DNA of 64,000 nucleotides from Microbacterium sp. No. 7. Lineage in GTDB: Bacteria > Actinomycetota > Actinomycetes > Actinomycetales > Microbacteriaceae. The translations under genes and the position numbers were made by a program. Positions 1-64,000 of this stretch are shown here, piece after piece; the stretch's first letter is position 1; each line of letters starts with the position of its first letter. A model generated the notes under the pieces. It was given only the letters and a program-made list of their open reading frames with translations. It searched no databases and was not told the origin of the DNA. The stretch covers positions 4,154,001 to 4,218,000 of the forward strand of contig NZ_CP012697.1 of NCBI RefSeq assembly GCF_001314225.1, in the 5' to 3' direction.

Positions 1-574
1 GCAGGAGCACGACGGCGGCGGCCGCGAGCACTCCGAGCGGCACGTTCATCCAGAACGTCCAGCGCCACCCGGGGCCCTCGACGAGCCAGCCGCCGACGAG
101 CGGGCCCGCGATGGAGGCCACCGCGAACACCGAGCTCATGATGCCCTGGTAGCGGCCGCGCTCGCGGGCCGGCACCACGTCGGCGATCGCGGCCTGGGAG
201 AGGATGACGAGGCCGCCCGCGCCGAGCCCCTGCAGGGCCCGCCCCGCGATCAGCCACGCCATGCCCGGCGCCAGCGCGCCGACCGCGGACCCGGCGGTGA
301 ACAGGCCGATGGCGACGAGCAGCAGCGGGCGCCGGCCGAAGACGTCGCTCACCTTGCCGTACAGCGGCATCGTCACGACCGAGCCGAGCAGGAAGGCGGC
401 GATCACCCACGGCATCGCGTCGAGGCCGTCGAGATCGGCGACGATCGAGGGCAGCGCCGGCGCGAAGACCGTCTGGTTGAGCGACGCGAGGAGCATCACC
501 GCCGCGAGCGAGCAGAACAGCACGACGACGTCGCGCACCGCCGGCGACGCGCTGTCCGGCGCGCCGCTCTCCAT
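1..574 (-). CDS. MFS multidrug exporter, DHA2-like, N-terminal part
   Basis: This is the first part of a major facilitator transporter; the gene runs off the left edge after about 190 residues. The start is the ATG at 574, followed by a short cytosolic tail and then alternating hydrophobic segments. The signature loop between helices 2 and 3 is visible (GKVSDVFGRRPLLL), as is the helix 4/5 region with SQAAIADVVPARERG, which is typical of the 14-helix EmrB/QacA (DHA2) group of drug:proton antiporters. It starts only 34 nt after the stop of the second cyclase gene and so is probably the last known member of the importer/cyclase operon. It may export a toxic intermediate or excess substrate. Family assignment is firm; the substrate is unknown. 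Confidence 0.85.
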   Translation of the reverse strand, partial: MESGAPDSASPAVRDVVVLFCSLAAVMLLASLNQTVFAPALPSIVADLDGLDAMPWVIAAFLLGSVVTMPLYGKVSDVFGRRPLLLVAIGLFTAGSAVGALAPGMAWLIAGRALQGLGAGGLVILSQAAIADVVPARERGRYQGIMSSVFAVASIAGPLVGGWLVEGPGWRWTFWMNVPLGVLAAAAVVLL

Positions 575-608
575 GCCCGTTCTGCTCGCTGCTCGCGTGT
601 CGGCCGGC

Positions 609-1595
609 TCAGTAGACGAGCAGGGGGTTGATGATGACGCCGGTGGAGCGATGGATCGCGGTGGGCGCCGCGACGAGCTGACCCGTGGCCGTGCCGGCGG
701 CGGCGAGCGCCGTCGCGGCGGGTCCGAGGAGGCAGTTGTCGATGATGCAGAGCCCGATCGCGTGGATCAGGCCGTGCACCTCCAGCGCGTGCCGGGGGTT
801 GCTGCGGGCGTCGTGGAAGTCCCACAGCAGCAGACCCGGCTGCCGCGCCGCGATCCACCGGGCGCCCGACTCGCCGATGCCCGGGCGGGGCGCGGGCACG
901 GCGCCCGGCTGGTAGGTGTGACCGGCGGCCTCGAACCGGTCCCTGCCCTGGTAGACGATCAGCGCGTCGCCGGGCTCGAGCGCGACGCCCGTGGCCGCGA
1001 GCGCGGCGTCGAGGTCGTCGGCCGTCACGGGCGCGTCCGTCGTCACCCACTCGACCCCGCGCACCGCGGGGATGTCGAGCAGCACGCCGCGCGTCGCGAT
1101 GCCGTGCTGGGCCCAGTTCACCATCGTGTCCTCGTCGGTCTGCGAGGCCTCGACGGGGATGGGGCCGTGCCAGGTCGCGTCGGCGCCGATGTGGGCGAGC
1201 CCGTCCATGTGCGTGTTGTGCACGCCGTGCGCGTCGTACGTGATCACGTCGCCCGCGCTCGCCGACCGTCCGTACACGCCCGCGCGCACCTCGAGCTCGA
1301 CGCTGCCGTGCCCGTCGGGCAGCTCGGCGACGGCGAGCGCCTGCCACTGGCGCTTCTCGCGCTCGGCGGCCGCGGCCATCAGCGCGAGCCGGTCGGGCCG
1401 CGTCTCGATCTCGCGCTCGAGCGAGATCGCGCGCCCGAGCCGCACCGACGCGGCCCCGCGCAGGCGCGCCGCCTCGTCGATCAGCGCGACCGAGCCGCGG
1501 CACTGCACGCCGGGCTCGTGACGCGCCCGCACGTGCTCGGCCTCGATGTCCCGCAGCCAGGGGAGGACCGGATCCGGTCCCAGATCTTCCGACAT
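609..1595 (-). CDS. Cyclase-family metal-dependent hydrolase (paralogue A)
   Basis: A 328-residue member of the 'cyclase' family (PF04199; relatives of kynurenine formamidase and actinorhodin-type cyclases), metal-dependent hydrolases that open amides, lactones or diketones. The family metal motif HxxTHxDxxxH appears as HGVHNTHMDGLAH. The C-terminus keeps the EVHGLIHAIGLCIIDN core, and a second histidine cluster (WDFHDARSN) precedes it. The start is the ATG at 1595 (MSEDLGPDP). It is about 55-60% identical by eye to the neighbouring gene, a clear tandem duplication. Relative to the copy upstream it carries about 26 extra residues after 'ETRP'. Its place behind an importer and beside P450 and Baeyer-Villiger genes suggests hydrolysis of a lactone or cyclic diketone intermediate (inference). 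Confidence 0.85.
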   Translation of the reverse strand: MSEDLGPDPVLPWLRDIEAEHVRARHEPGVQCRGSVALIDEAARLRGAASVRLGRAISLEREIETRPDRLALMAAAAEREKRQWQALAVAELPDGHGSVELEVRAGVYGRSASAGDVITYDAHGVHNTHMDGLAHIGADATWHGPIPVEASQTDEDTMVNWAQHGIATRGVLLDIPAVRGVEWVTTDAPVTADDLDAALAATGVALEPGDALIVYQGRDRFEAAGHTYQPGAVPAPRPGIGESGARWIAARQPGLLLWDFHDARSNPRHALEVHGLIHAIGLCIIDNCLLGPAATALAAAGTATGQLVAAPTAIHRSTGVIINPLLVY

Positions 1596-1624
1596 CACCG
1601 CTCCCTCGACTCCCGCCCGGCGCC

Positions 1625-2536
1625 TCAGTACAGGACCAGGGGGTTGATCAGCACGCCGGTCGACCGGTAGATCGCGAGCGGCGCCGCGACGAGCAGCCCC
1701 GTGGAGGCGCCCGCCTCCTTGAGGGCGATGGCGGCGCGCGACAGGTCGCTGTTGTCGACGAGGCAGAGCCCGATGGCGAAGATCAGGCTGTGCACCTCGA
1801 GCGAGCCCTGCGGGTTGCTGCGGGCGTCGTGGAAGTCCCACAGCACGATGCCGGGATCCTTCGAGGCGATCCACTTCGCGCCCTCCTCGCCGATGCCGGG
1901 CCGGGGGAACGCGGTGGCGCCGCTGGGGTAGCTGTGGCCGGCGGCCTCGAAGCGATCGCGTCCCTGGTAGATCAGCAGGGCGTCGCCGGGCTCGAGCTCG
2001 ACGCCCGTGGCGGCGAGCGCCCGGTCGAGCTCGTCGGCGGTGACCGGCTCCCCCGCCGCGACCCAGTCGACGCCGCGCGCCGCGGCGACGTCGAGCAGCA
2101 CGGCCCGCGTCGCGATGCCGTGCAGGGCCCAGTTCACGAGGGTGTCCTCGTCGGTCTCGGACGAGGATGCCGGCACGCCGCCGTGCCAGGACGCGTCGGC
2201 GCCGATGTGGCCGAGGCCGTCGAGGTGCGTCTTGCCGGTGCCGTGCGCGTTGTACCTGACGACGTCGCCGCCGTGCACGGAGCGCCCGTAGATGCCGATC
2301 TCGACCTCGAACTCGATCGGCGACTCGCCGTGGCCCGGCCGGGTCTCCAGCACGCGCTCGAGCGACACGGCCTTGCCGAGCCGGACCGCCGCGGTGCCGC
2401 GCAGGCGCGCCGCCTCGTCGATGAGCGCGACCGATCCGCGGCACTTCTCGCCGTCGACGTGCCGTGCCGCGTCGTGCGCGGCCGCGAGCTCGCGCACCCA
2501 GGGTGCCATCGGGTCCTTCTCCAGCGTCTCTGACAT
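1625..2536 (-). CDS. Cyclase-family metal-dependent hydrolase (paralogue B)
   Basis: A 303-residue cyclase-family hydrolase and tandem paralogue of the next gene downstream. The metal-binding stretch reads HGTGKTHLDGLGHIG, matching HxGTHxDxPxH except that Pro is replaced by Gly, as in many actinobacterial members. The segment after residue 70 goes directly from ETRP to GHGESPIEF, so the roughly 26-residue helical insert of paralogue A is absent. The start ATG at 2536 is preceded by GAAGGAGACAGCG. About 100 nt separate it from the ATPase gene upstream and 29 nt from paralogue A, so all are probably co-transcribed. The two copies may act on different ring sizes or stereoisomers; no substrate can be assigned. 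Confidence 0.85.
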   Translation of the reverse strand: MSETLEKDPMAPWVRELAAAHDAARHVDGEKCRGSVALIDEAARLRGTAAVRLGKAVSLERVLETRPGHGESPIEFEVEIGIYGRSVHGGDVVRYNAHGTGKTHLDGLGHIGADASWHGGVPASSSETDEDTLVNWALHGIATRAVLLDVAAARGVDWVAAGEPVTADELDRALAATGVELEPGDALLIYQGRDRFEAAGHSYPSGATAFPRPGIGEEGAKWIASKDPGIVLWDFHDARSNPQGSLEVHSLIFAIGLCLVDNSDLSRAAIALKEAGASTGLLVAAPLAIYRSTGVLINPLVLY

Positions 2537-2636
2537 CGCTGTCTCCTTCGTTGTCCGGGTCTCGTCGTCCGGGTGGTCCGGCGCGGTCTTGTCTGTCGAG
2601 TGTGCTCGGCCGAACGGCGAATCGGCCGGGCGGGGA

Positions 2637-3626
2637 TCAGTCGAGCGGGAAGTGGCAGGCGGCGAACTGGCCGGGGCGCACCTCGCGCATGACGGGCTCC
2701 TCGCGGGCGCACACGTCGCGCGCGATGGGGCAGCGCGCGCGGAACCGGCATCCCGAGGGCGGGTTCAGGGGCGACGGGAGGTCGCCCTGCAGCGCGGGGC
2801 CGGCGAACCCGTCCTCGGCCTCCGGCATCGGCACGGAGTCGAGGAGCCCGCGCGTGTAGGGGTGCGCGGGGCGCTCGTACACCTGCTCCGCGTCGCCGAA
2901 CTCGCACGTCTTGCCCAGGTACATCACGAGCACGTTGTCGCTGATGCTCCGCACGACGCCGAGGTCGTGCGCGATGAACACGATCGTGAGGTCGTAGGCC
3001 TCCTTGAGGTCCTCGAGCAGGTTGATGATCTGCGCCTGCACCGACACGTCGAGCGCCGACACCGGCTCGTCGCAGATGAGCAGGTCGGGCCTGACCGCGA
3101 GCGCGCGCCCGATCGCGACGCGCTGCGCCTGCCCGCCCGACAGCTGCCGCGGCAGCATCTCGGCGAACCGCTCGCTCGGCAGGCCGACCTGGCTGAGCAG
3201 CTCCGGCACCTGGGCGTCGCGCTCCTTGCGCGTGACGCCGTCGATCGCCTGCCCCTCCATGACGACCTCCTTGACCGAGCGTCGCGGGTTGAGCGAGCTC
3301 ACGGGGTCCTGGAAGATCATCTGCATCTCGCGGCGCAGGTCGCGCATGCGCTTGCCCGAGGCGTCCTTGATCGACTCGCCCCGGAACCGCACGTGTCCGC
3401 CCGCGATCGGGTCGAGGCGCAGCACGGCGCGGCCCGTCGTGGACTTGCCGCATCCCGACTCGCCGACGATCCCGAGCGTCTCGCCCTTCAGCAGGTCGAA
3501 GCTGACGCCGGCGACGGCTTTGAACGCGCCGTTCTTCGTGTGGTATTCGACCTCGAGGTCCTCGACCGAGAGGATCGCCTCGTCGCCGCGCAAGTGCGCG
3601 CTTCCGCTACCGGCCAACGACCTCAC
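2637..3626 (-). CDS. Oligopeptide/dipeptide-type ABC transporter ATPase (DppF/OppF-like)
   Basis: A 329-residue ATPase of the peptide/nickel (PepT) ABC import family. Walker A is GESGCGKST, the signature is LSGGQAQRVAIGRAL and Walker B is LLICDEPVSALD. The C-terminal oligopeptide domain carries the cysteine pattern CRFRARCPIARDVC, which is typical of OppD/OppF proteins. The start is a GTG at 3626 that overlaps the preceding ATPase gene by 20 nt. An AAGGAAG stretch lies directly against this GTG, so the TTG three codons later is a possible alternative. It energises the permeases encoded upstream. Given the neighbouring oxygenases, the imported solute is probably not a peptide but a small amphipathic catabolic substrate (inference). 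Confidence 0.92.
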   Translation of the reverse strand: MRSLAGSGSAHLRGDEAILSVEDLEVEYHTKNGAFKAVAGVSFDLLKGETLGIVGESGCGKSTTGRAVLRLDPIAGGHVRFRGESIKDASGKRMRDLRREMQMIFQDPVSSLNPRRSVKEVVMEGQAIDGVTRKERDAQVPELLSQVGLPSERFAEMLPRQLSGGQAQRVAIGRALAVRPDLLICDEPVSALDVSVQAQIINLLEDLKEAYDLTIVFIAHDLGVVRSISDNVLVMYLGKTCEFGDAEQVYERPAHPYTRGLLDSVPMPEAEDGFAGPALQGDLPSPLNPPSGCRFRARCPIARDVCAREEPVMREVRPGQFAACHFPLD

Positions 3627-4620
3627 CTTCCTTCACGTTGTTCGACGCCGCGCCCACGGGGTGCAGGCACGCGACGGCATGGTCGCGCTTGATCTTGTCC
3701 ATCGTCGGCTGGCCCGCCGCGCACGCGTCGGAGGCGGCGGAGCAGCGGGGGGCGAACCGGCATCCGGGCGGCGGGTCCGTCGGCGAGGGCAGCGAGCCCG
3801 GGATGACGGTGAGCCGCGCGTGGCGCGGGTGCTCCAGCGAGGGGGTGGCGCCCAGCAGCGCCGCCGTGTACTGGTGGCGCGGGTCGTTGAAGACCTCGTG
3901 GCTCTCGCCCACCTCGGCGAGTCGTCCCGCGTACATCACGGCCGTGCGGTCCGTGCGTCCCGCGACGACGTGCAGGTCGTGCGAGATCAGCATGAGCGAC
4001 ATGTTGCGCTCGCGCTGCACGCGCCGCAGGAGGTCGAGCACCTGCCGCTGGATCGTGACGTCGAGCGCGGTGGTCGGCTCGTCCGCGATCAGCAGCTCGG
4101 GCTCGCACGCCAGCGCGACCGCGATCATCACGCGCTGCCGCATGCCGCCCGACAGCTCGTGGGGATACGCGCGCAGGCGCCGCTCGGGATCGGGCACGCC
4201 GACCTCCTTCAGCAGGTCGAGCGCGCGGGAGTTCGCCTCCGACCGCGAGACGCCGAGATGCTTGCGCATGCCCTCCGTCAGCTGACGATCCACCCGCACC
4301 ACCGGGTTGAGCGACCGCCCCGGATCCTGGAACACCATCGCGATCTGCTTGCCCCAGATCTCCTGCAGCTCCTTGCGGGAGCGGCCGAGCAGGTCGCGCC
4401 CGTGGAACAGCACCTCTCCGGTGCGGTCGGACCGCGCGGGCATCAGTCCCATGATGGCTCGCGCCATCACCGACTTGCCCGAGCCCGACTCGCCGACGAT
4501 GCCCAGCGCCTCGCCGAGGCCGAGCTCGAAGGAGGCGCCGTCCACCGCCTTCACGACGCCTCGCGGAGAGCCGATGTAGGCATGGAGGTCACGAACCTCC
4601 AGGAGCATTTCTGAGCTCAT
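3607..4620 (-). CDS. Oligopeptide/dipeptide-type ABC transporter ATPase (DppD/OppD-like)
   Basis: A 337-residue ATPase that pairs with the following DppF-like protein. It has Walker A (GESGSGKSV), the signature LSGGMRQRVMIAVAL, Walker B LLIADEPTTALD and the C-terminal cysteine-rich oligopeptide domain (CRFAPRCSAASDAC). I chose the ATG at 4620 (MSSEMLLEV) because GGAAGGAAG lies six nt upstream; the longer open frame to 4689 adds only low-complexity sequence. It lies 79 nt downstream of the binding-protein gene in the same operon and overlaps the next ATPase gene by 20 nt, which implies translational coupling. Confidence 0.92.
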   Translation of the reverse strand: MSSEMLLEVRDLHAYIGSPRGVVKAVDGASFELGLGEALGIVGESGSGKSVMARAIMGLMPARSDRTGEVLFHGRDLLGRSRKELQEIWGKQIAMVFQDPGRSLNPVVRVDRQLTEGMRKHLGVSRSEANSRALDLLKEVGVPDPERRLRAYPHELSGGMRQRVMIAVALACEPELLIADEPTTALDVTIQRQVLDLLRRVQRERNMSLMLISHDLHVVAGRTDRTAVMYAGRLAEVGESHEVFNDPRHQYTAALLGATPSLEHPRHARLTVIPGSLPSPTDPPPGCRFAPRCSAASDACAAGQPTMDKIKRDHAVACLHPVGAASNNVKEGEVVGR

Positions 4621-4699
4621 CGCATTCTTCCTTCCGCGCTCTTGAGCGGCGTGCGGACGGGGTGCGCCCGGACCGAGGCCGAGGCGCACCCCGCACGCA

Positions 4700-6283
4700 T
4701 CACGGCTGCAGCCAGATGCCTGCCACGTGCGGCGTCGTGAACCCGAACATCTCCACGCCCTGCACCTTGTCGGTCGAGATCGCCCCGTTGAGGAACTGCT
4801 GCACGAGGATGTAGGGCACCAGCTCGGCGAGCCGCTCCTGCACGATCGCGAACTGCTCGCGCTGCTCGTCGACGTCGGTCGTCGCGCCCGCGGCGTCGAG
4901 GGCCGCGTCGGTGGCCGGGTCGTTGAACCGGGTGTAGTTCGACGGTCCCGCCTCGCTGTGCAGCGCGCCCCACAGGCGTCCCACCGGGTCGGCGAAGGCG
5001 AGCGACGAGAACGTCATCTCGTAGTCGCCCTTCGTGGCGAGCACGCCCGCCTCGGAGGCGTCGCGCTGGTCGGCCGTGATGGTCACGTTGTCGTACTGCG
5101 CCAGCTGCGGCTGCATGGCGTCGAACACGCCCTGCACCGACGGCCCGGGGGTCATCGCGAAGCCGAACTCGAGGGGCTTGCCCTCGGCGGCCAGCTCGTC
5201 GAACAGCTCCTGCGCGCGCTCGGGGTCGTGCGTCGCGAGCGGGATGTCGGAGAAGAGCGGCGAGTCCTCGGTGAACAGCGTCCGCGGCGCCGAGGGGTAG
5301 CCGCCGGTCGCGGCGTCGGAGATGGCGTCGCGGTCGAGCGCGTAGGCGATCGCCTGGCGGGCGCGCGGGTCGTCGAACGGCGGCTTCGAGGTGTTGAACA
5401 TGATGCCGACGCCGCCGTTGAACGTGTACAGGTGCTCCACGAAGCCCGCCGCCTCGGCCTCGGGGAAGAGGAAGGCGTCGGTCGCGAGGATGAGGTCGGC
5501 GCTGCCCGCGAGGAGCGCGTTGAGGCGCTGGTTGGAGTCGGACACGCCCTGGATCTCGATCGCGTCGAGGTACGGCCGCGGCGCGTCGTAGTAGTCGGGG
5601 TTGCGCGTGACCTTGAGCGTGCCGTTGGGCACCCAGCTCTCGAAGAGGAACGGACCGGCGCCGACGGGGTTCTTGTTGAACGCCTCGGTGCCCGCCTCCA
5701 GGGCCGCCGGCGAGGCGATCCACTGCAGGGCGTAGGTCGAGAAGTTGCCGATGAAGCCGGGGTTCGCCGAGGTCATCGTGAGCTTCAGGGTGCGCTCGTC
5801 GACGATCTCCATGCTCGCGATCTGGTTGGCGAAGCCGAGGCTCGCCGAGCCGTTCGCGGGGTCCTGGATGCGCTCCCAGTTGTACTGGAGCGCCGCCGCG
5901 TCGAACGGCGTGCCGTCGCTGAAGGTCATGCCCTCGCGGGTGACGATCTCGTAGGTGAGGCCGCCGTCCTCGGACGAGAACGACTCGCAGAGGCCGCACT
6001 CGTACTGCGCGGTCTCGGTGTTCGGCACGAGGAACTGCCCGTAGATGGCCGAATAGCTCATCGGCGTCGACGTGGAGCTGAAGGCCTGCACGGGGTCGAG
6101 CCCGACGATGGGCGACAGCTCGATCGCGCGCAGCGTGCCGCCCGATACGGGCTCGCCGGCCGACGCGCTGCCGCCGCCCTCGCTGCCGCCGGGATCGGGC
6201 GCGTCGCCGGACGCGCACGCGCCCAGCGTGAGGGCAGCTGCGGCGAGCAGTGCGATCAGCGCCGACCTCTTCTTTGAAATCAT
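4700..6283 (-). CDS. ABC transporter substrate-binding lipoprotein, family 5 (DppA/OppA-like)
   Basis: A 527-residue extracytoplasmic solute-binding protein of family 5 (SBP_bac_5). It begins MISKKRSAL, followed by a hydrophobic segment and the lipobox LGAC (Cys about 23), then a Gly/Ser-rich linker, so it should be a membrane-anchored lipoprotein. The family pattern for receptor entry is seen in LTYEIVTREGMTFSDGTPFDAAALQYNWERI, where the first residues after a predicted hydrophobic strand match DppA proteins. The ATG at 6283 is preceded by GAGAGGCC. It is the third gene after the two permeases and before the two ATPases, the standard set of five. Ligand specificity cannot be read; context suggests the island's growth substrate or a conjugate of it. 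Confidence 0.92.
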   Translation of the reverse strand: MISKKRSALIALLAAAALTLGACASGDAPDPGGSEGGGSASAGEPVSGGTLRAIELSPIVGLDPVQAFSSTSTPMSYSAIYGQFLVPNTETAQYECGLCESFSSEDGGLTYEIVTREGMTFSDGTPFDAAALQYNWERIQDPANGSASLGFANQIASMEIVDERTLKLTMTSANPGFIGNFSTYALQWIASPAALEAGTEAFNKNPVGAGPFLFESWVPNGTLKVTRNPDYYDAPRPYLDAIEIQGVSDSNQRLNALLAGSADLILATDAFLFPEAEAAGFVEHLYTFNGGVGIMFNTSKPPFDDPRARQAIAYALDRDAISDAATGGYPSAPRTLFTEDSPLFSDIPLATHDPERAQELFDELAAEGKPLEFGFAMTPGPSVQGVFDAMQPQLAQYDNVTITADQRDASEAGVLATKGDYEMTFSSLAFADPVGRLWGALHSEAGPSNYTRFNDPATDAALDAAGATTDVDEQREQFAIVQERLAELVPYILVQQFLNGAISTDKVQGVEMFGFTTPHVAGIWLQP

Positions 6284-6374
6284 GATGGCCTCTCTGGGGT
6301 GCCCCGGGTGAGCCGGGGTGGTGGGAACTCTGGCGTTTTTCGGTGGGATGCGGACACGCGGCCGGATGGGCCGG

Positions 6375-7280
6375 CTAGTCCTGCATGGTGCGGTCGAATC
6401 GCAACCGCAGATGCTCGCCCGCTTGGTTGAGCGCGAACACGGTGAGGAAGAGAACGGTGGCGGGGACGAAGACCATGTACGGGTGGGAGCGCAGCTCCGC
6501 GGCACCCGAGTTGATCATTCCGCCCCAGCTGGGCGTGGGCGGCGGGATGCCGAGTCCGAGGAAGCTCAACGAGCCCTCGGCGACGATCAGCGCGGCGATG
6601 ACGAGCGGCATGTAGGCCGCGATCGTCGGCACGACGTTCGGCAGGATCTCGCGGAAGAGGATGCGGCTGTCGGGCGCCCCCATGTTGCGCGCGGCGCGCA
6701 CGAACTCGCGGCTCGACCACGACATCGTGTTGGCGCGGGCCAGCCGGATGAACGTGGGGGTGCTCGCGACCGCGAGGCCGATGAGCAGCGTCGGCACGCT
6801 CGGCGAGAAGATCGCCGTGAGCGCGAGCAGGAGCACGAGCGCCGGGAAGGAGAGCAGCACGTCGGCGACGAGGGTGATGACCCAGTCGGCGCCCTTGCGG
6901 AAGAACCCGGCGACGAGGCCGAGCGTCGTGCCGATGACCACTCCGGCCAGGGCCGAGACGGTGCCGACGACGAGCGACACCTGCCCGCCGTAGATGAGCC
7001 GGGAGAGGATCGACCTGCCGACCTGGTCGGTGCCGAGCAGCGCGTCGAGCGTGCCGGCCTGCGGCGCCTGCCGCGGCGCCGCGACGACGGCGTCGTAGGG
7101 GGCGATCGGCAGCACGGGGGCCAGGACGGCCAGCAGCACGATGAGCCCGATCCAGAAGTAGGAGAACCAGACGAGCACCGACCACTGCCGCTTCGCCGGC
7201 GCGACGCGGGGGGCTCCGAGGCGGGGTCCGGCCTGGGACTTGCCCGGCCGGAGGGAGATGGTCCTGGTCACGAGGGTCAC
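6375..7280 (-). CDS. ABC transporter permease (DppC-like)
   Basis: A 301-residue inner-membrane permease of the peptide/nickel transporter family. An N-terminal cytosolic stretch and one transmembrane helix (about residues 34-55) precede the usual periplasmic segment (LLGTDQVGRSILSRLIYGG) and the five-helix core. The EAA loop that contacts the ATPase reads EFVRAARNMGAPDSRILFRE and continues ILPNVVP. The start is the GTG at 7280, whose GTGA overlaps the stop codon of the upstream permease gene by four nt. Confidence 0.93.
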   Translation of the reverse strand: MTLVTRTISLRPGKSQAGPRLGAPRVAPAKRQWSVLVWFSYFWIGLIVLLAVLAPVLPIAPYDAVVAAPRQAPQAGTLDALLGTDQVGRSILSRLIYGGQVSLVVGTVSALAGVVIGTTLGLVAGFFRKGADWVITLVADVLLSFPALVLLLALTAIFSPSVPTLLIGLAVASTPTFIRLARANTMSWSSREFVRAARNMGAPDSRILFREILPNVVPTIAAYMPLVIAALIVAEGSLSFLGLGIPPPTPSWGGMINSGAAELRSHPYMVFVPATVLFLTVFALNQAGEHLRLRFDRTMQD

Positions 7281-8290
7281 GCTGCCGCCGCCTTCCGTGC
7301 TCGCTGCTGCTGGGCCTGCTGCGGCTTGGCCGCCTTCTTCGCCTTGGGCGCCTTGCGCACGCGCGGGTCGATGATCCCGTACCCGATGTCGACGAGCATG
7401 TTGATGATCACGAAGGTGACGGCGATGAAGGTCACGACGCCCTGCACCATGATGATGTCGCGCTGAACGATCGCGGTCGCGAGCAGCTGGCCGATGCCGG
7501 GGAGCACGAACAGCACCTCGACGATGATCATGCCGCCGATCAGGCGGGCGAAGCTGAGCCCCGAGATCGTGAGCAGCGAGAACGAGGAGGGGCGGAAGGC
7601 GTGCCGGAACATGACGTAGAAGCGCGTCATGCCCTTCGCGCGCGCCGCCGAGACGAAGTCCTCGCGCAGCGTCCCGATCAGGTCGGCGCGCAGCACGCGG
7701 TGGAACGCCGCGATCTCGACGAGGGCGACGGCGAGCGCGGGCAGGAACGCGGTGCGCAGGTTGGCGCCCAGCCCCTCTCCCATCGGCACCCAGCCGAGCG
7801 CGGGGAAGATGCGCGAGTTCACCGCGAAGAAGTAGATGAGCACGGGGCCGGCGACGAAGGCGGGCACCGAGAGGAACACCGACGTCAGCGCGTTGATGCC
7901 GCGGTCGAGCGCGCTGTTGGGCGCCGACGCCGAGAGCACCGCGAGCGGGATCGAGATGACGAGCGAGATCACGAGCGCCAGCACGGCCAGCTCCATCGTC
8001 ACGGGGAGCCGTTCGGCGATCGACCCCATGACCGAGCGGTGCGTGATCGGCGACGTGCCCAGGTCGCCCTGCACGGCATGCGCCAGCCAGTCGAGGTACT
8101 GCACGAAGAACGGGCGGTCGAGGCCCAGCGACGCGTTCATCGCGTCGATGTTCTCCTGCGTCGCGGCCTCGCCGAGGATCACCTCGGCGATCGACCCCGG
8201 TGCGAGGTGCATCAGCAGGCTCGTCGTGAAGGTGACGAGCAGGATGACCAGCAGCGCGTAGGCAACGCGCCGGAAGAGGTTCATCAGCAT
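7277..8290 (-). CDS. ABC transporter permease (DppB-like), first gene of importer operon
   Basis: A 337-residue permease with the DppB/OppB layout: an N-terminal helix, a long periplasmic loop (ASLGLDRPFFVQYLDWL), then the core helices. The EAA loop DFVSAARAKGMTRFYVMFRH is clear. The tail is Lys/Ala/Gln-rich, which is unusual but still follows the conserved DIGYGIIDPRVR end. I chose the ATG at 8290 because GGAGGGG lies eight nt before it. It heads the leftward operon of the island. A 19-bp IclR-type operator (8404-8422) lies 114 nt upstream, and a consensus TTGACA (8479-8474, minus strand) is placed so that this operator falls at or just after the expected transcription start. Confidence 0.9.
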   Translation of the reverse strand: MLMNLFRRVAYALLVILLVTFTTSLLMHLAPGSIAEVILGEAATQENIDAMNASLGLDRPFFVQYLDWLAHAVQGDLGTSPITHRSVMGSIAERLPVTMELAVLALVISLVISIPLAVLSASAPNSALDRGINALTSVFLSVPAFVAGPVLIYFFAVNSRIFPALGWVPMGEGLGANLRTAFLPALAVALVEIAAFHRVLRADLIGTLREDFVSAARAKGMTRFYVMFRHAFRPSSFSLLTISGLSFARLIGGMIIVEVLFVLPGIGQLLATAIVQRDIIMVQGVVTFIAVTFVIINMLVDIGYGIIDPRVRKAPKAKKAAKPQQAQQQRARKAAAA

Positions 8291-8403
8291 CGGGCGATCC
8301 CCTCCGCGCCGCTGCGCGGCCACGCGTGTCTGTCACGACCGCTGGGGTAGCTCACGTGTGCTTCGCGCACATCGACTCCTTCGTCATTGCCCGATCCCTA
8401 AGG

Positions 8404-8443
8404 TGTTCTCTTAGGCAGAACAGGTGTTGCGTGTTATGACTAC
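8404..8443 (-). promoter_or_regulatory. IclR-type operator D (importer operon)
   Basis: The strong site is TGTTCTCTTAGGCAGAACA at 8404-8422: six-base arms TGTTCT/AGAACA around a 7-bp spacer, perfectly palindromic. Exactly 21 bp farther from the importer gene is a degenerate copy (8425-8443) that keeps only the half TGTTGCG. The same pairing occurs at three other promoters in the island. Binding by the IclR protein encoded at 21952-22797 is inferred. Confidence 0.65.
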
Positions 8444-8563
8444 TCGAGCAGTGTGCATGATCCGCACACGACCTGTCAACAGTTCTCCGCCGAGTTCTCG
8501 AAAGTCAGCCTGCCCTTATCTCGCTATATGTATCGCGCACAGGAGAGAGGGATGCGACCGAGG

Positions 8564-8640
8564 TTGACGACGCGGGCATCCTCATGGGATTCTGTAGGTG
8601 CGTTTCTTATTACGGTTATATCGTTCCGTTAAACAGAACG
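8564..8640 (+). promoter_or_regulatory. Promoter and IclR-type operator A (SDR/ALDH/P450 operon)
   Basis: A candidate promoter TTGACG (8564-8569) with an 18-nt spacer and GATTCT (8588-8593) would start transcription near 8600. The strong operator CGTTCCGTTAAACAGAACG (8622-8640, six-base arms, 7-bp spacer) lies 23 nt before the first start codon. A degenerate copy CGTTTCTTATTACGGTTAT sits 21 bp upstream at 8601-8619. Occupation would block initiation or early elongation (inference). Confidence 0.6.
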
Positions 8641-8662
8641 ACCGAAGGACAAGGAAGTTTCG

Positions 8663-9544
8663 ATGTCGGATTACCTCGGGTACAAGGACAAGGTCTGCGT
8701 CGTCACCGGCGCCGCGTCGGGAATGGGCCGGGCCCTGACGGAGATGCTCGTCGATCTCGGCGCATCGGTCTTCGCGATCGACCGCGTGGCCGCGGGCGTG
8801 CCGGGCGTCACGCGAGAGATCATCGCCGACCTCGGGGCGAAGGCGTCCATCGACGCCGCCTTCGCCGAGCTCCCCGAGCGGATCGACGTCTTCTTCGGCG
8901 TCGCGGGCGTCGCGGGCGTGCACAACTCGTTCCTCGAGACGATGACCGTGAACTACGTGTCGAACAAGTACGTCACCGACGCCTACCTCGTCGACCGGGT
9001 CGCGGAGGGCGGCTCGATCGCGTTCGTGACCTCCGCGGGCGGCCTGCGCTGGGAGTTCCCCGACATCCGCGCCGAGCTCACGCCGTTCACCGACCCCGAC
9101 GCCGACTGGGACGCGCTCGTCCAGCGCGTCGCCGACTTCGACGCCTCCTACGGCGGCGACCTCCCCGGCTTCCGCGGCTACATCCTCTCCAAGCGCGCGC
9201 TCAACCTCCTCGTCGCCGAGCGCGTGCAGACGTTCGCCGAGAAGAGGGTGCGGATCAACGCGATCCTGCCGGCGATGACCGCGACCGGCATGATCGGCGA
9301 CTTCGCCGAGCAGCGCGGCGGCATGGACAACCTCAAGGCCGGCAGCACGGGCCCCGCGGGCCGGCTCGCCGAGCCCGCCGACATGGCGCGCACCCTGGTC
9401 TTCCTGGGCAGCGACCTCGCCGGCTTCGTCTCGGGGTCGTTCTTCGACGTCGACTTCGGCATGAACGCGCTCGAGCTGGCCGGGATCGCCCCGATGCGCA
9501 CGAAGTGGACGATGCACGAGTCCCTCAGCGCACAGCCCGCGTAG
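8663..9544 (+). CDS. Short-chain dehydrogenase/reductase (3-alpha-HSD-like)
   Basis: A 293-residue NAD(P)-dependent alcohol dehydrogenase of the SDR family. The cofactor motif TGAASGMG is at the N-terminus and the catalytic YILSK at Tyr173/Lys177. The arrangement with SAGGLRWEFPD before the Tyr and a roughly 40-residue acidic insert resembles 3-alpha-hydroxysteroid dehydrogenase/carbonyl reductases rather than FabG. The ATG at 8663 follows AAGGAAG. It is the first gene of the rightward operon and probably oxidises the alcohol made by one of the P450s to a ketone (inference). Confidence 0.88.
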   Translation: MSDYLGYKDKVCVVTGAASGMGRALTEMLVDLGASVFAIDRVAAGVPGVTREIIADLGAKASIDAAFAELPERIDVFFGVAGVAGVHNSFLETMTVNYVSNKYVTDAYLVDRVAEGGSIAFVTSAGGLRWEFPDIRAELTPFTDPDADWDALVQRVADFDASYGGDLPGFRGYILSKRALNLLVAERVQTFAEKRVRINAILPAMTATGMIGDFAEQRGGMDNLKAGSTGPAGRLAEPADMARTLVFLGSDLAGFVSGSFFDVDFGMNALELAGIAPMRTKWTMHESLSAQPA

Positions 9545-9589
9545 CCGGCACCGCCCCTCTTTCCTCCTCCTCCCACGAAGGATCCGCAC

Positions 9590-11089
9590 ATGACCACCGA
9601 CACGATCTCCGCCCGCGACACACCCCTCGCCCTCGCGCACGCCGACCGCCTCTTCATCGACGGAGAGTGGGTCGCCCCCACCGGCTCCGGCGGCTTCGAC
9701 GTGATCGACTCGGCGACCGAGCAGCCCTTCCTGCGCGTCGCCGAGGCGAGCGCCGCCGACATGGACGCCGCGATCGCCGCGGCGCGCCACGCGTTCGATC
9801 ACACCGACTGGTCGTTCCTCGAGCCGGCCGAGCGCGCCGTCTACCTGCGCAGGCTCGCCGAGGGCCTGCGCGCCCGCTCCGAGGAGATGGCGACCTACTG
9901 GACGCGGCAGGCCGGCCCGCTCTTCGCCATGTCGAAGGGGTCGATCCAGCGCGTGCCGATGGTGTTCGAGTTCTACGCCGACCTCGCCGACTCCTACCCC
10001 TGGATCACCCCCGGCACGTCGATGATGTCGGAGTTCGCGGCGGTCGTCAGCGAGCCGATCGGCGTCGTCGGCGCGATCGTCCCCTGGAACACGCCGCTGT
10101 CGCTGGCGGGCTACAAGGTCGCCCCGGCCCTGCTCACCGGCTGCACCGTCGTGCTCAAGCTCCCGCCCGAGGCGCCGGGCGAGCTGCTCGTGCTCGCCGA
10201 GGTCGCCCAGGAGATCGGGCTGCCGCCGGGCGTGCTCAACGTCGTCACCGCCGACCGCGAGGTCTCCGAGCAGCTCGTGCGCGACCCCCGCGTCGACAAG
10301 ATCGCCTTCACGGGATCGAGCGCCGTCGGCAAGCGCATCGCGACCATCTGCGGCGAGCGCCTCGCTCGCTACACGCTCGAGCTCGGCGGCAAGTCGGCCG
10401 CCGTCGTCCTCGACGACTACGACCTGCAGAAGGCGGCCGCGGCGATCACCGGGCAGGAGATCAGCCTCACCGGCCAGAACTGCTCGTCGCTCACGCGCGT
10501 CATCGTCTCGCGGCGCCGTCACGACGAGCTCGCCGAGGCCCTCGGCGCCGCGTTCGGCGCCGTGCGCGTGGGCGACCCGTTCGACCCCGCGTCGCAGATG
10601 GGCCCCCTCGCGATGGGACGTCAGCAGGCGCGCGTGCTCGAGTACGTCGAGAAGGGCGTCGCCGAGGGCGCGACGCTCGTCACGGGCGGGCGCCGGCCCG
10701 CGCACCTGGAGCGCGGCTACTTCGTCGAGCCCACGGTCTTCGCGAACGTCGACAACCGGTCGACCATCGCGCAGGAGGAGATCTTCGGCCCCGTCGTGTC
10801 GATCATCCCCGCCGACGACGAGGCGCACGCGATCGAGCTCGCCAACGGCACGCCCTTCGGCCTCAACTCGGCGGTCTTCACCGACGACGTCGAGCGCGCC
10901 TGGCACGTGGCGCGCCGCCTCCGCGCGGGCACCGTCGGCCACAACGGGTTCAAGGTCGAGTCGCTGCTGCTCGGCTTCGGCGGCGTCAAGCAGTCAGGCT
11001 TCGGGCGCGAGGGCGGCGTCCAGGGCGTCCACCCCTACATCGAGACGAAGACCGTGCTCCTGGACGGCGCTCCCCGGCGGTTCCAGTGA
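9590..11089 (+). CDS. NAD(P)-dependent aldehyde dehydrogenase
   Basis: A 499-residue class 1/2-type aldehyde dehydrogenase that turns an aldehyde into a carboxylate. The general base Glu264 lies in ELGGK and the nucleophile Cys298 in TGQNCSS. The cofactor loop GSSAVGKRIA and the C-terminal FGRVKQSGFGRE-type motif (here GFGGVKQSGFGREGG) are intact. The start ATG at 9590 follows GAAGGATCC. It sits 45 nt after the SDR and before the P450. With the CoA transferase further along, it could produce the acid that is then activated as a CoA ester. Confidence 0.93.
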   Translation: MTTDTISARDTPLALAHADRLFIDGEWVAPTGSGGFDVIDSATEQPFLRVAEASAADMDAAIAAARHAFDHTDWSFLEPAERAVYLRRLAEGLRARSEEMATYWTRQAGPLFAMSKGSIQRVPMVFEFYADLADSYPWITPGTSMMSEFAAVVSEPIGVVGAIVPWNTPLSLAGYKVAPALLTGCTVVLKLPPEAPGELLVLAEVAQEIGLPPGVLNVVTADREVSEQLVRDPRVDKIAFTGSSAVGKRIATICGERLARYTLELGGKSAAVVLDDYDLQKAAAAITGQEISLTGQNCSSLTRVIVSRRRHDELAEALGAAFGAVRVGDPFDPASQMGPLAMGRQQARVLEYVEKGVAEGATLVTGGRRPAHLERGYFVEPTVFANVDNRSTIAQEEIFGPVVSIIPADDEAHAIELANGTPFGLNSAVFTDDVERAWHVARRLRAGTVGHNGFKVESLLLGFGGVKQSGFGREGGVQGVHPYIETKTVLLDGAPRRFQ

Positions 11090-11145
11090 CCCGGCGCCGT
11101 CCCACCCACACGTCATAACCAACACGCAAGAGAGAAGAGACGTCG

Positions 11146-12441
11146 ATGTCCACTGTCGAGATCAACCCCAACGAGGTCGACTTCTTCACCGACCGCGAAG
11201 TGGCGGCACGGGCTGAGCCGTACTTCGACCACATGCTGGCCCACCACCCGGTGTTCCGGGAGCCCAAGTACGGCGTGGTCATCGTCACCGGCTACGAGGA
11301 GGCGCTGCAGGTCTACCACCAGCCCGACGTGTACTCCTCGATCAACCGCACCGGCGGGCCCGTCGTCGACCTCCCCGTGGAGCTCGTCGGCGACGACATC
11401 TCCGAGATCCTCGAGCAGCACCGCGAGCTGTTCTCGTCGAACGACCAGATCGTGACGTTCGACCCGCCGATGCACACGGACCACCGCGCGATCCTGATGG
11501 GCCTGATCACGCCCAAGCGGCTCAAGGAGAACGAGAGCTTCCTCAAGCGGACGGCCGACCAGTACCTCGACGAGCTGCTGCCCCAGGGCCACTGCGAGTT
11601 CATCTGGGACTATGCGAAGAAGTACACCATCCTCGCCGTCGGCGACCTCCTCGGCGTGCCCGAGGAGGACTTCCCGCTGCTGCTCGAGCGCTTCGCCTCG
11701 GGCGGCGCGACGCCGGTGCTCGGGAACCTCGAGCTGCAGGTCAACCACTACAACGCCCTCGAGCTGATGTACGACTACTTCGTCGAGAAGATCGAGGAGC
11801 GCCGCGTCGCACCGAAGGACGACGTGCTCACGGGCATGGCGCTCGCGACCTTCCCCGACGGCTCGCTGCCCGAGCCGATCGAGGTCGCCCGCATCGCGTC
11901 GAACCTGTTCGCCGCCGGCCAGGAGACGACCGTGCAGATCATGGGCATCTGCATGCAGCGGATCGCCGAGGACGCCGAGCTGCAGCAGCGGCTGCGCGAG
12001 GACTTCTCGCTCATCCCGAAGTTCATCGAGGAGACGCTGCGCATCGAGGCCCCGATCAAGGGCTCGTTCCGCCTCACCAAGCGTCCGACGACGCTCGGCG
12101 GCCTCGACCTGCCCGTGGGCACGGTCGTGATGCTGCTGCACGGCGCGGCCGGCCGCGACCCGCGCGTCTTCGAGGACCCCGCGACGTTCGACGTCGACCG
12201 CGCCAACGCGCGGCAGCACCTCGCCTTCGGCCGCGGCATCCACACCTGCCCGGGCGCCCCGCTCGCCCGCGCCGAGGCCGTGTTCTCGATCGAGCGCTTC
12301 CTCAGCCGCACGTCGAGCATCACGATCGACGCGGCGCACCACGGCCCGGCGGGCGAGCGCTCGTGGGACCTCATCGAGAGCTACAAGTTCCACGGCCACA
12401 CGCACCTCTACCTCGACTACGCGCAGAGCGAGACGGAGTGA
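11146..12441 (+). CDS. Cytochrome P450 (bacterial class I), monooxygenase 1
   Basis: A 431-residue soluble P450. The heme ligand is Cys368 in FGRGIHTCPGAPLAR, the I-helix oxygen-activation motif is AGQETT, and the K-helix ExxR is ETLR. It should hydroxylate an unactivated carbon, receiving electrons through the 3Fe-4S ferredoxin whose gene overlaps its stop codon (TGATG). It resembles the broad CYP group used for terpenoid and steroid hydroxylation, but I cannot place a CYP family. It lies between the ALDH and the ferredoxin in the rightward operon. Confidence 0.93.
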   Translation: MSTVEINPNEVDFFTDREVAARAEPYFDHMLAHHPVFREPKYGVVIVTGYEEALQVYHQPDVYSSINRTGGPVVDLPVELVGDDISEILEQHRELFSSNDQIVTFDPPMHTDHRAILMGLITPKRLKENESFLKRTADQYLDELLPQGHCEFIWDYAKKYTILAVGDLLGVPEEDFPLLLERFASGGATPVLGNLELQVNHYNALELMYDYFVEKIEERRVAPKDDVLTGMALATFPDGSLPEPIEVARIASNLFAAGQETTVQIMGICMQRIAEDAELQQRLREDFSLIPKFIEETLRIEAPIKGSFRLTKRPTTLGGLDLPVGTVVMLLHGAAGRDPRVFEDPATFDVDRANARQHLAFGRGIHTCPGAPLARAEAVFSIERFLSRTSSITIDAAHHGPAGERSWDLIESYKFHGHTHLYLDYAQSETE

Positions 12442-12653
12442 TGACCGGTGACCTGACCGTCGACCGGGACCGGTGCATGGGGTCGGGGCAGTGCACGTTC
12501 TACGCCCCCAAGACGTTCGATCTCGACGACATGAGCATCGCGATCGTCATCGACGACCACGGCGACGCCGACGACAAGATCCAGATGGCGATCGACGTGT
12601 GCCCCACCCGGGCGCTCGCGCGCGCCGCCCACACCCAGAATGAGAGCGACTGA
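12441..12653 (+). CDS. 3Fe-4S ferredoxin for P450 1
   Basis: A 70-residue ferredoxin of the type that serves actinobacterial P450s. Cluster ligands are in DRCMGSGQCTFYAP and the distal CP pair (VCPTRAL), leaving only three Cys and thus a 3Fe-4S cluster. Its ATG overlaps the P450 stop by one base, so translation is coupled. Electrons probably come from the ferredoxin reductase encoded at 18681-19931, since no reductase is in this operon. Confidence 0.9.
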   Translation: MTGDLTVDRDRCMGSGQCTFYAPKTFDLDDMSIAIVIDDHGDADDKIQMAIDVCPTRALARAAHTQNESD

Positions 12654-12654
12654 G

Positions 12655-13101
12655 ATGAGCACGACGACGGCGGGGCGGATATCGCTCCCCATCCCCGACC
12701 TGGAGAGCGACGGCCTGCTCGCGGAGTTCCCCGAGGGCCACCGGCTCGTCGGGTCTGTCTGCGACGATTGCGGCCAGGCGATGCTGGGCAGCCGCGTCGT
12801 GTGCAGCTCGTGCGTCGGGGGCAGCATCTCGCGCACGGCGCTGCCCGCGACCGGCGTGCTGTACTCGTTCACCCGGCTGAGCCGCGGCGACGGCGGCATC
12901 CGCGCGCTCGGGTACGTCGATCTCGACAACGGCGTGCGCACGCTGACCGACCTCCGCGACTCCCCCGAGCTGGGCGCCGGCATCCGCGTGCGGCTCGACG
13001 TCGATCCCGACGGCGCCGCGTGGTTCTTCGCGGCCGTGGCCGGCGAGGAGCAGGGCGACGGCGCGCAGGACGCGGAGCAGAAGGAGGACACCCATGTCTG
13101 A
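12655..13101 (+). CDS. Zn-ribbon OB-fold protein (DUF35), thiolase partner
   Basis: A 148-residue protein with the DUF35 layout: an N-terminal rubredoxin-like Zn ribbon (CDDCGQAMLGSRVVCSSC) followed by an acyl-CoA-binding OB fold. Such proteins form complexes with thiolase-like Ltp2 proteins and are needed for retro-aldol cleavage of beta-hydroxyacyl-CoAs, for example in steroid side-chain degradation. The gene overlaps the following thiolase-fold gene by eight nt, which supports a complex. The start is ATG 12655, two nt after the ferredoxin stop. The C-terminal 15-20 residues are acidic and probably disordered. Confidence 0.88.
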   Translation: MSTTTAGRISLPIPDLESDGLLAEFPEGHRLVGSVCDDCGQAMLGSRVVCSSCVGGSISRTALPATGVLYSFTRLSRGDGGIRALGYVDLDNGVRTLTDLRDSPELGAGIRVRLDVDPDGAAWFFAAVAGEEQGDGAQDAEQKEDTHV

Positions 13102-14242
13102 GAACGTCTACGTCATCTCCGCGGCGATGATCCCGTTCGGCAAGTACCGCAGCTCGTCGTACGTCGGGCTCGCGCTGCCGCCCCTCGTCGACGCGCTCAA
13201 GGGCGCGGGCATCGACAAGTCGGACGTCGGCGCGGTCTACGTCGGCCACTCCTACGGCGGCATGATGACCGGGCAGCGGATCTGCAAGGAGATCGGGCTC
13301 GGGACGATCCCCACCGTCAACGTCGACAACGCCTGCTCGAGCGGCGCGACGGCGGTGCACGAGGCCTGGCGGGCGATCGCGGAGGGCGTCGTCGACGTCG
13401 CCGTCGTCATCGGCGTCGAGAAGCTCACGCAGTTCGGCGGCGGCATGCTGCCGCTCTCCCCCGAGGACCGCGAGGTGAAGCAGGGCATCGTGATGCCCGC
13501 CGTCTACGCGATGCGGGCGAACCGGTACATGCACGACTTCGGGGCGACGGCGGAGGACCTCGCGCTCGTGAGCGTGAAGGCGCGCAAGCACGCCGCCCTC
13601 AACCCGTTCGCCCAGTACCGCACGGAGGTCACGGTCGAGGAGGTGCTCGCCGCCCGGCCGATCGCCGATCCGCTGACCCTGCCGATGTGCTGCCCGACCG
13701 GCGACGGCGCGGCGGTCGTGGTGCTCGCCTCGGAGCGCGCCCGCGCGCGCCTGGGGGCGACGAGGTCGATGCGCATCGCGGCGTCGGTGCTGCACTCGGG
13801 CTTCGTCGCCGAGGGCTTCCGCGACATGACCAAGCCCGAGATCACCTACGAGTCCGCGCGCGACGCCTACGCGATGGCCGGCATCGAGGCGAAGGACCTC
13901 GACATGATCGAGTGCCACGACGCCTTCTCGATCGCCGAGATCGTCTACTACGAGGCCCTGGGCCTCACCGAGCACGGCACGGGCGTCGGCCTGCTGCGCG
14001 ACGGCAGGACGACGTTCGGCGGCGACGTCGTCGTGAACCCGAGCGGCGGCCTGCTCTCCCGCGGGCACCCCGTCGGCGCGAGCGGCACGGCGCAGATCGC
14101 CGAGGCCTTCTGGCAGCTCACCGGCACCGCCGGCGACCGCCAGATCGACGACGCGCGCTGGGCCCTCACGCACGTCACGGGCGGCGGCACCGCGGGCCTC
14201 GACCACGGCGCCTGCACGATCCACGTCTTCGAGGCCGTGTGA
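13094..14242 (+). CDS. Thiolase-superfamily lipid-transfer-like protein (Ltp2-type aldolase or thiolase)
   Basis: A 382-residue thiolase-fold enzyme of the SCP2/Ltp branch. The N-terminal nucleophile position Cys81 lies in DNACSSG, the histidine motif is ECHDAFS and the second motif is SRGHPVGASG. The C-terminal catalytic Cys of biosynthetic/degradative thiolases is missing; the equivalent loop is VTGGGTAGLDHGA, as in Ltp2-type aldolases. Paired with the DUF35 protein, it most likely cleaves a beta-hydroxyacyl-CoA or beta-ketoacyl-CoA. An aldolase is favoured by the DUF35 pairing and the missing Cys, a thiolase by the retained Cys81. Confidence 0.85.
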   Translation: MSENVYVISAAMIPFGKYRSSSYVGLALPPLVDALKGAGIDKSDVGAVYVGHSYGGMMTGQRICKEIGLGTIPTVNVDNACSSGATAVHEAWRAIAEGVVDVAVVIGVEKLTQFGGGMLPLSPEDREVKQGIVMPAVYAMRANRYMHDFGATAEDLALVSVKARKHAALNPFAQYRTEVTVEEVLAARPIADPLTLPMCCPTGDGAAVVVLASERARARLGATRSMRIAASVLHSGFVAEGFRDMTKPEITYESARDAYAMAGIEAKDLDMIECHDAFSIAEIVYYEALGLTEHGTGVGLLRDGRTTFGGDVVVNPSGGLLSRGHPVGASGTAQIAEAFWQLTGTAGDRQIDDARWALTHVTGGGTAGLDHGACTIHVFEAV

Positions 14243-14247
14243 GGACG

Positions 14248-15468
14248 ATGGACCAGCCCCCTCTGAAAGGCATCCGCGTCGTCGACCTCACGACCTTCCT
14301 CTCCGGGCCGTCTGCGACGCAGCTGCTCGGCGACCTGGGAGCCGAGATCATCAAGGTCGAGTCGCTCGACGGCGACTCGAGCCGGGCGATCGTCGGCCCC
14401 GAGCTGGACGGCGAGAGCGCCTACTTCCTCGCGAACAACCGCAACAAGCGCAGCATCGCGATCGACCTGAAGTCGCCGCGCGGCGTCGAGGTCATGAGGC
14501 GCCTGATCGCCGACGCGGACGTGGTCGTCGAGAACTTCCGCCCCGGCGTGTGCGCGCGGCTCGGGCTCGACCCGGACGAGCTCACGGCGGCGCACCCCTC
14601 GCTCGTGTGGGTCGCGATCAGCGGCTTCGGCCAGGAGGGGCCGCTGCGCGACCGGCCGGCGTACGACATGGTCGTGCAGGCCCTCAGCGGCGTGATGAGC
14701 CTCACCGGGCATCCGGGCGCGCCGGCGGCCCGGCTCGGCATCCCGGCCGGCGACGTCGTCGCGGGGATGTACGCCGTGATCGGCGTCGTCTCGGCGCTCT
14801 ACGCGCGCGCCGAGACCGGCCGCGGCCGCATCATCGACGTGTCGATGCTGCGCGGCCAGCTCGCGATGCTCTCCTACCAGGCCGTGTACACGAACATCAC
14901 GAACGTGGCGCCCGGCCCGCAGGGCGCCGGCCACGACTCGATCGCCACCTACCGCTCGTTCCGCGGCGGCGACGGGCGCGAGTTCGTCGTGACCGCCAAC
15001 ACCCCGCGCATGTGGGAGGGGCTCTGCCGCACGCTCGGCGTCGAGGAGCTCGTCGCCGACGAGCGCTACCTCGACGCGGCGAGCCGCCTGCGCAATCGCG
15101 AGTCGCTCTGGGCCGTGCTGGAGGCGCGCTTCGCCGAGCGCCCGGCGGCCGAGTGGGTCGCGCTGCTCACCGAGGCGCAGGTGCCCGTCGCGCCCGTGAA
15201 GAACGTGCTCGAGGCGCTGGCCGACGCGCGCGCGGCCGGCGACGGCACGCTCGTGACGGTCGGCAACGGCGTCGCGGAGTTCGAGAACGTCGCCACGCCG
15301 ATCACCTTCGTGGGCGCGGAGCAGGTGGAGCCCTCGTACCCTCCCCTGCTCGGAGAGCACACCGTGAGCATCCTGCGCGACGAGCTCGGGCTCGACGACC
15401 GCGAGATCGACGAGCTCGTCGCGGACGGCGTCGTCGTGGCATCCGGCGTCTCGGCCTCGGTCGCCTGA
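14248..15468 (+). CDS. Class III CoA-transferase (CaiB/BaiF family)
   Basis: A 406-residue family III CoA transferase that moves CoA between acids without ATP. The N-terminal GIRVVDLTTFLSGPSATQ and IIKVES motifs are standard. The catalytic aspartate falls at Asp169 in PAGDVVAG, the same number as in formyl-CoA transferase. It is the last gene of the operon, five nt after the thiolase stop, with GAGGAC before the ATG. It probably activates the carboxylate made by the ALDH (inference). A long hairpin terminator follows. Confidence 0.92.
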   Translation: MDQPPLKGIRVVDLTTFLSGPSATQLLGDLGAEIIKVESLDGDSSRAIVGPELDGESAYFLANNRNKRSIAIDLKSPRGVEVMRRLIADADVVVENFRPGVCARLGLDPDELTAAHPSLVWVAISGFGQEGPLRDRPAYDMVVQALSGVMSLTGHPGAPAARLGIPAGDVVAGMYAVIGVVSALYARAETGRGRIIDVSMLRGQLAMLSYQAVYTNITNVAPGPQGAGHDSIATYRSFRGGDGREFVVTANTPRMWEGLCRTLGVEELVADERYLDAASRLRNRESLWAVLEARFAERPAAEWVALLTEAQVPVAPVKNVLEALADARAAGDGTLVTVGNGVAEFENVATPITFVGAEQVEPSYPPLLGEHTVSILRDELGLDDREIDELVADGVVVASGVSASVA

Positions 15469-15493
15469 GGACAGCGCACCGCACGACGACGCA

Positions 15494-15548
15494 CGCAGAG
15501 AACGGAGGAGGGGGCCAGATGATCTGGCCCCCTCCTCCGTTCTCTGCG
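15494..15548. terminator. Bidirectional hairpin terminator, 27-bp perfect stem
   Basis: Arms 15494-15520 and 15522-15548 are perfectly complementary with a single G (15521) at the centre. It lies between the convergent CoA-transferase and ferredoxin genes. There is no long T-run, as is usual in actinobacteria. It should stop transcription from both sides. Confidence 0.85.
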
Positions 15549-15582
15549 CATCCCTGCCGAGCCCTGCCGGTCTCCGCGCTGG

Positions 15583-15786
15583 TCAGCCCTCGGCGAGCGC
15601 GAGCGCCCGGCTCGGGCAGATCTGCACGGCGAGGCGCGCGCGATCGCGCTCCTCGTCGGTGCCGGGCTCATCGCGCACGACGATCACCTTGCCGTCGTCG
15701 TCCTGGTCGAAGGCGTCGGGGTCGGTGAAGACGCACTGCCCCGACCCCATGCACGTCGCCCGGTCGGCCGTGATCCGCACGGTCAC
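15583..15786 (-). CDS. 3Fe-4S ferredoxin for P450 2
   Basis: A 67-residue ferredoxin with cluster ligands in ATCMGSGQCVFTDPDAF and ICPSRAL, again three Cys and so 3Fe-4S. The start is the GTG at 15786, which overlaps the P450 stop by four nt (GTGA). It is the last gene of the leftward redox operon. It shares the MGSGQC core with the other ferredoxin but is clearly diverged, so the two probably serve different P450s. Confidence 0.9.
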   Translation of the reverse strand: MTVRITADRATCMGSGQCVFTDPDAFDQDDDGKVIVVRDEPGTDEERDRARLAVQICPSRALALAEG

Positions 15787-16952
15787 CACTCCACGGGGAG
15801 CTCGTACAGCCCGTAGTTGCCGAGCGTCTTGAACCGCAGCTCCGACACCGGCACGGCGAGCCGCAGCGTCGGCACGCGGCGGATCAGCGCGTCGAGCACG
15901 ATCTCCAGCTCCAGGCGGGCCACGTTCTGGCCGAGGCACTGGTGCGGGCCGAACCCGAAGGCGACGTGGTTGCGGGCGCCGCGCGTGAAGTCGATGCGGT
16001 GCGGGTCGGGGAAGACGTCGGGGTCGCGGTTGGCCGTGTTGGCGAGCGCGTACACGACGGAGCCCGACGGGATCGTGACGCCGTGCACCTCGAGGTCGTC
16101 CAGGGCGAGGCGCATGCCGCCGACCTCGGCGATCGTGAAGTAGCGCAGCAGCTCCTCCACGGCCCCGGGGACGAGCTTCGGGTCGTCGCGGAGCTGCTGC
16201 AGCAGCTCGGGCCGGTCGAGCAGCGTCATGACCGCGAGCGAGATCATGTTGCTCGTCGTCTCGTGACCCGCGATGAGCAGGAGGAAGCCGAGCCCGATCG
16301 CCTCGTCGCGGGGCGCTCCGGCGGCGAGCTGCCTGCTCAGGATGTCGTCGCCCGGGTTCTCGATGCGGTCGTCGACGAGGGTCGCGATGTAGTCGCGGAT
16401 CGCGGTGGACGCCGCGGCCCGCTCCTCGAGGTCGGCGGTCGGCTCGGTGAACGTCGCGGTGCTGTTCTGGAAGAACTCGTGGTCCTCGTACGGGACGCCG
16501 AGCATGTCGGCGATCACCATCGAGGGGACGGGGAGCGAGAGGAGGGTGACGAGGTCGCCGCCGCTGCCGCTCGCGAGCATGGCGTCGATCGTGTCGGCGA
16601 CGATCTCCTCGACCCGCGGACGCATCGCGGCGACCTTCTTGACCGTGAACTCGCCCATGATGCGGCCGCGCTGCACGGAGTGCTCGGGCGGGTCCATGGC
16701 GATGATCTGCCCCGCGTGCGTGTCGGGGGAGTACGCGAGGTGCGCCGGATGCGCGGGGTTGGCGCGATCGGAGCTGAACCTCGTGTTGGCGAGCATCGCG
16801 CGCACGTCCTCGAGCTTCGTGACGGCCCACACGGCGCCGCCGCGCGACGGCCAGTCGAGCTCGGCGACGGGCTGCTCCGTCTGGAGCCGCAGGTGCTGCT
16901 CGGGCGGGTCGTACGGGTCGGTGCGCTGGTCGGAGAACGTGGTCTTCGTCAT
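15783..16952 (-). CDS. Cytochrome P450 (bacterial class I), monooxygenase 2
   Basis: A 389-residue P450 with the CYP105/CYP107-like signature: IAGHETTSN in the I-helix, EELLR as ExxR and FGFGPHQCLGQNVAR around heme ligand Cys339. Start ATG 16952 follows GGAGG by seven nt. It differs strongly from P450 1 and is not a duplicate. The gene is followed by its own ferredoxin and preceded by a diflavin reductase and a ferredoxin reductase, an unusually rich supply of electron donors. Its likely role is a second hydroxylation in the same pathway. Confidence 0.93.
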   Translation of the reverse strand: MTKTTFSDQRTDPYDPPEQHLRLQTEQPVAELDWPSRGGAVWAVTKLEDVRAMLANTRFSSDRANPAHPAHLAYSPDTHAGQIIAMDPPEHSVQRGRIMGEFTVKKVAAMRPRVEEIVADTIDAMLASGSGGDLVTLLSLPVPSMVIADMLGVPYEDHEFFQNSTATFTEPTADLEERAAASTAIRDYIATLVDDRIENPGDDILSRQLAAGAPRDEAIGLGFLLLIAGHETTSNMISLAVMTLLDRPELLQQLRDDPKLVPGAVEELLRYFTIAEVGGMRLALDDLEVHGVTIPSGSVVYALANTANRDPDVFPDPHRIDFTRGARNHVAFGFGPHQCLGQNVARLELEIVLDALIRRVPTLRLAVPVSELRFKTLGNYGLYELPVEW

Positions 16953-16974
16953 CGAAGCCTCCAAGGGGTCGGTG

Positions 16975-18666
16975 TCAGTAGACGTCGCGCAGGTAGCGCT
17001 TCTCATGGTTCAGCCGCTCGACGAGCTCGGCGCCGGCGGTCTCGCCGAGCTCGGCGACGGCGAGCTCGAGCAGGGCGGCGTCCACGTCGGCGGCCATGCG
17101 CTTGCCGTCGCCGCAGACGTACAGGTGAGCGCCGTCGCGCAGCCATCGGACGAGCTCGGCACCGTGCTCCCGCATGCGGTCCTGCACGTACAGCTTCCGG
17201 GCGCCGTCGCGGGAGAACGCGGTGTCGAGGCGGGTGAGCACGCCGTCGGCCAGGAGGGCCTCCCACTCGTCGCGATAGCTGAAGTCGGTCGCCTCGTGCT
17301 GGTCGCCGTAGAACAGCCACGCCGGCCCGCGGTCCTCGTGCTGCGCGCGGTCGGCGAGGAAGCCACGGAACGGTGCGACGCCGACGCCGGGGCCGATCAT
17401 GACGATCGGGGTCGCCGGGTCGGCCGGCAGCCGGAAGGTGCGGTTGGGGAACGGGAACACGCGCACCGTGTCGCCGGGCCGCACGCGATCGGCGAGGAAG
17501 CCGCTGCCGACGCCCGAGGGCAGCGCGGCGTCGCCGGCGTTGCGCTGGGTGGCGACCATGAGGTGCACCTGGTCGGGGTGGGTGCGGGGGCTGGAGGCGA
17601 TCGAGTAGGCCCGGTACCGGATCGGCGTCATGAGCGGGCCGAGCTCGTCGAGGGGCAGCGGGACGGGCAGCTCGCGCAGCGTCTCGCTGACGCTGCGGGT
17701 ACGCACCCACTCCTCGCCGGCCGCGTGCCCGTCGGCGGTCATGCCGCGGCCGAGCGCGGTCTCGGGCGCGCGGCTCGCGACGACGTCGAGGAGGCGGCCC
17801 GACGGGAAGCGCAGCTCCCAGCGCTGCTCGGCGAGGGAGCGCACCGGCTCGCCGTCGTAGCTCTCCGAGCCGGAGAGCCCGGCGGCGGCGAGGAAGCGGT
17901 CGACGGCGACGGGGTCGTTGACGGGGACGACGGCCAGGGAGTCGCCGGGCTGGTAGTCGATGCCGCTGCCGGACAGGTCGAGCTCGTAGTGCCGGATCTC
18001 CTTCGCGCTGCCGGGGGCCGACAGCAGCCGCGCGGCCGTGAGCGTCGCCTCGAAGGGGGTGTCGCGGGTCCACGGCGAGGGCACCGGCGAGGTCGAGGCC
18101 GCCGCCGGCCGCGGCGCGGGATCGGGGGCGACGTCCGCGCCGCCCGGGGCGGGGACGAGCTGTGCGACGCGGGCGGCGATCCAGGCGTCGGAGGGCTCGA
18201 CGTAGCTCACGTCGCAGTCCACGCGGTCGGCGATGCGGGTCGCACCGAGCTCCGCGAACCGGGCGTCGACGCGCACGCCGGCCTCGCAGAAGTACGTGTA
18301 GCCGCTGTCGCCGAGGGCGAGCACGGCGTAGTGCAGCCCGGCCAGCGAGGGCGCGTCGGCGGCCGTCAGGCTCCGCCAGAACTTGTCGGCGGTGTAGGGC
18401 ATGTCCCCCTCGCCGCTCGTCGAGGTGACGATCAGCACGACGCCGAGGCCGGCCAGCTCGTCGACCGGCTGGTCGTTGAGGGCGACGCACTCGGTCTCGA
18501 CGCCGCGGGCGCCCAGGGCGTCGCCGAGGTTGTCGGCGACGAGCTCGGCGTTGCCCATCTCGGTGCCGAAGAGGATGCGCAGGGTCGCGGGCAGCGCGAT
18601 CCCGGCGCCGGCGGGAGGGGCGGCGCCTTCGGCGGCGCGGGCCTCATCGACTTCCACAACAGACAT
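16975..18666 (-). CDS. Diflavin (FMN/FAD) reductase, sulfite reductase/P450-reductase-like
   Basis: A 563-residue NADPH-dependent diflavin reductase. An N-terminal flavodoxin-like FMN domain (ILFGTEMGNAELVAD, TSTSGEGDMP, ALGDSGYTYFCEAG; about residues 28-175) is joined by a Pro/Ala linker to a ferredoxin-NADP reductase-like module with the FAD motif RAYSIASS, the NADPH motif IGPGVGVAPFRGFL and CGDGKRMAADV. It ends in RYLRDVY, the aromatic tail that stacks on FAD. Relatives are the sulfite reductase flavoprotein CysJ and cytochrome P450 reductase. No sulfite reductase hemoprotein is nearby; the next gene is a P450, so it probably feeds P450 2 or a partner. Start ATG 18666 follows AGGAAGG. Confidence 0.88.
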   Translation of the reverse strand: MSVVEVDEARAAEGAAPPAGAGIALPATLRILFGTEMGNAELVADNLGDALGARGVETECVALNDQPVDELAGLGVVLIVTSTSGEGDMPYTADKFWRSLTAADAPSLAGLHYAVLALGDSGYTYFCEAGVRVDARFAELGATRIADRVDCDVSYVEPSDAWIAARVAQLVPAPGGADVAPDPAPRPAAASTSPVPSPWTRDTPFEATLTAARLLSAPGSAKEIRHYELDLSGSGIDYQPGDSLAVVPVNDPVAVDRFLAAAGLSGSESYDGEPVRSLAEQRWELRFPSGRLLDVVASRAPETALGRGMTADGHAAGEEWVRTRSVSETLRELPVPLPLDELGPLMTPIRYRAYSIASSPRTHPDQVHLMVATQRNAGDAALPSGVGSGFLADRVRPGDTVRVFPFPNRTFRLPADPATPIVMIGPGVGVAPFRGFLADRAQHEDRGPAWLFYGDQHEATDFSYRDEWEALLADGVLTRLDTAFSRDGARKLYVQDRMREHGAELVRWLRDGAHLYVCGDGKRMAADVDAALLELAVAELGETAGAELVERLNHEKRYLRDVY

Positions 18667-18680
18667 CGGTCGCCTTCCTC

Positions 18681-19931
18681 TCATGCACCGGCGCGCGCTC
18701 GCGCGGGCGCCGCCGAAAGCTCGTCGACGACCGTCTCGGCCGTCGCGCCCGCGGCGAGCATCCGCCGCACCTGGTTGAGCGCGCGGATCCAGTTGACGGT
18801 CACCGCGCCGCACGCGACGCCGGCGGCGTCCGCGTGGATCACGGCGACCTGCCCGTTCCCGGCCAGGTCGCCGACGACGGTCGAGCGGCCCTCGGGATCG
18901 CGCCGGCCCACCGTGTGCACCTTCCAGTCGTACTGATCGGACCACACGTAGTCGCTGGGCTCGTACGGCCCGGCGTCGCCCTGCACGAGCGCCGCCGCGA
19001 GATACCGCGCCTGGTCGCTCGCGTTCGTCCAGTGCTCGGCGCGCACCGCGACGCCGTGACCCGGGTGCGGCCAGCGCGCGACGTCGCCGATGGCGTAGAC
19101 GTCGGGCGCGCCGGCGGCGCGCAGCCGGTCGTCGCACACGACGCCGTTGTCGACGAGGATGCCCGAGCCCTCCAGCCAGCCGGTCGACGGCACGGAGCCG
19201 ATCCCCACGACGACCGCGTCGGCGGCGAGGAGCTCGCCGTCGTCGAGGGCGACCGTGAGCGCGCCCTCCTCGCCGTCGATGCCGACGACGCCGCGCCCGA
19301 AGAGGGTGCGCACGCCGTGGCGCGCGTGCAGCTGCACGAGGGTGCCCGCGATCTCGGAGCCGACCAGGCGGGCCATCGGCTCCGGCAGGGGGTCGACGAT
19401 CGTGACGTCGCAGCCGCGGGAGCGGGCGGCGGCCGCGATCTCGGTGCCGATGAAGCCGCCGCCGACCACGACGAGGTGGCCGCCGCGGGCGAGCCGCTCG
19501 GCGATCGCACGGGCGTCGCCGAGGGTGCGGAGCTGATGGACGCCCGACGCCGGGCGCCACGGCGACGGACGCGCGACGGCACCGGTCGCGATCACGAGCA
19601 CGTCGTAGCCGACGACGGCGCCGTCGTCGAGCGCGACCGTCTTCGCGCCGGTGTCGAGCGAGACGGCCGCGGTGCCGAGGCGCACATCGACGTGCAGGTC
19701 TCGCAGCTCCTCCGCCGAGGCGAGGCGCACGGCGGCGACGGCCTCGTCGGACCATTCGCGCGTCAGGAGGTCCTTCGACAGGGGCGGGCGATCGTAGGGA
19801 AGCTCCGCCTCGGCGCCGATGAGCGTGACGGGCCCCGTGTGGCCGAGCGCGCGGAGGCCCTGCACCAGGCGGGTCCCCGCGAGGGAGGCGCCGACGACCA
19901 CGACGCGACGCTCGGTATCGACGGTGTTCAT
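18681..19931 (-). CDS. NAD(P)H:ferredoxin reductase (rubredoxin/putidaredoxin reductase type)
   Basis: A 416-residue FAD-dependent reductase of the ThcD/PdR type. It has the N-terminal dinucleotide fold VVVVGASLAGTRLVQGLR, the family motif YDRPPLSKDLL, a second NAD-binding fold VVVGGGFIGTEIAAAA, and the FAD motif VYAIGDVARW. It transfers electrons from NAD(P)H to small ferredoxins such as the two encoded nearby. I use the ATG at 19931 (MNTVDTERR) because the longer frame to 20087 would run through the operator. It is the first gene of the leftward redox operon; operator B lies 83 nt upstream. Confidence 0.92.
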   Translation of the reverse strand: MNTVDTERRVVVVGASLAGTRLVQGLRALGHTGPVTLIGAEAELPYDRPPLSKDLLTREWSDEAVAAVRLASAEELRDLHVDVRLGTAAVSLDTGAKTVALDDGAVVGYDVLVIATGAVARPSPWRPASGVHQLRTLGDARAIAERLARGGHLVVVGGGFIGTEIAAAARSRGCDVTIVDPLPEPMARLVGSEIAGTLVQLHARHGVRTLFGRGVVGIDGEEGALTVALDDGELLAADAVVVGIGSVPSTGWLEGSGILVDNGVVCDDRLRAAGAPDVYAIGDVARWPHPGHGVAVRAEHWTNASDQARYLAAALVQGDAGPYEPSDYVWSDQYDWKVHTVGRRDPEGRSTVVGDLAGNGQVAVIHADAAGVACGAVTVNWIRALNQVRRMLAAGATAETVVDELSAAPARARAGA

Positions 19932-20013
19932 TCCTTCGCCGTCCTCACTTCCTTGTCCGGATCCGCGAAGCGCCGATCGTCGGCGTTCGTGGGAGAGCGT
20001 GTCGGTCGGTGAC

Positions 20014-20053
20014 TGTTTTGTATTACGGAACAGTCGACCGATATTACGCAACA
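20014..20053 (-). promoter_or_regulatory. IclR-type operator B (redox operon)
   Basis: The strong site TGTTTTGTATTACGGAACA (20014-20032) is nearest the ferredoxin reductase gene. A degenerate copy, CGACCGATATTACGCAACA (20035-20053), lies 21 bp upstream and keeps the half TGTTGCG on the gene's strand. TAATAT on the minus strand (20046-20041) is a possible -10 within the pair. The rest of 19932-20223 shows no gene. Confidence 0.65.
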
Positions 20054-20227
20054 CCAGTATGTTCCGCGGGCGCGCCGATGTCAACAATCGGATGCGCGAG
20101 CGTCATCGTGTGACGAGCCCCGCGACGAGCTCGAGTCGCGCAGGCGGGCGCGAGGCAGGTACGAAGAGCGGGCGCCCGCAAGAGGCGAGGACGGCCGCGA
20201 CGGAGGGCCCGGCGGACCCTCGCCTAG

Positions 20228-21951
20228 GTGCGTGGGTCAGATCCTTCCGTTAACGCGCCGGGGTGAATCCGGTGGATAGCGCGGGGTGCTGGGAGAATCG
20301 ATTCATGACGGTGACTGCCAGCCTGGAGGGTCTGTTCGAGGTCGAGCCGGGTGAGGCGCGGGCGCCGGGCTCGGCTGCACCGGCGGGTGCGGGCAAGACG
20401 TTCCGTGGGTATGACCAGGGGCAGTGTTTCCTGCTCCCGCCGAGTCTGGATGACTGGCTGGACGAGGATGATGAGGCCCGGTTCATCTCCGAGGTCGTCG
20501 AAGAGCTCTTGGATCTGACGCCGGTCTACGCGTCGTACGCGTCCGCCTCGGGTGCGCCTCCGTATGACCCGCGGATGATGTTGAAGCTGCTGCTGTTCGC
20601 GTACGCGACGGGCGTGACCTCGTCTCGTGAGTTGGAGCGGCGCTGCAAGCGCGATATCGCCTTCCGGTGGCTGTCGGGCAACCAGGCGCCCGACTACCGG
20701 TCGCTGGCCCGGTTTCGTCGGCGTCACCTGGATGCCCTGCCGGGGTTGTTCCTGCAGGTGCTGCGGGTCTGCGCGGAGGCGGGGCTGGTGCGGTTGGGGC
20801 GTGTCGCGCTGGATGGCACGAAGCTGGCCGCGAACGCGTCGCGGCATAAGGCGATGAGCTACGACCGGATCGTGCCGAAGATCGATCAGCTCCAAGCCGA
20901 GGTCGCTGCGCTGCTCGCCGAGGCGGAGGCGGTCGATGAGGCCGAGGATCAGCAGTTCGGCCAGGACCGGCGCGGGGACGAGGTCGCCCCGGAGCTGGCC
21001 CGCCGTGAGGGGCGCCTGGCAAAACTACGTGCCGCGAAGGACGCGATCGAGGCCGACGCCGCCGAGAAGGCGGCAGCCGTAGCGCGGAAGAAGGCCGACG
21101 CCGCCGGTCAGCCCCCTGAACAGGCCGACGCGGCCGTCGCGACTGCAGTGGACACGGCGGCGCCGAAGCCGAAAGCGCAACGCAATTTCACCGATCCTGA
21201 GGCGCGGATGATGAAGACGGTCCGCGGCTTCGATTACGCGTTCAACGCGCAGGCCGTTGTCGATGAGGGCCACCAGATCGTGCTGAGCGCCGAGGTCACC
21301 CAGCAGGCCACCGATATCCAGCAGTTCGTCCCGATGGCCGAGCAGACCCTACGGAACCTCGACGCGGCAGGAATCGAGCGTTCCCCAGAGGTCGTCCTCG
21401 CTGACGCGGGCTACTGCTCGGAAGCCAACCTCGAAGCCGCCGACGATCTGGACGCACAGGTGTTGATCGCGACGGGACGGCAACGTCACGGCGAGAGCTT
21501 CCCTACCGCCGGCGCCCCGGACCCGGCCCCAGAGGACGCGAGCCGGCGGGAGCGGATGGCGCACGCGCTGCGCACCGAGCAGGGCCGCACCGACTACGCG
21601 CGCCGCAAAGCCATCGTTGAACCCGCGTTCGGGCAGATGAAGACCCGGCAAAACGCCGGACAGCTCCGGCTACGCGGACTCGCCGGCGCCCAAGGCGAAT
21701 GGCTACTCCACACGATCTGCCACAACCTCCGCAAGCTCCGCGTCGCTACAGCCGCCGGGCTGGCGCCCGCATAGGCCTCCCCAGGGGTCCCGGGGCGTCA
21801 CAGCACGCACCGACAGTCGCCACGAGCCCCTCGCCGTGCGATCCCGCACGCTCTCACACCGCAACGGCCCGCCCGTTCCCGTTCGCGACCGTCAGCGCGC
21901 GATGCCAGAGTCAACGCCGCGCGCCACGCCACCCGATTCTGACCCGCGCAC
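20228..21951 (+). mobile_element. IS1182-family insertion sequence, complete
   Basis: A 1724-bp element with imperfect terminal inverted repeats. The left end reads GTGCGTGGGTCAGA and the right end, on the complementary strand, GTGCGCGGGTCAGA. Both ends are flanked by CTAG (20224-20227 and 21952-21955), a 4-bp palindromic target duplication. It carries one intact DDE transposase gene. The right CTAG supplies the TAG stop codon of the iclR-type gene, so the insertion landed at that stop without changing the protein. The near-perfect ends and intact gene suggest a recent insertion. Confidence 0.93.
20305..21774 (+). CDS. IS1182-family DDE transposase
   Basis: A 489-residue transposase. It has an N-terminal DUF772-like region (DDEARFISEVVEELLDL, then SRELERRCKRDIAFRWLSG), a central Lys/Ala/Glu-rich coiled segment (about residues 190-285) and a C-terminal DDE domain. 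Catalytic acids are visible in ALDGTKLAAN, VLADAGYCSEAN and IVEPAFGQMK. The ATG at 20305 follows GGGAGA; a GTG at 20263 would add 14 residues but has no Shine-Dalgarno. The reading frame is intact, so the element may still be active. Its codon use is less GC-extreme than the neighbours, as expected of mobile DNA. Confidence 0.93.
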   Translation: MTVTASLEGLFEVEPGEARAPGSAAPAGAGKTFRGYDQGQCFLLPPSLDDWLDEDDEARFISEVVEELLDLTPVYASYASASGAPPYDPRMMLKLLLFAYATGVTSSRELERRCKRDIAFRWLSGNQAPDYRSLARFRRRHLDALPGLFLQVLRVCAEAGLVRLGRVALDGTKLAANASRHKAMSYDRIVPKIDQLQAEVAALLAEAEAVDEAEDQQFGQDRRGDEVAPELARREGRLAKLRAAKDAIEADAAEKAAAVARKKADAAGQPPEQADAAVATAVDTAAPKPKAQRNFTDPEARMMKTVRGFDYAFNAQAVVDEGHQIVLSAEVTQQATDIQQFVPMAEQTLRNLDAAGIERSPEVVLADAGYCSEANLEAADDLDAQVLIATGRQRHGESFPTAGAPDPAPEDASRRERMAHALRTEQGRTDYARRKAIVEPAFGQMKTRQNAGQLRLRGLAGAQGEWLLHTICHNLRKLRVATAAGLAPA

Positions 21952-22797
21952 CTAGGAGCGCGGCACTCCCGTGTGCGGGTCGCGGGCGCCGGTCATGTAC
22001 CCGGTGATGCGGTCGGCCGCCTGCCGCACGAGCCCCGCGAGCGACGTCGAGTGCGCCGCGTTGAAGCGCGACTCGGGCAGCGAGATGCCCACGACGCCCA
22101 CGACGCCCGACGCGCCGAACACCGGCGCGGCGATCGCGATCGCGCCCTCGATGCGCTCGCCGTGGGTGATGGCGTAGCCCTGCTGCCGCACCATGTCGAG
22201 CCGGGCGGACAGCTCGTCGGCGTCGACGAGCGTGCGGTCGGTCAGGGCGGGCAGGGGGCCCAGCGCGATCTCGCGCTGGATCGCCTCGGGCAGGAAGGCG
22301 AGGATCGCCAGGCCGCTCGCGCCGGCGTGCAGCGGCAGCCAGTCGTTGCGGGGCAGCGTGTAGCGCAGCGGATGCGGCGAGTCGACGGTGAGGGTGAACA
22401 TCATCTGACGCCGCTGCTCGTTGTAGACGCCGAAGAACGACGACTCGCCGCTCTGGTCCGTGAGCTCCTGCAGCGTGTCGCTGGAGACCTCCTGGATCGG
22501 GAAGCGATTCGTCGTCGTCCACGCGAGGCGGAGGAACTCGAGCCCGAGCCGATAGGCGCCCGACGGCGTGCGCGAGACCAGGCCCAGACGCTCCAGGTCG
22601 GTGATGAGCCGGTGCACGGTGCTCGGGCTCACGACGCCCAGGCGGCCCGCGAGCTCCCGCACGCCGTGCGTGTCCTGGTCGCTGTCGACCATGAGCGTCA
22701 GCAGCTCGATCCCGCGCGCGAGCGGCTGCCGCCGACGGCTCGCCTCCGGCGAGTCCGGAGCGTCGGCGGTCTCGTCCCGTCCGGCCTGGGTTCTCAT
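21952..22797 (-). CDS. IclR-family transcriptional regulator of the catabolic island
   Basis: A 281-residue IclR protein. An N-terminal winged helix (RGIELLTLMV, then VRELAGRLGVVSPSTVHRLITDLERLGLV, about residues 29-85) is followed by the GAF-like effector domain with FFGVYNEQ, LHAGASGLAILAF and GYAITHGERIEGAIAIAAPVFG. These regulators bind as dimer pairs and respond to aromatic or carboxylic intermediates. It lies in the middle of the island, and four operators of IclR-like size and symmetry precede the island's promoters. Its TAG stop lies inside the CTAG duplication of the IS element. It probably represses in the absence of substrate; activation is also possible. Confidence 0.93.
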   Translation of the reverse strand: MRTQAGRDETADAPDSPEASRRRQPLARGIELLTLMVDSDQDTHGVRELAGRLGVVSPSTVHRLITDLERLGLVSRTPSGAYRLGLEFLRLAWTTTNRFPIQEVSSDTLQELTDQSGESSFFGVYNEQRRQMMFTLTVDSPHPLRYTLPRNDWLPLHAGASGLAILAFLPEAIQREIALGPLPALTDRTLVDADELSARLDMVRQQGYAITHGERIEGAIAIAAPVFGASGVVGVVGISLPESRFNAAHSTSLAGLVRQAADRITGYMTGARDPHTGVPRS

Positions 22798-22839
22798 GTG
22801 CTACATCCTCGCTCACCGCTGCGCGATTCGGCGTACCGC

Positions 22840-22853
22840 TTGACAGACGTCAA
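22840..22853. promoter_or_regulatory. Inverted repeat TTGACAGACGTCAA near the iclR promoter
   Basis: Five-base arms TTGAC/GTCAA with a 4-bp spacer, about 43 nt upstream of the iclR-type start. The left arm contains a TTGACA -35 match on the plus strand. It could be part of the promoter or a separate operator. It does not match the 19-bp motif. Confidence 0.35.
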
Positions 22854-22873
22854 CTTCACCCGTCATCCTTGAT

Positions 22874-22913
22874 CTCGCGACACAACCGAACAGCTGTTCT
22901 GTTATAAAAAACA
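22874..22913 (+). promoter_or_regulatory. IclR-type operator C (SDR/HtaA/TetR operon)
   Basis: The strong site TGTTCTGTTATAAAAAACA (22895-22913) lies 72 nt before the SDR start. A half-site CCGAACA ends a degenerate copy 21 bp upstream (22874-22892). The junction creates the perfect palindrome GAACAGCTGTTC (22888-22899). It is between the iclR gene and the SDR operon, so the regulator could control itself here as well. Confidence 0.65.
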
Positions 22914-22920
22914 CTACCGC

Positions 22921-22988
22921 ATGAGACCAAGGACGCACACATGACGACGGTGAACATCGCCCGCACGCCCCGCGAGGAGAACCGATGA
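22921..22988 (+). other. Two overlapping short leader ORFs
   Basis: ATG at 22921 opens a 7-codon frame (MRPRTHT) that ends in an ATGA overlap with a second ATG at 22941. This opens a 15-codon frame (MTTVNIARTPREENR) that itself ends in an ATGA overlap with the SDR start at 22985. AAGGAC precedes the second ATG. Such a chain could couple translation of the leader to the SDR, but it may be chance. Confidence 0.3.
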
Positions 22989-23740
22989 CCGGGAACGGCC
23001 GCGTCGCGGTCGTGACAGGCGGATCGGCCGGCATCGGACTCGCGATCGCCGAGAGGCTCGCGCACGACGGGTTCCGGGTGGCGATCCTCAGCAGCGGCGA
23101 GGGCGGCGCCGCAGCCGCGGCCGCGAGCATCGCCGAGCAGGGCGGCACCGCGCGCGGCTACCGTGCCGACGTCAGCGACCGCGCCCAGGTCGACGCCGCC
23201 ATCGACGCCGCACGGAGCGAGCTCGGCCCCCTCTCGGTCGTCGTCGCGAACGCGGCGATCGCCGAGCAGCAGCCCTTCCTCGAGATGACGCAGGAGCAGT
23301 GGGATCGCACGATCGCGATCAACCTCACGGGCACGTTCCACACCGTGCAGTCCGCGCTCCCCGACCTCGTGGCCGCCCAGGCGGGCCGGGTCGTGCTCGT
23401 GTCGTCGTCGAGCGCGCAGCGCGGCGCCCCGCGCATGGCCCACTACGCCGCCTCGAAGGGCGGCCAGCTCGCGCTCACGAAGGCGCTCGCCGTGGAGTTC
23501 GCCTCGTCGGGCATCACCGTGAACACGGTCGTGCCGTCGTCGATCCAGTCGCGCAGCACGCAGCGCAAGCAGGAGGCCGGCACGATGCCGCCGCCCGAGG
23601 CGATGGCCAAGCACATCCCGGTCGGCCGCATGGGCCGCGGCGAGGACATCGCGGCCGCCGTCTCCTACCTCGTCTCCGACGACGCGTCGTTCGTGACGGG
23701 ACAGGCGATCAGCGTCAACGGCGGATCGTTCATCGGCTGA
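22985..23740 (+). CDS. Short-chain dehydrogenase/reductase (FabG-like)
   Basis: A 251-residue classical SDR with the cofactor motif TGGSAGIG, the structural NAAIAEQ, SSSSAQRGA with the catalytic Ser, and YAASKGG for Tyr/Lys. It ends with the common VTGQAISVNGGSFIG tail. It follows operator C and is translationally coupled to a short leader frame. It is one of four SDRs in the island and differs from all of them, so several alcohol/ketone steps are likely. Confidence 0.9.
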   Translation: MTGNGRVAVVTGGSAGIGLAIAERLAHDGFRVAILSSGEGGAAAAAASIAEQGGTARGYRADVSDRAQVDAAIDAARSELGPLSVVVANAAIAEQQPFLEMTQEQWDRTIAINLTGTFHTVQSALPDLVAAQAGRVVLVSSSSAQRGAPRMAHYAASKGGQLALTKALAVEFASSGITVNTVVPSSIQSRSTQRKQEAGTMPPPEAMAKHIPVGRMGRGEDIAAAVSYLVSDDASFVTGQAISVNGGSFIG

Positions 23741-23796
23741 GGCCGGGCACCGACGAGACCAGCGACGACACCAGGGACGAGACCAGGAGAGAACCG

Positions 23797-24387
23797 ATGC
23801 CCGAAGCACGAATCCAGCCGCTGCCCTCCGAGCAGTGGAGCGACGAGATGTGGGACGCGATCGCCATCATCGGCGCGAAGCGCCCCGAGCCGGGAGCCCC
23901 TCCCGGGCCCTCGTCGAACATCCTCGGCATCTACGCGAACAACCCGCCCCTCGTCAAGGGATGGATGCCGTTCTCGAACCACCTCAAGCACCCGAGCATC
24001 TCCGACCGGCTCCGCGAGATCGCCATCATCCGCACGACGTGGCTCGGCGGCGGCGAGTACGAGTGGGCGCAGCATCGCCGCATCGGGCGGGTCGCGGGGC
24101 TGACCGAGGCCGAGATCGACGCGCTGTCGGACGGCCCGGGGATCGAATGGGCCGAGGCCGAGGGCATCGCCATCCGCGCGATCGACGAGATGATCGGCGA
24201 CCGGCAGGTCTCGGACGCGACCTGGAACGCGCTCGCAGCCCACTACTCCGTGCCCCAGCTGATCGACTTCGTCTTCCTCGTCGGCACCTACGAGATGCAC
24301 TGCCTCGCCTTCAACACTCTCGGACTCCAGCTCGACCCGGGCCTGAAGGGCTTCCCCGCCGACCGTCCGCGCGGCGGCGCGCGCTGA
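23797..24387 (+). CDS. Carboxymuconolactone decarboxylase/AhpD-like protein
   Basis: A 196-residue protein of the carboxymuconolactone decarboxylase (CMD) superfamily. The conserved helix with RLREIAIIRTTWLGGGEYEWAQH carries the family's Glu and His, but the CxxC of AhpD peroxidase-type members is absent (positions are Gly/Glu). It is therefore likely a lactone-processing or structural relative rather than a peroxidase. The ATG at 23797 follows CAGGAGAG. It lies between the SDR and the HtaA-domain gene, and its role in the pathway is unclear. Confidence 0.85.
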   Translation: MPEARIQPLPSEQWSDEMWDAIAIIGAKRPEPGAPPGPSSNILGIYANNPPLVKGWMPFSNHLKHPSISDRLREIAIIRTTWLGGGEYEWAQHRRIGRVAGLTEAEIDALSDGPGIEWAEAEGIAIRAIDEMIGDRQVSDATWNALAAHYSVPQLIDFVFLVGTYEMHCLAFNTLGLQLDPGLKGFPADRPRGGAR

Positions 24388-24388
24388 C

Positions 24389-24889
24389 ATGTCCGCGGAC
24401 GACGCGCGCGACGACGCCGGCTCCCTGCGCTGGGGAGTGAAGGAGTCGTTCGTCCGCTACGTGCTGGTGGTGGCGCGGGGAACGCTGTCCACCGCCGGCG
24501 AGGCGCGCGTCGAGGACGACTTCGCGTTCGTCTTCCCGCTGCGAGCCGCAGACCGTCACGACGACACGTGGCGGCTGCGGTTCGCCGGCACGGTCGCCTT
24601 CGAGGCCCACAACGGGTTCCTCTCGGTGCTGCTCCCGAACCCCGAGCTCGAGGTGTCGCCGCACGGCGGGCTGCTCTCGCTGGAGACCGACTCGGGGGCG
24701 CGGCGGATGCCGCTGGCGACGCTCGACGCCGCCGAGCCGGACGAGGCGGACGGCGACCTGGTCTGGCGCTTCCCCGCGCCGAGGCTCACGCCCGAGGGGT
24801 CGGAGCTGTTCGGCACGACCTACGCGCCCGGCACCGAGCTCGCCCCGCTCACCGTGCGCGTCGGCGCCGCGGTCACCCGGCGCGCGTAG
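24389..24889 (+). CDS. Cytosolic HtaA-domain protein
   Basis: A 166-residue protein made of a single HtaA-like domain. The pattern LRWGVKESFVRYV at the start, GTVAFEAHNGFLSVLLPNPEL in the middle and GGLLSLETDSG after it match the domain known from corynebacterial heme-binding HtaA proteins. Unlike those, it has no signal peptide, membrane anchor or LPXTG, so it should be cytosolic. The ATG is one nt after the CMD stop. In this operon it might bind a hydrophobic substrate or heme for the P450s; both are inferences. Confidence 0.75.
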   Translation: MSADDARDDAGSLRWGVKESFVRYVLVVARGTLSTAGEARVEDDFAFVFPLRAADRHDDTWRLRFAGTVAFEAHNGFLSVLLPNPELEVSPHGGLLSLETDSGARRMPLATLDAAEPDEADGDLVWRFPAPRLTPEGSELFGTTYAPGTELAPLTVRVGAAVTRRA

Positions 24890-24890
24890 T

Positions 24891-24912
24891 CCGCTCGCCG
24901 CGCGGCGAGCGG
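24891..24912. promoter_or_regulatory. 22-bp perfect palindrome before the TetR gene
   Basis: A fully symmetric GC-rich sequence (half-arm CCGCTCGCCGC) immediately after the HtaA stop codon. It can form a short terminator-like stem. It is followed by GTCTAAGAC (24916-24924), a 9-bp palindrome two nt before the TetR start, which may be an autoregulatory site. Confidence 0.45.
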
Positions 24913-24926
24913 ATAGTCTAAGACGC

Positions 24927-25634
24927 ATGTCTCAATCCGTCGTGCCTCCCGCGCGCCGCAGCACGGCGCGCACGGCCGGCGAGCGATCCAACTCCCGCGG
25001 CGAGGCGACCCGCGCCGCCATCCTGATGGCCGCCGAACGGCTCTTCGCCGAGCGCGGCATCGCCGCTGTGCCGCTGCGCGACATCGGCATCGCCGCGGGC
25101 CAGCGCAATCACGCGGTCGTGCAGTACCACTTCGGCGAGCGCACCCAGCTGATCCACGAGATCCTGGAGCTGCGCGGTGCCGCCAGCGAGGTGCGCCGCG
25201 CCGCGATGGTCGCCGACCTCGCCCTCTCGAAGACCCGCCCCGAGGTGCGCGACATCGTCGGCGCCTTCGTATGGCCGCTCGCGATCCACCTCGAAGAGGA
25301 CAACCACTACCTGGCCTTCCTCTCCCGGTTCATCACCGAGGAGGGCGGGTACGAGGGCCTCTCCGACACCGGGGTGATCCACGCCGGCGTCTCGGTCGGC
25401 ACCCTGCGCACGCTCGTGGGACGCCTCGCCCCCGGCATCCCGGAGCCCGTGCTCGACGAGCGCTGGTGGGTGACCCTGACGAGCGCCGTGCACACCCTCG
25501 CGCGCTACCAGTCGACGCAGCGCAAGCGCGCGCACCTGCCGGCGCCGGTCGAGGTGCTGCTCGACGACCTCGTCACGTTCCTGAGCGCCGGGCTCGTCGC
25601 GCCGCTCGTCGACACGGACCCCCGGGGGCGATAG
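24927..25634 (+). CDS. TetR-family transcriptional regulator
   Basis: A 235-residue regulator. The N-terminal TetR helix-turn-helix is seen in RAAILMAAERLFAERG and VPLRDIGIAAGQRNHAVVQYHFGERTQLIHEIL (residues about 28-82). The ligand domain, rich in Leu/Trp, is not assignable. No Shine-Dalgarno is clear and the ATG lies close to a possible -10 (TAGTCT), so the mRNA could be leaderless. It is the last gene of the operon and may control the BVMO and the two leftward SDR genes, whose shared promoter region lacks the IclR-type motif. Confidence 0.9.
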   Translation: MSQSVVPPARRSTARTAGERSNSRGEATRAAILMAAERLFAERGIAAVPLRDIGIAAGQRNHAVVQYHFGERTQLIHEILELRGAASEVRRAAMVADLALSKTRPEVRDIVGAFVWPLAIHLEEDNHYLAFLSRFITEEGGYEGLSDTGVIHAGVSVGTLRTLVGRLAPGIPEPVLDERWWVTLTSAVHTLARYQSTQRKRAHLPAPVEVLLDDLVTFLSAGLVAPLVDTDPRGR

Positions 25635-25644
25635 CCGCCGAACG

Positions 25645-25685
25645 CGAGACGGGGGCGCGCGCCGCCGGCGCACGCCCCCGTCTCG
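25645..25685. terminator. Bidirectional hairpin terminator
   Basis: Outer 13-bp arms CGAGACGGGGGCG/CGCCCCCGTCTCG enclose an inner 5-bp stem and a GCC loop. It lies between the convergent TetR and SDR genes. Confidence 0.85.
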
Positions 25686-25695
25686 ACGGAGCGGG

Positions 25696-26637
25696 CTACG
25701 ACCCGACGTGCGCCAGGAAGCGCGCCGCCCAGTCGTCGAGGCTCGTCGGCACGTAGTAGTCGGCGCGGTCGTTCACCTCGTCCCAGTGGGCGGCGATGTC
25801 CTCGATGCCGGGGTCGCCCTCGCCCTCGTGCAGGTATCCCCGCGTGACGCCCAGGAACATCCGCGAGAAGCGCCGGGCGCCGGCGACGTAGATCTCCCCC
25901 GACACGTCGCACCTCTCGTGCGAGAGGTAGGCGACCATCGGCGCGACGAGCGAGGTCTGCAGGGCGTCGAGGTGCGGCGACGCGGGCGGCGCCTCGCTCA
26001 GGCTGTTCGGCGTCTGCGACGTGCCCCGGCGCGTGACCGCGTTGGGCGCGATGCAGTTGACGGCGATCCCGGCCGGCCGGCCGGCGATGCTGAGGCTGCG
26101 GGTGAGGCCGATGAGCGCTCCCTTCGCCGTCGCGTAGGCGAGGTTGTCGGGGAGGCCGAACATGCCCGTCGAGGTCGTCATGACGACCCGGCCGTAGCCC
26201 TGCTTCACCATGTGCGGCCACGCGGCGCGGGTCGTGTGCCAGGAGCCGCGCACGTGCACGTCGAGCGTGCGCTCGAGGTTCTCGGCATCCGCCTCGGGAA
26301 AGCTCGCCCACCGGGAGATGCCCGCGTTGTTGACGACGACGTCGACCCGGCCGAACTCGCGGATCGCGGTGCCGACGAGCGCGTGGCATCCGTCCTCGCT
26401 CCCGATGTCGTTGGTGTCGGCGACGGCGATGCCGCCGGCGGCGATGATCTCTGCGACCACCTCGTTGGCCGGCCCGGCGTCGCTGCCGTCGCCCTCCTTG
26501 CTGCCGCCGAGGTCGTTGACGACGACCATCGCGCCGCGCCGGCCGAACTCGAGCGCGTGCGCGCGGCCGAGCCCGCGGCCGGCGCCGGTGACGACGACGG
26601 CGCGGCCCGCGAACCGGAACTCCTGCTTCGCTTCCAT
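25696..26637 (-). CDS. SDR dehydrogenase (hydroxyacyl-CoA/17-beta-HSD4-like)
   Basis: A 313-residue SDR with the cofactor motif TGAGRGLGRAHALEFGRRGA and VVVNDLGG, a pattern shared with the (R)-hydroxyacyl-CoA dehydrogenase domain of peroxisomal multifunctional enzyme 2 (HSD17B4). The catalytic Tyr/Lys are in YATAKGAL, with Ser in TTSTGMFG. A C-terminal extension of about 60 residues ends in DDWAARFLAHVGS. It could oxidise a CoA-bound hydroxyacyl intermediate. The start is ATG 26637, preceded by a short gap of 14 nt from the next SDR gene. Confidence 0.88.
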   Translation of the reverse strand: MEAKQEFRFAGRAVVVTGAGRGLGRAHALEFGRRGAMVVVNDLGGSKEGDGSDAGPANEVVAEIIAAGGIAVADTNDIGSEDGCHALVGTAIREFGRVDVVVNNAGISRWASFPEADAENLERTLDVHVRGSWHTTRAAWPHMVKQGYGRVVMTTSTGMFGLPDNLAYATAKGALIGLTRSLSIAGRPAGIAVNCIAPNAVTRRGTSQTPNSLSEAPPASPHLDALQTSLVAPMVAYLSHERCDVSGEIYVAGARRFSRMFLGVTRGYLHEGEGDPGIEDIAAHWDEVNDRADYYVPTSLDDWAARFLAHVGS

Positions 26638-26651
26638 CTCCGTCCCCCCGC

Positions 26652-27422
26652 TCAGACGATCGCTCCGCCGTCCACCGGGATGGCGACCCCGGTGATGTAG
26701 CGCGATGCGTCGGATGCCAGGAAGAGCGCGAGCGCGGCGTCGTCCTCGGCCTGGCCCATCCGCCGCAGCGGCACGTGGTTGATCACCGCCTGGATGACGG
26801 CGTCGTCGTTGTTGCGGCGCATGCCCGCCGTGTCGGTCGCGCCGGGGCAGATGGCGTTCGCCCGGATCCCCTCGGGCCCGAGGAGCACCGCGATCGACTT
26901 CATGTACTGGATGACGCCCGCCTTCGTCGCGGAGTAGACCGGCAGGTTCGGCACCGCCTTGAGGCCCGCAGTCGAGGCGGTGAAGATGATCGACGCGGAG
27001 GACGACGCGCGCAGCAGCGGCAGGAAGCGCTGCGTCAGCAGCATCGGCGCCCAGAGGTTGAGCGTCATCGCGGCGTCCCAGCTCGCCTGGTCGTAGTCGA
27101 ACCCGCCCGGGCCGCGGATGCCGGCGTGGTTGTGCAGCACGTCGATCACGGTGTGCGTCGCGAGGATCGCCTCGGCGAACGCCTCCACGGCGGGCGGGCT
27201 GCTGAGGTCGGCCGTGTGCGCCTCGGCCGATCCCCCCGCCGCGGCGATCTCGTCCACGGTCGCGGCGACGGCCTCGGGGTTGAGGTCGGCGGCGATCACG
27301 TGGGCGCCCTGCGCTGCGAACAGCAGGGCGATCGCCTTGCCCATCCCGGACCCGGCCGCGGTGACGAGGGCGGTCCTCCCTTCCAGGCTGAGGCTGATGT
27401 ACTCGGGGGCGCTCGTAGACAC
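26652..27422 (-). CDS. SDR dehydrogenase (FabG-like)
   Basis: A 256-residue SDR with TAAGSGMGKAIALLF, NHAGIRG, the Ser in TASTAGLKA and YSATKAG. I chose the GTG at 27422 (MSTSAPEYI) because AGGAG lies about seven nt upstream; a GTG at 27440 would add six residues. It is the first gene of a two-gene leftward operon, divergent from the BVMO gene. Confidence 0.88.
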   Translation of the reverse strand: MSTSAPEYISLSLEGRTALVTAAGSGMGKAIALLFAAQGAHVIAADLNPEAVAATVDEIAAAGGSAEAHTADLSSPPAVEAFAEAILATHTVIDVLHNHAGIRGPGGFDYDQASWDAAMTLNLWAPMLLTQRFLPLLRASSSASIIFTASTAGLKAVPNLPVYSATKAGVIQYMKSIAVLLGPEGIRANAICPGATDTAGMRRNNDDAVIQAVINHVPLRRMGQAEDDAALALFLASDASRYITGVAIPVDGGAIV

Positions 27423-27472
27423 GGATGACTCCTGACTCACTCATCGTCGCGCTTCGGCATCGAAGGCACGTG

Positions 27473-27504
27473 GCGCAATTTCAGCACGAATGTGGAAATA
27501 GCGC
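27473..27504. promoter_or_regulatory. Inverted repeat between SDR and BVMO operons
   Basis: Arms GCGCAATTTC and GAAATAGCGC (9 of 10 bases match) separated by 12 nt. The position between divergent operons fits an operator, and the regulator could be the TetR protein encoded at 24927-25634. It shares no sequence with the 19-bp IclR-type motif. Confidence 0.45.
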
Positions 27505-27583
27505 AAGGGTCGCCGCGGCGACGGACACGCGCGCCTGGCCGCTCGCGACCTCGCCGCGCGCACCCCGGCATCCGAAAAGATCC

Positions 27584-27612
27584 TTGCCAGTTTTGAGCAC
27601 TTGTGCTTAACT
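27584..27612 (+). promoter_or_regulatory. BVMO promoter with palindrome in the spacer
   Basis: TTGCCA (27584-27589), a 17-nt spacer and TTAACT (27607-27612) form a plausible promoter 43 nt upstream of the BVMO start. The spacer and the first -10 base contain the perfect palindrome AGCACTTGTGCT (27596-27607), a likely operator. Confidence 0.5.
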
Positions 27613-27655
27613 ATCTCTCATCCGGCACCGACGCCGGCAGGAAAGAGGGCAAGAA

Positions 27656-29287
27656 ATGAGCGAATCCGCGGTGCGCGAGATCGACGTCGACGTCATCGTG
27701 ATCGGCGCCGGTGTCATCGGCCTCTACGAGCTCCACCAGCTGCGCGAGCGGGGCTTCTCCGTCACGCTCCTCGAGGCGGGCGACGGCGTGGGCGGCGTCT
27801 GGTACTGGAACCGCTACCCGTCATGCCGTTTCGACTCCGAGAGCTACACGTACGGCTACATCTTCGATCGCGAGCTGTTCCACGACTGGCGGTGGAGCGA
27901 GCACTTCGTCACGCGCGTCGAGATCGAGAAGTACTTCAACCACGTCGTCGACCGCTACGACATGCGCAAGGACATCCGCCTCGGCCAGCGCGTCGACTCG
28001 GCCGTGTACGACGAGGCCACGGGCACGTGGACCGTCACGACCGAGAAGGGCCTCGAGCTCACGGCGCGGTTCGTGATCGCCGCGACCGGCGGCCTGTCGT
28101 ACCCGCACTACCCCGAGCTGGAGGGCATCGACGACTTCCGCGGCATCGCGTACCACACGGGCGCCTGGCCCGACGTCGAACTCGACTTCACCGGCAAGCG
28201 CGTGGCGATCATCGGCAACGGCCCGAGCGGCGCCCAGACGCTGCCCGCGATCGTCGACCAGGTCGAGTACGTCGACCTGTACCAGCGCACGCCCACGTGG
28301 GTCACGCCGCTGAACAACCGCCCGATCACCGAGGAGGAGCAGGTCGAGCTGCGCGAGAACTTCGACCGGATCGCCGAGACGCTGATGAGCACGGTGTCGG
28401 GCTTCCTGCACGAGTTCTCCGGCCGCTACTGGGCCGACGAGACGCCGGAGCAGCGGCAGCAGTTCTTCGAGGAGGTCTGGACGAGACCCGGCTTCGGCAA
28501 GCTGACGATGAACTACCTCGACCTCACGACGAACACGGAGGCGAACGCCGACTTCTGCCGCTTCCTCGCCGACAAGGTCCGCTCGATCGTCGCGGACCCG
28601 TGGACCGCGGAGCACCTCATCCCGAAGGACCACCTCTACGGCGCCAAGCGCCCGCCGTTCGTGACGGGGTACCTCGAGGCGTTCAACAACCCCGCCGCGT
28701 CGCTCGTCGACCTGCAGGAGACGCCGATCGTGCGCGTCACCGAGACCGGCATCGAGACGACCGCCGGGCACCGCGAGTACGACATCATCGTCTACGCGAC
28801 CGGGTTCGACTTCGGCACGGGCCAGCTCACCCGCATGGGCGTGAAGGGCCGCGGCCTCGACCTCTCCACCGACTGGGCCGACGGACCGTCGACCTACCTC
28901 GGCCTGTCGGCGCACGGCCTGCCGAACTTCTTCCTCCCGGGCGGCCCGCACGGCGCCGGCGGCGGCAACTACCCGCGCTACGGGCAGCACCAGGCCGACT
29001 TCATCAACCGGCTGCTCGTGGAGATGCGCGAGCGCGGCGCCACCGTGTTCGAGCCCACCCAGGCGCACCAGGACGCGTGGATGGAGATGGTCGAGACCCT
29101 CGCGCCCACCGTGACGTTCTCGAAGAAGCACAGCCACTACTACGGCGCCAACGTGGCCGGCAAGCCCGCGAAGTACCTGATGAACCCCGGCGGCCGCGCG
29201 AAGCTGCTCGAGTTCATCGACGAGCTCGTCGCCAGTGATTACGAAGGAGTGCTTACAACTCCTGATAAGGTGCTGGCTACCGCGTAG
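27656..29287 (+). CDS. Baeyer-Villiger monooxygenase (cyclohexanone-monooxygenase-like)
   Basis: A 543-residue FAD/NADPH-dependent type I BVMO that inserts oxygen next to a ketone to give an ester or lactone. The fingerprint FxGxxxHxxxWP(D) is present as FRGIAYHTGAWPD (residues 161-173). Two nucleotide-binding folds are seen: VIGAGVIGLYELHQL near the start and VAIIGNGPSGAQTLP. The motif GVWYWNRYPSCRFD is close to the GxWxWNRYPGxRCD of cyclohexanone and cyclopentanone monooxygenases. GAGGGCAAGAA precedes ATG 27656. The lactone it makes would be a natural substrate for the cyclase-family hydrolases. Confidence 0.93.
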   Translation: MSESAVREIDVDVIVIGAGVIGLYELHQLRERGFSVTLLEAGDGVGGVWYWNRYPSCRFDSESYTYGYIFDRELFHDWRWSEHFVTRVEIEKYFNHVVDRYDMRKDIRLGQRVDSAVYDEATGTWTVTTEKGLELTARFVIAATGGLSYPHYPELEGIDDFRGIAYHTGAWPDVELDFTGKRVAIIGNGPSGAQTLPAIVDQVEYVDLYQRTPTWVTPLNNRPITEEEQVELRENFDRIAETLMSTVSGFLHEFSGRYWADETPEQRQQFFEEVWTRPGFGKLTMNYLDLTTNTEANADFCRFLADKVRSIVADPWTAEHLIPKDHLYGAKRPPFVTGYLEAFNNPAASLVDLQETPIVRVTETGIETTAGHREYDIIVYATGFDFGTGQLTRMGVKGRGLDLSTDWADGPSTYLGLSAHGLPNFFLPGGPHGAGGGNYPRYGQHQADFINRLLVEMRERGATVFEPTQAHQDAWMEMVETLAPTVTFSKKHSHYYGANVAGKPAKYLMNPGGRAKLLEFIDELVASDYEGVLTTPDKVLATA

Positions 29288-29295
29288 TGCTCCAG

Positions 29296-29332
29296 GCGGG
29301 GTGCGGACCGATGTGCTCGGTCCGCACCCCGC
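29296..29332 (+). terminator. Hairpin between BVMO and VOC genes
   Basis: A 16-bp perfect stem (29296-29311 with 29317-29332) and a TGTGC loop, followed by ATTTT at 29338-29342. It lies inside the operon and may reduce read-through into the downstream genes or act as an mRNA-stabilising stem. Confidence 0.65.
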
Positions 29333-29363
29333 GCGAGAATTTTCAAAGAAGAAGGTGAAAACC

Positions 29364-30314
29364 ATGACCGGTCCCGTCGACTCGACCGACCGTCCGTACG
29401 CCGTGAGGATGATGTTCCATCCGACCCTCCACGTTCCGAGCCTCGACGAGGCCGAGGAGTTCTACGAGCGGGTCTTCGGCCGCCCGAGCACCAACATCTC
29501 GACCATCATGGCGGGGGCGGCGAGCCCCAACCACGCCACCGACTACTCGACCTTCACGGCGGTCGCCGACGTGCTGCTCGACACCCTCGACCCCCGGCGC
29601 TACGTCACCGACGGCGAGCAGCGCTACCCCGACGTCGCGCAGGGCCACCTCAAGACCACGGGCTGGTACGTCGACGGGGTGGGCGAGCTGTACGCGGAGC
29701 TCCGCCGCCGCGGCATCCGCGTCGTCACCTCGAAGGACGTCGAGCTGACCGCGCCCGAGTGGCCGGGCGGCCTCGCGCCGTTCCACAGCCTGCGCGACGA
29801 CGCCGGCATCCGCTACCACTTCTTCGAGACGTTCCCCTTCCCCGCCGACCCGCGCTGCACGCCGGGCTGGACGATCCCGCCCGTGCAGGACGACGACCCG
29901 CTCGGGATCGTGCGCACGTCGCACCACACCATCGTGACGAGCGACCCCGACCGCGCGCTCCGGCTGACCGTCGACGTGCTCGGCGGCACCGTCATCCACA
30001 CCGGCCGCGACGAGCTGCGCGACACCAGCGGCCCCTACGTGCAGCTCGCCGACGCCGTCATCCAGTACGCGACGGCCGACGAGGGGTCGGCCGCCGCGGC
30101 CGACGCCGCGGACGAGCCGTTCGACACCTACCACGCGATCACCTTCACGGTCGTCGACCTCGACCGGGTGCAGCGGCACCTCGAGGCGCAGAACGTCGGC
30201 ATCGCGCGGCGCACGGCGACGGGGCTCGTCACCGACCCCGCCACGAGCCTCGGCATCCCGTGGGGCTTCACGACCGACACGATCCCCGGCGACGCGCGCG
30301 TCGCGGGGGCCTGA
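29364..30314 (+). CDS. VOC-family protein (two-domain glyoxalase/dioxygenase fold)
   Basis: A 316-residue protein with two vicinal-oxygen-chelate halves: residues about 15-165 (HPTLHVPSLDEAEEFYERVFG, SLRDDAGIRYHFFE) and about 185-305 (RTSHHTIVTSDPDRALRLTVDVLGG, FDTYHAITFTVVDLD). Metal-ligand candidates are His19, the His pair in TSHHTI and the Glu in FFETF. The length and layout resemble type I extradiol dioxygenases but also bleomycin-resistance-type lyases, so the reaction is not assignable. It follows the BVMO in the same operon. Confidence 0.78.
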   Translation: MTGPVDSTDRPYAVRMMFHPTLHVPSLDEAEEFYERVFGRPSTNISTIMAGAASPNHATDYSTFTAVADVLLDTLDPRRYVTDGEQRYPDVAQGHLKTTGWYVDGVGELYAELRRRGIRVVTSKDVELTAPEWPGGLAPFHSLRDDAGIRYHFFETFPFPADPRCTPGWTIPPVQDDDPLGIVRTSHHTIVTSDPDRALRLTVDVLGGTVIHTGRDELRDTSGPYVQLADAVIQYATADEGSAAAADAADEPFDTYHAITFTVVDLDRVQRHLEAQNVGIARRTATGLVTDPATSLGIPWGFTTDTIPGDARVAGA

Positions 30315-30332
30315 CACGAAGGGCACCGTCCG

Positions 30333-30668
30333 ATGACTTCACCGCAGGACGCACCGCGCGAGGTGCTGATCGCCTTCGTCAACGCCGTCGAGGGCAAGGA
30401 GGACGAGTTCAACGACTGGTACTCCGGCACCCACATCCCCGAGATCCTCCGGCTGCCCCAGTTCGCGGGCGCTCAGCGCTACGAGGTGGCCGACGCGCCC
30501 AGCCCCGTGGCGCCGTTCCGCTACGCGACCGTGTACGAGGTGTCGGGCTCGGCCGTCGACGCCCGCAACGCCCTGTTCGGCGGAGACTTCACCCCCACCA
30601 CCGCCCAGGACGGCACCCAGCTGATCGTCGCGGCCCTCACCCCCCTCGGCCCCCCGCACACCCCCTGA
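30333..30668 (+). CDS. Small dimeric alpha-beta barrel protein (Dabb/EthD-like)
   Basis: A 111-residue protein with the pattern EDEFNDWYSGTHIPEILRLPQFAGAQRYE, common in stress-response A/B barrel and EthD-like proteins attached to catabolic clusters. No catalytic residues are certain. It is 18 nt behind the VOC gene and closes the operon before a 24-bp hairpin terminator. Confidence 0.75.
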   Translation: MTSPQDAPREVLIAFVNAVEGKEDEFNDWYSGTHIPEILRLPQFAGAQRYEVADAPSPVAPFRYATVYEVSGSAVDARNALFGGDFTPTTAQDGTQLIVAALTPLGPPHTP

Positions 30669-30682
30669 CCCTCGCTTCCTTT

Positions 30683-30733
30683 CCCTGCCGAGATGGTGGG
30701 TTTCTCACCGAGAAACCCACCATCTCGGCAGGG
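30683..30733. terminator. Hairpin terminator, 24-bp perfect stem
   Basis: Arms 30683-30706 and 30710-30733 are perfectly complementary with an ACC loop. It separates the convergent Dabb and glycosyltransferase genes. Half of it (CCGAGATGGTGGGTTTCTC) recurs at 31877, so it belongs to a dispersed hairpin family. Confidence 0.85.
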
Positions 30734-30770
30734 TGTCGCGTGCGGGCACGGGTGTCGCGCGGGGCGTGGG

Positions 30771-31835
30771 TCAGGTGCCGTGCGCGGCGCGGAGCAGGGC
30801 GTCGGCGCCCGCGGGCGCGCCGCCGTAGGCGCGGATGCGTGCGCCCAGCTCGCTCGCGCGGCGGCGCAGGTCGTCGTCGTGCAGCAGGCGCTCGATCGCG
30901 GCGCGCGTGGTCGCCGCCGGCGCACGGCGCGGGAGCCGGATGCCGACGCCGGCCCGCTCGACGATCCGGCCGATGCCCGGCTGGTCGGAGGTCGCGTCGA
31001 GCGGCAGCACGAGCACGGGGACCCCGTGGGCGAGCGCGGCGATCGTCGTGCCGTGTCCCCCGTGCGTGACGACCGCGGAGACCCCGGGCATGATCTCGGA
31101 GTGATCGCCCCAGCGATGCGTCTCGACGTTCGGCGGGGCGTCCAGCTCCGCGGGGTCGAGGGCAGGCCCCGTCGTCGCGATGACGCGCGCGGGCATGCCG
31201 GACACCGCGCCCATCAGGCGCCGCCACGTGTCGGCGAGGTGCGGGAACCCGAAGGTGCTCAGGCTCAGCAGCACCGTCGGCCGCTCCGCCCGCGCCGCCA
31301 CCGCCCGCACCATCGGGCCGACGTGCTGCGCGTCGGCGCCGGCGCGCGGGTCGAGCTCGCGCACCGAGGCGACGACGACGGCATCCGCTCCGTCGAGCGC
31401 GCTCCGCACGTCGAGCCCGACGGGCCGCAGCATCGGCCCCGACTGCCGCATCCTGACCCGCAGGAGCGTGTCGACCGTCGGCTCGAGCAGCGCGTACCGC
31501 TGACCACGGCGCCGCAGGGCGCTCAGCGTCGAGACCAGCAGCGCATCGCCCACGACGAGGTTGACCGGGCGCGCATCCAGCTCGTCGTCGACGTCACGGG
31601 CGGCGTCGCGATCGCGCATCAGCGCGAGCAGCCTCCGGGGCGACGACCCCACCTCGAACCCCCCGGCGCGCGGATAGGGGGAGAACGGGATGCCGGCATC
31701 GCCGAACTGCGCCGCCTGCACCGCGTGGCCGAGCACGCGCACGTCGTGGCCGCGCCCCCGCAGCTCGCCCGCGATCGCGCGCACGGGCACCGTCGTTCCC
31801 CCGCCGTTCCACGTCAGGAACAGGAAACCCGCCAT
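30771..31835 (-). CDS. UGT/MGT-like glycosyltransferase
   Basis: A 354-residue GT-B-fold glycosyltransferase of family 1 type. The N-terminal half opens with FLFLTWNGGGTTVPVRAIAGEL and the C-terminal donor site reads VTHGGHGTTIAALAHGVPV, then PLDATSDQP, matching the sugar-nucleotide-binding motif of macrolide and flavonoid glucosyltransferases. It could conjugate a hydroxylated hydrophobic compound, perhaps as detoxification linked to the upstream island, but it has its own strand and no shared operator. ATG 31835 has no strong Shine-Dalgarno. Confidence 0.85.
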   Translation of the reverse strand: MAGFLFLTWNGGGTTVPVRAIAGELRGRGHDVRVLGHAVQAAQFGDAGIPFSPYPRAGGFEVGSSPRRLLALMRDRDAARDVDDELDARPVNLVVGDALLVSTLSALRRRGQRYALLEPTVDTLLRVRMRQSGPMLRPVGLDVRSALDGADAVVVASVRELDPRAGADAQHVGPMVRAVAARAERPTVLLSLSTFGFPHLADTWRRLMGAVSGMPARVIATTGPALDPAELDAPPNVETHRWGDHSEIMPGVSAVVTHGGHGTTIAALAHGVPVLVLPLDATSDQPGIGRIVERAGVGIRLPRRAPAATTRAAIERLLHDDDLRRRASELGARIRAYGGAPAGADALLRAAHGT

Positions 31836-31875
31836 GACCGGAGCCTACTGCGCCTGCTCCTCGCCCGCACAGCCC

Positions 31876-31918
31876 GCCGAGATGGTGGGTTTCTCGACGA
31901 AGAAGGCACCTGCTCGGC
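31876..31918. repeat. Degenerate copy of the 30683-30733 hairpin
   Basis: The left arm GCCGAGATGGTGGGTTTCTC is conserved; the right arm has decayed and only GGTG/CACC and GCCGAG/CTCGGC still pair. Confidence 0.6.
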
Positions 31919-31945
31919 GACGAATCCACCGTGCGCGGGAACGGA

Positions 31946-31973
31946 AGAACCCCCTGCGCATGCAGGGGGTTCT
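31946..31973 (-). terminator. Terminator of tRNA-Ser
   Basis: A 12-bp perfect stem AGAACCCCCTGC/GCAGGGGGTTCT with a four-base loop, starting four nt past the encoded CCA end of the tRNA on the minus strand. Confidence 0.85.
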
Positions 31974-31976
31974 CGA

Positions 31977-32067
31977 TGGCGGTGACGGTGGGATTTGAAC
32001 CCACGGTAGGGGGTTACCCTACACAACTTTTCGAGAGTTGCACCTTCGGCCGCTCGGACACGTCACC
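31977..32067 (-). tRNA. tRNA-Ser (anticodon CGA), CCA encoded
   Basis: On the minus strand the acceptor arm GGTGACG (32067-32061) pairs with CGTCACC (31987-31981), followed by discriminator G and encoded CCA. The anticodon stem-loop CAACT-CTCGAAA-AGTTG gives anticodon CGA, which reads UCG. A long variable arm (GTAGGGTAACCCCCTAC) and the T-loop GGTTCAAATCC confirm a class II serine tRNA. Confidence 0.97.
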
Positions 32068-32156
32068 GTCGTCTAGTTTACGACAGATTGACGGATGCCG
32101 CGAACCAGGCCCCCCGGCATCCCTCCGCCGCCCGCACCACCCCTTCAACCGCGCCC

Positions 32157-32214
32157 TTCAACCGCGGCAGAGTGCGGGTCACGATGGCCAGCACCCGCAC
32201 TCTGCCGCGGTCGA
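32157..32214. repeat. Dispersed palindrome family, copy 1
   Basis: Arms ACCGCGGCAGAGTGCGGGT (32161-32179) and its exact complement (32193-32211), 19 bp each, with a 13-nt loop. Related copies are at 32253, 37425 and 40771. Confidence 0.85.
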
Positions 32215-32252
32215 GCGCGGAGCGCCCCGGCTCAGCCCCACCCACCCCCACT

Positions 32253-32309
32253 CAACCGCGGCAAAACGTGGATGCCACGTGCCAGCACCCGCACTCTGCC
32301 GCGGTCGAA
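32253..32309. repeat. Dispersed palindrome family, copy 2 (decayed left arm)
   Basis: The right arm ACCCGCACTCTGCCGCGGT is complete. The left arm keeps only ACCGCGGCA before diverging, and an inner hairpin ACGTGG/CCACGT has formed in the loop. Confidence 0.65.
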
Positions 32310-32442
32310 CCGCGGTCGAACCGCGGGGCGCGCGGCGCGCGGCGCGGGGCGCAGGCCGCCCGACCGCGGGCCGCCCGACCGCGCGGCGCGCAACAGCGCG
32401 ACCCAACCCCGCACCAGCCACACGACCCGGCATCCCCCGCCC

Positions 32443-33309
32443 TCACAGCGCCAGCAGCACGACGCCCGCGACGACGACGGCCGACGCGGCGAGGCGCCGG
32501 CCCGGGTGCGCCTCGCGCAGCACGAGCGCGCCGAACAGGCTCACCAGCAGCACGCTCACCTCGCGCACCGGCGCCACGAGCGCGACGGGGGCGATCGTGA
32601 TCGCCGTGAGCACGAGGATGTACGACAGGGGCGCGAGCACGCCGAACGCGAGGATCCGCCCGCGGTGCAGCCGCCACACGGGCAGCAGCTCGCGATGCCG
32701 GCCGCGCAGCAGCACGAGCGAGATGATCGGCACCTCGCACAGCACGCACCCGACCATGTACGCGACGGGCGAGATGCCCCACGCGCGCAGCGCGAACGTG
32801 TCCCACACCGTGTACGCCGCGATCCCGACGCCCGTCAGCAGCCCGTACACGAGCGCCAGGTCGACGCCGCGCCGCGCGTGCCGCGTGCCGCGGTCGACGA
32901 GGCCGATCGCCACGATGCCGGCGACGACCGCGACCACGCCGACGACGGCGATCGGCTCGAGGCGCTCGCCCAGCAGCGTCACGGCGAGCACGACCGTGAT
33001 CAGCGGCCCCGAGCCGCGGGCGGTCGCGTACACGGTCGACAGGTCACCGGCCGCATACCCGCGCTGCAGCACGAACATGTAGGCGACGTGCAGCACGGCC
33101 GACACGGCGACGCCGATCAGCAGCCCGGCGAGATCGTCGGCGCCCCAGCCGCCCGTGAACGGGATCGCGACCGCCCACACCAGCCCGCCGACCAGCGAGC
33201 CCCACCACAGGAAGGCGGGACCGCTGCCGCTCGTGCCGTGGGCGAGGACGTTCCAGGCCGCGTGCGCGACGGCGGCGGCGAGGACGAGGAGCAGGGCGAG
33301 ACCGGACAC
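32443..33309 (-). CDS. EamA/DMT-superfamily transporter under riboswitch control
   Basis: A 288-residue integral membrane protein with ten predicted helices in two EamA halves (residues about 1-135 and 150-285). Each half has the family's Pro/Gly-rich pattern, for example TARGSGPLITVVLAVTLLGERL and APVREVSVLLVSLFGALVLRE. The start is GTG 33309 with GGAAGG six nt upstream. The 5' leader carries a ykkC-class riboswitch candidate (33340-33450). Drug/metabolite transporters behind such RNAs often export guanidinium or related compounds. Whether this protein exports guanidine, a nucleotide-linked metabolite or something else is open. Confidence 0.88.
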   Translation of the reverse strand: MSGLALLLVLAAAVAHAAWNVLAHGTSGSGPAFLWWGSLVGGLVWAVAIPFTGGWGADDLAGLLIGVAVSAVLHVAYMFVLQRGYAAGDLSTVYATARGSGPLITVVLAVTLLGERLEPIAVVGVVAVVAGIVAIGLVDRGTRHARRGVDLALVYGLLTGVGIAAYTVWDTFALRAWGISPVAYMVGCVLCEVPIISLVLLRGRHRELLPVWRLHRGRILAFGVLAPLSYILVLTAITIAPVALVAPVREVSVLLVSLFGALVLREAHPGRRLAASAVVVAGVVLLAL

Positions 33310-33339
33310 GAGAACCTTCCGCTCGTCGCGGGCGCGACG

Positions 33340-33450
33340 AAGCCAGGTCCTCCGGGCTTTTGTCCTGTCAGATGACGCCCCGCCGATGACGACGGAGGCG
33401 TGGCGCCGCTCGGACCAGTCGAGCCGTGCTCCGGAACCCTAGGCGCTGTC
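33340..33450 (-). promoter_or_regulatory. ykkC-class riboswitch (guanidine-I-like, variant pocket)
   Basis: On the minus strand three conserved blocks of ykkC RNAs occur in order and at normal spacing: CTAGGGTTCCGG (33442-33431), CTGGTCCGAG (33418-33409) and GGACAAAAGCCCGG (33365-33352). Between the first two is a short hairpin GAGC-ACG-GCUC, and between the last two a P3-like stem (ACGCC.CCG with CGG.GGGCGT). The ACGR element that usually precedes the GGGA block in guanidine-I aptamers is not evident; CTGACA is there instead. This leaves room for a subtype-2 ligand (ppGpp, PRPP, NDP or orphan). Downstream, TCGTCGCG/CGCGACGA forms a hairpin next to the ribosome-binding site, a possible expression platform. 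Edges are approximate. Confidence 0.8.
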
Positions 33451-33634
33451 GATCTCGACGCTAGCAGCCGCCCGTCCCGCGCCCCGGGCGGCGTCACCGA
33501 CTGTTCATCGACTCGCCACCGGTGCGCTCCCGGCCCGCCACGGCCCCGTGCACCTTGCCGACGTAGCTTCGCTCGCGTCCCCACCATCCTCACCGGGCGA
33601 GGCAGCCACCCAGGCACGCCCGGAGAAAGGCTGC
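33449..33634. other. Promoter gap before the phosphonate operon
   Basis: Together with the riboswitch leader this forms a 325-nt gap. The right part should contain the phnD promoter. The only distinct signal is the direct repeat at 33492-33513; no gene is seen. Confidence 0.5.
33492..33513 (+). promoter_or_regulatory. PHO-box-like direct repeat upstream of phnD
   Basis: Two abutting 11-nt units, CGTCACCGACT and GTTCATCGACT, 122 nt before the phnD start. Unit length and the GTTCAYC core resemble PhoP boxes of actinobacteria (units of 11 nt, GTTCACC). Only two units with several mismatches are present, so the call is tentative. Confidence 0.35.
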
Positions 33635-34615
33635 ATGAACATGCGTCTGAACACTCGCCGGATCGCCGCCCTCGGCGGCACCATCGCGCTCCTCGCGGCC
33701 CTCGTCGGCTGCTCGTCGAGCGACACCCCCGACTCCACGACCGACGCCGGCTCGGGCAGCACGAGCGACGCGGCCACGAGCGAGGCGGGCGCCGAGGGCA
33801 CCTTCGCCTCGGGCAACGCCGACACCCTCGTCTTCGCGACGCTCCCCGACCACGAGGGCGCGGAGCAGGATGCCGAGCCCATCGCCGACTGGATCGCCGA
33901 GATCACCGGCAAGAACGTGCAGTTCTTCCCCGCCACCGACTACACCGCGGTCGTGCAGGGCCTCGCCGCGGGCCAGATCGACATCGCGCAGATCTCGGCC
34001 TTCACGTACTACCAGTCGCAGGCCGCGGGCGCCGACATCGTGCCGATCGGCGCGCAGATCACCGAGGAGGGCGCGGAGCCCGGCTACTACTCGGTCGCGG
34101 TGAAGAACCCCGCCTCGTCGGCCACGGCGCTCACCGACTTCGCCGACCAGCCCGTGTGCTTCGTGAACGCGACGTCCACCTCGGGCCGCGCGATCCCCGT
34201 GAGCCAGCTGCTGGAGGCGGGCGTCACGGTCTCGACCGAGAACACGGTCTACGGCGAGGCCCACGACCTCAACGCCATCAAGATCTCGGAGGGCACCGAC
34301 TGCCAGGTCGGCTTCGTGCAGGACGTCGACGCCAACCCGCTCATCGCGAGCGGCAAGCTCGTCGAGGTCGACCGCTTCCTGGTGCCCGCGGCGCCCATCG
34401 TGATGCAGGCCGCGCTCCCCCAGGACGTGCAGGACCAGCTCGTCGCCGCGATCGCGGACAGCACGCAGGCTTCGCTGACGGATGCCGGCATCGAGCTCAA
34501 CACGTTCCTCGAGGAGAGCTGGTTCGGCTTCGGCGCCGTCGACGACGCGTACTACGACACGATCCGCACGGTGTGCGAGCAGATCGCCGACCAGGTCGAG
34601 GCCTGCCAGGCCTGA
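33635..34615 (+). CDS. phnD: Phosphonate ABC transporter substrate-binding lipoprotein
   Basis: A 326-residue PhnD-type binding protein. It begins with a signal peptide ending in lipobox LVGC (Cys about 25), then a Ser/Thr/Ala-rich linker. The core contains DTLVFATLPDHEG, TDYTAVVQGLAAGQIDIAQIS and the ATSTSGRAIP loop that binds the phosphonate group in relatives. The ATG at 33635 follows GGAGAAAGG; an ATG two codons later is an alternative. It heads the operon with the ATPase and fused permease. Confidence 0.92.
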   Translation: MNMRLNTRRIAALGGTIALLAALVGCSSSDTPDSTTDAGSGSTSDAATSEAGAEGTFASGNADTLVFATLPDHEGAEQDAEPIADWIAEITGKNVQFFPATDYTAVVQGLAAGQIDIAQISAFTYYQSQAAGADIVPIGAQITEEGAEPGYYSVAVKNPASSATALTDFADQPVCFVNATSTSGRAIPVSQLLEAGVTVSTENTVYGEAHDLNAIKISEGTDCQVGFVQDVDANPLIASGKLVEVDRFLVPAAPIVMQAALPQDVQDQLVAAIADSTQASLTDAGIELNTFLEESWFGFGAVDDAYYDTIRTVCEQIADQVEACQA

Positions 34616-34670
34616 CGCCCGGCATCCCCGGCGTCCCCGACATCCGGCATCCACGGAAAGAATCACGACG

Positions 34671-35564
34671 ATGACCAGCAGCGACACCCCCGCGGTCGAG
34701 ATCACCGGCCTGTCCAAGACCTATCCGGGCGCGGCCGCTCCGGCCCTCTCGGGGGTGTCGCTGTCGGTCGCCCCCGGCGAGATCGTCGTGCTGCTCGGCC
34801 TGTCGGGCTCGGGCAAGTCGACGCTCCTGCGCCACATCAACGGCCTCGAGACGCCCAGCGCGGGCACCGTGGTCTCCCTCGGCCAGAGCGTGGCCGCGCT
34901 CACGGGCCGGCCCCTGCGCACCCTGCGCGGCCGCATCGGCTTCATCTTCCAGCAGTTCGAGCTCGTCGGACCGCTCACGGTGCTCGAGAACGTGCTCACG
35001 GGCTCGCTCTCCACCCTGCGCTCCCCGCGCGTGGGCACGTGGAGCTACCCGAAGGACCTGCGCCGCCGCGCCCTCGGGCACCTCGACCGCGTGGGCCTCC
35101 TCGAGCGCGCCTATCAGCGCGCCGACACCCTCTCGGGCGGTCAGCAGCAGCGCGTGGCGATCGCCCGCGCGCTCATGCAGGAGCCCGACATCCTGCTCGC
35201 CGACGAGCCCGTCGCCTCGCTCGACCCCGAGTCGAGCAGCCAGGTGATGTCGCTCATCCGCGAGATCGCCGCCGAGCGCGACCTCACGGTCGTCTGCAGC
35301 CTGCACCAGGTCGACCTCGCGCTCAGCTGGGGCGACCGCATCGTGGGCCTGCGCGGCGGCCAGGTCGTGCTCGACACGAGCACCGAGAGCCTCTCACGCG
35401 AGCAGGTCATGGAGATCTACGGCCGCGTCGCGACGACGACGGCCGAGATCGCCGCCGTCGAGACCGAGCTCGCCGAGGCGCGCGAGCAGCTGCGGCTGCG
35501 CGGCGTGCCGGTGTCGTCCGGCGACGACCCGCACCACGAGGCGCCGCTCGGGGAGCAGCGATGA
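34671..35564 (+). CDS. phnC: Phosphonate ABC transporter ATPase
   Basis: A 297-residue ATPase of the PhnC group: Walker A GLSGSGKST, signature LSGGQQQRVAIARAL, Walker B ILLADEPVASLD and the H-loop CSLHQVDLAL. The insert SLSTLRSPRVGTWSYPKD after the Q-loop is typical of PhnC. Its stop codon overlaps the permease start (ATGA). Confidence 0.93.
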   Translation: MTSSDTPAVEITGLSKTYPGAAAPALSGVSLSVAPGEIVVLLGLSGSGKSTLLRHINGLETPSAGTVVSLGQSVAALTGRPLRTLRGRIGFIFQQFELVGPLTVLENVLTGSLSTLRSPRVGTWSYPKDLRRRALGHLDRVGLLERAYQRADTLSGGQQQRVAIARALMQEPDILLADEPVASLDPESSSQVMSLIREIAAERDLTVVCSLHQVDLALSWGDRIVGLRGGQVVLDTSTESLSREQVMEIYGRVATTTAEIAAVETELAEAREQLRLRGVPVSSGDDPHHEAPLGEQR

Positions 35565-37393
35565 CCGCGCTCGCCCCCGCGCCCTCGCCCGCCGCCGAGG
35601 AGCGGTACGCGCACATCGCGCGGCCCCGCCCGCGCACCTCGACGATCGTCTCGTACGGCGTCATCATCGCGATCGCCGTGCTCGGCGTGTGGTCGTTCGT
35701 CGCCCTCGACTACAGCTTCAAGAGCATCGAGGCGACGATCGGCAACCTCAACCGGTTCCTCGGCATGGCCACGCCCCTGCAGTGGCCGGGCTGGAACGTC
35801 ATCGGCACGCGCCAGCCCGACGGCACGACGACCTACGTCACCGAATGGGTCGGCATCGAGCCCATCCTCGACACCCTCGGCAGCATCGCCATCACCCTCG
35901 CGCTCGTGATCGCGGGCACGACCCTCGCCGCCGCGCTCTCGGTGCCCGTCGCGTACGGCGCGGCGCGCAACACGACGCCCGGCCGCCTCGTGCTCTCGCT
36001 CTGCCGCGGCATCGGCGTGACGCTGCGCGCGATCCCCGACGTCGTGTTCGTCGTGTTCCTCGCGTTCCTCTGGTTCAACTCGGGCACTCTCCCCGCAATC
36101 GTCGCGATCGGCCTGCACTCGGTGGGCATGATCTCCAAGATGTTCGCCGACGCGATCGAGCAGATCGACGAGGGCCCGCGCCTCGCGATCCGCGCGGCGG
36201 GCGGCTCGAAGGCGCAGGAGTTCTGGTCGGGCGTCGTGCCGCAGGCGCTCCCCGCCTGGATCGCCGTCGCCCTGCACCGCGCCGACATCAACCTGCGCAG
36301 CACGGTGATCCTCGGCGTCGTCGGCGTCGCGGGCCTCGGCTACGACCTCGACGAGGCGCTGCACGCGGGCCCCGCGGGCATGCGCCGCGTCATCCCGATC
36401 GTGCTCATCATCATCGCGCTGTGCATCCTGTTCGAGATCGTCTCGTCGGTCATCCGCGCCCGCCTGCTCGGCGTGCGCCCGACGGGCAAGGGCGCGGGCG
36501 ACTCCATCGTGCGCGCCATCGCGAGCCGGTCGCCGCGCGTCGCGCGCACGATCGAGCGGACGGATGCCACGTCGACGCAGCGCGAACGCGTCGAGGCGTC
36601 GCTGCATCGCCCGTGGGACCGCTCGCGCGTCGTGACGACGCTGTGGCTGTGGGTCGCCGTCGGCGTCATCGCCGCGTCGTTCGTGTACGCCGACCCCGAC
36701 CTGTCGCGCCTGTTCGCCGAGTGGCGCATCGACCAGGTGTCGAACCCCGACCTCGACCGCGCCGTGTGGCCGCCCACGTTCGGCGGCCGCGAGCTCGCGA
36801 CGGTGCTGGCCGCGGTCATGACGACGCTGCAGGTGGCGTTCGCCGCGACGCTCATGGGCGCCGTGATCTCGGCGGTCGTCGGACCCCTGTCGGCGCGCAA
36901 CGTCGCCCCGAACGGCGCGGTGCGCAACTTCTTCCGCGGCATCACGCTCGTGCTGCGCGCGATCCCCGACCTCGTCGTCGCGATCCTCTTCATCATCGCG
37001 ACCGGCTTCGGCCCTCAGGCCGGTGCGCTCGCCCTCGGCATCGGCGGCGTGGGCCTGCTCGCCAAGCTCATCGGCGACTCGATGGAGGAGGTGCCGAACG
37101 GTCCCGAGCGCGCCCTGTCGGCCGCCGGCGCGACGCGCCCGCAGGTGTTCTTCTCGTCGACGCTGCCGATGTCGGTGCCGGCGCTCGTGAGCCACCTCAT
37201 GTACCTGCTCGAGCAGAACGTGCGTGCGGCGACGCTGCTCGGCATCGTCGGCGCGGGCGGCATCGGCTTCCTGCTGCTCAACGCCCTGCAGGGCCGGCAC
37301 TTCGACCAGGTGTTCGCCTACGTGCTCGTCATCATCGCCATGGTGGTCGTCGTCGAGACCGCATCCATCCTCATCCGACGAGCGCTCAAATGA
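35561..37393 (+). CDS. phnE: Phosphonate ABC transporter permease, PhnE-PhnE fusion
   Basis: A 610-residue permease made of two complete PhnE-like domains joined head to tail. The first has its EAA-type loop at IEQIDEGPRLAIRAAGGSKAQEF and the second at MEEVPNGPERALSAAGATRPQVFF. Each half has about six helices and a conserved RAIPDVVFVVF or RAIPDLVVAILF stretch. In most bacteria these are one homodimerising PhnE or two separate genes. Here the fusion would supply the whole membrane channel as one chain. Confidence 0.92.
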   Translation: MTALAPAPSPAAEERYAHIARPRPRTSTIVSYGVIIAIAVLGVWSFVALDYSFKSIEATIGNLNRFLGMATPLQWPGWNVIGTRQPDGTTTYVTEWVGIEPILDTLGSIAITLALVIAGTTLAAALSVPVAYGAARNTTPGRLVLSLCRGIGVTLRAIPDVVFVVFLAFLWFNSGTLPAIVAIGLHSVGMISKMFADAIEQIDEGPRLAIRAAGGSKAQEFWSGVVPQALPAWIAVALHRADINLRSTVILGVVGVAGLGYDLDEALHAGPAGMRRVIPIVLIIIALCILFEIVSSVIRARLLGVRPTGKGAGDSIVRAIASRSPRVARTIERTDATSTQRERVEASLHRPWDRSRVVTTLWLWVAVGVIAASFVYADPDLSRLFAEWRIDQVSNPDLDRAVWPPTFGGRELATVLAAVMTTLQVAFAATLMGAVISAVVGPLSARNVAPNGAVRNFFRGITLVLRAIPDLVVAILFIIATGFGPQAGALALGIGGVGLLAKLIGDSMEEVPNGPERALSAAGATRPQVFFSSTLPMSVPALVSHLMYLLEQNVRAATLLGIVGAGGIGFLLLNALQGRHFDQVFAYVLVIIAMVVVVETASILIRRALK

Positions 37394-37424
37394 CCTCCCC
37401 CGCCCCTCTGGCCGCCCCGTCACC

Positions 37425-37487
37425 GCTTCGACCGCGGCAGAGTGCGGGTGTCGGCGTCGCCGACCCGCATTCTGCCGCGGTCGAAGC
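37425..37487. repeat. Dispersed palindrome family, copy 3
   Basis: Arms beginning GCTTCGACCGCGGCAGAGTG and mirrored on the right with one mismatch (ACCCGCATTCTGCCGCGGT), with a 12-13-nt loop. It sits between phnE and the FAD oxidoreductase gene, inside the operon, and could act as a partial terminator. Confidence 0.85.
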
Positions 37488-37550
37488 CCAGTGCGGGGGA
37501 GACCGGTGCGGGGCAGAAGCCCGGCGCGGCGCAGAAGGGGGCAAGCGAGG

Positions 37551-38633
37551 GTGAGCTTCGATCTGGCGGTGGTGGGGGCGGGCATCGTGGGGCTCGGGCA
37601 CGCGGCGGCGGCGGTCGAGCGCGGGCTGCGGGTCGTCGTGGTCGAGCGGGCGACGGCGATCACGGGCGCGACGGTGCGCAACTTCGGGCACGTGGGCGTC
37701 GGCGCGCACGGCGGCGAGGCCGGCGAGCACGCGCAGCGCAGCCGCGAGCTGTGGCTGCGGCTCGCCGAACGCGCCGGGTTCTGGGTGCGCGAGGCGGGGG
37801 CGCTCATCGTCGCGCGGCACGAGGACGAGCTCGCCGTGCTGCACGAGTCGGGCGTCGAACCGCTGCTCGGCGCCGACGAGGTCGCCGCGCTCGCGCCCGT
37901 CGCGGGCGCCGTCGGCGGCGCCCTGCTCCCCCGCGACCTGCAGGTCGACCCGCGCGAGGCCGCGTCCGCGATCGCGGCGCACCTCGCCGAGCGGGGCGTG
38001 ACGTTCCGCTGGCGCACGTCGGCGCTCGGCGCGGAGCCCGGCATCCTGCACACGTCGCGCGGCGAGATCCGGGCGGATGCCGTCGTCTTCGCCCTCGGCC
38101 ACGACGTCGACCAGGTCTTCCCCGCGCTCGCGGAGGAGCACGGGGTGGAGCGCTGCGGCCTCGACATGATGCTGGCCGACGGCGTCGGGCTCGACCTGCC
38201 GCTGCTCACGGGCACGTCGATGCTGCGCTACTCCGCGTTCGCGTCGGCGCCGTCGACCGCGGCCGTGCGCGAGCGCTACGCGCGCGACGAGCCGGGGCTG
38301 TTCGCGCACGACGTGAACCAGATGTACACCGAGCGACCCGACGGCACGCTGCTCATCGGCGACACGCACACGCTCGGCACGACGATCGCGCCGTTCCAGA
38401 GCGAGGCGGCGTTCGAGCTGCTCGACCGCCTCGGCGCCGGCCTGTTCGGCGTGCCGCTGCGGATGCGCCAGCGCTGGCAGGGCGTGTACGCGAAGGCGCC
38501 GCACGAGTTCCTGCGCGCCGCGCCGGCCGACGGCGTGCGCGTGGTGTCGGTCGCGACCGGCAGCGGCATGACCTGCGGCCTCGGCCTGGCCGAGTCGGTC
38601 GTCGCCGAGCTCTGGGACGCGAAGACCACCTGA
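37551..38633 (+). CDS. Phosphonate-associated FAD-dependent oxidoreductase (TIGR03364-like)
   Basis: A 360-residue DAO-family flavoenzyme. The N-terminal fold FDLAVVGAGIVGLGHAAAAVERG is followed by the ATGATVRNFGH-type motif (ITGATVRNFGHVGVG), which is characteristic of the oxidoreductase family found in aminoethylphosphonate clusters (named HpnW in TIGRFAM, from memory). The C-terminal GSGMTCGLGLAE binds FAD. It probably oxidises 2-aminoethylphosphonate or an N-alkyl derivative to phosphonoacetaldehyde. GTG 37551 is preceded closely by GCGAGG. Confidence 0.85.
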   Translation: MSFDLAVVGAGIVGLGHAAAAVERGLRVVVVERATAITGATVRNFGHVGVGAHGGEAGEHAQRSRELWLRLAERAGFWVREAGALIVARHEDELAVLHESGVEPLLGADEVAALAPVAGAVGGALLPRDLQVDPREAASAIAAHLAERGVTFRWRTSALGAEPGILHTSRGEIRADAVVFALGHDVDQVFPALAEEHGVERCGLDMMLADGVGLDLPLLTGTSMLRYSAFASAPSTAAVRERYARDEPGLFAHDVNQMYTERPDGTLLIGDTHTLGTTIAPFQSEAAFELLDRLGAGLFGVPLRMRQRWQGVYAKAPHEFLRAAPADGVRVVSVATGSGMTCGLGLAESVVAELWDAKTT

Positions 38634-38676
38634 ACGAGACCCCGATCGTCCCCGATCGACACACCGAGGAGTGAGA

Positions 38677-39360
38677 ATGACCCGCATCGAGACCGTCGTG
38701 CTCGACATGGCCGGCACCACCGTCACCGACGACGGCGTCGTGCTGAACGCCTTCGAACGGGCGTGGGACCGGCTGCGCGCCGACGAGGGGGCGCAGCGGC
38801 GCGAGGAGGCGATCGAGCACGTGATCGCGACGATGGGCCAGTCGAAGATCGAGGTGTTCCGCGGGCTCGGCGACGAGGACTCGGCGCAGGCGCTCAACAC
38901 GGCGTTCGAGGAGGCCGCCGCGGCGCTCGTCGGCGACGGCGCCGTCGCCGCGATCCCGGGCGCCGAGGACGCCGTCCGCGCCCTGCGGGCGGAGGGCCGC
39001 GCCGTCGTGCTCACCACGGGCTTCGCGCGCCCCACCGCCGACGCCGTGCTGCGCGTGCTCGGCTGGGAGGACCTGGCCGACGCCGTGCTCACCCCCGCCG
39101 ACGCGGGACGCGGCCGGCCCGCGCCCGATCTCAACCTCGTCGCCGTGCTGCGCACGGGCGCCTCGTCGGTGTCGGCCCTCGCGGTCGTCGGCGACACGGA
39201 GTCCGACGCGCGGGGCGGCGTCAACGCGGGCGCGGGTCTCGTCGCCGCCGTGCTCACGGGACAGCACGCGAGCGAGCAGGCGCTGCGCGCCGCGGGGGCG
39301 CAGCACGTGCTCAGCTCGGTCGCCGAGCTGCCGGGGCTGCTCGCCCAGCTGGGCCGATGA
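38677..39360 (+). CDS. Phosphonatase-like HAD hydrolase (PhnX-like)
   Basis: A 227-residue HAD hydrolase of the phosphonoacetaldehyde-hydrolase group. The nucleophile is Asp10 in LDMAGTTV, motif II is LTTGFARPTA and the metal loop GDTESDARGG. In the cap, MGQSKIEVFR aligns with the MGLLKIDHVR segment of true phosphonatase, so Lys57 sits where the Schiff-base Lys is expected. It may therefore cleave phosphonoacetaldehyde to acetaldehyde and phosphate. ATG 38677 follows GAGGAG. Confidence 0.85.
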   Translation: MTRIETVVLDMAGTTVTDDGVVLNAFERAWDRLRADEGAQRREEAIEHVIATMGQSKIEVFRGLGDEDSAQALNTAFEEAAAALVGDGAVAAIPGAEDAVRALRAEGRAVVLTTGFARPTADAVLRVLGWEDLADAVLTPADAGRGRPAPDLNLVAVLRTGASSVSALAVVGDTESDARGGVNAGAGLVAAVLTGQHASEQALRAAGAQHVLSSVAELPGLLAQLGR

Positions 39361-40571
39361 CGCCCTGGCGGGCCCGGGCCGAGAGCGACGCGCACGGCGA
39401 CGGCGGCACGGGCACCGGCATCCGTCCGTCGCCGCGCGCCGAGTACGCGCGGCCGCCCGTGCTGCCGCGCCGCGAGCACACCCCCGAGGCCCTCGTCTTC
39501 CGCGGGAAGGCCGAGGGCTTCGACCGCATCGCCGTGCCCGTCGTGCGGCTGGGCCCCGGCGACCTGCTGGTGCGGGTCGAGCTCGCGACCGTGTGCGGCT
39601 CCGACCGGCACACCGCCGCGGGGCATCGCGACGAGCCGACCCCGCTCGTGCTCGGCCACGAGCAGGTGGGGCGCATCGTCGAGATCGGCGCGGGAACGGT
39701 CCCGCACAGCGTCGACGGCCGGCCGCTGCACGTGGGCGACCGCGTCGTCTGGGGCGTCGTCGTCTCGTGCAAGGCGTGCCGGCGGTGCCTCGGCGGCATG
39801 CCCGACAAGTGCCTGCACCTGCGCAAGTACGGGCACACGCGCGTCGACCGCGGCTGGGAGCTGAGCGGGGGCTTCGCGACGCACGTGCACGTCATCGCGG
39901 GCTCCGACGTCGTGCACGTTCCCGACGACGTGCCGGCCGAGGTGCTCGCGCCCGCGTCGTGCGCGACCGCGACCGTCGTCGCCGCGGTGGAGGCGGCCGC
40001 GCGGCCCCTCGACGGCGAGATCGTGGTCGTCTCGGGATGCGGGATGCTGGGTCTCACCGCGGTCGCGATGGCGCACGCGGCGGGCGCGACGGTCATCGCG
40101 GTCGACCCCGACCCGCAACGGCGCCGCCAGGCGCGCGCGTTCGGCGCCGCCGTGGCCTGCGGGACGGGCGCCGCCGCGCTGCGCGGCGAGATCGCGCACC
40201 TCGCGGGACCGCAGCGGCGCCTCACGGCCCTGTCGGGATTCGCGGTCGCGTTCGAGATGTCGGGCTCCAACGACGCCGTCGGCGCCCTGCTCGCGACGGC
40301 CGACGTCGGCGCGACGATCGTGCTCGTCGGGCACGTCTTCCCCGCGCCGCCCGTCGGCATCGACGCGGAGCGGATCGTGCGGCGCATGCTCACGATCCGC
40401 GGCGTCTACAACTACCGCGGTGAGCACCTGCTGCGCGCCGTCGCGTTCCTCCGGGACGCCGACCACCGCACGTTCGCGTCGCTCGTGGGCGACGTCGTGC
40501 CGCTCGCCGAGGCCGCCGTCGCGCTGGCCCAGCCGCCCGCGCGCGGGGCGCGCACCGGCATCCGCCCCTGA
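39357..40571 (+). CDS. Phosphonate-catabolism-associated zinc alcohol dehydrogenase
   Basis: A 404-residue medium-chain dehydrogenase. The catalytic Zn ligand lies in TVCGSDRH, GHEQVGRIVEIG follows, and four Cys of the structural Zn site occur in SCKACRRCLGGMPDKC. The cofactor fold is VVSGCGMLGLTAVAMAHAAGATVIA. An N-terminal extension of about 35 residues is low-complexity. The gene overlaps the HAD gene by ATGA and resembles the dehydrogenase family that accompanies HpnW/PhnX-like genes (TIGR03366, from memory). It could reduce or oxidise the aldehyde product. Confidence 0.85.
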   Translation: MTPWRARAESDAHGDGGTGTGIRPSPRAEYARPPVLPRREHTPEALVFRGKAEGFDRIAVPVVRLGPGDLLVRVELATVCGSDRHTAAGHRDEPTPLVLGHEQVGRIVEIGAGTVPHSVDGRPLHVGDRVVWGVVVSCKACRRCLGGMPDKCLHLRKYGHTRVDRGWELSGGFATHVHVIAGSDVVHVPDDVPAEVLAPASCATATVVAAVEAAARPLDGEIVVVSGCGMLGLTAVAMAHAAGATVIAVDPDPQRRRQARAFGAAVACGTGAAALRGEIAHLAGPQRRLTALSGFAVAFEMSGSNDAVGALLATADVGATIVLVGHVFPAPPVGIDAERIVRRMLTIRGVYNYRGEHLLRAVAFLRDADHRTFASLVGDVVPLAEAAVALAQPPARGARTGIRP

Positions 40572-40586
40572 CCGGGCGCCGGGGTG

Positions 40587-40655
40587 CCCTGCGGGAGCGC
40601 CCCTGATATCCCTGCGGGAGCGTCCCTGGCATCCCTGCGGGAGCGTCCCTGGTGC
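40587..40655. repeat. 23-bp tandem repeat, three units
   Basis: Units start at 40587, 40610 and 40633, each CCCTGCGGGAGCG(C/T)CCCTG plus four to five variable bases. Further degenerate units follow. Confidence 0.75.
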
Positions 40656-40770
40656 CCCGTTGGGACGCCCCTGGCGCACTCGCGCCCGCCCCTGGTACCC
40701 CTCGCGGGGCCCGCTCCGGGCGTGTACCCGCGTGCCCGCCCCTGGCGCCCCTGCGGGTCCGCCCCCTGGG

Positions 40771-40829
40771 TTCGACCGCGGCGAAGTGCGGGTCGCGGCG
40801 TCGCAGACCCACACTTCGCCGCGGTCCAA
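40771..40829. repeat. Dispersed palindrome family, copy 4 (covariant)
   Basis: The arms read ACCGCGGCGAAGTGCGGGT and ACCCACACTTCGCCGCGGT. The GA in place of AG on the left is matched by a change on the right, so pairing is kept although the sequence differs from copies 1-3. Confidence 0.82.
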
Positions 40830-40965
40830 CGGCGGAAGGAAGCGAGGCCGAACGACGGGAGAAACCCGGGGCCGAACGGAGGGGGCGGGCGGCAGGAGAA
40901 ACCGGGGTCGAGAAGCGGGGGGAGAAGCGCTGGCCCTGGCATCCGCGCGCTGTCAGACTGGCAGC

Positions 40966-41919
40966 ATGAGCCTCATCGAGAACTCGAAACTGACCGTCGT
41001 GGGTGCCGGAGCCGTGGGGTCGAGCGTCGCGTACGCGGCCCTCATCCGCGGCTCGGCCCGCCACGTGGCCCTCTACGACATCGCCCCCGAGAAGACCGAG
41101 GCCGAGGTGCTCGACCTCGCGCACGGCGCGCAGTTCACCGGATCGAGCGACATCATCGGCGGCAGCGACATCTCGGTCGCCGCCGGATCGCACGTGGTCG
41201 TCATCACCGCGGGCGCGAAGCAGAAGCCCGGGCAGACCCGCATCGAGCTGGCGGCGACGAACGCCGGCATCCTCAAGACGCTCATGCCGCAGCTCCTCGA
41301 CGTCGCCCCGGAGGCCGTGTACGTCATCGTCACCAACCCGTGCGACGTGCTCACGGTGCTCGCGCACGAGGCCACCGACCTGCCCACGGAGCGCGTGTTC
41401 TCGTCGGGCACCGTGCTCGACACCTCGCGGCTGCGGTGGCTGCTGGCCCGGCGCGCGGGCGTGTCGATCTCGAGCGTGCACGCCTACATCGTGGGCGAGC
41501 ACGGCGACACCGAGTTCCCGCTGTGGTCGCAGGCGCGCATCGGCGCCGTGCCGATCCTCGACTGGGTGCCGAAGGACGGGCAGCCGCCGTTCACGGTCGA
41601 CGAGCTCGACCGCATCGCCGTCGACGTGCGCGACGCCGCCTACAAGGTGATCCAGGGCAAGGGCGCGACCAACTACGCGATCGGCCTGTCGAGCGCGCGA
41701 ATCGTCGAGGCGATCCTCGGCGACCAGCACGCGGTCATGCCCGTCTCCACGGTGCTGTCGGACTACCGCGGCGTCGACGGCGTCGCGCTCTCGGTGCCGT
41801 CGGTCGTGAGCGCGTCGGGCGCCCAGCCCATCCACGAGACCGCCTTCTCGCCGAGCGAGCTCGGCCTCTTCCGCCGCTCCGCCGACGCCCTCCGCGACGT
41901 CGCCGCCTCCCTCCGCTGA
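40966..41919 (+). CDS. ldh: L-lactate dehydrogenase
   Basis: A 317-residue NAD-dependent L-lactate dehydrogenase that interconverts pyruvate and lactate. It has the N-terminal VVGAGAVGSSVAYA fold, the substrate-loop AGAKQKPGQTR with the Gln that favours pyruvate over oxaloacetate, TNPCDVLT, and the active-site IVGEHGDTEFPLWS with the catalytic His. Length and motifs are normal. The gene stands alone. Confidence 0.95.
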   Translation: MSLIENSKLTVVGAGAVGSSVAYAALIRGSARHVALYDIAPEKTEAEVLDLAHGAQFTGSSDIIGGSDISVAAGSHVVVITAGAKQKPGQTRIELAATNAGILKTLMPQLLDVAPEAVYVIVTNPCDVLTVLAHEATDLPTERVFSSGTVLDTSRLRWLLARRAGVSISSVHAYIVGEHGDTEFPLWSQARIGAVPILDWVPKDGQPPFTVDELDRIAVDVRDAAYKVIQGKGATNYAIGLSSARIVEAILGDQHAVMPVSTVLSDYRGVDGVALSVPSVVSASGAQPIHETAFSPSELGLFRRSADALRDVAASLR

Positions 41920-42027
41920 CCGCGGCTCCGGGGTTCACGGCCCCAGGGGTTCACCGCCCGCTGGGGCTCACCGCCCCGGGTTCTGCACCCCGGACATCCA
42001 CCATCCGGCATCCCTCTTCCTTCCCGC

Positions 42028-42092
42028 GAGAATGCATCTGGCGGCCGAGCATGCATCGCACAGCAGCACTCTCGGCCGCCAGATGCACTTTC
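42028..42092. repeat. Hairpin repeat upstream of radA
   Basis: Arms GAATGCATCTGGCGGCCGAG-type (42028-42049) and the complementary CTCGGCCGCCAGATGC (42071-42086 and on) enclose about 21 nt. The same arm sequence forms the units of the tandem array on the other side of radA. The rest of 41920-42158 has short GGGGTTCAC repeats only. Confidence 0.8.
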
Positions 42093-42158
42093 GGCGGGTG
42101 GATGCATGTTCGGGGGATGCCGGGGACCGGTGTCGGCGGGGGTGGTTAGCCTGGGGGG

Positions 42159-43517
42159 ATGGCGGGCAAGCGTGCGGTGACGGCTGCGTATCGGTGCACG
42201 GAGTGCGGGTGGACGGCGGCGCGGTGGGTCGGGCGATGCGGTGAGTGCCAGCAGTGGGGCACGGTCGTCGAGGCCGCCACGGCGACGGGCATCGTGCAGG
42301 CGGTCGTTCCGGCGAGCCCCGCGCGCAGCGCCGTGCCGATCACCGCGATCGACACGGCCGAGACGCCCCGCCGCACGAGCGGCGTGGGCGAGTTCGACCG
42401 CGTGCTCGGCGGCGGCATCGTCCCCGGCGCCGCGATCCTGCTGTCGGGCGAGCCCGGCGTCGGCAAGTCGACGCTGCTGCTCGAGGTCGCGGTGCGCAGC
42501 GCGCACGCGGGCCAGCGCGTGCTCTACATCAGCGCCGAGGAGTCGCTGAGCCAGGTGCGGCTGCGGGCCGAGCGCACGGGCGCCCTGCACGACGAGCTGC
42601 TGCTCGCGAGCGAGACCGATCTCGCCACGATCCTCGGGCACATCGACCAGGCGCGCCCGCAGCTGCTCGTCGTCGACTCCGTGCAGACCGTGTCGTCGGG
42701 CCTCGTCGACGGCGCGCCCGGGCAGCCGAGTCAGGTGCGGGAGGTGGCATCCACCCTCATCCGCGTCGCGAAGGAACGCGACCTCCCCGTCATCCTCGTC
42801 GGCCACGTCACGAAGGACGGTCAGGTGGCCGGGCCCCGCATGCTCGAGCACCTCGTCGACGTCGTGTGCCACTTCGAGGGCGACCGGCAGACGTCGCTGC
42901 GCTTCGTGCGGTCGCTGAAGAACCGCTTCGGCGCGACCGACGAGGTCGGATGCTTCGACATGACCGGGTCGGGCATCGCCGAGGTGCCCGACCCGAGCGC
43001 CCTGTTCCTGGGTCACGGGTCGCGCGAGCCCGGCTCGTGCGTCACGATCGCGCTGGAGGGCCGGCGCGCGCTGCCCGTCGAGGTGCAGGCGCTCACGATC
43101 GAGACGGGCGCGCCGAACCCGCGGCGTATCGTGAGCGGCGTCGATGGCGCCCGTGTCGCGATGATCCTCGCGGTGCTCGAGAAGCGCGCGAACATCCGGG
43201 TGTCGAACCAGGACGTCTACGTCTCGACGGTCGGCGGCGTGCGCCTCGTCGAGCCGGCCGCCGACCTCGCGATCGCCCTCGCGGTCTCCAGCGCCGTGCT
43301 CGGCCGTGCGAACCCGGCCCAGGTCGCCGCGATCGGCGAGCTCAGCCTGTCGGGAGAGATCCGCGCCGTCACGCAGCGCGAGCAGCGGCGCGCCGAGGCC
43401 GCCCGCCTCGGCTACACGCGCGTCGTCGACCAGTCGTCGTCGACGCTGCGCGGCGCCCTGCGCGACCTCGCCCAGCACCACCGCCCGGCCCCCGACGACG
43501 CCCGCCCCGCGTTCTGA
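42159..43517 (+). CDS. radA: DNA repair protein RadA/Sms
   Basis: A 452-residue RadA, a RecA-like branch-migration helicase acting in recombination and repair. The N-terminal C4 zinc finger (YRCTECGWTAARWVGRCGEC), Walker A GEPGVGKST, the RadA-specific KNRFGATDEVG motif and the C-terminal Lon-protease-like domain (residues about 285-450) are all intact. It is the only informational gene in the window and, with its flanking repeats, probably core chromosome. Confidence 0.96.
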   Translation: MAGKRAVTAAYRCTECGWTAARWVGRCGECQQWGTVVEAATATGIVQAVVPASPARSAVPITAIDTAETPRRTSGVGEFDRVLGGGIVPGAAILLSGEPGVGKSTLLLEVAVRSAHAGQRVLYISAEESLSQVRLRAERTGALHDELLLASETDLATILGHIDQARPQLLVVDSVQTVSSGLVDGAPGQPSQVREVASTLIRVAKERDLPVILVGHVTKDGQVAGPRMLEHLVDVVCHFEGDRQTSLRFVRSLKNRFGATDEVGCFDMTGSGIAEVPDPSALFLGHGSREPGSCVTIALEGRRALPVEVQALTIETGAPNPRRIVSGVDGARVAMILAVLEKRANIRVSNQDVYVSTVGGVRLVEPAADLAIALAVSSAVLGRANPAQVAAIGELSLSGEIRAVTQREQRRAEAARLGYTRVVDQSSSTLRGALRDLAQHHRPAPDDARPAF

Positions 43518-43859
43518 CCCGAGGGGCGCCCCGCATCCCTCGACCCCGCTCCCTGCCACCCTCCCCGCGAGAGCGCACCCCACGGCCGAGAGCACATCCC
43601 ACGGCCCAGAACGCATCCGGCCGCCCAGAGTACACCCGGCAGCCGAGAGCGCATCCGGCCGCCGAGAGTGCATCCGGCCGCCGAGAATGCATCCGGCCGC
43701 CGAGAATGCATCCGGCCGCCGAGAGCGCATCTGGCGGCCGAGGATGCGGGTGTGCGCTGCATTCTCGGCCGCCAGATGCACTCTCGCGCTTCCGCGGGCG
43801 CGGCACGAGCACGAGCGCGGCACGGGCACGATACGCGCGGGCGCGCGCCGCGGCGCTAG
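43518..43859. other. Gap with 19-bp tandem array after radA
   Basis: A 342-nt gap with no credible gene. Most of it is the tandem array at 43569-43785; the remaining 75 nt are GC-rich and featureless. Open frames across the array are artefacts of a repeat length that is not a multiple of three. Confidence 0.7.
43569..43785. repeat. 19-bp tandem repeat array ending in an inverted copy
   Basis: Nine head-to-tail 19-bp units (starts 43569, 43588, 43607, 43626, 43645, 43664, 43683, 43702, 43721) with consensus GAGARYGCATCCGGCCGCC. Central units (43664-43720) are nearly identical and outer ones diverge. A final inverted copy (43759-43785) pairs with the last direct units to form a hairpin like that at 42028. 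There are no spacers, so it is not a CRISPR array. Confidence 0.9.
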
Positions 43860-44264
43860 CTAGACGTCGAGGGCGGCGATGAGGTCGGCGGGGGTGGCCT
43901 GCATGGGGTGGGGGCCGGCGATGTCGAAGAACACGGTCGTGATCTCGTCACCGTGGGTACCGAGGAACGCGCGCAGCCAGGCGGGCGACTGCAGGCCCAC
44001 GGCGGGCGGCAGCGCCGCGGGCTTGTGCGCGGCGTCGCTGAAGAGCAGCAGGGCGACGTCGCCCGTCTTCGGGTCGCGGTAGGTCCACACCTCGCCCGCG
44101 TCGAGCGGGTCGTCGCGCCGGCCGGGCCGCAGGAGCGGCACGACGGTGGGTCCGTGCCGCAGCGCGAACGCGAGGGCGGCCATGTCCTGCGTCTGCAGGG
44201 CGTCGGCCAGCTGGGTGTTGCGGAACTCCAACGGCGGCTTCTTGCCGCGCTTGCCCTTGGCCAT
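43860..44264 (-). CDS. Conserved hypothetical protein (possibly SseB-like)
   Basis: A 134-residue protein starting MAKGKRGKKPPLEF. The visible pattern is LADALQTQDMAALAFALRHGPTVVPLLRP, GEVWTYRDPKTGDVALLLFSDA and a C-terminal LGTHGDEITTVFFDIAGPHPMQAT. This order, a short helix then a strand with 'LLLFS', loosely recalls the SseB fold, but I cannot assign it firmly. Codon use is normal for the window and it reads as a real gene. Its leader contains two hairpins. Confidence 0.75.
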   Translation of the reverse strand: MAKGKRGKKPPLEFRNTQLADALQTQDMAALAFALRHGPTVVPLLRPGRRDDPLDAGEVWTYRDPKTGDVALLLFSDAAHKPAALPPAVGLQSPAWLRAFLGTHGDEITTVFFDIAGPHPMQATPADLIAALDV

Positions 44265-44563
44265 GCATCCAGCCTAGAAGACGGTCACGCAGAGGACCGT
44301 CGGAGAACGAACAGGCCCGCCCGACTCAGCAGCGGAGACAGAGCGAGCGGGCGGGCCAGGGCTCGCCGAAAAGCGGTTGACGTCGGGTCTAAAGACGGGA
44401 GATATATGACGTTCGCTGCTGGGGACAACGCCGCTTTTCGGGGGGCTTATATGAGAGTGTAAAGGCGCACGCCCCCCGCGTCGCCTCCTTCTGGTAAGAG
44501 CTTGGTGAGAAAGCTCTCATACTCCGCCCACAACGGAGTTCGCAACGGAGTTCGCAACAGAGC
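44265..44563. other. Highly structured gap: candidate small RNA or leader region
   Basis: A 299-nt gap unusually low in GC in its centre. Visible pairings are GACGGTC/GACCGTC (44280-44301), GGCCCGCCCG/CGGGCGGGCC (44314-44357), CCGAAAAGCGG/CCGCTTTTCGG (44367 to about 44440, enclosing about 50 nt), GGGGGGC/GCCCCCC (44440-44478) and AGAGCTT/AAGCTCT (44497-44517). A plus-strand promoter TTGACG-18-GATATA (44377-44406) and a minus-strand one, TTGTCC-16-TATATC, lie within the large stem. No known RNA family is recognised. Confidence 0.45.
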
Positions 44564-45247
44564 TCACAACAGGACGAAAGACGCCGTCTCGCTCGAAGGG
44601 ATGCCGCCCACCGTCACCGTCAGGTGATAGGTGCCGGGCAGCGCGTCGGGCCGGGCATCCGTGCACGTCTCGGGCGCGGATCGCGTGCGATCCCACACGA
44701 CCGGCGCCGCGCTCGCGACCTCCTGGCCGGGCTCGAGCTGCACGACGTTGTCGCTCGGCTCCAGCTGGCAGTCGGTCGAGCGCCACCACACGTCGCTGCC
44801 GCTCGTGACCACGAACGACTGCGCGGCCGTGCCGACGTTGAGCGAGCACGGCACGGCGCTCACGTTCGCGAGCATGATCGACAGCTGCGGGTTCTCGCCC
44901 GGCGCGTACTCGGTCTTGTCGGCGACCGCGGTGACCGAGACGTGCTGCTCGGTGCAGGCGACCGGCTCGGCGGGCTCCGGCTCGGGCGTGGGGGTGACGG
45001 ATGCCGTCGGCTCCTCGCTCGGATCGCCCGTAGGCTCCGGCGTCTCCCCCGTCGGCGCGGGCGTCTCGCCCGTGGCGGCCGGCGGGGTCTGCCCCGTCGC
45101 CGCGGGGTCGGGCGCGTCGCCGCCGCGCCACGGCTGCCAGACGAGCAGCACGATCGCGGCGACCACGGCGAGCAGTCCGAGCAGCACGACGAGCCTCCGG
45201 CGGCGGTACACCGCGGGCGAGTGCTTGCGCGAGGACGGGGTGCTCAC
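44564..45247 (-). CDS. Membrane-anchored extracytoplasmic protein, unknown function
   Basis: A 227-residue protein with a basic N-terminus, one transmembrane helix (LVVLLGLLAVVAAIVLLVW, about residues 19-37), a Pro/Thr/Glu-rich linker to about residue 95 and a C-terminal domain with four Cys and a beta-sandwich pattern (ISIMLANVSAVPCSLNVG, YHLTVTVGG). It resembles many actinobacterial single-pass proteins with a DUF4232-like outer domain. The GTG at 45247 has AGGAGG directly against it, so the true start may lie slightly downstream. Function is unknown. Confidence 0.8.
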   Translation of the reverse strand: MSTPSSRKHSPAVYRRRRLVVLLGLLAVVAAIVLLVWQPWRGGDAPDPAATGQTPPAATGETPAPTGETPEPTGDPSEEPTASVTPTPEPEPAEPVACTEQHVSVTAVADKTEYAPGENPQLSIMLANVSAVPCSLNVGTAAQSFVVTSGSDVWWRSTDCQLEPSDNVVQLEPGQEVASAAPVVWDRTRSAPETCTDARPDALPGTYHLTVTVGGIPSSETASFVLL

Positions 45248-45268
45248 CCTCCTAGGCTACGTCCGCGC

Positions 45269-45769
45269 CTACAGGTTCTTCAGCATCCTCGTGTTGCCCA
45301 GCGTGTTCGGCTTGACGTGCGCGAGGTCGAGGAACTCCGCGACGCCCTCGTCGGGGCTGCGCAGCAGCTGGGAGTACACGTCGGCATCCACGATCTGCTC
45401 CCCGATCGGCGCGAAGCCGCGGCGCGTGAAGAACTCGACCTCGAAGGTCAGGCAGAACAGGCGCGTGAGACCGAGCTGGCGCGCGTTGCGCTCCAGGTAC
45501 TCGACGAGCTCGCGTCCCACGCCGCGGCCGAGCCACCGCTCGTCGACGATGAGGGTGCGGATCTCGCCGAGGTCCTCCCACATGACGTGCAGGGCGCCGC
45601 AGCCGACGATCCGGCCGTCGGCCTCGGCGACCGCGAACTCCTGCACCGACTCGTAGAGGGTGACGATCTCCTTGCCGAGCAGGATGCGCCGCTGCACCCA
45701 CGGGTCGAGCAGCGCGGCGATCGCCCGCACATCGGCGGTCGTCGCCGGTCGCACACGGAACGAGCTCAC
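45269..45769 (-). CDS. argA: Amino-acid N-acetyltransferase (N-acetylglutamate synthase, actinobacterial type)
   Basis: A 166-residue GNAT enzyme that makes N-acetylglutamate, the first step of arginine synthesis. It matches the single-domain ArgA of mycobacteria (Rv2747) closely: LLGKEIVTLYESVQEF, VGCGALHVMWEDLGEIRTL, the CoA loop GRGVGRELV, LFCLTFEVEFFTRRGF and the end VKPNTLGNTRML. The start is the GTG at 45769 (MSSFRVRPA); an upstream extension of the frame is not conserved-looking. Confidence 0.93.
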   Translation of the reverse strand: MSSFRVRPATTADVRAIAALLDPWVQRRILLGKEIVTLYESVQEFAVAEADGRIVGCGALHVMWEDLGEIRTLIVDERWLGRGVGRELVEYLERNARQLGLTRLFCLTFEVEFFTRRGFAPIGEQIVDADVYSQLLRSPDEGVAEFLDLAHVKPNTLGNTRMLKNL

Positions 45770-45906
45770 CGCACCACTGTATTCCCCTCGCCCGCTCCCC
45801 CTCGCGAGAGGCCCGCGCGCCCTCTTTCGAAGAGACCCGCCCTCACGAGAGGAAATTCGGGCGCAGGCGTAACCATTCGGCAACAGTCGTGGACCAAGAT
45901 CGTCTC

Positions 45907-48900
45907 ATGTCGATCAAAGTGGCGCTCGAGCACTACACGGGGTACGAGTTCGCGCGGCCGGTGTCGGTCGCCCCGCACATCGTGCGGCTCAGGCCCGCGC
46001 CGCACGCGCGCACCCCGATCGAGGCCTATTCGCTCGACGTGTCGCCGAAGAACCACTTCATCAACTGGCAGCAGGACCCGTTCGGCAACTGGCTCGCGCG
46101 CATCGTCTTCCCCGAGAAGGTGAGCCGCCTGGAGATCACGGTCGGCCTCGTCGCCGACATGATGGTGATCAACCCGCTCGACTTCTTCATCGAGGACTAT
46201 GCGGAGCGCTTCCCGTTCACGTACGAGCGGAGCCTCGCGGCCGACCTCGCCCCCTACCTGCGCCCCGTCGAGAACGCCGAGCGCGCCGAGCGGTGGCGCA
46301 CAGCGCTCCCCGCCCTTCCCGACGACGGCGTGCCGACCGTCACGTTCCTCGCCCAGCTCAACCGCGCCGTGCACGACGTCGTCGAGTACACGGTGCGCAT
46401 GGAGCCCGGCGTGCAGACGCCCGACGAGACGCTCGAGCGCGCGATCGGCTCGTGCCGCGACAGCGCGTGGCTGCTCGTCGCGCTGCTGCGCCAGTACGGC
46501 CTTGCCGCGCGCTTCGTGTCGGGCTACCTCGTGCAGCTCACGAGCGACCAGAAGTCGCTCGACGGGCCGAGCGGCCCCGAGGCCGACTTCACCGACCTGC
46601 ACGCGTGGGCGGAGGTGTTCGTCCCCGGCGCGGGATGGATCGGGCTGGATGCCACGAGCGCGCTGTTCGCGGGCGAGGGCCACATCCCCCTGTCGGCGAC
46701 GCCGCATCCGTCGAGCGCGGCCCCCATCGAGGGGGCGACGGAGCCCGTGGAGGTGACCTTCTCGTTCCACAACGAGGTGCGCCGCATCCACGAGGACCCG
46801 CGCACGACCAAGCCCTACACGGCCCCGCAGTGGGCGCGCATCGACGCGCTCGGCAAGGCCGTCGACGAGCGCCTGCACAAGGGCGACGTGCGCCTCACGA
46901 TGGGCGGCGAGCCGACGTTCGTCGCCCTCGACGACGCGCGCAGCGCCGAATGGAACACCGACGCCGACGGCCCGCACAAGCGCGAGCGTGCGAACGACCT
47001 CGCCGAGCGCCTGCGCCGCACGTACGCGCACGGCGGCGTCGTGCACCGCGGCCAGGGCAAGTGGTACCCGGGCGAGCCGCTGCCGCGCTGGAACATCGCG
47101 CTGCAGTGGCGCACCGACGGCCTGCCGCTGTGGCACGACCCCGGGCTGTTCGCCGACCCCTGGGGCGGGCGGGCCTACGCGAACGCGGGCGCCCACGCCG
47201 AGGCCCTCGCGCGCCGCGTGACCGAGCTGCTGGGCCTGCCGGCCGAGCAGCTGCTGCCCGCGTTCGAAGACCCGCTCGCCGCGCTCGCCGCCGAGCTGCG
47301 CCAGCCGCACGGCGAGAGACCCGAGACCGACGAGGATGCCACCGAGGACACCGTCGCCGCGCTCGACCACGACGTGACGACCCCGAGCGGCTGGGTGCTG
47401 CCCCTCACGACGGACGACGAATGGACGAGCCCCGCGTGGCGGTTCCGGCGCGGACGGCTCGTGCTGACGCCCGGCACGAGCCCCGTGGGCCTGCGGCTGC
47501 CGCTCGACGCGATCGCGTGGAAGGACCCCGAGTGGCCCGGCGAGCCGTCGACGCTGGAGGCCGGGCCGCCGCTGCAGCGCGGCATCCCCGCCGTCGAGAT
47601 CGTCGACCCCGAGGGCGCGGCGACGACGGCGCTCGCGTTCGAGGCCCGCGACGGCCACGTGCACGTCTTCCTGCCGCCCACGACCACGCTCGAGGCCTAC
47701 GCGAACCTGCTGCACGTCATCGAGCGCGCCGCGTCCGACACGGCCGTGCGCGTCGTGCTCGAGGGCTACGGGCCGACGCCCGACCCGCGGCTGACGCAGC
47801 TCATCGTGACGCCCGACCCCGGCGTCATCGAGGTCAACGTGCAGCCCACGACCTCGTGGGCCGAGCAGCGCGCGCTGACCTTCGAGCTGTACGAGCAGGC
47901 GCGGCTCGCCCGGCTGTCGACCGAGAAGTTCGACGTCGACGGCACGCACACCGGCACGGGCGGCGGCAACCACCTCACCCTCGGCGGACGGCAGCCGATC
48001 GACTCGCCGCTGCTGCGACGCCCCGACCTGCTCGCGAGCCTCGTCACGTACTGGCAGCGGCATCCGTCGCTCTCCTACCTGTTCTCGGGGCGCTTCATCG
48101 GCCCGACCAGCCAGGCGCCGCGCTTCGACGAGGGCCGTCCCGAGGCGGTGTACGAGATGGAGATCGCGCTGCAGGAGATCCGCCGGCTCACGGCCGAGAC
48201 GACGGAGCCGCGCCCGTGGATCGTCGACCGCGCGCTGCGGCACCTGCTCACCGACCTCACGGGCAACACGCACCGCGCCGAGTTCTGCATCGACAAGCTC
48301 TACAGCCCCGACTCGGGGCGCGGCCGGCTCGGGCTGCTCGAGCTGCGCGGCTTCGAGATGCCGCCGCATCCCGAGCTCGCGCTCGTGCAGGCGCTGCTCG
48401 TGCGCAGCCTCGTCGCGATGTTCTGGGAGAAGCCGCTGCGGGCGCCGCTCGTGCGCTGGGGCACGGCGCTGCACGACGACATGCTGCTGCCGCAGGGCGC
48501 GGTGCGCGACGCGCACGAGGTCGTCGCCGACCTGCGCGCGCACGGCATCGCGTTCGAGGAGACGTGGCTCGACTCGTTCACAGAGTTCCGGTTCCCGCGC
48601 ATCGGGCTCGTGCGCATCGCCGCGAAGCCCCCGGCACGGCCGGCGGGCGTGGATGCCGTGACGGATGCCGCCCCGGATGCCGCCGACGCGGATGCCGCGA
48701 CCACGCAGCCCACGCCCGAGCAGCCCGCCGACGTGCACGACGGCGGCGACTGGACCGGGTTCGGCTCCGGCGCGGCGGCCGCGATCATCGAGCTGGAGCT
48801 GCGCCAGGCGATCGAGCCGTGGCACGTGCTGGGCGAGGAGGCCACGGCGGGCGGCACGGCCCGCTACGTCGACTCGTCGGTCGAGCGCGTGCAGGTGAAG

Positions 48901-49320
48901 GTCAATGGCATCGACCCGCAGCGGCACCTCGTCGCGTGCAACGGCGTGGAGGTGCCGCTCACCTCGACGGGCCGGCTCGGGGAGTACTACGCGGGCGTGC
49001 GGTACCGCGCGTGGCAGCCGTGGTCGGCGCTGCACCCCTCGATCTCGGTGCACGCGCCGCTCACGTTCGAGGTCGTCGACATCGAGGCGCAGGCGAGCCT
49101 GGGCGGCGCGACCTACCACGTCGTGCACCCCGGCGGACGGGCCTACGAGCACCCGCCCGTCAACGCGAATGAGGCGGAAGCCCGCCGGTCCGGTAGGTTC
49201 GAACCGCGCGGGCACACCCCCGGCGCGTTCGATGTGTCGGCGGCTCGCACCGCCGGACGCCGGGCCGCCACGTCCGACTACCCGCGCACTCTCGACCTGA
49301 GGAGGGTCCCGCCGGCGTGA
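45907..49320 (+). CDS. Large transglutaminase-like protein with DUF2126 domain
   Basis: An 1137-residue protein. Residues 1-85 form the transglutaminase N-terminal domain, and about 150-260 the core with the Cys/His/Asp triad at Cys183 (GSCRDSAW), His232 (DLHAWAEVF) and Asp248 (GLDATS). The rest, from about residue 300, is the DUF2126 region with MGGEPTFVALDDA, WNIALQWRTDGLP, TGTGGGNHLTLGG and HNEVxxIHED-type motifs. It is the first gene of a three-gene operon found widely in bacteria and predicted to act in peptide synthesis or modification. Cytosolic, no signal peptide. ATG 45907 has no strong Shine-Dalgarno. Confidence 0.9.
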   Translation: MSIKVALEHYTGYEFARPVSVAPHIVRLRPAPHARTPIEAYSLDVSPKNHFINWQQDPFGNWLARIVFPEKVSRLEITVGLVADMMVINPLDFFIEDYAERFPFTYERSLAADLAPYLRPVENAERAERWRTALPALPDDGVPTVTFLAQLNRAVHDVVEYTVRMEPGVQTPDETLERAIGSCRDSAWLLVALLRQYGLAARFVSGYLVQLTSDQKSLDGPSGPEADFTDLHAWAEVFVPGAGWIGLDATSALFAGEGHIPLSATPHPSSAAPIEGATEPVEVTFSFHNEVRRIHEDPRTTKPYTAPQWARIDALGKAVDERLHKGDVRLTMGGEPTFVALDDARSAEWNTDADGPHKRERANDLAERLRRTYAHGGVVHRGQGKWYPGEPLPRWNIALQWRTDGLPLWHDPGLFADPWGGRAYANAGAHAEALARRVTELLGLPAEQLLPAFEDPLAALAAELRQPHGERPETDEDATEDTVAALDHDVTTPSGWVLPLTTDDEWTSPAWRFRRGRLVLTPGTSPVGLRLPLDAIAWKDPEWPGEPSTLEAGPPLQRGIPAVEIVDPEGAATTALAFEARDGHVHVFLPPTTTLEAYANLLHVIERAASDTAVRVVLEGYGPTPDPRLTQLIVTPDPGVIEVNVQPTTSWAEQRALTFELYEQARLARLSTEKFDVDGTHTGTGGGNHLTLGGRQPIDSPLLRRPDLLASLVTYWQRHPSLSYLFSGRFIGPTSQAPRFDEGRPEAVYEMEIALQEIRRLTAETTEPRPWIVDRALRHLLTDLTGNTHRAEFCIDKLYSPDSGRGRLGLLELRGFEMPPHPELALVQALLVRSLVAMFWEKPLRAPLVRWGTALHDDMLLPQGAVRDAHEVVADLRAHGIAFEETWLDSFTEFRFPRIGLVRIAAKPPARPAGVDAVTDAAPDAADADAATTQPTPEQPADVHDGGDWTGFGSGAAAAIIELELRQAIEPWHVLGEEATAGGTARYVDSSVERVQVKVNGIDPQRHLVACNGVEVPLTSTGRLGEYYAGVRYRAWQPWSALHPSISVHAPLTFEVVDIEAQASLGGATYHVVHPGGRAYEHPPVNANEAEARRSGRFEPRGHTPGAFDVSAARTAGRRAATSDYPRTLDLRRVPPA

Positions 49321-51878
49321 GTGTGCTGCGTGACTACGCGACGGCCGTGTCGACCCCGACACTGCCGTTCTCGGCGACCACCGGGCTCTTCGACGCGTCG
49401 GGCAGGCTCCTCGACGCGTCCGCCGGGATGCCGCGCTACGACGAGGTCGTCGACCCCGACGGCGGTCTGCGCCCCGCGTGGAAGGCGATGGCGTCCGTCG
49501 CGCTCGCCCTCACGCCCGAGGAGCTCACGCGCGTCGAGGGCGAGATCGCGCGCTTCCTCGCCGACGACGGCGTCACGTACGTGCGCGCCGACTCGGGCGC
49601 CGAGCCGTGGCAGCTCGACGTCGTGCCGCTCATCATCGACGCCGCCACGTGGTCACGCCTCGAGGTGGGGCTCGCACAGCGCGCCGAGCTGCTCAACGCC
49701 GTGCTCACCGACCTGTACGGGCCGCGCACGCTGCTGAGCTCGAGCGTCGTGCCGTCGGCATCCGTCTTCGCGCACTCCGGCTTCATCCGCCCGGTCGCGC
49801 GGCGCAGCGCCGCCGACCCGCACCCGCTGCTGCTCAGCGCGACCGACCTGGGCCGCGACCAGGCCGGCGAGTGGTGCGTGCTCGCCGATCGCGTGCAGGC
49901 GCCCTCGGGGCTCGGCTTCGCGGCCGAGAACCGCCGCGTCATGTCGCAGGTGCTCTCCGACCTCTACCACGAGGGCGACCTGCACCGCATGGACCCGTAC
50001 TTCGCGGCGCTGCGGGCCACGCTGCTCGCCTCGGCGCCCGAGGGCGTCGAGACGCCGCGCGTCGTGCTGCTCTCCCCCGGCCCGCACTCCGAGACGTCCT
50101 TCGACCAGGCGTTCCTCGCCACCGCGCTCGGCTTCCCGCTCGTGCAGGGCAGCGACCTCGTCGTGCGCGACGGCTGGGTGTGGATGAAGCCCGCGGGCTG
50201 GCCGCGCCGCGCGCCGCGCGAGCGCATCGACGTGATCGTGCGCCGCGTGGATGCCGAGTGGTGCGACCCCCTGGAGATGCGCGGCGACTCGCGCCTGGGC
50301 GTCGCGGGACTGAGCGAGAGCGTGCGCCGCGGGCGCGTGCGCGTGCTCAACGGGCTCGGCGCGGGCGTGCTGGAGAACCCCGCGCTGCTGCCGTTCCTGC
50401 CCGCCGCGAGCGAGCACCTGCTCGGCGAGCAGCTGCGCCTGCCGTCGGTGCCCACGTGGTGGTGCGGCACGCCCGACGACCGCGCGCTCGTCGAGAGCCG
50501 CATCGCGGCGGGCGACCCGGGCCTCATCGTGCGCCCCATCGACCAGCCGCGCAAGGCGCTCGCGGGCCTCCCGCCCGACGAGGTGCTCGCCCGCATCGCC
50601 GCGGCCCCGCACCGCTACGTCGGGCAGGACCTGCTGCCGCTCTCGCAGGCGCCCGTCTGGGTCGGCGGCGAGAGCGCGACGACGGCGCGCGGCGTCGTGT
50701 TCCGCGCGTTCACGCTGCGCTACCACTCGGCCTACCGGCCGCTCGTGGGCGGCCTCGCGACCGTGCGCGAGTCGCCCGACGCCGCGCCCGTGACGAAGGA
50801 CGTCTGGGTGCTCAAGGCGACGCCGGGCGACCCCGACCAGGGCCTCGTCGACATCACGCCGATCCCCGCGGGCCGCAGCGTCCCCGAGCTGTCGCCGCGC
50901 GCCCTGGAGGACATGTTCTGGGCGGGCCGCTACGCGGAGCGCGCCGAAGACCTGCTGCGCCTGCTCATCACGGCGCACGAGCAGATCGACCAGCTCGGCG
51001 GCCACCCCACGGCGCAGGCGTCGGAGAGCACGCAGGTGCTGCTCGCGGCGCTGCACCGGCTCGCCGGCACCGTGTGGACCGACCCCGACGAGGACTTCCG
51101 CTCGATGCTGCTCGACGCGCACCGCTCCGGCTCGGCGGCGCACTCGCTGCGCCGGCTGCGCGGCGCGCTGGAGGGCGTGCGCGACCAGCTGTCGGGCGAC
51201 ACGTGGCGCGTGTTCTCGAACGTCGACCGCGCCCAGCGCGCGCTGCGCCTGTCGATCCGCGACCGCCGCACGGGCGAGTCGGGCGGCCGCATGCTCACGG
51301 CGATGCTGTCGCTGCACGGCATCACGGCATCCATGATGCGCGACGCGGGCTGGCACATGATCGAGGCCGGCCGGTTCCTGGAGCGGGCGCTGCAGGTGTG
51401 CCACCTGCTGTCGTCGACCGTCACCGTGCGCCGCACCCTGCGGGTGGACCGCGAGGTGCTGGAGGCCATGCTCACGTCGGCGGAGAGCATCGTCACGCAC
51501 CGCCGCCGCTACCGCGGCTCGCTGCGCATCTCGGACGCGCTCGACCTGCTGCTGCTCGACCGCGAGAACCCGCGCTCGATCGCGTTCGCGCTCGCGAGCC
51601 TGCGCGCGCACCTCGCGGTCATGCCCGCCTCGACCGGGTCGACGCGGCCCGAGCGCCTGCTCGGCGACCTGGAGACCGCGATCGAGCAGGTCGACGTCGA
51701 CGCGCTCAGCCGCTCGCACGAGGGCCAGCGGCCGCAGCTGGAGGCGTTCCTGGAGGAGATGGTCGCGCAGCTGCACAAGCTCGGCGACGCGATCGACGAC
51801 CAGTACTTCGAGATCGGCCCGCCGCCGCTCGACCTCGCCGACCTCACCCTCATCGAGGAGCTCGAGGTGCGCGTATGA
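49317..51878 (+). CDS. Circularly permuted ATP-grasp plus alpha-E domain fusion
   Basis: An 853-residue fusion. The N-terminal part (about 1-490) is the circularly permuted type 2 ATP-grasp (DUF404/DUF407) with VVLLSPGPHSETSFDQAFLA, LVQGSDLVVRDGWVWMK and RPIDQPRKAL. The C-terminal part (about 515-845) is the all-helical alpha-E domain (DUF403), beginning DMFWAGRYAERAEDLLRLL. In many genomes these are two proteins. The GTG start overlaps the upstream stop (GTGA), with GGAGGG 12 nt upstream. It probably ligates an amino acid or amine to a peptide; the substrate is unknown. Confidence 0.9.
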   Translation: MSVLRDYATAVSTPTLPFSATTGLFDASGRLLDASAGMPRYDEVVDPDGGLRPAWKAMASVALALTPEELTRVEGEIARFLADDGVTYVRADSGAEPWQLDVVPLIIDAATWSRLEVGLAQRAELLNAVLTDLYGPRTLLSSSVVPSASVFAHSGFIRPVARRSAADPHPLLLSATDLGRDQAGEWCVLADRVQAPSGLGFAAENRRVMSQVLSDLYHEGDLHRMDPYFAALRATLLASAPEGVETPRVVLLSPGPHSETSFDQAFLATALGFPLVQGSDLVVRDGWVWMKPAGWPRRAPRERIDVIVRRVDAEWCDPLEMRGDSRLGVAGLSESVRRGRVRVLNGLGAGVLENPALLPFLPAASEHLLGEQLRLPSVPTWWCGTPDDRALVESRIAAGDPGLIVRPIDQPRKALAGLPPDEVLARIAAAPHRYVGQDLLPLSQAPVWVGGESATTARGVVFRAFTLRYHSAYRPLVGGLATVRESPDAAPVTKDVWVLKATPGDPDQGLVDITPIPAGRSVPELSPRALEDMFWAGRYAERAEDLLRLLITAHEQIDQLGGHPTAQASESTQVLLAALHRLAGTVWTDPDEDFRSMLLDAHRSGSAAHSLRRLRGALEGVRDQLSGDTWRVFSNVDRAQRALRLSIRDRRTGESGGRMLTAMLSLHGITASMMRDAGWHMIEAGRFLERALQVCHLLSSTVTVRRTLRVDREVLEAMLTSAESIVTHRRRYRGSLRISDALDLLLLDRENPRSIAFALASLRAHLAVMPASTGSTRPERLLGDLETAIEQVDVDALSRSHEGQRPQLEAFLEEMVAQLHKLGDAIDDQYFEIGPPPLDLADLTLIEELEVRV

Positions 51879-52828
51879 GGTACCGGGTGTGGCACCGCAC
51901 GACCTACGGCTACAGCGCGAAGGTGCAGGACTCCGTGGGCGTGTTCCACCTCGCGCCGCGCGAGCTGCCGTGGCAGCGCGTGGGCGATCACGCCATCGCG
52001 GTCACGCCCGCGCCGGGCGACATCGAGCGCGACGTCGACTACTTCGGCAACGCCGTGACGTACTACCACCTCACCGATCCGCACGGCGAGCTCGTCATCG
52101 AGGCGAGCACCGAGGTCGAGGTCGTGCAGCCGTCCTATTCGGATGCCGCGCTCGCGACGCCGTGGGAGCTGGCCCGTCCGCTCGTGCACACCGCGACGCC
52201 GGGGGCGTGGGCGGCCGCCGAGTTCGCGCTCGAGTCGGTGCGTGCGCGGCACGTGCCGGATGCCGCCGCGTACGCCGCCACGTCGCTGACGCCCGGCCGT
52301 CCGGTCGGCGAGGCCGTCACCGACCTCATGCACCGCATCTTCGCCGACTTCACGTACGACTCGACCGCGACGACCGTCACGAGCACCGTCGCCGACGTGC
52401 TCGACAAGCGCGCGGGCGTGTGCCAGGACTTCGCGCACCTCGCGCTCGCGTGCCTGCGCTCGCACGGCCTCGCCGCCCGGTACGTGAGCGGCTATCTCGC
52501 GACCCAGCCCCCGCCCGGCAAGGAGCGCGTCTTCGGCGCCGACGCCTCGCACGCCTGGCTCGCCGTGTGGATGCCGGACGGCGGCGGGGCGGCGGGCGCG
52601 GGGTCGGGCGGCGCGGGCAACGGCGAATGGCTCGCGATCGACCCCACCAACGACCAGTGGGCGAACGACCGCTACGTCACGGTCGCGTGGGGCCGCGACT
52701 ACGCCGACGTCTCCCCCGTGCGCGGCATCATCTTCACGAAGGCGAAGAAGTCCACCCTCAAGGTCTCCGTCGACGTCGCCCCCGTCGCCCCCGCCCCCGC
52801 ACCCGCACCACACACCCCCGCTGGTTGA
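51875..52828 (+). CDS. Transglutaminase-like cysteine peptidase-fold protein
   Basis: A 317-residue protein with an N-terminal transglutaminase beta domain (MRYRVWHRTTYGYS) and a core with Cys183 (GVCQDFAHLAL), His226 (ASHAWLAVW) and Asp256 (AIDPTNDQW). It may cleave or transfer amide bonds in products of the ATP-grasp protein. Its start overlaps the upstream gene by ATGA. The last residues (PHTPAG) and the TGA stop come from a dispersed repeat (52817-52924) that abuts the gene, so the native C-terminus may have differed. Confidence 0.9.
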   Translation: MRYRVWHRTTYGYSAKVQDSVGVFHLAPRELPWQRVGDHAIAVTPAPGDIERDVDYFGNAVTYYHLTDPHGELVIEASTEVEVVQPSYSDAALATPWELARPLVHTATPGAWAAAEFALESVRARHVPDAAAYAATSLTPGRPVGEAVTDLMHRIFADFTYDSTATTVTSTVADVLDKRAGVCQDFAHLALACLRSHGLAARYVSGYLATQPPPGKERVFGADASHAWLAVWMPDGGGAAGAGSGGAGNGEWLAIDPTNDQWANDRYVTVAWGRDYADVSPVRGIIFTKAKKSTLKVSVDVAPVAPAPAPAPHTPAG

Positions 52829-52924
52829 GTAGCCGCCGGAGGCGGCGTATCGAAACCCGTGTAACGCACCGTGGGAAGGGTCTCGATACACTCGCGGCTC
52901 CGCCGCGAGCACTCGACCAGCGGG
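52817..52924. repeat. Large palindromic repeat (GCTGGTTGAGTAG type)
   Basis: The left part CGCTGGTTGAGTAGCC...GTATCGAAACCC and the right part GGGTCTCGATACACTCGCGG...CTCGACCAGCG are inverted copies, each with an inner GC-rich hairpin (GCCGCCGGAGGCGGC; CGCGGCTCCGCCGCG). It supplies the stop codon of the transglutaminase gene and separates it from the convergent DeoR gene. This type of element recurs in actinobacterial genomes (from memory). Confidence 0.85.
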
Positions 52925-52936
52925 ATGGAAGGCGCG

Positions 52937-53707
52937 TCAGGCGACGACGATGTCGACGGCGGCGGCGCGGAGCCGGGCGGCGATGGGGTCGGGGGGCTGC
53001 TGGTCGGTCACCAGCACGTGGATGTCGTGGAAGTCGCCGAGGTGCACGAGCTCCGACCGGCCCATCTTGGACGCCGTCGCCACGAGCACCACGCGGTCGG
53101 CCGCCGCGATGATCGCCCGCTTCGTCAGCAGCTCCAGGTTCCGCTCGATGTAGAAGCCGCGCTCGTTGACGCCCGCCGCGCCGATGAACGCCGTCTCCGC
53201 GCGCAGCCCGGCCAGGTTCGAGATCGCGATGTTGCCGACGAACGCCTGGCTGTCGTGCAGCAGCTCGCCGCCGAGGCCGATCGTCGTCGCCTCGGTGAGG
53301 TGCAGCGCCGTCTGGATCACCGGCGCCGAGTGCGTGATGATCGTGCCGGCGAAGTCCTGCGGCAGCACCCGGGCGATGCCGTGGGCCGTCGTGCCGGCGT
53401 CGATGAAGATGCGCTCGCGGGGGGCGAGCAGGTCGCGGCAGGCCTCCGCGATGCGCTGCTTGGCGTCGCGGTCGACGAGGGCTCGCCCGGCGAACCCGGC
53501 GACGTGCACCGTGCCGTGCGGCAGCATCAGCCCGCCGTGCACCGATCTCGCCAGGTCGCTCTGCTCCAGACGCCGCGCGTCGCGGCGGATCGTCATGTCG
53601 GAGACGTCGTACTTGGCGGCGAGCTCCGTCGTCGAGACGAAGCCGTGCTCCTTCAGGTCCTGCAGGATCGAGCGCTGACGCACCGACAGGCCGCCATCGC
53701 GTGTCAT
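52937..53707 (-). CDS. DeoR-family repressor of the sulfoquinovose operon
   Basis: A 256-residue DeoR/GlpR-type regulator. The N-terminal helix-turn-helix reads RQRSILQDLKEHGFVSTTELAAKYDVSDMTIRRDARRLE, here split as the first helix and recognition helix (SDMTIRRDARRLE). The sugar-phosphate sensor domain carries IFIDAGTTAHGIARVL and TGIGGELL-like GLGGELLHD. The E. coli sulfoglycolysis regulator (YihW/CsqR) is also DeoR-type. It is the last gene of the operon and should respond to sulfoquinovose or a phosphorylated intermediate. Confidence 0.88.
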   Translation of the reverse strand: MTRDGGLSVRQRSILQDLKEHGFVSTTELAAKYDVSDMTIRRDARRLEQSDLARSVHGGLMLPHGTVHVAGFAGRALVDRDAKQRIAEACRDLLAPRERIFIDAGTTAHGIARVLPQDFAGTIITHSAPVIQTALHLTEATTIGLGGELLHDSQAFVGNIAISNLAGLRAETAFIGAAGVNERGFYIERNLELLTKRAIIAAADRVVLVATASKMGRSELVHLGDFHDIHVLVTDQQPPDPIAARLRAAAVDIVVA

Positions 53708-53726
53708 CCCGCCCTCGCACCGTCGG

Positions 53727-54470
53727 TCACGGCGCCGGCACGATCTCGACGATGCCCTTCACCAGGATGAGCAGGGCGCCGGCGAACGCGATGACGACGA
53801 CGAACGCCCGCGCCGCCCGCGGCGACACCCATCTCGACAGCAGCTCGCCGACGATGACGCCGCAGATCACGGCCGCCGCGCACGCCGCCCACTGAGGGGG
53901 ATCCAGACGGGGAAGCGACCATTTGGCGAGCAACGATACCCCGCCCAAGACGCAGAAGTAAAGCTGCGCCGTCGCCGCGAACGCGCGCTGCGGCCAGCGG
54001 CTGGCGATCGCGTACGCCGAGATCGCGGGCCCGCCCACGCCGGCCGTCACGTTCATGAACCCCGAGACGAAGCCCGCCGCGACCGCCCCCCGCTTTCCCC
54101 CGAACAGACGGCGGTTCCGCACGACGAGGCTGCCGACGAGGGCGACGATCAGCAGCCCTCCGACGATGATCATCAGCAGCGGCGGCGAGACCGTGCGCGC
54201 GACGATCGCCCCCGGGATCGCGGCGATCGTCGCGGGCACGAGCAGCAGCAGCGCGCGGCGGTACTCCACCTCGCGGAACACCCGCAGGAACACCACGGCG
54301 GCGGTGATCAGGCCGAACACGTTGACGACCAGCACGCCCTCGAAGGGCCCGAGCAGGGCGACGAGGAAGGGCGAGGCGACGAGGGCGAACCCCATCCCGG
54401 TGATGCGCTGGGTGGCCGTCCCGAGGAAGACGGCCACCCCGAGCCCCGCGAGCAGGGGCCATTCGCTCAC
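53727..54470 (-). CDS. TauE/SafE-family anion exporter (candidate sulfolactate exporter)
   Basis: A 247-residue membrane protein with about eight helices and the TSUP pattern: GLGVAVFLGTATQRITGMGFALVASP near the start and FVSGFMNVTAGVGGPAISAYAIA in the middle. TSUP proteins export sulfite, sulfoacetate and other organosulfonates, and they occur in sulfoquinovose clusters as likely sulfolactate exporters. GTG 54470 lies 15 nt after the ALDH stop. Confidence 0.85.
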   Translation of the reverse strand: MSEWPLLAGLGVAVFLGTATQRITGMGFALVASPFLVALLGPFEGVLVVNVFGLITAAVVFLRVFREVEYRRALLLLVPATIAAIPGAIVARTVSPPLLMIIVGGLLIVALVGSLVVRNRRLFGGKRGAVAAGFVSGFMNVTAGVGGPAISAYAIASRWPQRAFAATAQLYFCVLGGVSLLAKWSLPRLDPPQWAACAAAVICGVIVGELLSRWVSPRAARAFVVVIAFAGALLILVKGIVEIVPAP

Positions 54471-54485
54471 GCCGCGCTCTCCCGC

Positions 54486-55910
54486 TCAGAGCCTCCAGGC
54501 CACATACTTCGTCTCCGTGAACTCCTCCAGGCCGATCGCGGCGCCCTCGCGCCCGAGGCCCGACTGCTTGGCGCCGCCCATGGGCGCGAACGCGACCGAC
54601 GGCACGGGGTCGTTCACCCCGACGATGCCGGCCGCGAGGCGGTCGGCGACGCGCCAGCAGCGGGCCGCGTCCGACGAGAACACGTACGCGGCGAGGCCCA
54701 TCTCGGTGCGGTTGGCGCGCGCGATCGCCTCGTCCTCGGTGCGGAACCGGAACACGCCGGCCACGGGACCGAAGACCTCCTCGTTCGCGAGGCGGGCGTC
54801 GTCGTCGACGTCGGTGAACAGCATGGGGCGCAGGAAGGTGCCGCCCTCCGGCACGTCGCGCGGCGTCGTCGCCTCCCTCGCGCCGCGCGCGATCGCGTCG
54901 TCGGCGAGCGCGCGCACGGCGTCGACGGACCCCTGGTCGATCATCGGCCCCAGGTCGGGCGTCGGCTCGGCGAGCCCGTCGCCCAGCGTGAGCGCGTCGA
55001 GCCTCGCGGCCAGGCGCGCCACGAACTCGTCGTGCACCGACTCGTGCACGAGGAAGCGGTTCGCCGCGACGCACGACTGACCCGTGTTGCGGGTCTTCGC
55101 GAGCAGCGCCGCGTCGACGGCCCGGTCGAGGTCGGCATCCTCGAACACGAGGAACGGGGCGTCGCCGCCGAGCTCGAGCAGGGGGCGCACGATGCGGTCG
55201 GCGGCCTGCCGCATGATCGCGCTGCCGACCGGCGTCGATCCCGTGAAGGTGACGACGCGCACGGCCGGGTGGGCGAGCAGCTCCCCCGTGATCTCGCGGG
55301 AGGGCCCGTGCACGAGCCCGATGACCCCGGGCGGCATGCCCGCGTCGGTGAACGCGCGGATCATCTCGGTCACCGCGAGCGGAGCGCGCTCCGACACGCG
55401 GATCACGACCGTGCAGCCCGCGGCGAGCGCGGGGGCGAGCTTGCGCGCCTGCAGCGAGCACGGGAAGTTCCACGACGACAGGCTCACGACGACGCCCGCG
55501 GCGCTGCGCGTGCTGAGGTGGCGGCGCGCCGGGTCCTCCTGCGCGTGCACGAAGCCCTCCGGCCGCCGGGCCTCCTCGGCGAACCAGCGGATGTACTCCG
55601 CCGAGAACGAGATCTCGCCGAGGGCCTCCGGCAGGCGCTTGCCCGCCTCCTCCGCGAGCAGGCGCGCGAGCTCCTGCTGCCGCTCGAGGATCAGCGCGGC
55701 GGCGCGCAGGAGGATGTCGGCCCGCTCGCGGCCCGACCGCGCCGACCACGCCGCGAAGGCGCGCTGCGCCGCGTCGGCCGCCGCGCGGGCGTGGCCCGCG
55801 TCGCCCCAGCAGACCGTTCCGATGACCCGCCCCGTGGCCGGAGCGGTCACCTCCCGGCGACCGGGAAGCGCCGTCCATTCGCCGTCGATGAGTGTCGTCG
55901 CCTCGTTCAT
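54486..55910 (-). CDS. Aldehyde dehydrogenase, candidate sulfolactaldehyde dehydrogenase
   Basis: A 474-residue GabD-like aldehyde dehydrogenase. Glu246 lies in LELGGDAP and nucleophile Cys280 in NTGQSCVAAN; the end GGAKQSGLGREGA...EEFTETKYVAWRL is standard for succinate-semialdehyde dehydrogenases. In sulfoglycolysis such enzymes oxidise sulfolactaldehyde to sulfolactate (as in Pseudomonas putida SQ1). E. coli instead reduces it with YihU, and no YihU is present here. Confidence 0.86.
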   Translation of the reverse strand: MNEATTLIDGEWTALPGRREVTAPATGRVIGTVCWGDAGHARAAADAAQRAFAAWSARSGRERADILLRAAALILERQQELARLLAEEAGKRLPEALGEISFSAEYIRWFAEEARRPEGFVHAQEDPARRHLSTRSAAGVVVSLSSWNFPCSLQARKLAPALAAGCTVVIRVSERAPLAVTEMIRAFTDAGMPPGVIGLVHGPSREITGELLAHPAVRVVTFTGSTPVGSAIMRQAADRIVRPLLELGGDAPFLVFEDADLDRAVDAALLAKTRNTGQSCVAANRFLVHESVHDEFVARLAARLDALTLGDGLAEPTPDLGPMIDQGSVDAVRALADDAIARGAREATTPRDVPEGGTFLRPMLFTDVDDDARLANEEVFGPVAGVFRFRTEDEAIARANRTEMGLAAYVFSSDAARCWRVADRLAAGIVGVNDPVPSVAFAPMGGAKQSGLGREGAAIGLEEFTETKYVAWRL

Positions 55911-55980
55911 TCCGTGTTCTCCTCGTGCCGTCTCGTTCTGCTGCGGATGCCGTCGGTCGGCATGTCGGCCCGTGTTCCCG

Positions 55981-56796
55981 TCATCCCTTGACCGCGCCGC
56001 TCGTCATGCCGGCCACGAAGTAGCGCTGCAGGAAGACGTAGGCGATGACGATCGGGATGGACGACAGCACGACCCCGGCGAACAGCAGCGGGTAGTTCGT
56101 CAGGTACTCGCCCTGGAAGCGCAGCAGCGCGAGCGGCAGGGTGAGCTTGTCCTCGGTCGAGATGAAGAGCAGCGGGTAGAGCAGCTCGTTCCAGTGCATG
56201 ACGAAGAGGAACGTCGCCGTCGCCGCGATCGAGGGCGCCGACAGCGGCATCGCGATCGACCAGTAGGTGCGCCACGGCCCTGAGCCGTCGATGTCGGCCG
56301 CCTCGTAGAGCTCGTGCGGGAGCGTCCTCATGAATCCGCCCATGATGAACACCGACACCGGCAGCGTCACGACGATGTTGATGAGGATGAGCCCGAGCTG
56401 GCTGTTCAGCAGGCCGAGCTGGTTGAACTGCACGAACTGCGGGATCATGTTCGCCTGCGCCGGCACCGACATGCCCAGCACGATGAAGCCGAAGATCAGC
56501 CATCCCTTCCAGCCGGGGATGCGCGAGACGCCGTAGGCGGCGAGCGACCCGATGAACAGCGTGATCGTGACCGACGACACGGTGATGATCGCGCTGTTGA
56601 GGAAGGCGACGCCCAGGTTGCCGCCCGTGAGCACCTCGCTGTAGTTGGAGAGGTTGAGCGACGTCGGCGGCGCGAACGAGTTCTCGAAGATCTCGGCCGT
56701 GGTCTTGAAGCTGCCGAAGAAGACGACGAACAGCGGGATGGCGATGATCGCCGCGTAGATCGCGAGGACGACCCCGCGGGAGAGTCTGCCGGCCAT
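55981..56796 (-). CDS. Sugar ABC transporter permease (MalG-like)
   Basis: A 271-residue permease of the CUT1 family with six helices and the EAA loop ELYEAADIDGSGPWRTYWSIAMP. Its ATG overlaps the stop of the preceding permease gene (TAATG). It forms the channel with its partner for uptake of a sulfoquinovose-type sugar. Confidence 0.92.
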   Translation of the reverse strand: MAGRLSRGVVLAIYAAIIAIPLFVVFFGSFKTTAEIFENSFAPPTSLNLSNYSEVLTGGNLGVAFLNSAIITVSSVTITLFIGSLAAYGVSRIPGWKGWLIFGFIVLGMSVPAQANMIPQFVQFNQLGLLNSQLGLILINIVVTLPVSVFIMGGFMRTLPHELYEAADIDGSGPWRTYWSIAMPLSAPSIAATATFLFVMHWNELLYPLLFISTEDKLTLPLALLRFQGEYLTNYPLLFAGVVLSSIPIVIAYVFLQRYFVAGMTSGAVKG

Positions 56797-57731
56797 TATT
56801 CGCCCCTTTGCACCAGGCGGAGGAACCGCCGGATCACGAAGGTGATCACGAGGATGAAGATGATGAAGAGCACGGACTGCGTGGCGGCGTACCCGAACTG
56901 GGAGTTCGCGAACGTCGAGTAGATCCGTGTGGAGAGGATGTCGAGCGAGGCGCTCGGCGGGTTGCCCGAGATGCTCAGCACGACGTCGAACGCCTTGAAC
57001 GACTGGATGGTCGTGTAGGCCACGACGATCGACATCGCGGGCGCGATGAGCGGCCACGTGATCGACGTGAAGCGCCGCCAGGGGCCCGCCCCGTCGACCT
57101 CGGCCGCCTCGTAGAACTCGGCGGGGATCGCCTGCAGGCCGGCGACGAAGATCACGATCATCATGCCCGCGTGGAACCAGATCTGGGTGACCGCGAGCCA
57201 GTAGATCGCCTGCGCCGGGTCGCCGAGGAACGACGACTTCAGCCCCGGCATCCCGAGCGCGTCGAGCGAGCTGTTGATGACGCCGAAGTTGGGGTCGTAG
57301 ACGAACTTCCAGATGAAGCCCACCGACACCGACGAGAGGATCGTGGGGAAGAAGTACAGCGCCCGCAGGAAGATCGTCGTCTTCGTGTTCTTGACGAGCA
57401 GGATCGCCATGATGAGCGCGACGGCCGTCTGCCCGATGACGACGACGACCATGAACCTCATGTTGTTGCCGAGGGCGTTGGTGAACAGCGCGTCGCCCGC
57501 GATCGCGCGCACGAAGTTGTCGATGCCGACGTAGTCGAACTCGGGGCTGTAGCCGTCCCAGTTGGTCACCGAGTACTGGAACGTCTGCAGCGTCGGGATG
57601 ACGAAGAAGACCGTGTACAGCACGAGGGCCGGGATGGGGAAGAGGTAGAGCAGTGGCGACACGTGCCGCGACGACCGCTTGGCCCGTCGCCGCGGCGCGT
57701 CCCGCGTCACGATCGCAGTGGTCTCGGACAT
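56796..57731 (-). CDS. Sugar ABC transporter permease (MalF-like)
   Basis: A 311-residue CUT1 permease. A basic cytosolic N-terminus precedes the helix LLYLFPIPALVLYTVFF, and the EAA loop reads EFYEAAEVDGAGPWRRFTSITWP. It lies four nt after the binding-protein gene. No ATPase gene is in the operon, so a shared MsiK-type ATPase encoded elsewhere is expected, as is common in actinobacteria. Confidence 0.92.
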   Translation of the reverse strand: MSETTAIVTRDAPRRRAKRSSRHVSPLLYLFPIPALVLYTVFFVIPTLQTFQYSVTNWDGYSPEFDYVGIDNFVRAIAGDALFTNALGNNMRFMVVVVIGQTAVALIMAILLVKNTKTTIFLRALYFFPTILSSVSVGFIWKFVYDPNFGVINSSLDALGMPGLKSSFLGDPAQAIYWLAVTQIWFHAGMMIVIFVAGLQAIPAEFYEAAEVDGAGPWRRFTSITWPLIAPAMSIVVAYTTIQSFKAFDVVLSISGNPPSASLDILSTRIYSTFANSQFGYAATQSVLFIIFILVITFVIRRFLRLVQRGE

Positions 57732-57735
57732 GCGA

Positions 57736-59067
57736 TCACCCCGCCGCGGCGATCCGCTGGTCGACGATGAGCTGCGCGTCCTCGGCGGCCTTCTCGGGCT
57801 GCGTGCCGGTCAGCGCGTACAGGCCCGCGGCCTCGACCGCGGTGCGCATGTCGAGATCGGTGAACTGGAAGCGCGGCGCGAGCATGAGGTCCTTGTCGAG
57901 CCACGGCGTGAGGCGCATGAGGTCGGGGTCCTTGTAGGTCGCGCCCTTGACGGGCGTGTGCTGCGACGTGCCGTCGCCGTAGAAGCTCGCGATCTCGGGG
58001 TCGCTGAGGAACTCGAACCACGCGAGCGCGGCGGGCTGCACCTTCGAGGCGGAGTTGATGCCGAGGATGAACGTCGCGTTGTAGATGCCGACGTACGTCG
58101 CCGCGCCCGGGTCGTTGGTCATCGCCGGCACGAGGTCGATCGGGAACTCCGCCCCGAGCGAGCGCACCGACGCGATGTGGTAGCTGCCCGTCGAGAGGAT
58201 GGCGCCCTTGCCCGTCGCGAAGAGCTGCTGCGCGGGCTCCACGGCCGTGCCGGCCGCGTTGTCCTGCGCGTACGCCCCGAGCTCCTGGTACTTGTACAGC
58301 ATCTCGATGAACCAGTCGTCGGTGCACTTGTACTCGCCCGACTGGATCTTGGCGAACATGTCGGGCGACGGCGCGATGTTCATCGACATCGAGTTGATGA
58401 GCTGGCCGGCGTTGCCGGCATCCGCCCCGGGGAAGACGAAGGGGGTGATGCCCTTGGACTTGATCTTGTCGAGCATGTCCATGTACGCGTTCCAGTCGGT
58501 CGGCTGCTCGGCGTAGCCGACCGACTCGAGGACGTCCATGTTGGCGATCGGCACGTTGAACACGATCTGGTACGGCAGGCCGTACTGCTTGCCGTCCTTG
58601 GCGCCGACCTCGATGCGGCTCGCCTCGTACTTCTCGACGAGGCCCGTGTCGGTCAGGTCGACGAACTGGCCGACCTTGATGAAGCTCTCGAACTGGTCGC
58701 CGCGGCCGGCCGGCGCGATGTCGCCCACGGCGCCGTCGCGCATGCGCCGCAGCGCCTGGGCGTTGTAGTCGGTCGACGTCGAGATGTCCTGCGTGATCTC
58801 GACGTCGGGGTACTTCTCGACGAAGCGCGCGATCAGCTCCGCGAACACGTCGCGGTCCTCGCCGCGCCAGTGCGCGAACGAGACGTGGCCTTCGATCGCG
58901 CCGCCGGTCGCGATGCCGGTGGATGCCGGACGCGCGGTGCCCGGGCCCGCGCAGGCCGAGAGCAGGGCGGTGAGCCCGACGACGCCCGAGGCGCTGAACA
59001 GCTGCCGGCGCGTCATGCCGCCGTTCGCACGGCCGGAGGCGGGGGTGAGGTGGAATGCAGAGGACAT
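57736..59067 (-). CDS. Sugar ABC transporter substrate-binding lipoprotein (family 1)
   Basis: A 443-residue CUT1 binding protein. An N-terminal MTRRQLFSASG segment with twin Arg and a following lipobox LSAC (Cys about 39) suggests a Tat-exported lipoprotein. The core has VSFAHWRGEDRDVFAELIARFVEKYPDVEI, typical of family 1. It should deliver sulfoquinovose or sulfoquinovosyl glycerol to the permeases; basic residues for the sulfonate cannot be identified without a structure. Confidence 0.9.
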   Translation of the reverse strand: MSSAFHLTPASGRANGGMTRRQLFSASGVVGLTALLSACAGPGTARPASTGIATGGAIEGHVSFAHWRGEDRDVFAELIARFVEKYPDVEITQDISTSTDYNAQALRRMRDGAVGDIAPAGRGDQFESFIKVGQFVDLTDTGLVEKYEASRIEVGAKDGKQYGLPYQIVFNVPIANMDVLESVGYAEQPTDWNAYMDMLDKIKSKGITPFVFPGADAGNAGQLINSMSMNIAPSPDMFAKIQSGEYKCTDDWFIEMLYKYQELGAYAQDNAAGTAVEPAQQLFATGKGAILSTGSYHIASVRSLGAEFPIDLVPAMTNDPGAATYVGIYNATFILGINSASKVQPAALAWFEFLSDPEIASFYGDGTSQHTPVKGATYKDPDLMRLTPWLDKDLMLAPRFQFTDLDMRTAVEAAGLYALTGTQPEKAAEDAQLIVDQRIAAAG

Positions 59068-59121
59068 GTCGTAGAACTCCTTTGTTCCCTTGTTCTTGTT
59101 GCGTGGTGGTCGGTGGAGGGG

Positions 59122-60018
59122 TCAGCGGGCTCGCGTGCCGACGACGTCGTCGACGACGTCGACGAGTCGCTGCAGCCGCTGAGTGGCGTTCGTGCGCAGG
59201 TCGGCCTCGACGTCGGCGGCGGCCAGCGAGGGCGCCCAGACCGCGCGACCGGCGAGGAAGCCCGACGCGCCCGCCTCGCACGCGATGCGCACGGCGTTCG
59301 GGAAGACCTCGGGGTCGACGCCCGACGAGAGCACGACCCACGGGCCGTCGATCGCGTCGGTGAGGCGGGCGCACTCCGCGCGCAGCTCGTCGTCGCCCAC
59401 GGCGGCGCGACGCGGCACCTCGGCCTTGTAGAGGTCGGCGCCCAGGCCGCCGAGCTCGGCGGCGGCGCGGTGCACGCCCTCGTTCCAGTCCCAGTCGTCG
59501 CCGCCACCGAGAGGCTTGCGGGAGACGGGCTCGATGATGCTGGCGAGACCGGCGTCGGCGCAGAGGTCGATGAACTCGCGCGTCATCGCGATGCGCCCGT
59601 CGGGGCTCTCGTCGGGCCGGTGGAGCACGAGCAGCTTGAGCGCGACCGCGCCGCGCCGCTTGAGGTCGTGCGCGTCGATCAGCCGGTCGATCGTGACCTC
59701 GCCGACGAGCTCGCCGTGCGCCGGCTCGAAGTGGTCGGCGCTGCCGATGAGGCCGCACGTGCCGGCGACGACCCCCTGCTCGATCGCGGCGTCGAGGGCG
59801 AACTGGCGGTCGATCAGCACGGCCGACGCGAGGGGCGTGAGCACGCGCGCCGCCGTCAGCTTGAAGTCGCGCACGTCGTCGTCGGTGACGGGGGCGTCGG
59901 TGTGCTCGGCGAGCATGTTCCGCAGGGCCTCGCGCTGGTCGACGGCGAGCATCGCGAAGGCTCCCGAGGGGCGGCGCAGCGGGTCGAGCACGGAGTTTCC
60001 CGGAGTTGTCGTGGTCAT
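59122..60018 (-). CDS. yihT: 6-deoxy-6-sulfofructose-1-phosphate aldolase (YihT)
   Basis: A 298-residue class I aldolase that splits sulfofructose-1-phosphate to DHAP and sulfolactaldehyde. By recall of the E. coli protein it matches over the full length: SGAFAMLAVDQREALRNM, ALKLLVLHRPDE, SIIEPVSRKP, GADLYKAEVP with the Schiff-base Lys198, WVVLSSGVDPEVFPNAVR and GASGFLAGRAVWA. The tagatose-bisphosphate aldolase LacD is a relative, but these blocks fit YihT better. The ATG lies one nt after the kinase stop. Confidence 0.93.
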   Translation of the reverse strand: MTTTTPGNSVLDPLRRPSGAFAMLAVDQREALRNMLAEHTDAPVTDDDVRDFKLTAARVLTPLASAVLIDRQFALDAAIEQGVVAGTCGLIGSADHFEPAHGELVGEVTIDRLIDAHDLKRRGAVALKLLVLHRPDESPDGRIAMTREFIDLCADAGLASIIEPVSRKPLGGGDDWDWNEGVHRAAAELGGLGADLYKAEVPRRAAVGDDELRAECARLTDAIDGPWVVLSSGVDPEVFPNAVRIACEAGASGFLAGRAVWAPSLAAADVEADLRTNATQRLQRLVDVVDDVVGTRAR

Positions 60019-60019
60019 G

Positions 60020-60949
60020 TCATCGTCCTGTCGTCAGGTGCTTCTCGGCGAGATGGTGGAGGTTCTCGTCGTGGGTCGGGATGGCGCTGCGGCCGTCGAT
60101 CCCGCGACACGAGAGGGTGGCTGCCGTGGTCGCGTAGGCGACGACGGACTCGAGCCCGGGGGCGATCGCGCCCTCGGAGGCGTGGATGAGGCCGGCGACG
60201 AGCGCGCCGTGGAAGACGTCGCCCGCGCCGAGCGTGCTGACGATCTCGGCGCGCGGCGGCATGACGGCGGCGTACTCGCCGTCGGCGCGGAGCCCGTACG
60301 ACCCGGCCCCGCCGTCGGTGACGACCACCGTGCGGGCGCCCTCGTCGAGGGCCGCCTGCATGAGCGCGCGGGCGCTGAATCCCGCGTAGCGCTGCTGGAT
60401 GGCGGCCATCGTCGGCACGTAGAGGTCGGTGTCCTCGAGCGTCAGGCCCGGGATCGCGTTGCCCGCGTCGACCGACAGCCGCAGTCCCGCGGGCAGCAGG
60501 CCGCGTCGCGCCTGCACCGCGGGCCAGCCGTGCTGGTCGACGTGCAGCCACTCGGCACCGTCCAGCTGCGCGAGCAGCGCGTCGTCGAGCTCGAGCGCCG
60601 GGCCGACCTGGTTGACGATCGCGCGCGAGCGCTCGGGGCCGCTGATGACGACGACGCTGCGCGAGGTCGCCGCGCCGGGCACGGTGCGGATGCCGGAGAC
60701 GTCGACGCCCTCGTCGGCGAGGCGGCGTCGCACGAGGTCGCCCGCCTCGTCGTCGCCGACCGCCGCGACGACGGCGGAGGGGATGCCGAGGCGCGCGGCG
60801 GCCACGGCCGCCGTCGCGGCCGGGCCGCCCCCGCCGAAGATCAGGTGCCGGGCGACGGTGCGCTCATCGGCTCCGGGGTAGCGGTCGACGACGGCGATGG
60901 CGTCCTCGGTCGCGACGCCCGCGAACACGGCCCGTGGCGTCGCGCTCAT
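60020..60949 (-). CDS. yihV: Sulfofructose kinase (YihV-like, PfkB family)
   Basis: A 309-residue ribokinase-type sugar kinase that phosphorylates 6-deoxy-6-sulfofructose. The motif [17 protein letters not shown] near the N-terminus is almost the same as in E. coli YihV ([16 protein letters not shown]), and the catalytic loop is [15 protein letters not shown]. Its ATG overlaps the isomerase stop by ATGA. Its pairing with yihS and yihT homologues makes the function firm. Confidence 0.91.
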
Positions 60950-62187
60950 GACACGGCCGCATCGAGCAGGCCGGCGGCGAGCGCCGGGGCCATCGCGGGG
61001 GCCAGCGGCAGCCGCGGCACGAGCAGGCAGTGCATGAGGTGGTAGATGTCGGGCTTGCCGTCCCACACCTCGTGCGACACCTCGTTCTCGGGCGAGAGCT
61101 CCTGCCACCACGACCCGTTCTCGGTGTCGATCAGGTATTGCTTCGCGTAGTCCCAGAACCGCTGGTACCACTCGTCGTAGCGGGCGTCGCCGGTCGCGGC
61201 GTGCAGGGCGGCCGCGCCGCCCATCGCCTCGACCACGACCCAGCGGATGCGCGCGCGCACGACCGGCTGCCCGTCCCAGTCGACGGAGTACACGAAGCCG
61301 GGGTGGCCGTCGGGCTCCCACGCGTCGCGCACGGCGGCCTCGAACAGGCCGGCCGCGTCCTCCTGCAGCCAGTCGGGCGCGTCCATGCCCCGCGCGCGCA
61401 GCGCGTCGCGCAGCGAGAGCAGCAGGCGCGACCACTCGGTCCAGTGCCCGGGCGTGCCGCCGAAGGCGCGGAACCGGTGCGCGCGGTTGTCGCTGTTGTA
61501 GTCGAACAGCGGCTGCATGTGCTCGTCGAAGTGCTCCACCACGCGGTAGCTGTTGCCCCGGGCGACGTCGTGGATGACCTTCGCGGCGATCGCGAGCGCG
61601 CGGCGCAGCCAGAGGTCGTCGCCCGTGACGTCGGCGACGACGAGGAACGCCTCGACCGCGTGCATGTTGACGTTGCCGCCGCGGTACGCCTCGGTCTCGG
61701 TGAACGCCTCGTCCCACGACTCGAGGCAGATCTGCTGCTCCTCGCTCCAGAACCGCTCCTCGATCAGGGCGAGGGCGTCGTCGAGCAGCTCCCGCGCCCC
61801 AGGGCGGCCGGCCGCCGTGGCGCTCGCCGCGCCGAGCACGACGAAGAAGTGCTGGTAGCCCTGCTTGCTGGCATCCGCCGGGCCGTTCTCGTCGATGGCC
61901 GCGTACCAGCCGCCGTTCTCGCGGTCGCGGAACGGGCCGTTCAGCGCGGCGATGCCGTGGTCGACGAGCGCCCCCGCCCCCGGGCGCCCCATCAGGGCGG
62001 CGAGGGAGTAGACGTGCACCATCCGGCTCGTGATCCACAGCTGCGTCGGCACCTCGGCACGCACGGTGCCCTGGTTGCTGAGCCAGCCGAACCCGTTCGC
62101 CACGCGGGCGTTGCGCCCGAACTCGAACGTGCGGTCGGCCTCGGCCTCCAGCCAGCGCGCGTGCGCGGGGGTGTTGAGCCAGGTCAT
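60946..62187 (-). CDS. yihS: Sulfoquinovose isomerase (YihS, AGE family)
   Basis: A 413-residue N-acylglucosamine-2-epimerase-fold isomerase, the same length as E. coli YihS. Matching blocks are [77 protein letters not shown], and [17 protein letters not shown]. It converts sulfoquinovose to sulfofructose. ATG 62187 follows GAAGGAG, a better start than the upstream frame to 62217. Confidence 0.95.
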
Positions 62188-62236
62188 CGGAACTCCTTCT
62201 GTCTTCTTTGACGTCATCGATGCGAGCGGTTCGGCG

Positions 62237-63364
62237 TCACCGCGCCGAGAAGTCGAGCTCGACCGGCACGTGCTCGGCGGCCGACCGCTCCGCGGCCATG
62301 CCCATGAGAACGGCGCGCAGGCCGTCTTCGAGCGTCACCTCGACCTCGGCCTCGCCGCGCACGACCTGCTGGAACCGCAGGTGCTCGTAGTACGTGGAGC
62401 CGTGGTGGCCGCCCGCCTCGAGGATCGCGGGATCGACGGGCACGGGGCGCTGCACGGGTCCCTGCGGGTCGCGCGGGCTGAGCTCGACGTAGGCGTCGGC
62501 CCGGGCGCCCTCCCAGTGGGCGCCCGACACGGGGACGAAGCACTCGACCTTCGCCGTGTCGCCCACGACCGAGACGTGCTCCTGGAACCGGGTGCCCTCC
62601 GCGAACATGCACAGGTTCAGCAGCGCGCGGCTGCCGCCCGCGAAGTCGACGACGACGAAGGCGTTGTCGAGGATGTCGGGGACGTGCCCGTCGTACGACT
62701 CGTCGCGGTGGTTGACGTCGGCGGCGCCCGAGGCGTAGACGCGCACGGGCTCGTCGCGGAGGATGAGCCGCATGAGGTCGAAGAAGTGGCAGGCCTTCTC
62801 CACGAGCGTGCCGCCGGTGCGCGCGGCGTAGCGGTTCCAGTTGTCGACCTTGTCGAGGAAGGGGAAGCGGTGCTCGGTGATCGCGAGCATCCGCGGGGTG
62901 CCGAGGCCGCCGCCGTGCGTCTCGTCGAGCAGCGCCTGCATCGGCGGCATGTACCGGTACTCCATCGCGACCCAGATCGGCGCGTCGTAGTCGCGCGCCG
63001 CGGCGCGGAGCCGCTCGACGTCGTCGGGCGTCGTGCACAGCGGCTTCTCGACGAGGATCGGCAGGCGGCGCCCGCCGCTCATGACGTCGATGAGGATGTC
63101 GGCGTGGGTGTCGTTGGGGGTCGCGACGATCAGCGCGTCGAGGTCGGCCTCGGCGAGCATGGTCGCGTGGTCCTCGTACTCCGCGGCCGTACCGCCCAGC
63201 AGCTGCTGGGCGGCCTCCCGCGAGGGGGCGTGCGGGTCGGCGATCGCGACGATCTCGCTGCCGTCGATCAGGCCGACGTTGCGGATGTGCTCGCGACCCA
63301 TCGTTCCCGTGCCGATCAGTCCGTAGCGAATGCTGGCCGGCTCCGTCTGCGCCTCGGTAGACAC
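62237..63364 (-). CDS. Gfo/Idh/MocA-family protein, candidate NAD-dependent sulfoquinovosidase
   Basis: A 375-residue protein with an N-terminal NAD fold ([19 protein letters not shown]), the EKP motif ([12 protein letters not shown]), and the C-terminal domain with [36 protein letters not shown]. It heads the sulfoquinovose operon. Recent work described NAD-dependent sulfoquinovosidases (family GH188, from memory) of this fold in sulfoglycolysis clusters that lack the GH31 enzyme, which fits here. A plain sugar dehydrogenase is the alternative. GTG 63364 follows GGAGG. Confidence 0.8.
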
Positions 63365-63404
63365 GCTGTTCCTCCACTGCTCCCTTGCAGCGCTTGCACA
63401 CTGC

Positions 63405-63446
63405 CAAACGTTTGATACTCAACATCTAATGTTGATATATCAACAC
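63405..63446. promoter_or_regulatory. Multi-palindrome operator of the sulfoquinovose operon
   Basis: Three overlapping symmetric elements lie 41-82 nt upstream of the first gene: CAAACGTTTG (63405-63414), TCAACATCTAATGTTGA (63419-63435) and GTTGATATATCAAC (63431-63444). Half-sites TCAACA recur. The block is AT-rich against a GC-rich background and is the natural DeoR target; TAATGTTGATATA-like stretches may also hold promoter elements. Confidence 0.65.
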
Positions 63447-63498
63447 TAGCTCGTCAGGGCGCTCCGGTCAAGGGGTTTTTCGGGATCGAAGGGGCGCG

Positions 63499-64000
63499 TC
63501 AGTGCGCGGCGTCGACCCAGCCGAGCGACCGCTCGACGGCCTTCCGCCACAGGCGCAGCTGCCGGGCGCGCTGGGCCTCGTCGACCCGCGGCAGCCAGCG
63601 GCGCCCCTCCTGCCAGTTGGCGCGCAGGTCGTCGAGCCCCGCCCAGAAGCCCACCGCGAGCCCCGCCGCGTAGGCGGCGCCGAGCGCCGTCGTCTCGGCG
63701 ACGACGGGCCGCACGACGGGCACGCCGAGCACGTCGGCCTGGAACTGCATGAGGGTGTCGTTGGCGGTCATGCCGCCGTCGACCTTCAGCTCGGCGAGCC
63801 GCATGCCCGAGTCGGCGTTCACGGCGTCGAGCACCTCGCGCGTCTGGAACGCCGTGGCCTCCAGCGCGGCGCGGGCGATGTGGCCCCGGTTCGCGAACCG
63901 GGTCATGCCGACGATCGTGCCCCGGGCGTCGGGGCGCCAGTGCGGTGCGAAGAGCCCGGAGAACGCGGGCACGAAGTAGACCCCGCCGTTGTCGTCGACG
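63499..64000 (-). CDS. glpK: Glycerol kinase, C-terminal part
   Basis: The last 167 residues of a FGGY-family glycerol kinase; the gene enters from beyond the right edge. Visible are [57 protein letters not shown] and [18 protein letters not shown], diagnostic of GlpK. It lies on the same strand and upstream of the sulfoquinovose operon but is separated by the 63405-63446 operator, so it is probably a different transcription unit. It could phosphorylate glycerol released from sulfoquinovosyl glycerol. Confidence 0.93.

Follow-up and report, generated by a model that had tools for sequence, protein, structure and literature searches.

With high confidence, the ten genes described here form a sulfo-EMP operon of the actinobacterial type, serving sulfoquinovose (SQ) and its glycosides, with sulfolactate exported. 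They occupy ten open frames at 52937-63364, all on the minus strand of the window (the whole stretch of 64,000 nucleotides analysed), and their spacing of -4 to +70 nt is that of a compact operon. The isomerase and kinase genes share a 4-nt ATGA overlap and the two permease genes overlap by 1 nt. In order of transcription, with identity to the counterpart in Arthrobacter sp. AK04 where it bears on the assignment, the genes are as follows.

62237-63364, minus strand: sqgA, predicted NAD+-dependent sulfoquinovosidase, GH188 (Gfo/Idh/MocA fold); GTG start; first in transcription order
60946-62217, minus strand: predicted sulfoquinovose isomerase (YihS-like), 423 aa; PDB matches; 64% to AK04
60020-60949, minus strand: predicted sulfofructose kinase (YihV-like PfkB), 309 aa; PDB match 7ag6; 43% to AK04
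59122-60018, minus strand: predicted sulfofructose-1-phosphate aldolase (YihT-like, class I); PDB match 1to3; 70% to AK04
57736-59067, minus strand: sugar-binding lipoprotein of an ABC importer (SBP_bac_1); domain match; 53% to AK04
56796-57731, minus strand: ABC permease 1; Pfam; 60% to AK04
55981-56796, minus strand: ABC permease 2; Pfam; 65% to AK04
54486-55910, minus strand: predicted sulfolactaldehyde dehydrogenase (GabD/SlaB type); Cys280, Arg156, Arg274; 62% to AK04
53727-54470, minus strand: TauE/SafE (TSUP) permease, probable sulfolactate exporter; Pfam; 44% to AK04
52937-53707, minus strand: regulator of the DeoR family that probably represses the operon; domain matches; 53% to AK04

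The full set was found together in 12 of the 13 Arthrobacter/Pseudarthrobacter loci compared. Six of the ten genes were seen in the thirteenth (L065), where the sequence stretch compared appears to cut the cluster. This grouping is far above chance expectation. Frames, spacing and co-occurrence confirm the sequence-only reading of ten co-directional genes with overlaps or short gaps. Its inventory of ten also stood, but it had left the tenth gene, the GH188 gene sqgA, unnamed and had omitted the adjoining glpD-glpK pair. The GC content of the operon (0.711, against 0.720 for the window) is without sign of recent transfer. Flanking direct repeats of 56 and 54 nt, separated by about 15 kb, led us to consider an inserted island. 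This was rejected, because one 44-nt form of the repeat has 86 occurrences genome-wide at ≤3 mismatches. In a search for an empty site in the genus, the right-hand flanking gene was present in 2 of 39 genomes, its own genome counted.

The isomerase, kinase and aldolase genes that mark a sulfo-EMP cluster are all present, the kinase being recognised through synteny and a modest best match. The predicted isomerase, which would convert sulfoquinovose to sulfofructose, scored 634-639 bits to four PDB chains, of which two carry the name YihS or sulfoquinovose isomerase (2afa, 638.6 bits; 7ag4, 636.4 bits, among the matches), whilst the next AGE protein scored 153. Its His258 aligns with Ala in 7ag4, which we infer from the 7ag4 sequence against 2afa to be a mutant. 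The earlier statement that isomerase and YihS are of the same length needed correction, as the protein has 423 aa against chains of 421-433 and the match spans 410-413 residues. The class I aldolase, expected to split sulfofructose-1-phosphate into DHAP and sulfolactaldehyde, scored 263-269 bits to YihT chains (1to3, 268.5), 60.7 to the next protein (DUF2090) and 55.9 to the best tagatose-bisphosphate aldolase; Lys198, placed from the sequence, is presumably its Schiff-base lysine. The PfkB kinase, which would phosphorylate sulfofructose to sulfofructose-1-phosphate, is the weakest assignment. YihV (7ag6) heads its 47 PDB matches at 86.7 bits, a small margin over the next, a ribokinase at 64.2, although synteny backs the assignment. 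It is 32% identical to YihV of Escherichia whittamii and 43% to the AK04 counterpart, with two shared stretches of 12 and 10 protein letters. The description of all three as close homologues of YihS, YihV and YihT thus holds for isomerase and aldolase but not for the kinase. The sequence-only reading would have been refuted by greater similarity to AGE epimerases, ribokinases or LacD aldolases; in the PDB comparison none of the three lay nearer to these, the kinase pointing in the same direction as the other two by its small margin.

The first gene was the one left unnamed. Its product matches the GH188 enzyme chains 8qc3 (486.9 bits) and 8qc2 (473.9 bits) over nearly its whole length; the third PDB match, 8zn9 ('Oxidoreductase, putative'), scored 403.1 bits and the fourth 85.1. 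The SQ-contact residues of ArSqgA are K107, Y136, R166, L170, K172, E189, H193 and H321 (PMC10755693), and all eight, catalytic and sulfonate-binding, are kept in the window protein when aligned by counting along the PDB match. Glu163 is also named for ArSqgA (PMC10755693); at this place the window protein reads T163-E164 and, counted along the same PDB match, the ArSqgA chain reads Val-Glu. Identity is 59% to the AK04 counterpart and ≤75% among the 120 proteins listed. Judged by its sequence, the sqgA product is a member of GH188, and since the eight contact residues are kept, the operon probably handles sulfoquinovosides and not free sulfoquinovose alone. SqgA would cleave the glycoside by oxidising it transiently at C3 with NAD+, which sets sulfoquinovose free. 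This gateway enzyme can be overlooked because of its likeness to inositol dehydrogenase.

From family names, the cluster could be taken for an ordinary sugar or polyol operon, with an AGE-family mannose isomerase, a ribokinase-type kinase, a LacD-type aldolase, an iolG-type dehydrogenase and a succinate-semialdehyde dehydrogenase. NCBIfam models do return the names D-mannose isomerase, ribokinase, tagatose-bisphosphate aldolase, inositol 2-dehydrogenase and succinate-semialdehyde dehydrogenase, all five under their cut-offs (526 bits against 600 for the mannose isomerase model), and a sulfosugar-named model was absent among the NCBIfam matches of isomerase (n = 3), kinase (n = 17) and aldolase (n = 4). 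For the aldehyde dehydrogenase no cut-off was reached among the best 25 of 45 NCBIfam matches, and its closest PDB relatives are succinate-semialdehyde dehydrogenases. However, isomerase, aldolase and SqgA score about 4-6 times more bits to sulfosugar enzymes than to their nearest others (for SqgA setting aside 8zn9, the unnamed oxidoreductase at 403 bits), the sulfonate-binding residues of SqgA are all kept, and AK04 has the same ten genes. We therefore regard an ordinary sugar operon as extremely unlikely.

In a sulfo-EMP operon of this type the aldehyde dehydrogenase would oxidise sulfolactaldehyde to sulfolactate, which the TSUP permease would export. An arginine pair has been proposed to bind the sulfonate in sulfolactaldehyde dehydrogenase (PMC10599462), and the window protein, besides Cys280, has arginines at both sites (Arg156 and Arg274). 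It stands in place of a reductase, no YihU-type reductase having been found among the ten operon genes in a Pfam scan. The permease matches the TauE/SafE Pfam model at 81.8 bits (cut-off 32.6), and the joint presence of an ABC importer and a TauE/TSUP permease is that of an actinobacterial sulfo-EMP cluster. Arthrobacter sp. AK04 turns 13C-SQ into sulfolactate (PMC8873060). The earlier prediction of sulfolactate as the product gains support because all ten genes have counterparts in this excreting strain (locus L084, 43-70% identity), and the arginines of the dehydrogenase point the same way, as does a profile search of the strain's own genome for SuyB-type PF04295, which gave 0 matches. That search bears also on whether the strain instead degrades sulfolactate on to sulfite and pyruvate. 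Such an arrangement is suggested by another genome of the family (G066), in which isomerase, kinase and aldolase genes lie by a galactarate-dehydratase-like (SuyB-like, PF04295 and PF20629) gene, its PF04295 match scoring 113.8 bits, and the cluster also has a gene nearest to L-sulfolactate dehydrogenase. The PF04295 search, which addresses one route among others such as Xsc, however matched 5 of 14 genomes as a control, and a query with the SuyB-like protein of G066, run without a control, was also empty. Further degradation of sulfolactate is thus very unlikely here, and excretion is the preferred reading.

The importer, its ATPase encoded elsewhere, would take up sulfoquinovose as well as sulfoquinovosides, mainly sulfoquinovosyl glycerol (SQGro). 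Shared ATPases of the MsiK type are encoded by UgpC/MalK-type genes unlinked to permease or binding-protein genes. A stand-alone UgpC/MsiK-type gene lies at C1:1490636-1491712 (473.9 bits, cut-off 432); its five scanned neighbours (SpoU methylase, NAD-binding, DUF4032, thioredoxin and nitroreductase) include no permease or binding-protein gene. This agrees with the sequence-only reading, in which the missing ATPase suggested a shared one.

Upstream of sqgA lie a candidate operator and genes for glycerol use.

63422-63446, minus strand: candidate operator GTGTTGATATATCAACATTAGATGT, upstream of sqgA
63499-64000, minus strand: glpK (glycerol kinase), 3' part; continues past the window, whole gene at L089:12500-14011
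L089:14099-15820: glpD, upstream of glpK
L089:15879-16916: SorC/DeoR-type regulator, divergent, beyond glpD

The candidate operator contains a perfect palindrome, TGTTGATATATCAACA (63430-63445), which at ≤2 mismatches occurs at a single place in 4.83 Mb. Of 5 genomes scanned, 4 have the longer motif at their SQ cluster, and among 13 Arthrobacter-type loci 12 have its core, GTGTTG-N8-ACAT, in the stretch that separates sqgA from the kinase gene. From this site the DeoR protein may repress all ten genes. A scan found no sigma-70-like promoter at the palindrome or between glpK and sqgA, and no terminator was found between these two genes. TTGACC and TAGTGT, 17 nt apart and picked by eye in the same interval, failed the promoter scan and are not relied on.

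The glpK profile match scored 731.1 bits (cut-off 590.35). Since this paralogous glpD-glpK pair lies directly upstream of the operon and a second such pair exists elsewhere in the genome, its position suggests that glycerol from SQGro is also used, probably by conversion to DHAP. For strain AK01 a yield on SQGro about twice that on SQ, in line with use of the glycerol, has been reported (PMC10755693). Tentatively, and with rather less than even confidence, we propose that glpD-glpK and the ten-gene operon together make up a single 14-kb module for sulfoquinovosyl glycerol. It would turn one SQGro into two DHAP and one sulfolactate, keep the glycerol branch apart from the housekeeping glpDK, and be controlled by DeoR at a GTGTTG-N8-ACAT operator that SQ clusters of actinobacteria have in common; in some of these clusters DeoR would act on its own gene as well.

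The operon is a well-supported but ordinary example, such gene sets being already published in Arthrobacter. It brings no new category of system, and its additions, the linkage to glpDK and the operator, are small. It adds a soil-type host, Microbacterium-like by its nearest named proteins, to the SQ degraders, whose identity matters for the sulfur cycle because the sugar, from plant sulfolipid, is produced at about ten billion tons a year (PMC10755693).

Lastly, we compared the operon with known systems. E. coli yih, a sulfo-EMP cluster, has YihS, YihV and YihT homologues in common with the window, which differs in having an aldehyde dehydrogenase, an ABC importer and SqgA instead. The domains that we take to stand for YihQ, YihR and YihU were absent among the ten window genes (Pfam). 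An E. whittamii locus (L033) gave matches to the isomerase, aldolase, kinase and deoR alone of thirteen queries. The nearest system is the modified sulfo-EMP variant published in 2022, where a related cluster was named in Microbacterium sp. No. 7 (PMC8873060). The AK04/AK01 cluster shares sulfolactaldehyde dehydrogenase for reductase, ABC import and TauE export (PMC8873060), TauE being reported in AK04 with no obvious one in AK01; as in that cluster, neither a GH31 nor a mutarotase gene turned up when the ten window genes were scanned with Pfam. Gene order differs: in the window all genes run in one direction, sqgA first and deoR last, whereas in AK04 sqgA and deoR diverge from the remaining genes and the isomerase gene is last. 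The adjoining glpD-glpK was seen in 0 of 13 Arthrobacter-type loci, within the stretches compared. A parallel comes from the Eubacterium rectale sulfo-SFT cluster, where a glycerol kinase gene by the SQ genes is proposed to act on SQGro glycerol (PMC11968277); that cluster belongs to another phylum and another pathway (transaldolase, GH31 SQase), and the window links glpD too.

The ten genes reported by the sequence-only reading were found where it had placed them, on the minus strand and with intergenic spacing of -4 to +70 nt, within a window that corresponds to positions 4154001-4218000 of contig C1 in a 4.83 Mb genome of three contigs. GC at third codon positions is 0.95-0.98 in all ten, as for real genes of a high-GC genome. 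The pathway proposed by that reading, sulfo-EMP catabolism of sulfoquinovose (SQ), was right, but it overstated the similarity of the kinase and missed a glycosidase.

Genes of the operon (window 52937-63364, minus strand), with identity to the counterparts in Arthrobacter sp. AK04
62237-63364, minus, sqgA: 59%
isomerase, minus: 64%
kinase, minus: 43%
aldolase, minus: 70%
solute-binding protein, minus: 53%
two permeases, minus: 60% and 65%
aldehyde dehydrogenase, minus: 62%
TSUP permease, minus: 44%
DeoR regulator, minus: 53%

The genes at 45889-52828 (plus strand), which from their translations we take to encode transglutaminase and alpha-E/ATP-grasp-type proteins, are convergent with the operon. 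Members of a dispersed palindromic repeat, one 44-nt form of which occurs at 86 places in the genome, lie on either side of the SQ/glp region (window 52818-52923 and positions 17147-17490 of L089, the stretch running past the right end of the window); L089 also holds a 21-nt tandem repeat (17169-17359).

The gene at 62237-63364 had been given no role. Its Pfam and NCBIfam domain matches are to Gfo/Idh/MocA-type dehydrogenases only, whilst its PDB matches (8qc3, 486.9 bits; 8qc2, 473.9; 8zn9, 'Oxidoreductase, putative', 403.1; the fourth only 85.1) identify it as SqgA-like. 8QC3 and 8QC2 are ArSqgA and FlSqgA, NAD+-dependent sulfoquinovosidases that founded GH188, in which SQ is contacted by Lys107, Tyr136, Arg166, the Leu170 backbone, Lys172, Glu189, His193 and His321 (PMC10755693). 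Counted by hand along the PDB match alignment, all eight are kept with numbering identical to ArSqgA; position 170 is the usual Leu and not the Tyr of a described variant (PMC11465081). Because of this match and these residues, the operon very probably starts from SQ glycosides. The glutamate named as Glu163 (PMC10755693) was counted at 164 in ArSqgA and the window protein alike, possibly a numbering slip.

sqgA is preceded on its strand by glpK (63499 onward) and glpD, mostly past the window edge; beyond them comes a divergent SorC/DeoR-type regulator. Cleavage of sulfoquinovosyl glycerol by SqgA would release glycerol, so that a glpDK pair makes sense here. This glycerol kinase (731.1 bits) and a second at C1:1152879 (714.1 bits), which adjoins a second glpD, both score above the cut-off; the two pairs are 66% (glpD) and 68% (glpK) identical. 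Neither gene was matched (E <= 1e-8) at any of 16 distinct SQ loci (13 Arthrobacter-type plus those of genomes G066, G346 and G705), with up to ~10 kb a side covered.

The closeness of isomerase and aldolase to YihS and YihT was borne out. Four PDB chains match the isomerase at 634-639 bits, two named sulfoquinovose isomerase or YihS and the others (2afa and 2zbl) presumably also YihS, against 153 bits for the next AGE protein. YihT chains score 263-269 bits with the aldolase, far above a DUF2090 protein in next place (60.7) and the top-scoring tagatose-bisphosphate aldolase (55.9). Among these assignments the kinase is the weak point: YihV is its best PDB match (86.7 bits, ribokinase 64.2), and stretches of 12 and 10 residues are common to it and two enterobacterial YihV sequences, but it is no close homologue, being 32% identical to YihV of Escherichia whittamii and 43% to its AK04 counterpart. 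The nearest PDB relatives of the aldehyde dehydrogenase are succinate-semialdehyde dehydrogenases. Placed via the WNF and catalytic Cys motifs, its Arg156 and Arg274 occupy the positions of RlGabD Arg171 and Arg289, proposed for sulfonate binding; the window protein lacks a second Cys, likewise missing in the Arthrobacter enzyme (PMC10599462).

PF04295, the domain family to which we take SuyB to belong, had no match in the Microbacterium genome, whilst the control search was positive in 5 of 14 genomes. By contrast, the SQ cluster of G066 (contig C70, 1849-15701) contains a galactarate-dehydratase-like gene carrying PF04295 (113.8 bits), the gene for a 2-hydroxyacid dehydrogenase and one whose closest match is L-sulfolactate dehydrogenase (176 bits, under the cut-off of 500) beside the isomerase, kinase, aldolase and aldehyde dehydrogenase. 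This neighbourhood suggests that G066 goes on to cleave sulfolactate; the galactarate-dehydratase-like protein is possibly SuyB, and the stretch has the look of sulfo-EMP and sulfolactate sulfolyase genes clustered in tandem. It holds no close sqgA, and another Gfo/Idh protein (24%) instead.

No ATPase gene lies within the operon, for which a shared MsiK-type ATPase had been suggested. A consistent stand-alone gene exists: the top UgpC-type ATPase of the genome (C1:1490636-1491712; 473.9 bits, cut-off 432), whose five scanned neighbours encode a SpoU methylase, an NAD-binding protein, a DUF4032 protein, a thioredoxin and a nitroreductase. It fits as a candidate partner of the SQ importer; ATPase-like matches across the genome number 143.

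Within the 134 nt that separate glpK from sqgA lies a perfect palindrome, TGTTGATATATCAACA, a candidate operator that occurs at a single place in the genome at <= 2 mismatches. Its half-sites are contained in GTGTTG-N8-ACAT. Of the 13 Arthrobacter-type loci, 12 (all but L065) have this motif in the interval from sqgA to the kinase gene; it is also present at the SQ clusters of G066 and G705, with no match in the G346 stretch (L124). Second copies lie immediately upstream of deoR at L067:1488, L073:1442 and L082:1444, as an autoregulated repressor would have; L064 has one additional copy downstream of TSUP. Across five whole genomes a longer pattern, GTGTTGN{6,7}NNACATN{4,5}TGT, was matched five times: once at the SQ cluster in each of the Microbacterium genome, G066, G420 and G705, and once elsewhere in the Microbacterium genome; G346 had no match. 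The pattern reversed, used as a control, had no match. Matches at SQ promoters are expected, since the pattern was picked after viewing these stretches; the informative part is its near absence elsewhere. The other match (C1:113444-113468), with an ABC ATPase hit (114027-114680) some 0.6 kb away, is either chance or a second target. Among the matches listed for literature on SQ with operator, DeoR and palindrome, only an E. coli single-target regulator study mentions SQ.

Isomerase matches (E <= 1e-60) occur in 15 of 299 family genomes, exceeding 47% identity only in the own genome and G066 (74%). SqgA was found in 2 of 398 family genomes (E <= 1e-70; own and G346) and 3 of 396 order genomes (E <= 1e-100; own, G420 and G705), the latter search giving none in the 17 other same-genus genomes listed. 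The operon is therefore a patchy, accessory trait. Microbacterium is the nearest named organism for SqgA and the adjacent GlpD among the 120 nearest proteins listed. G346, G705 and G420 each carry all ten genes; the G420 stretch represents the DNA of L072, which the locus counts already include (88% of L072's 31-mers in common). The G346 cluster (L124, 222-11915) has two DeoR-type genes (41% and 52%).

Arthrobacter AK01 and AK04 grow on SQ and excrete sulfolactate; in their cluster a sulfolactaldehyde dehydrogenase replaces the reductase, and there are also ABC transporters, an IolG homologue unexplained at that date and, in AK04, TauE; related clusters include one in Microbacterium sp. No. 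7 (PMC8873060). AK04 has counterparts for all ten window genes. Across 18 compared loci (13 from Arthrobacter/Pseudarthrobacter, two from enterobacteria and three from the own family), the full set is present in 12 of the 13 Arthrobacter-type loci. The exception, L065 (Pseudarthrobacter sp. HLT1-5), has six and is probably cut by the stretch end, as its first match starts at base 7; its isomerase lies ~5 kb from TSUP with deoR between, which differs from the other Arthrobacter-type clusters. This kind of system is already published, and the Microbacterium cluster is a further case; its linkage to glpDK and the candidate operator motif are the points that lift an otherwise low interest. For the former, PMC11968277 was the sole literature match pairing sulfoquinovosyl glycerol with glycerol kinase: it describes a linked glycerol kinase gene, with the same proposal of glycerol use, inside the otherwise different SQ cluster of E. 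rectale.
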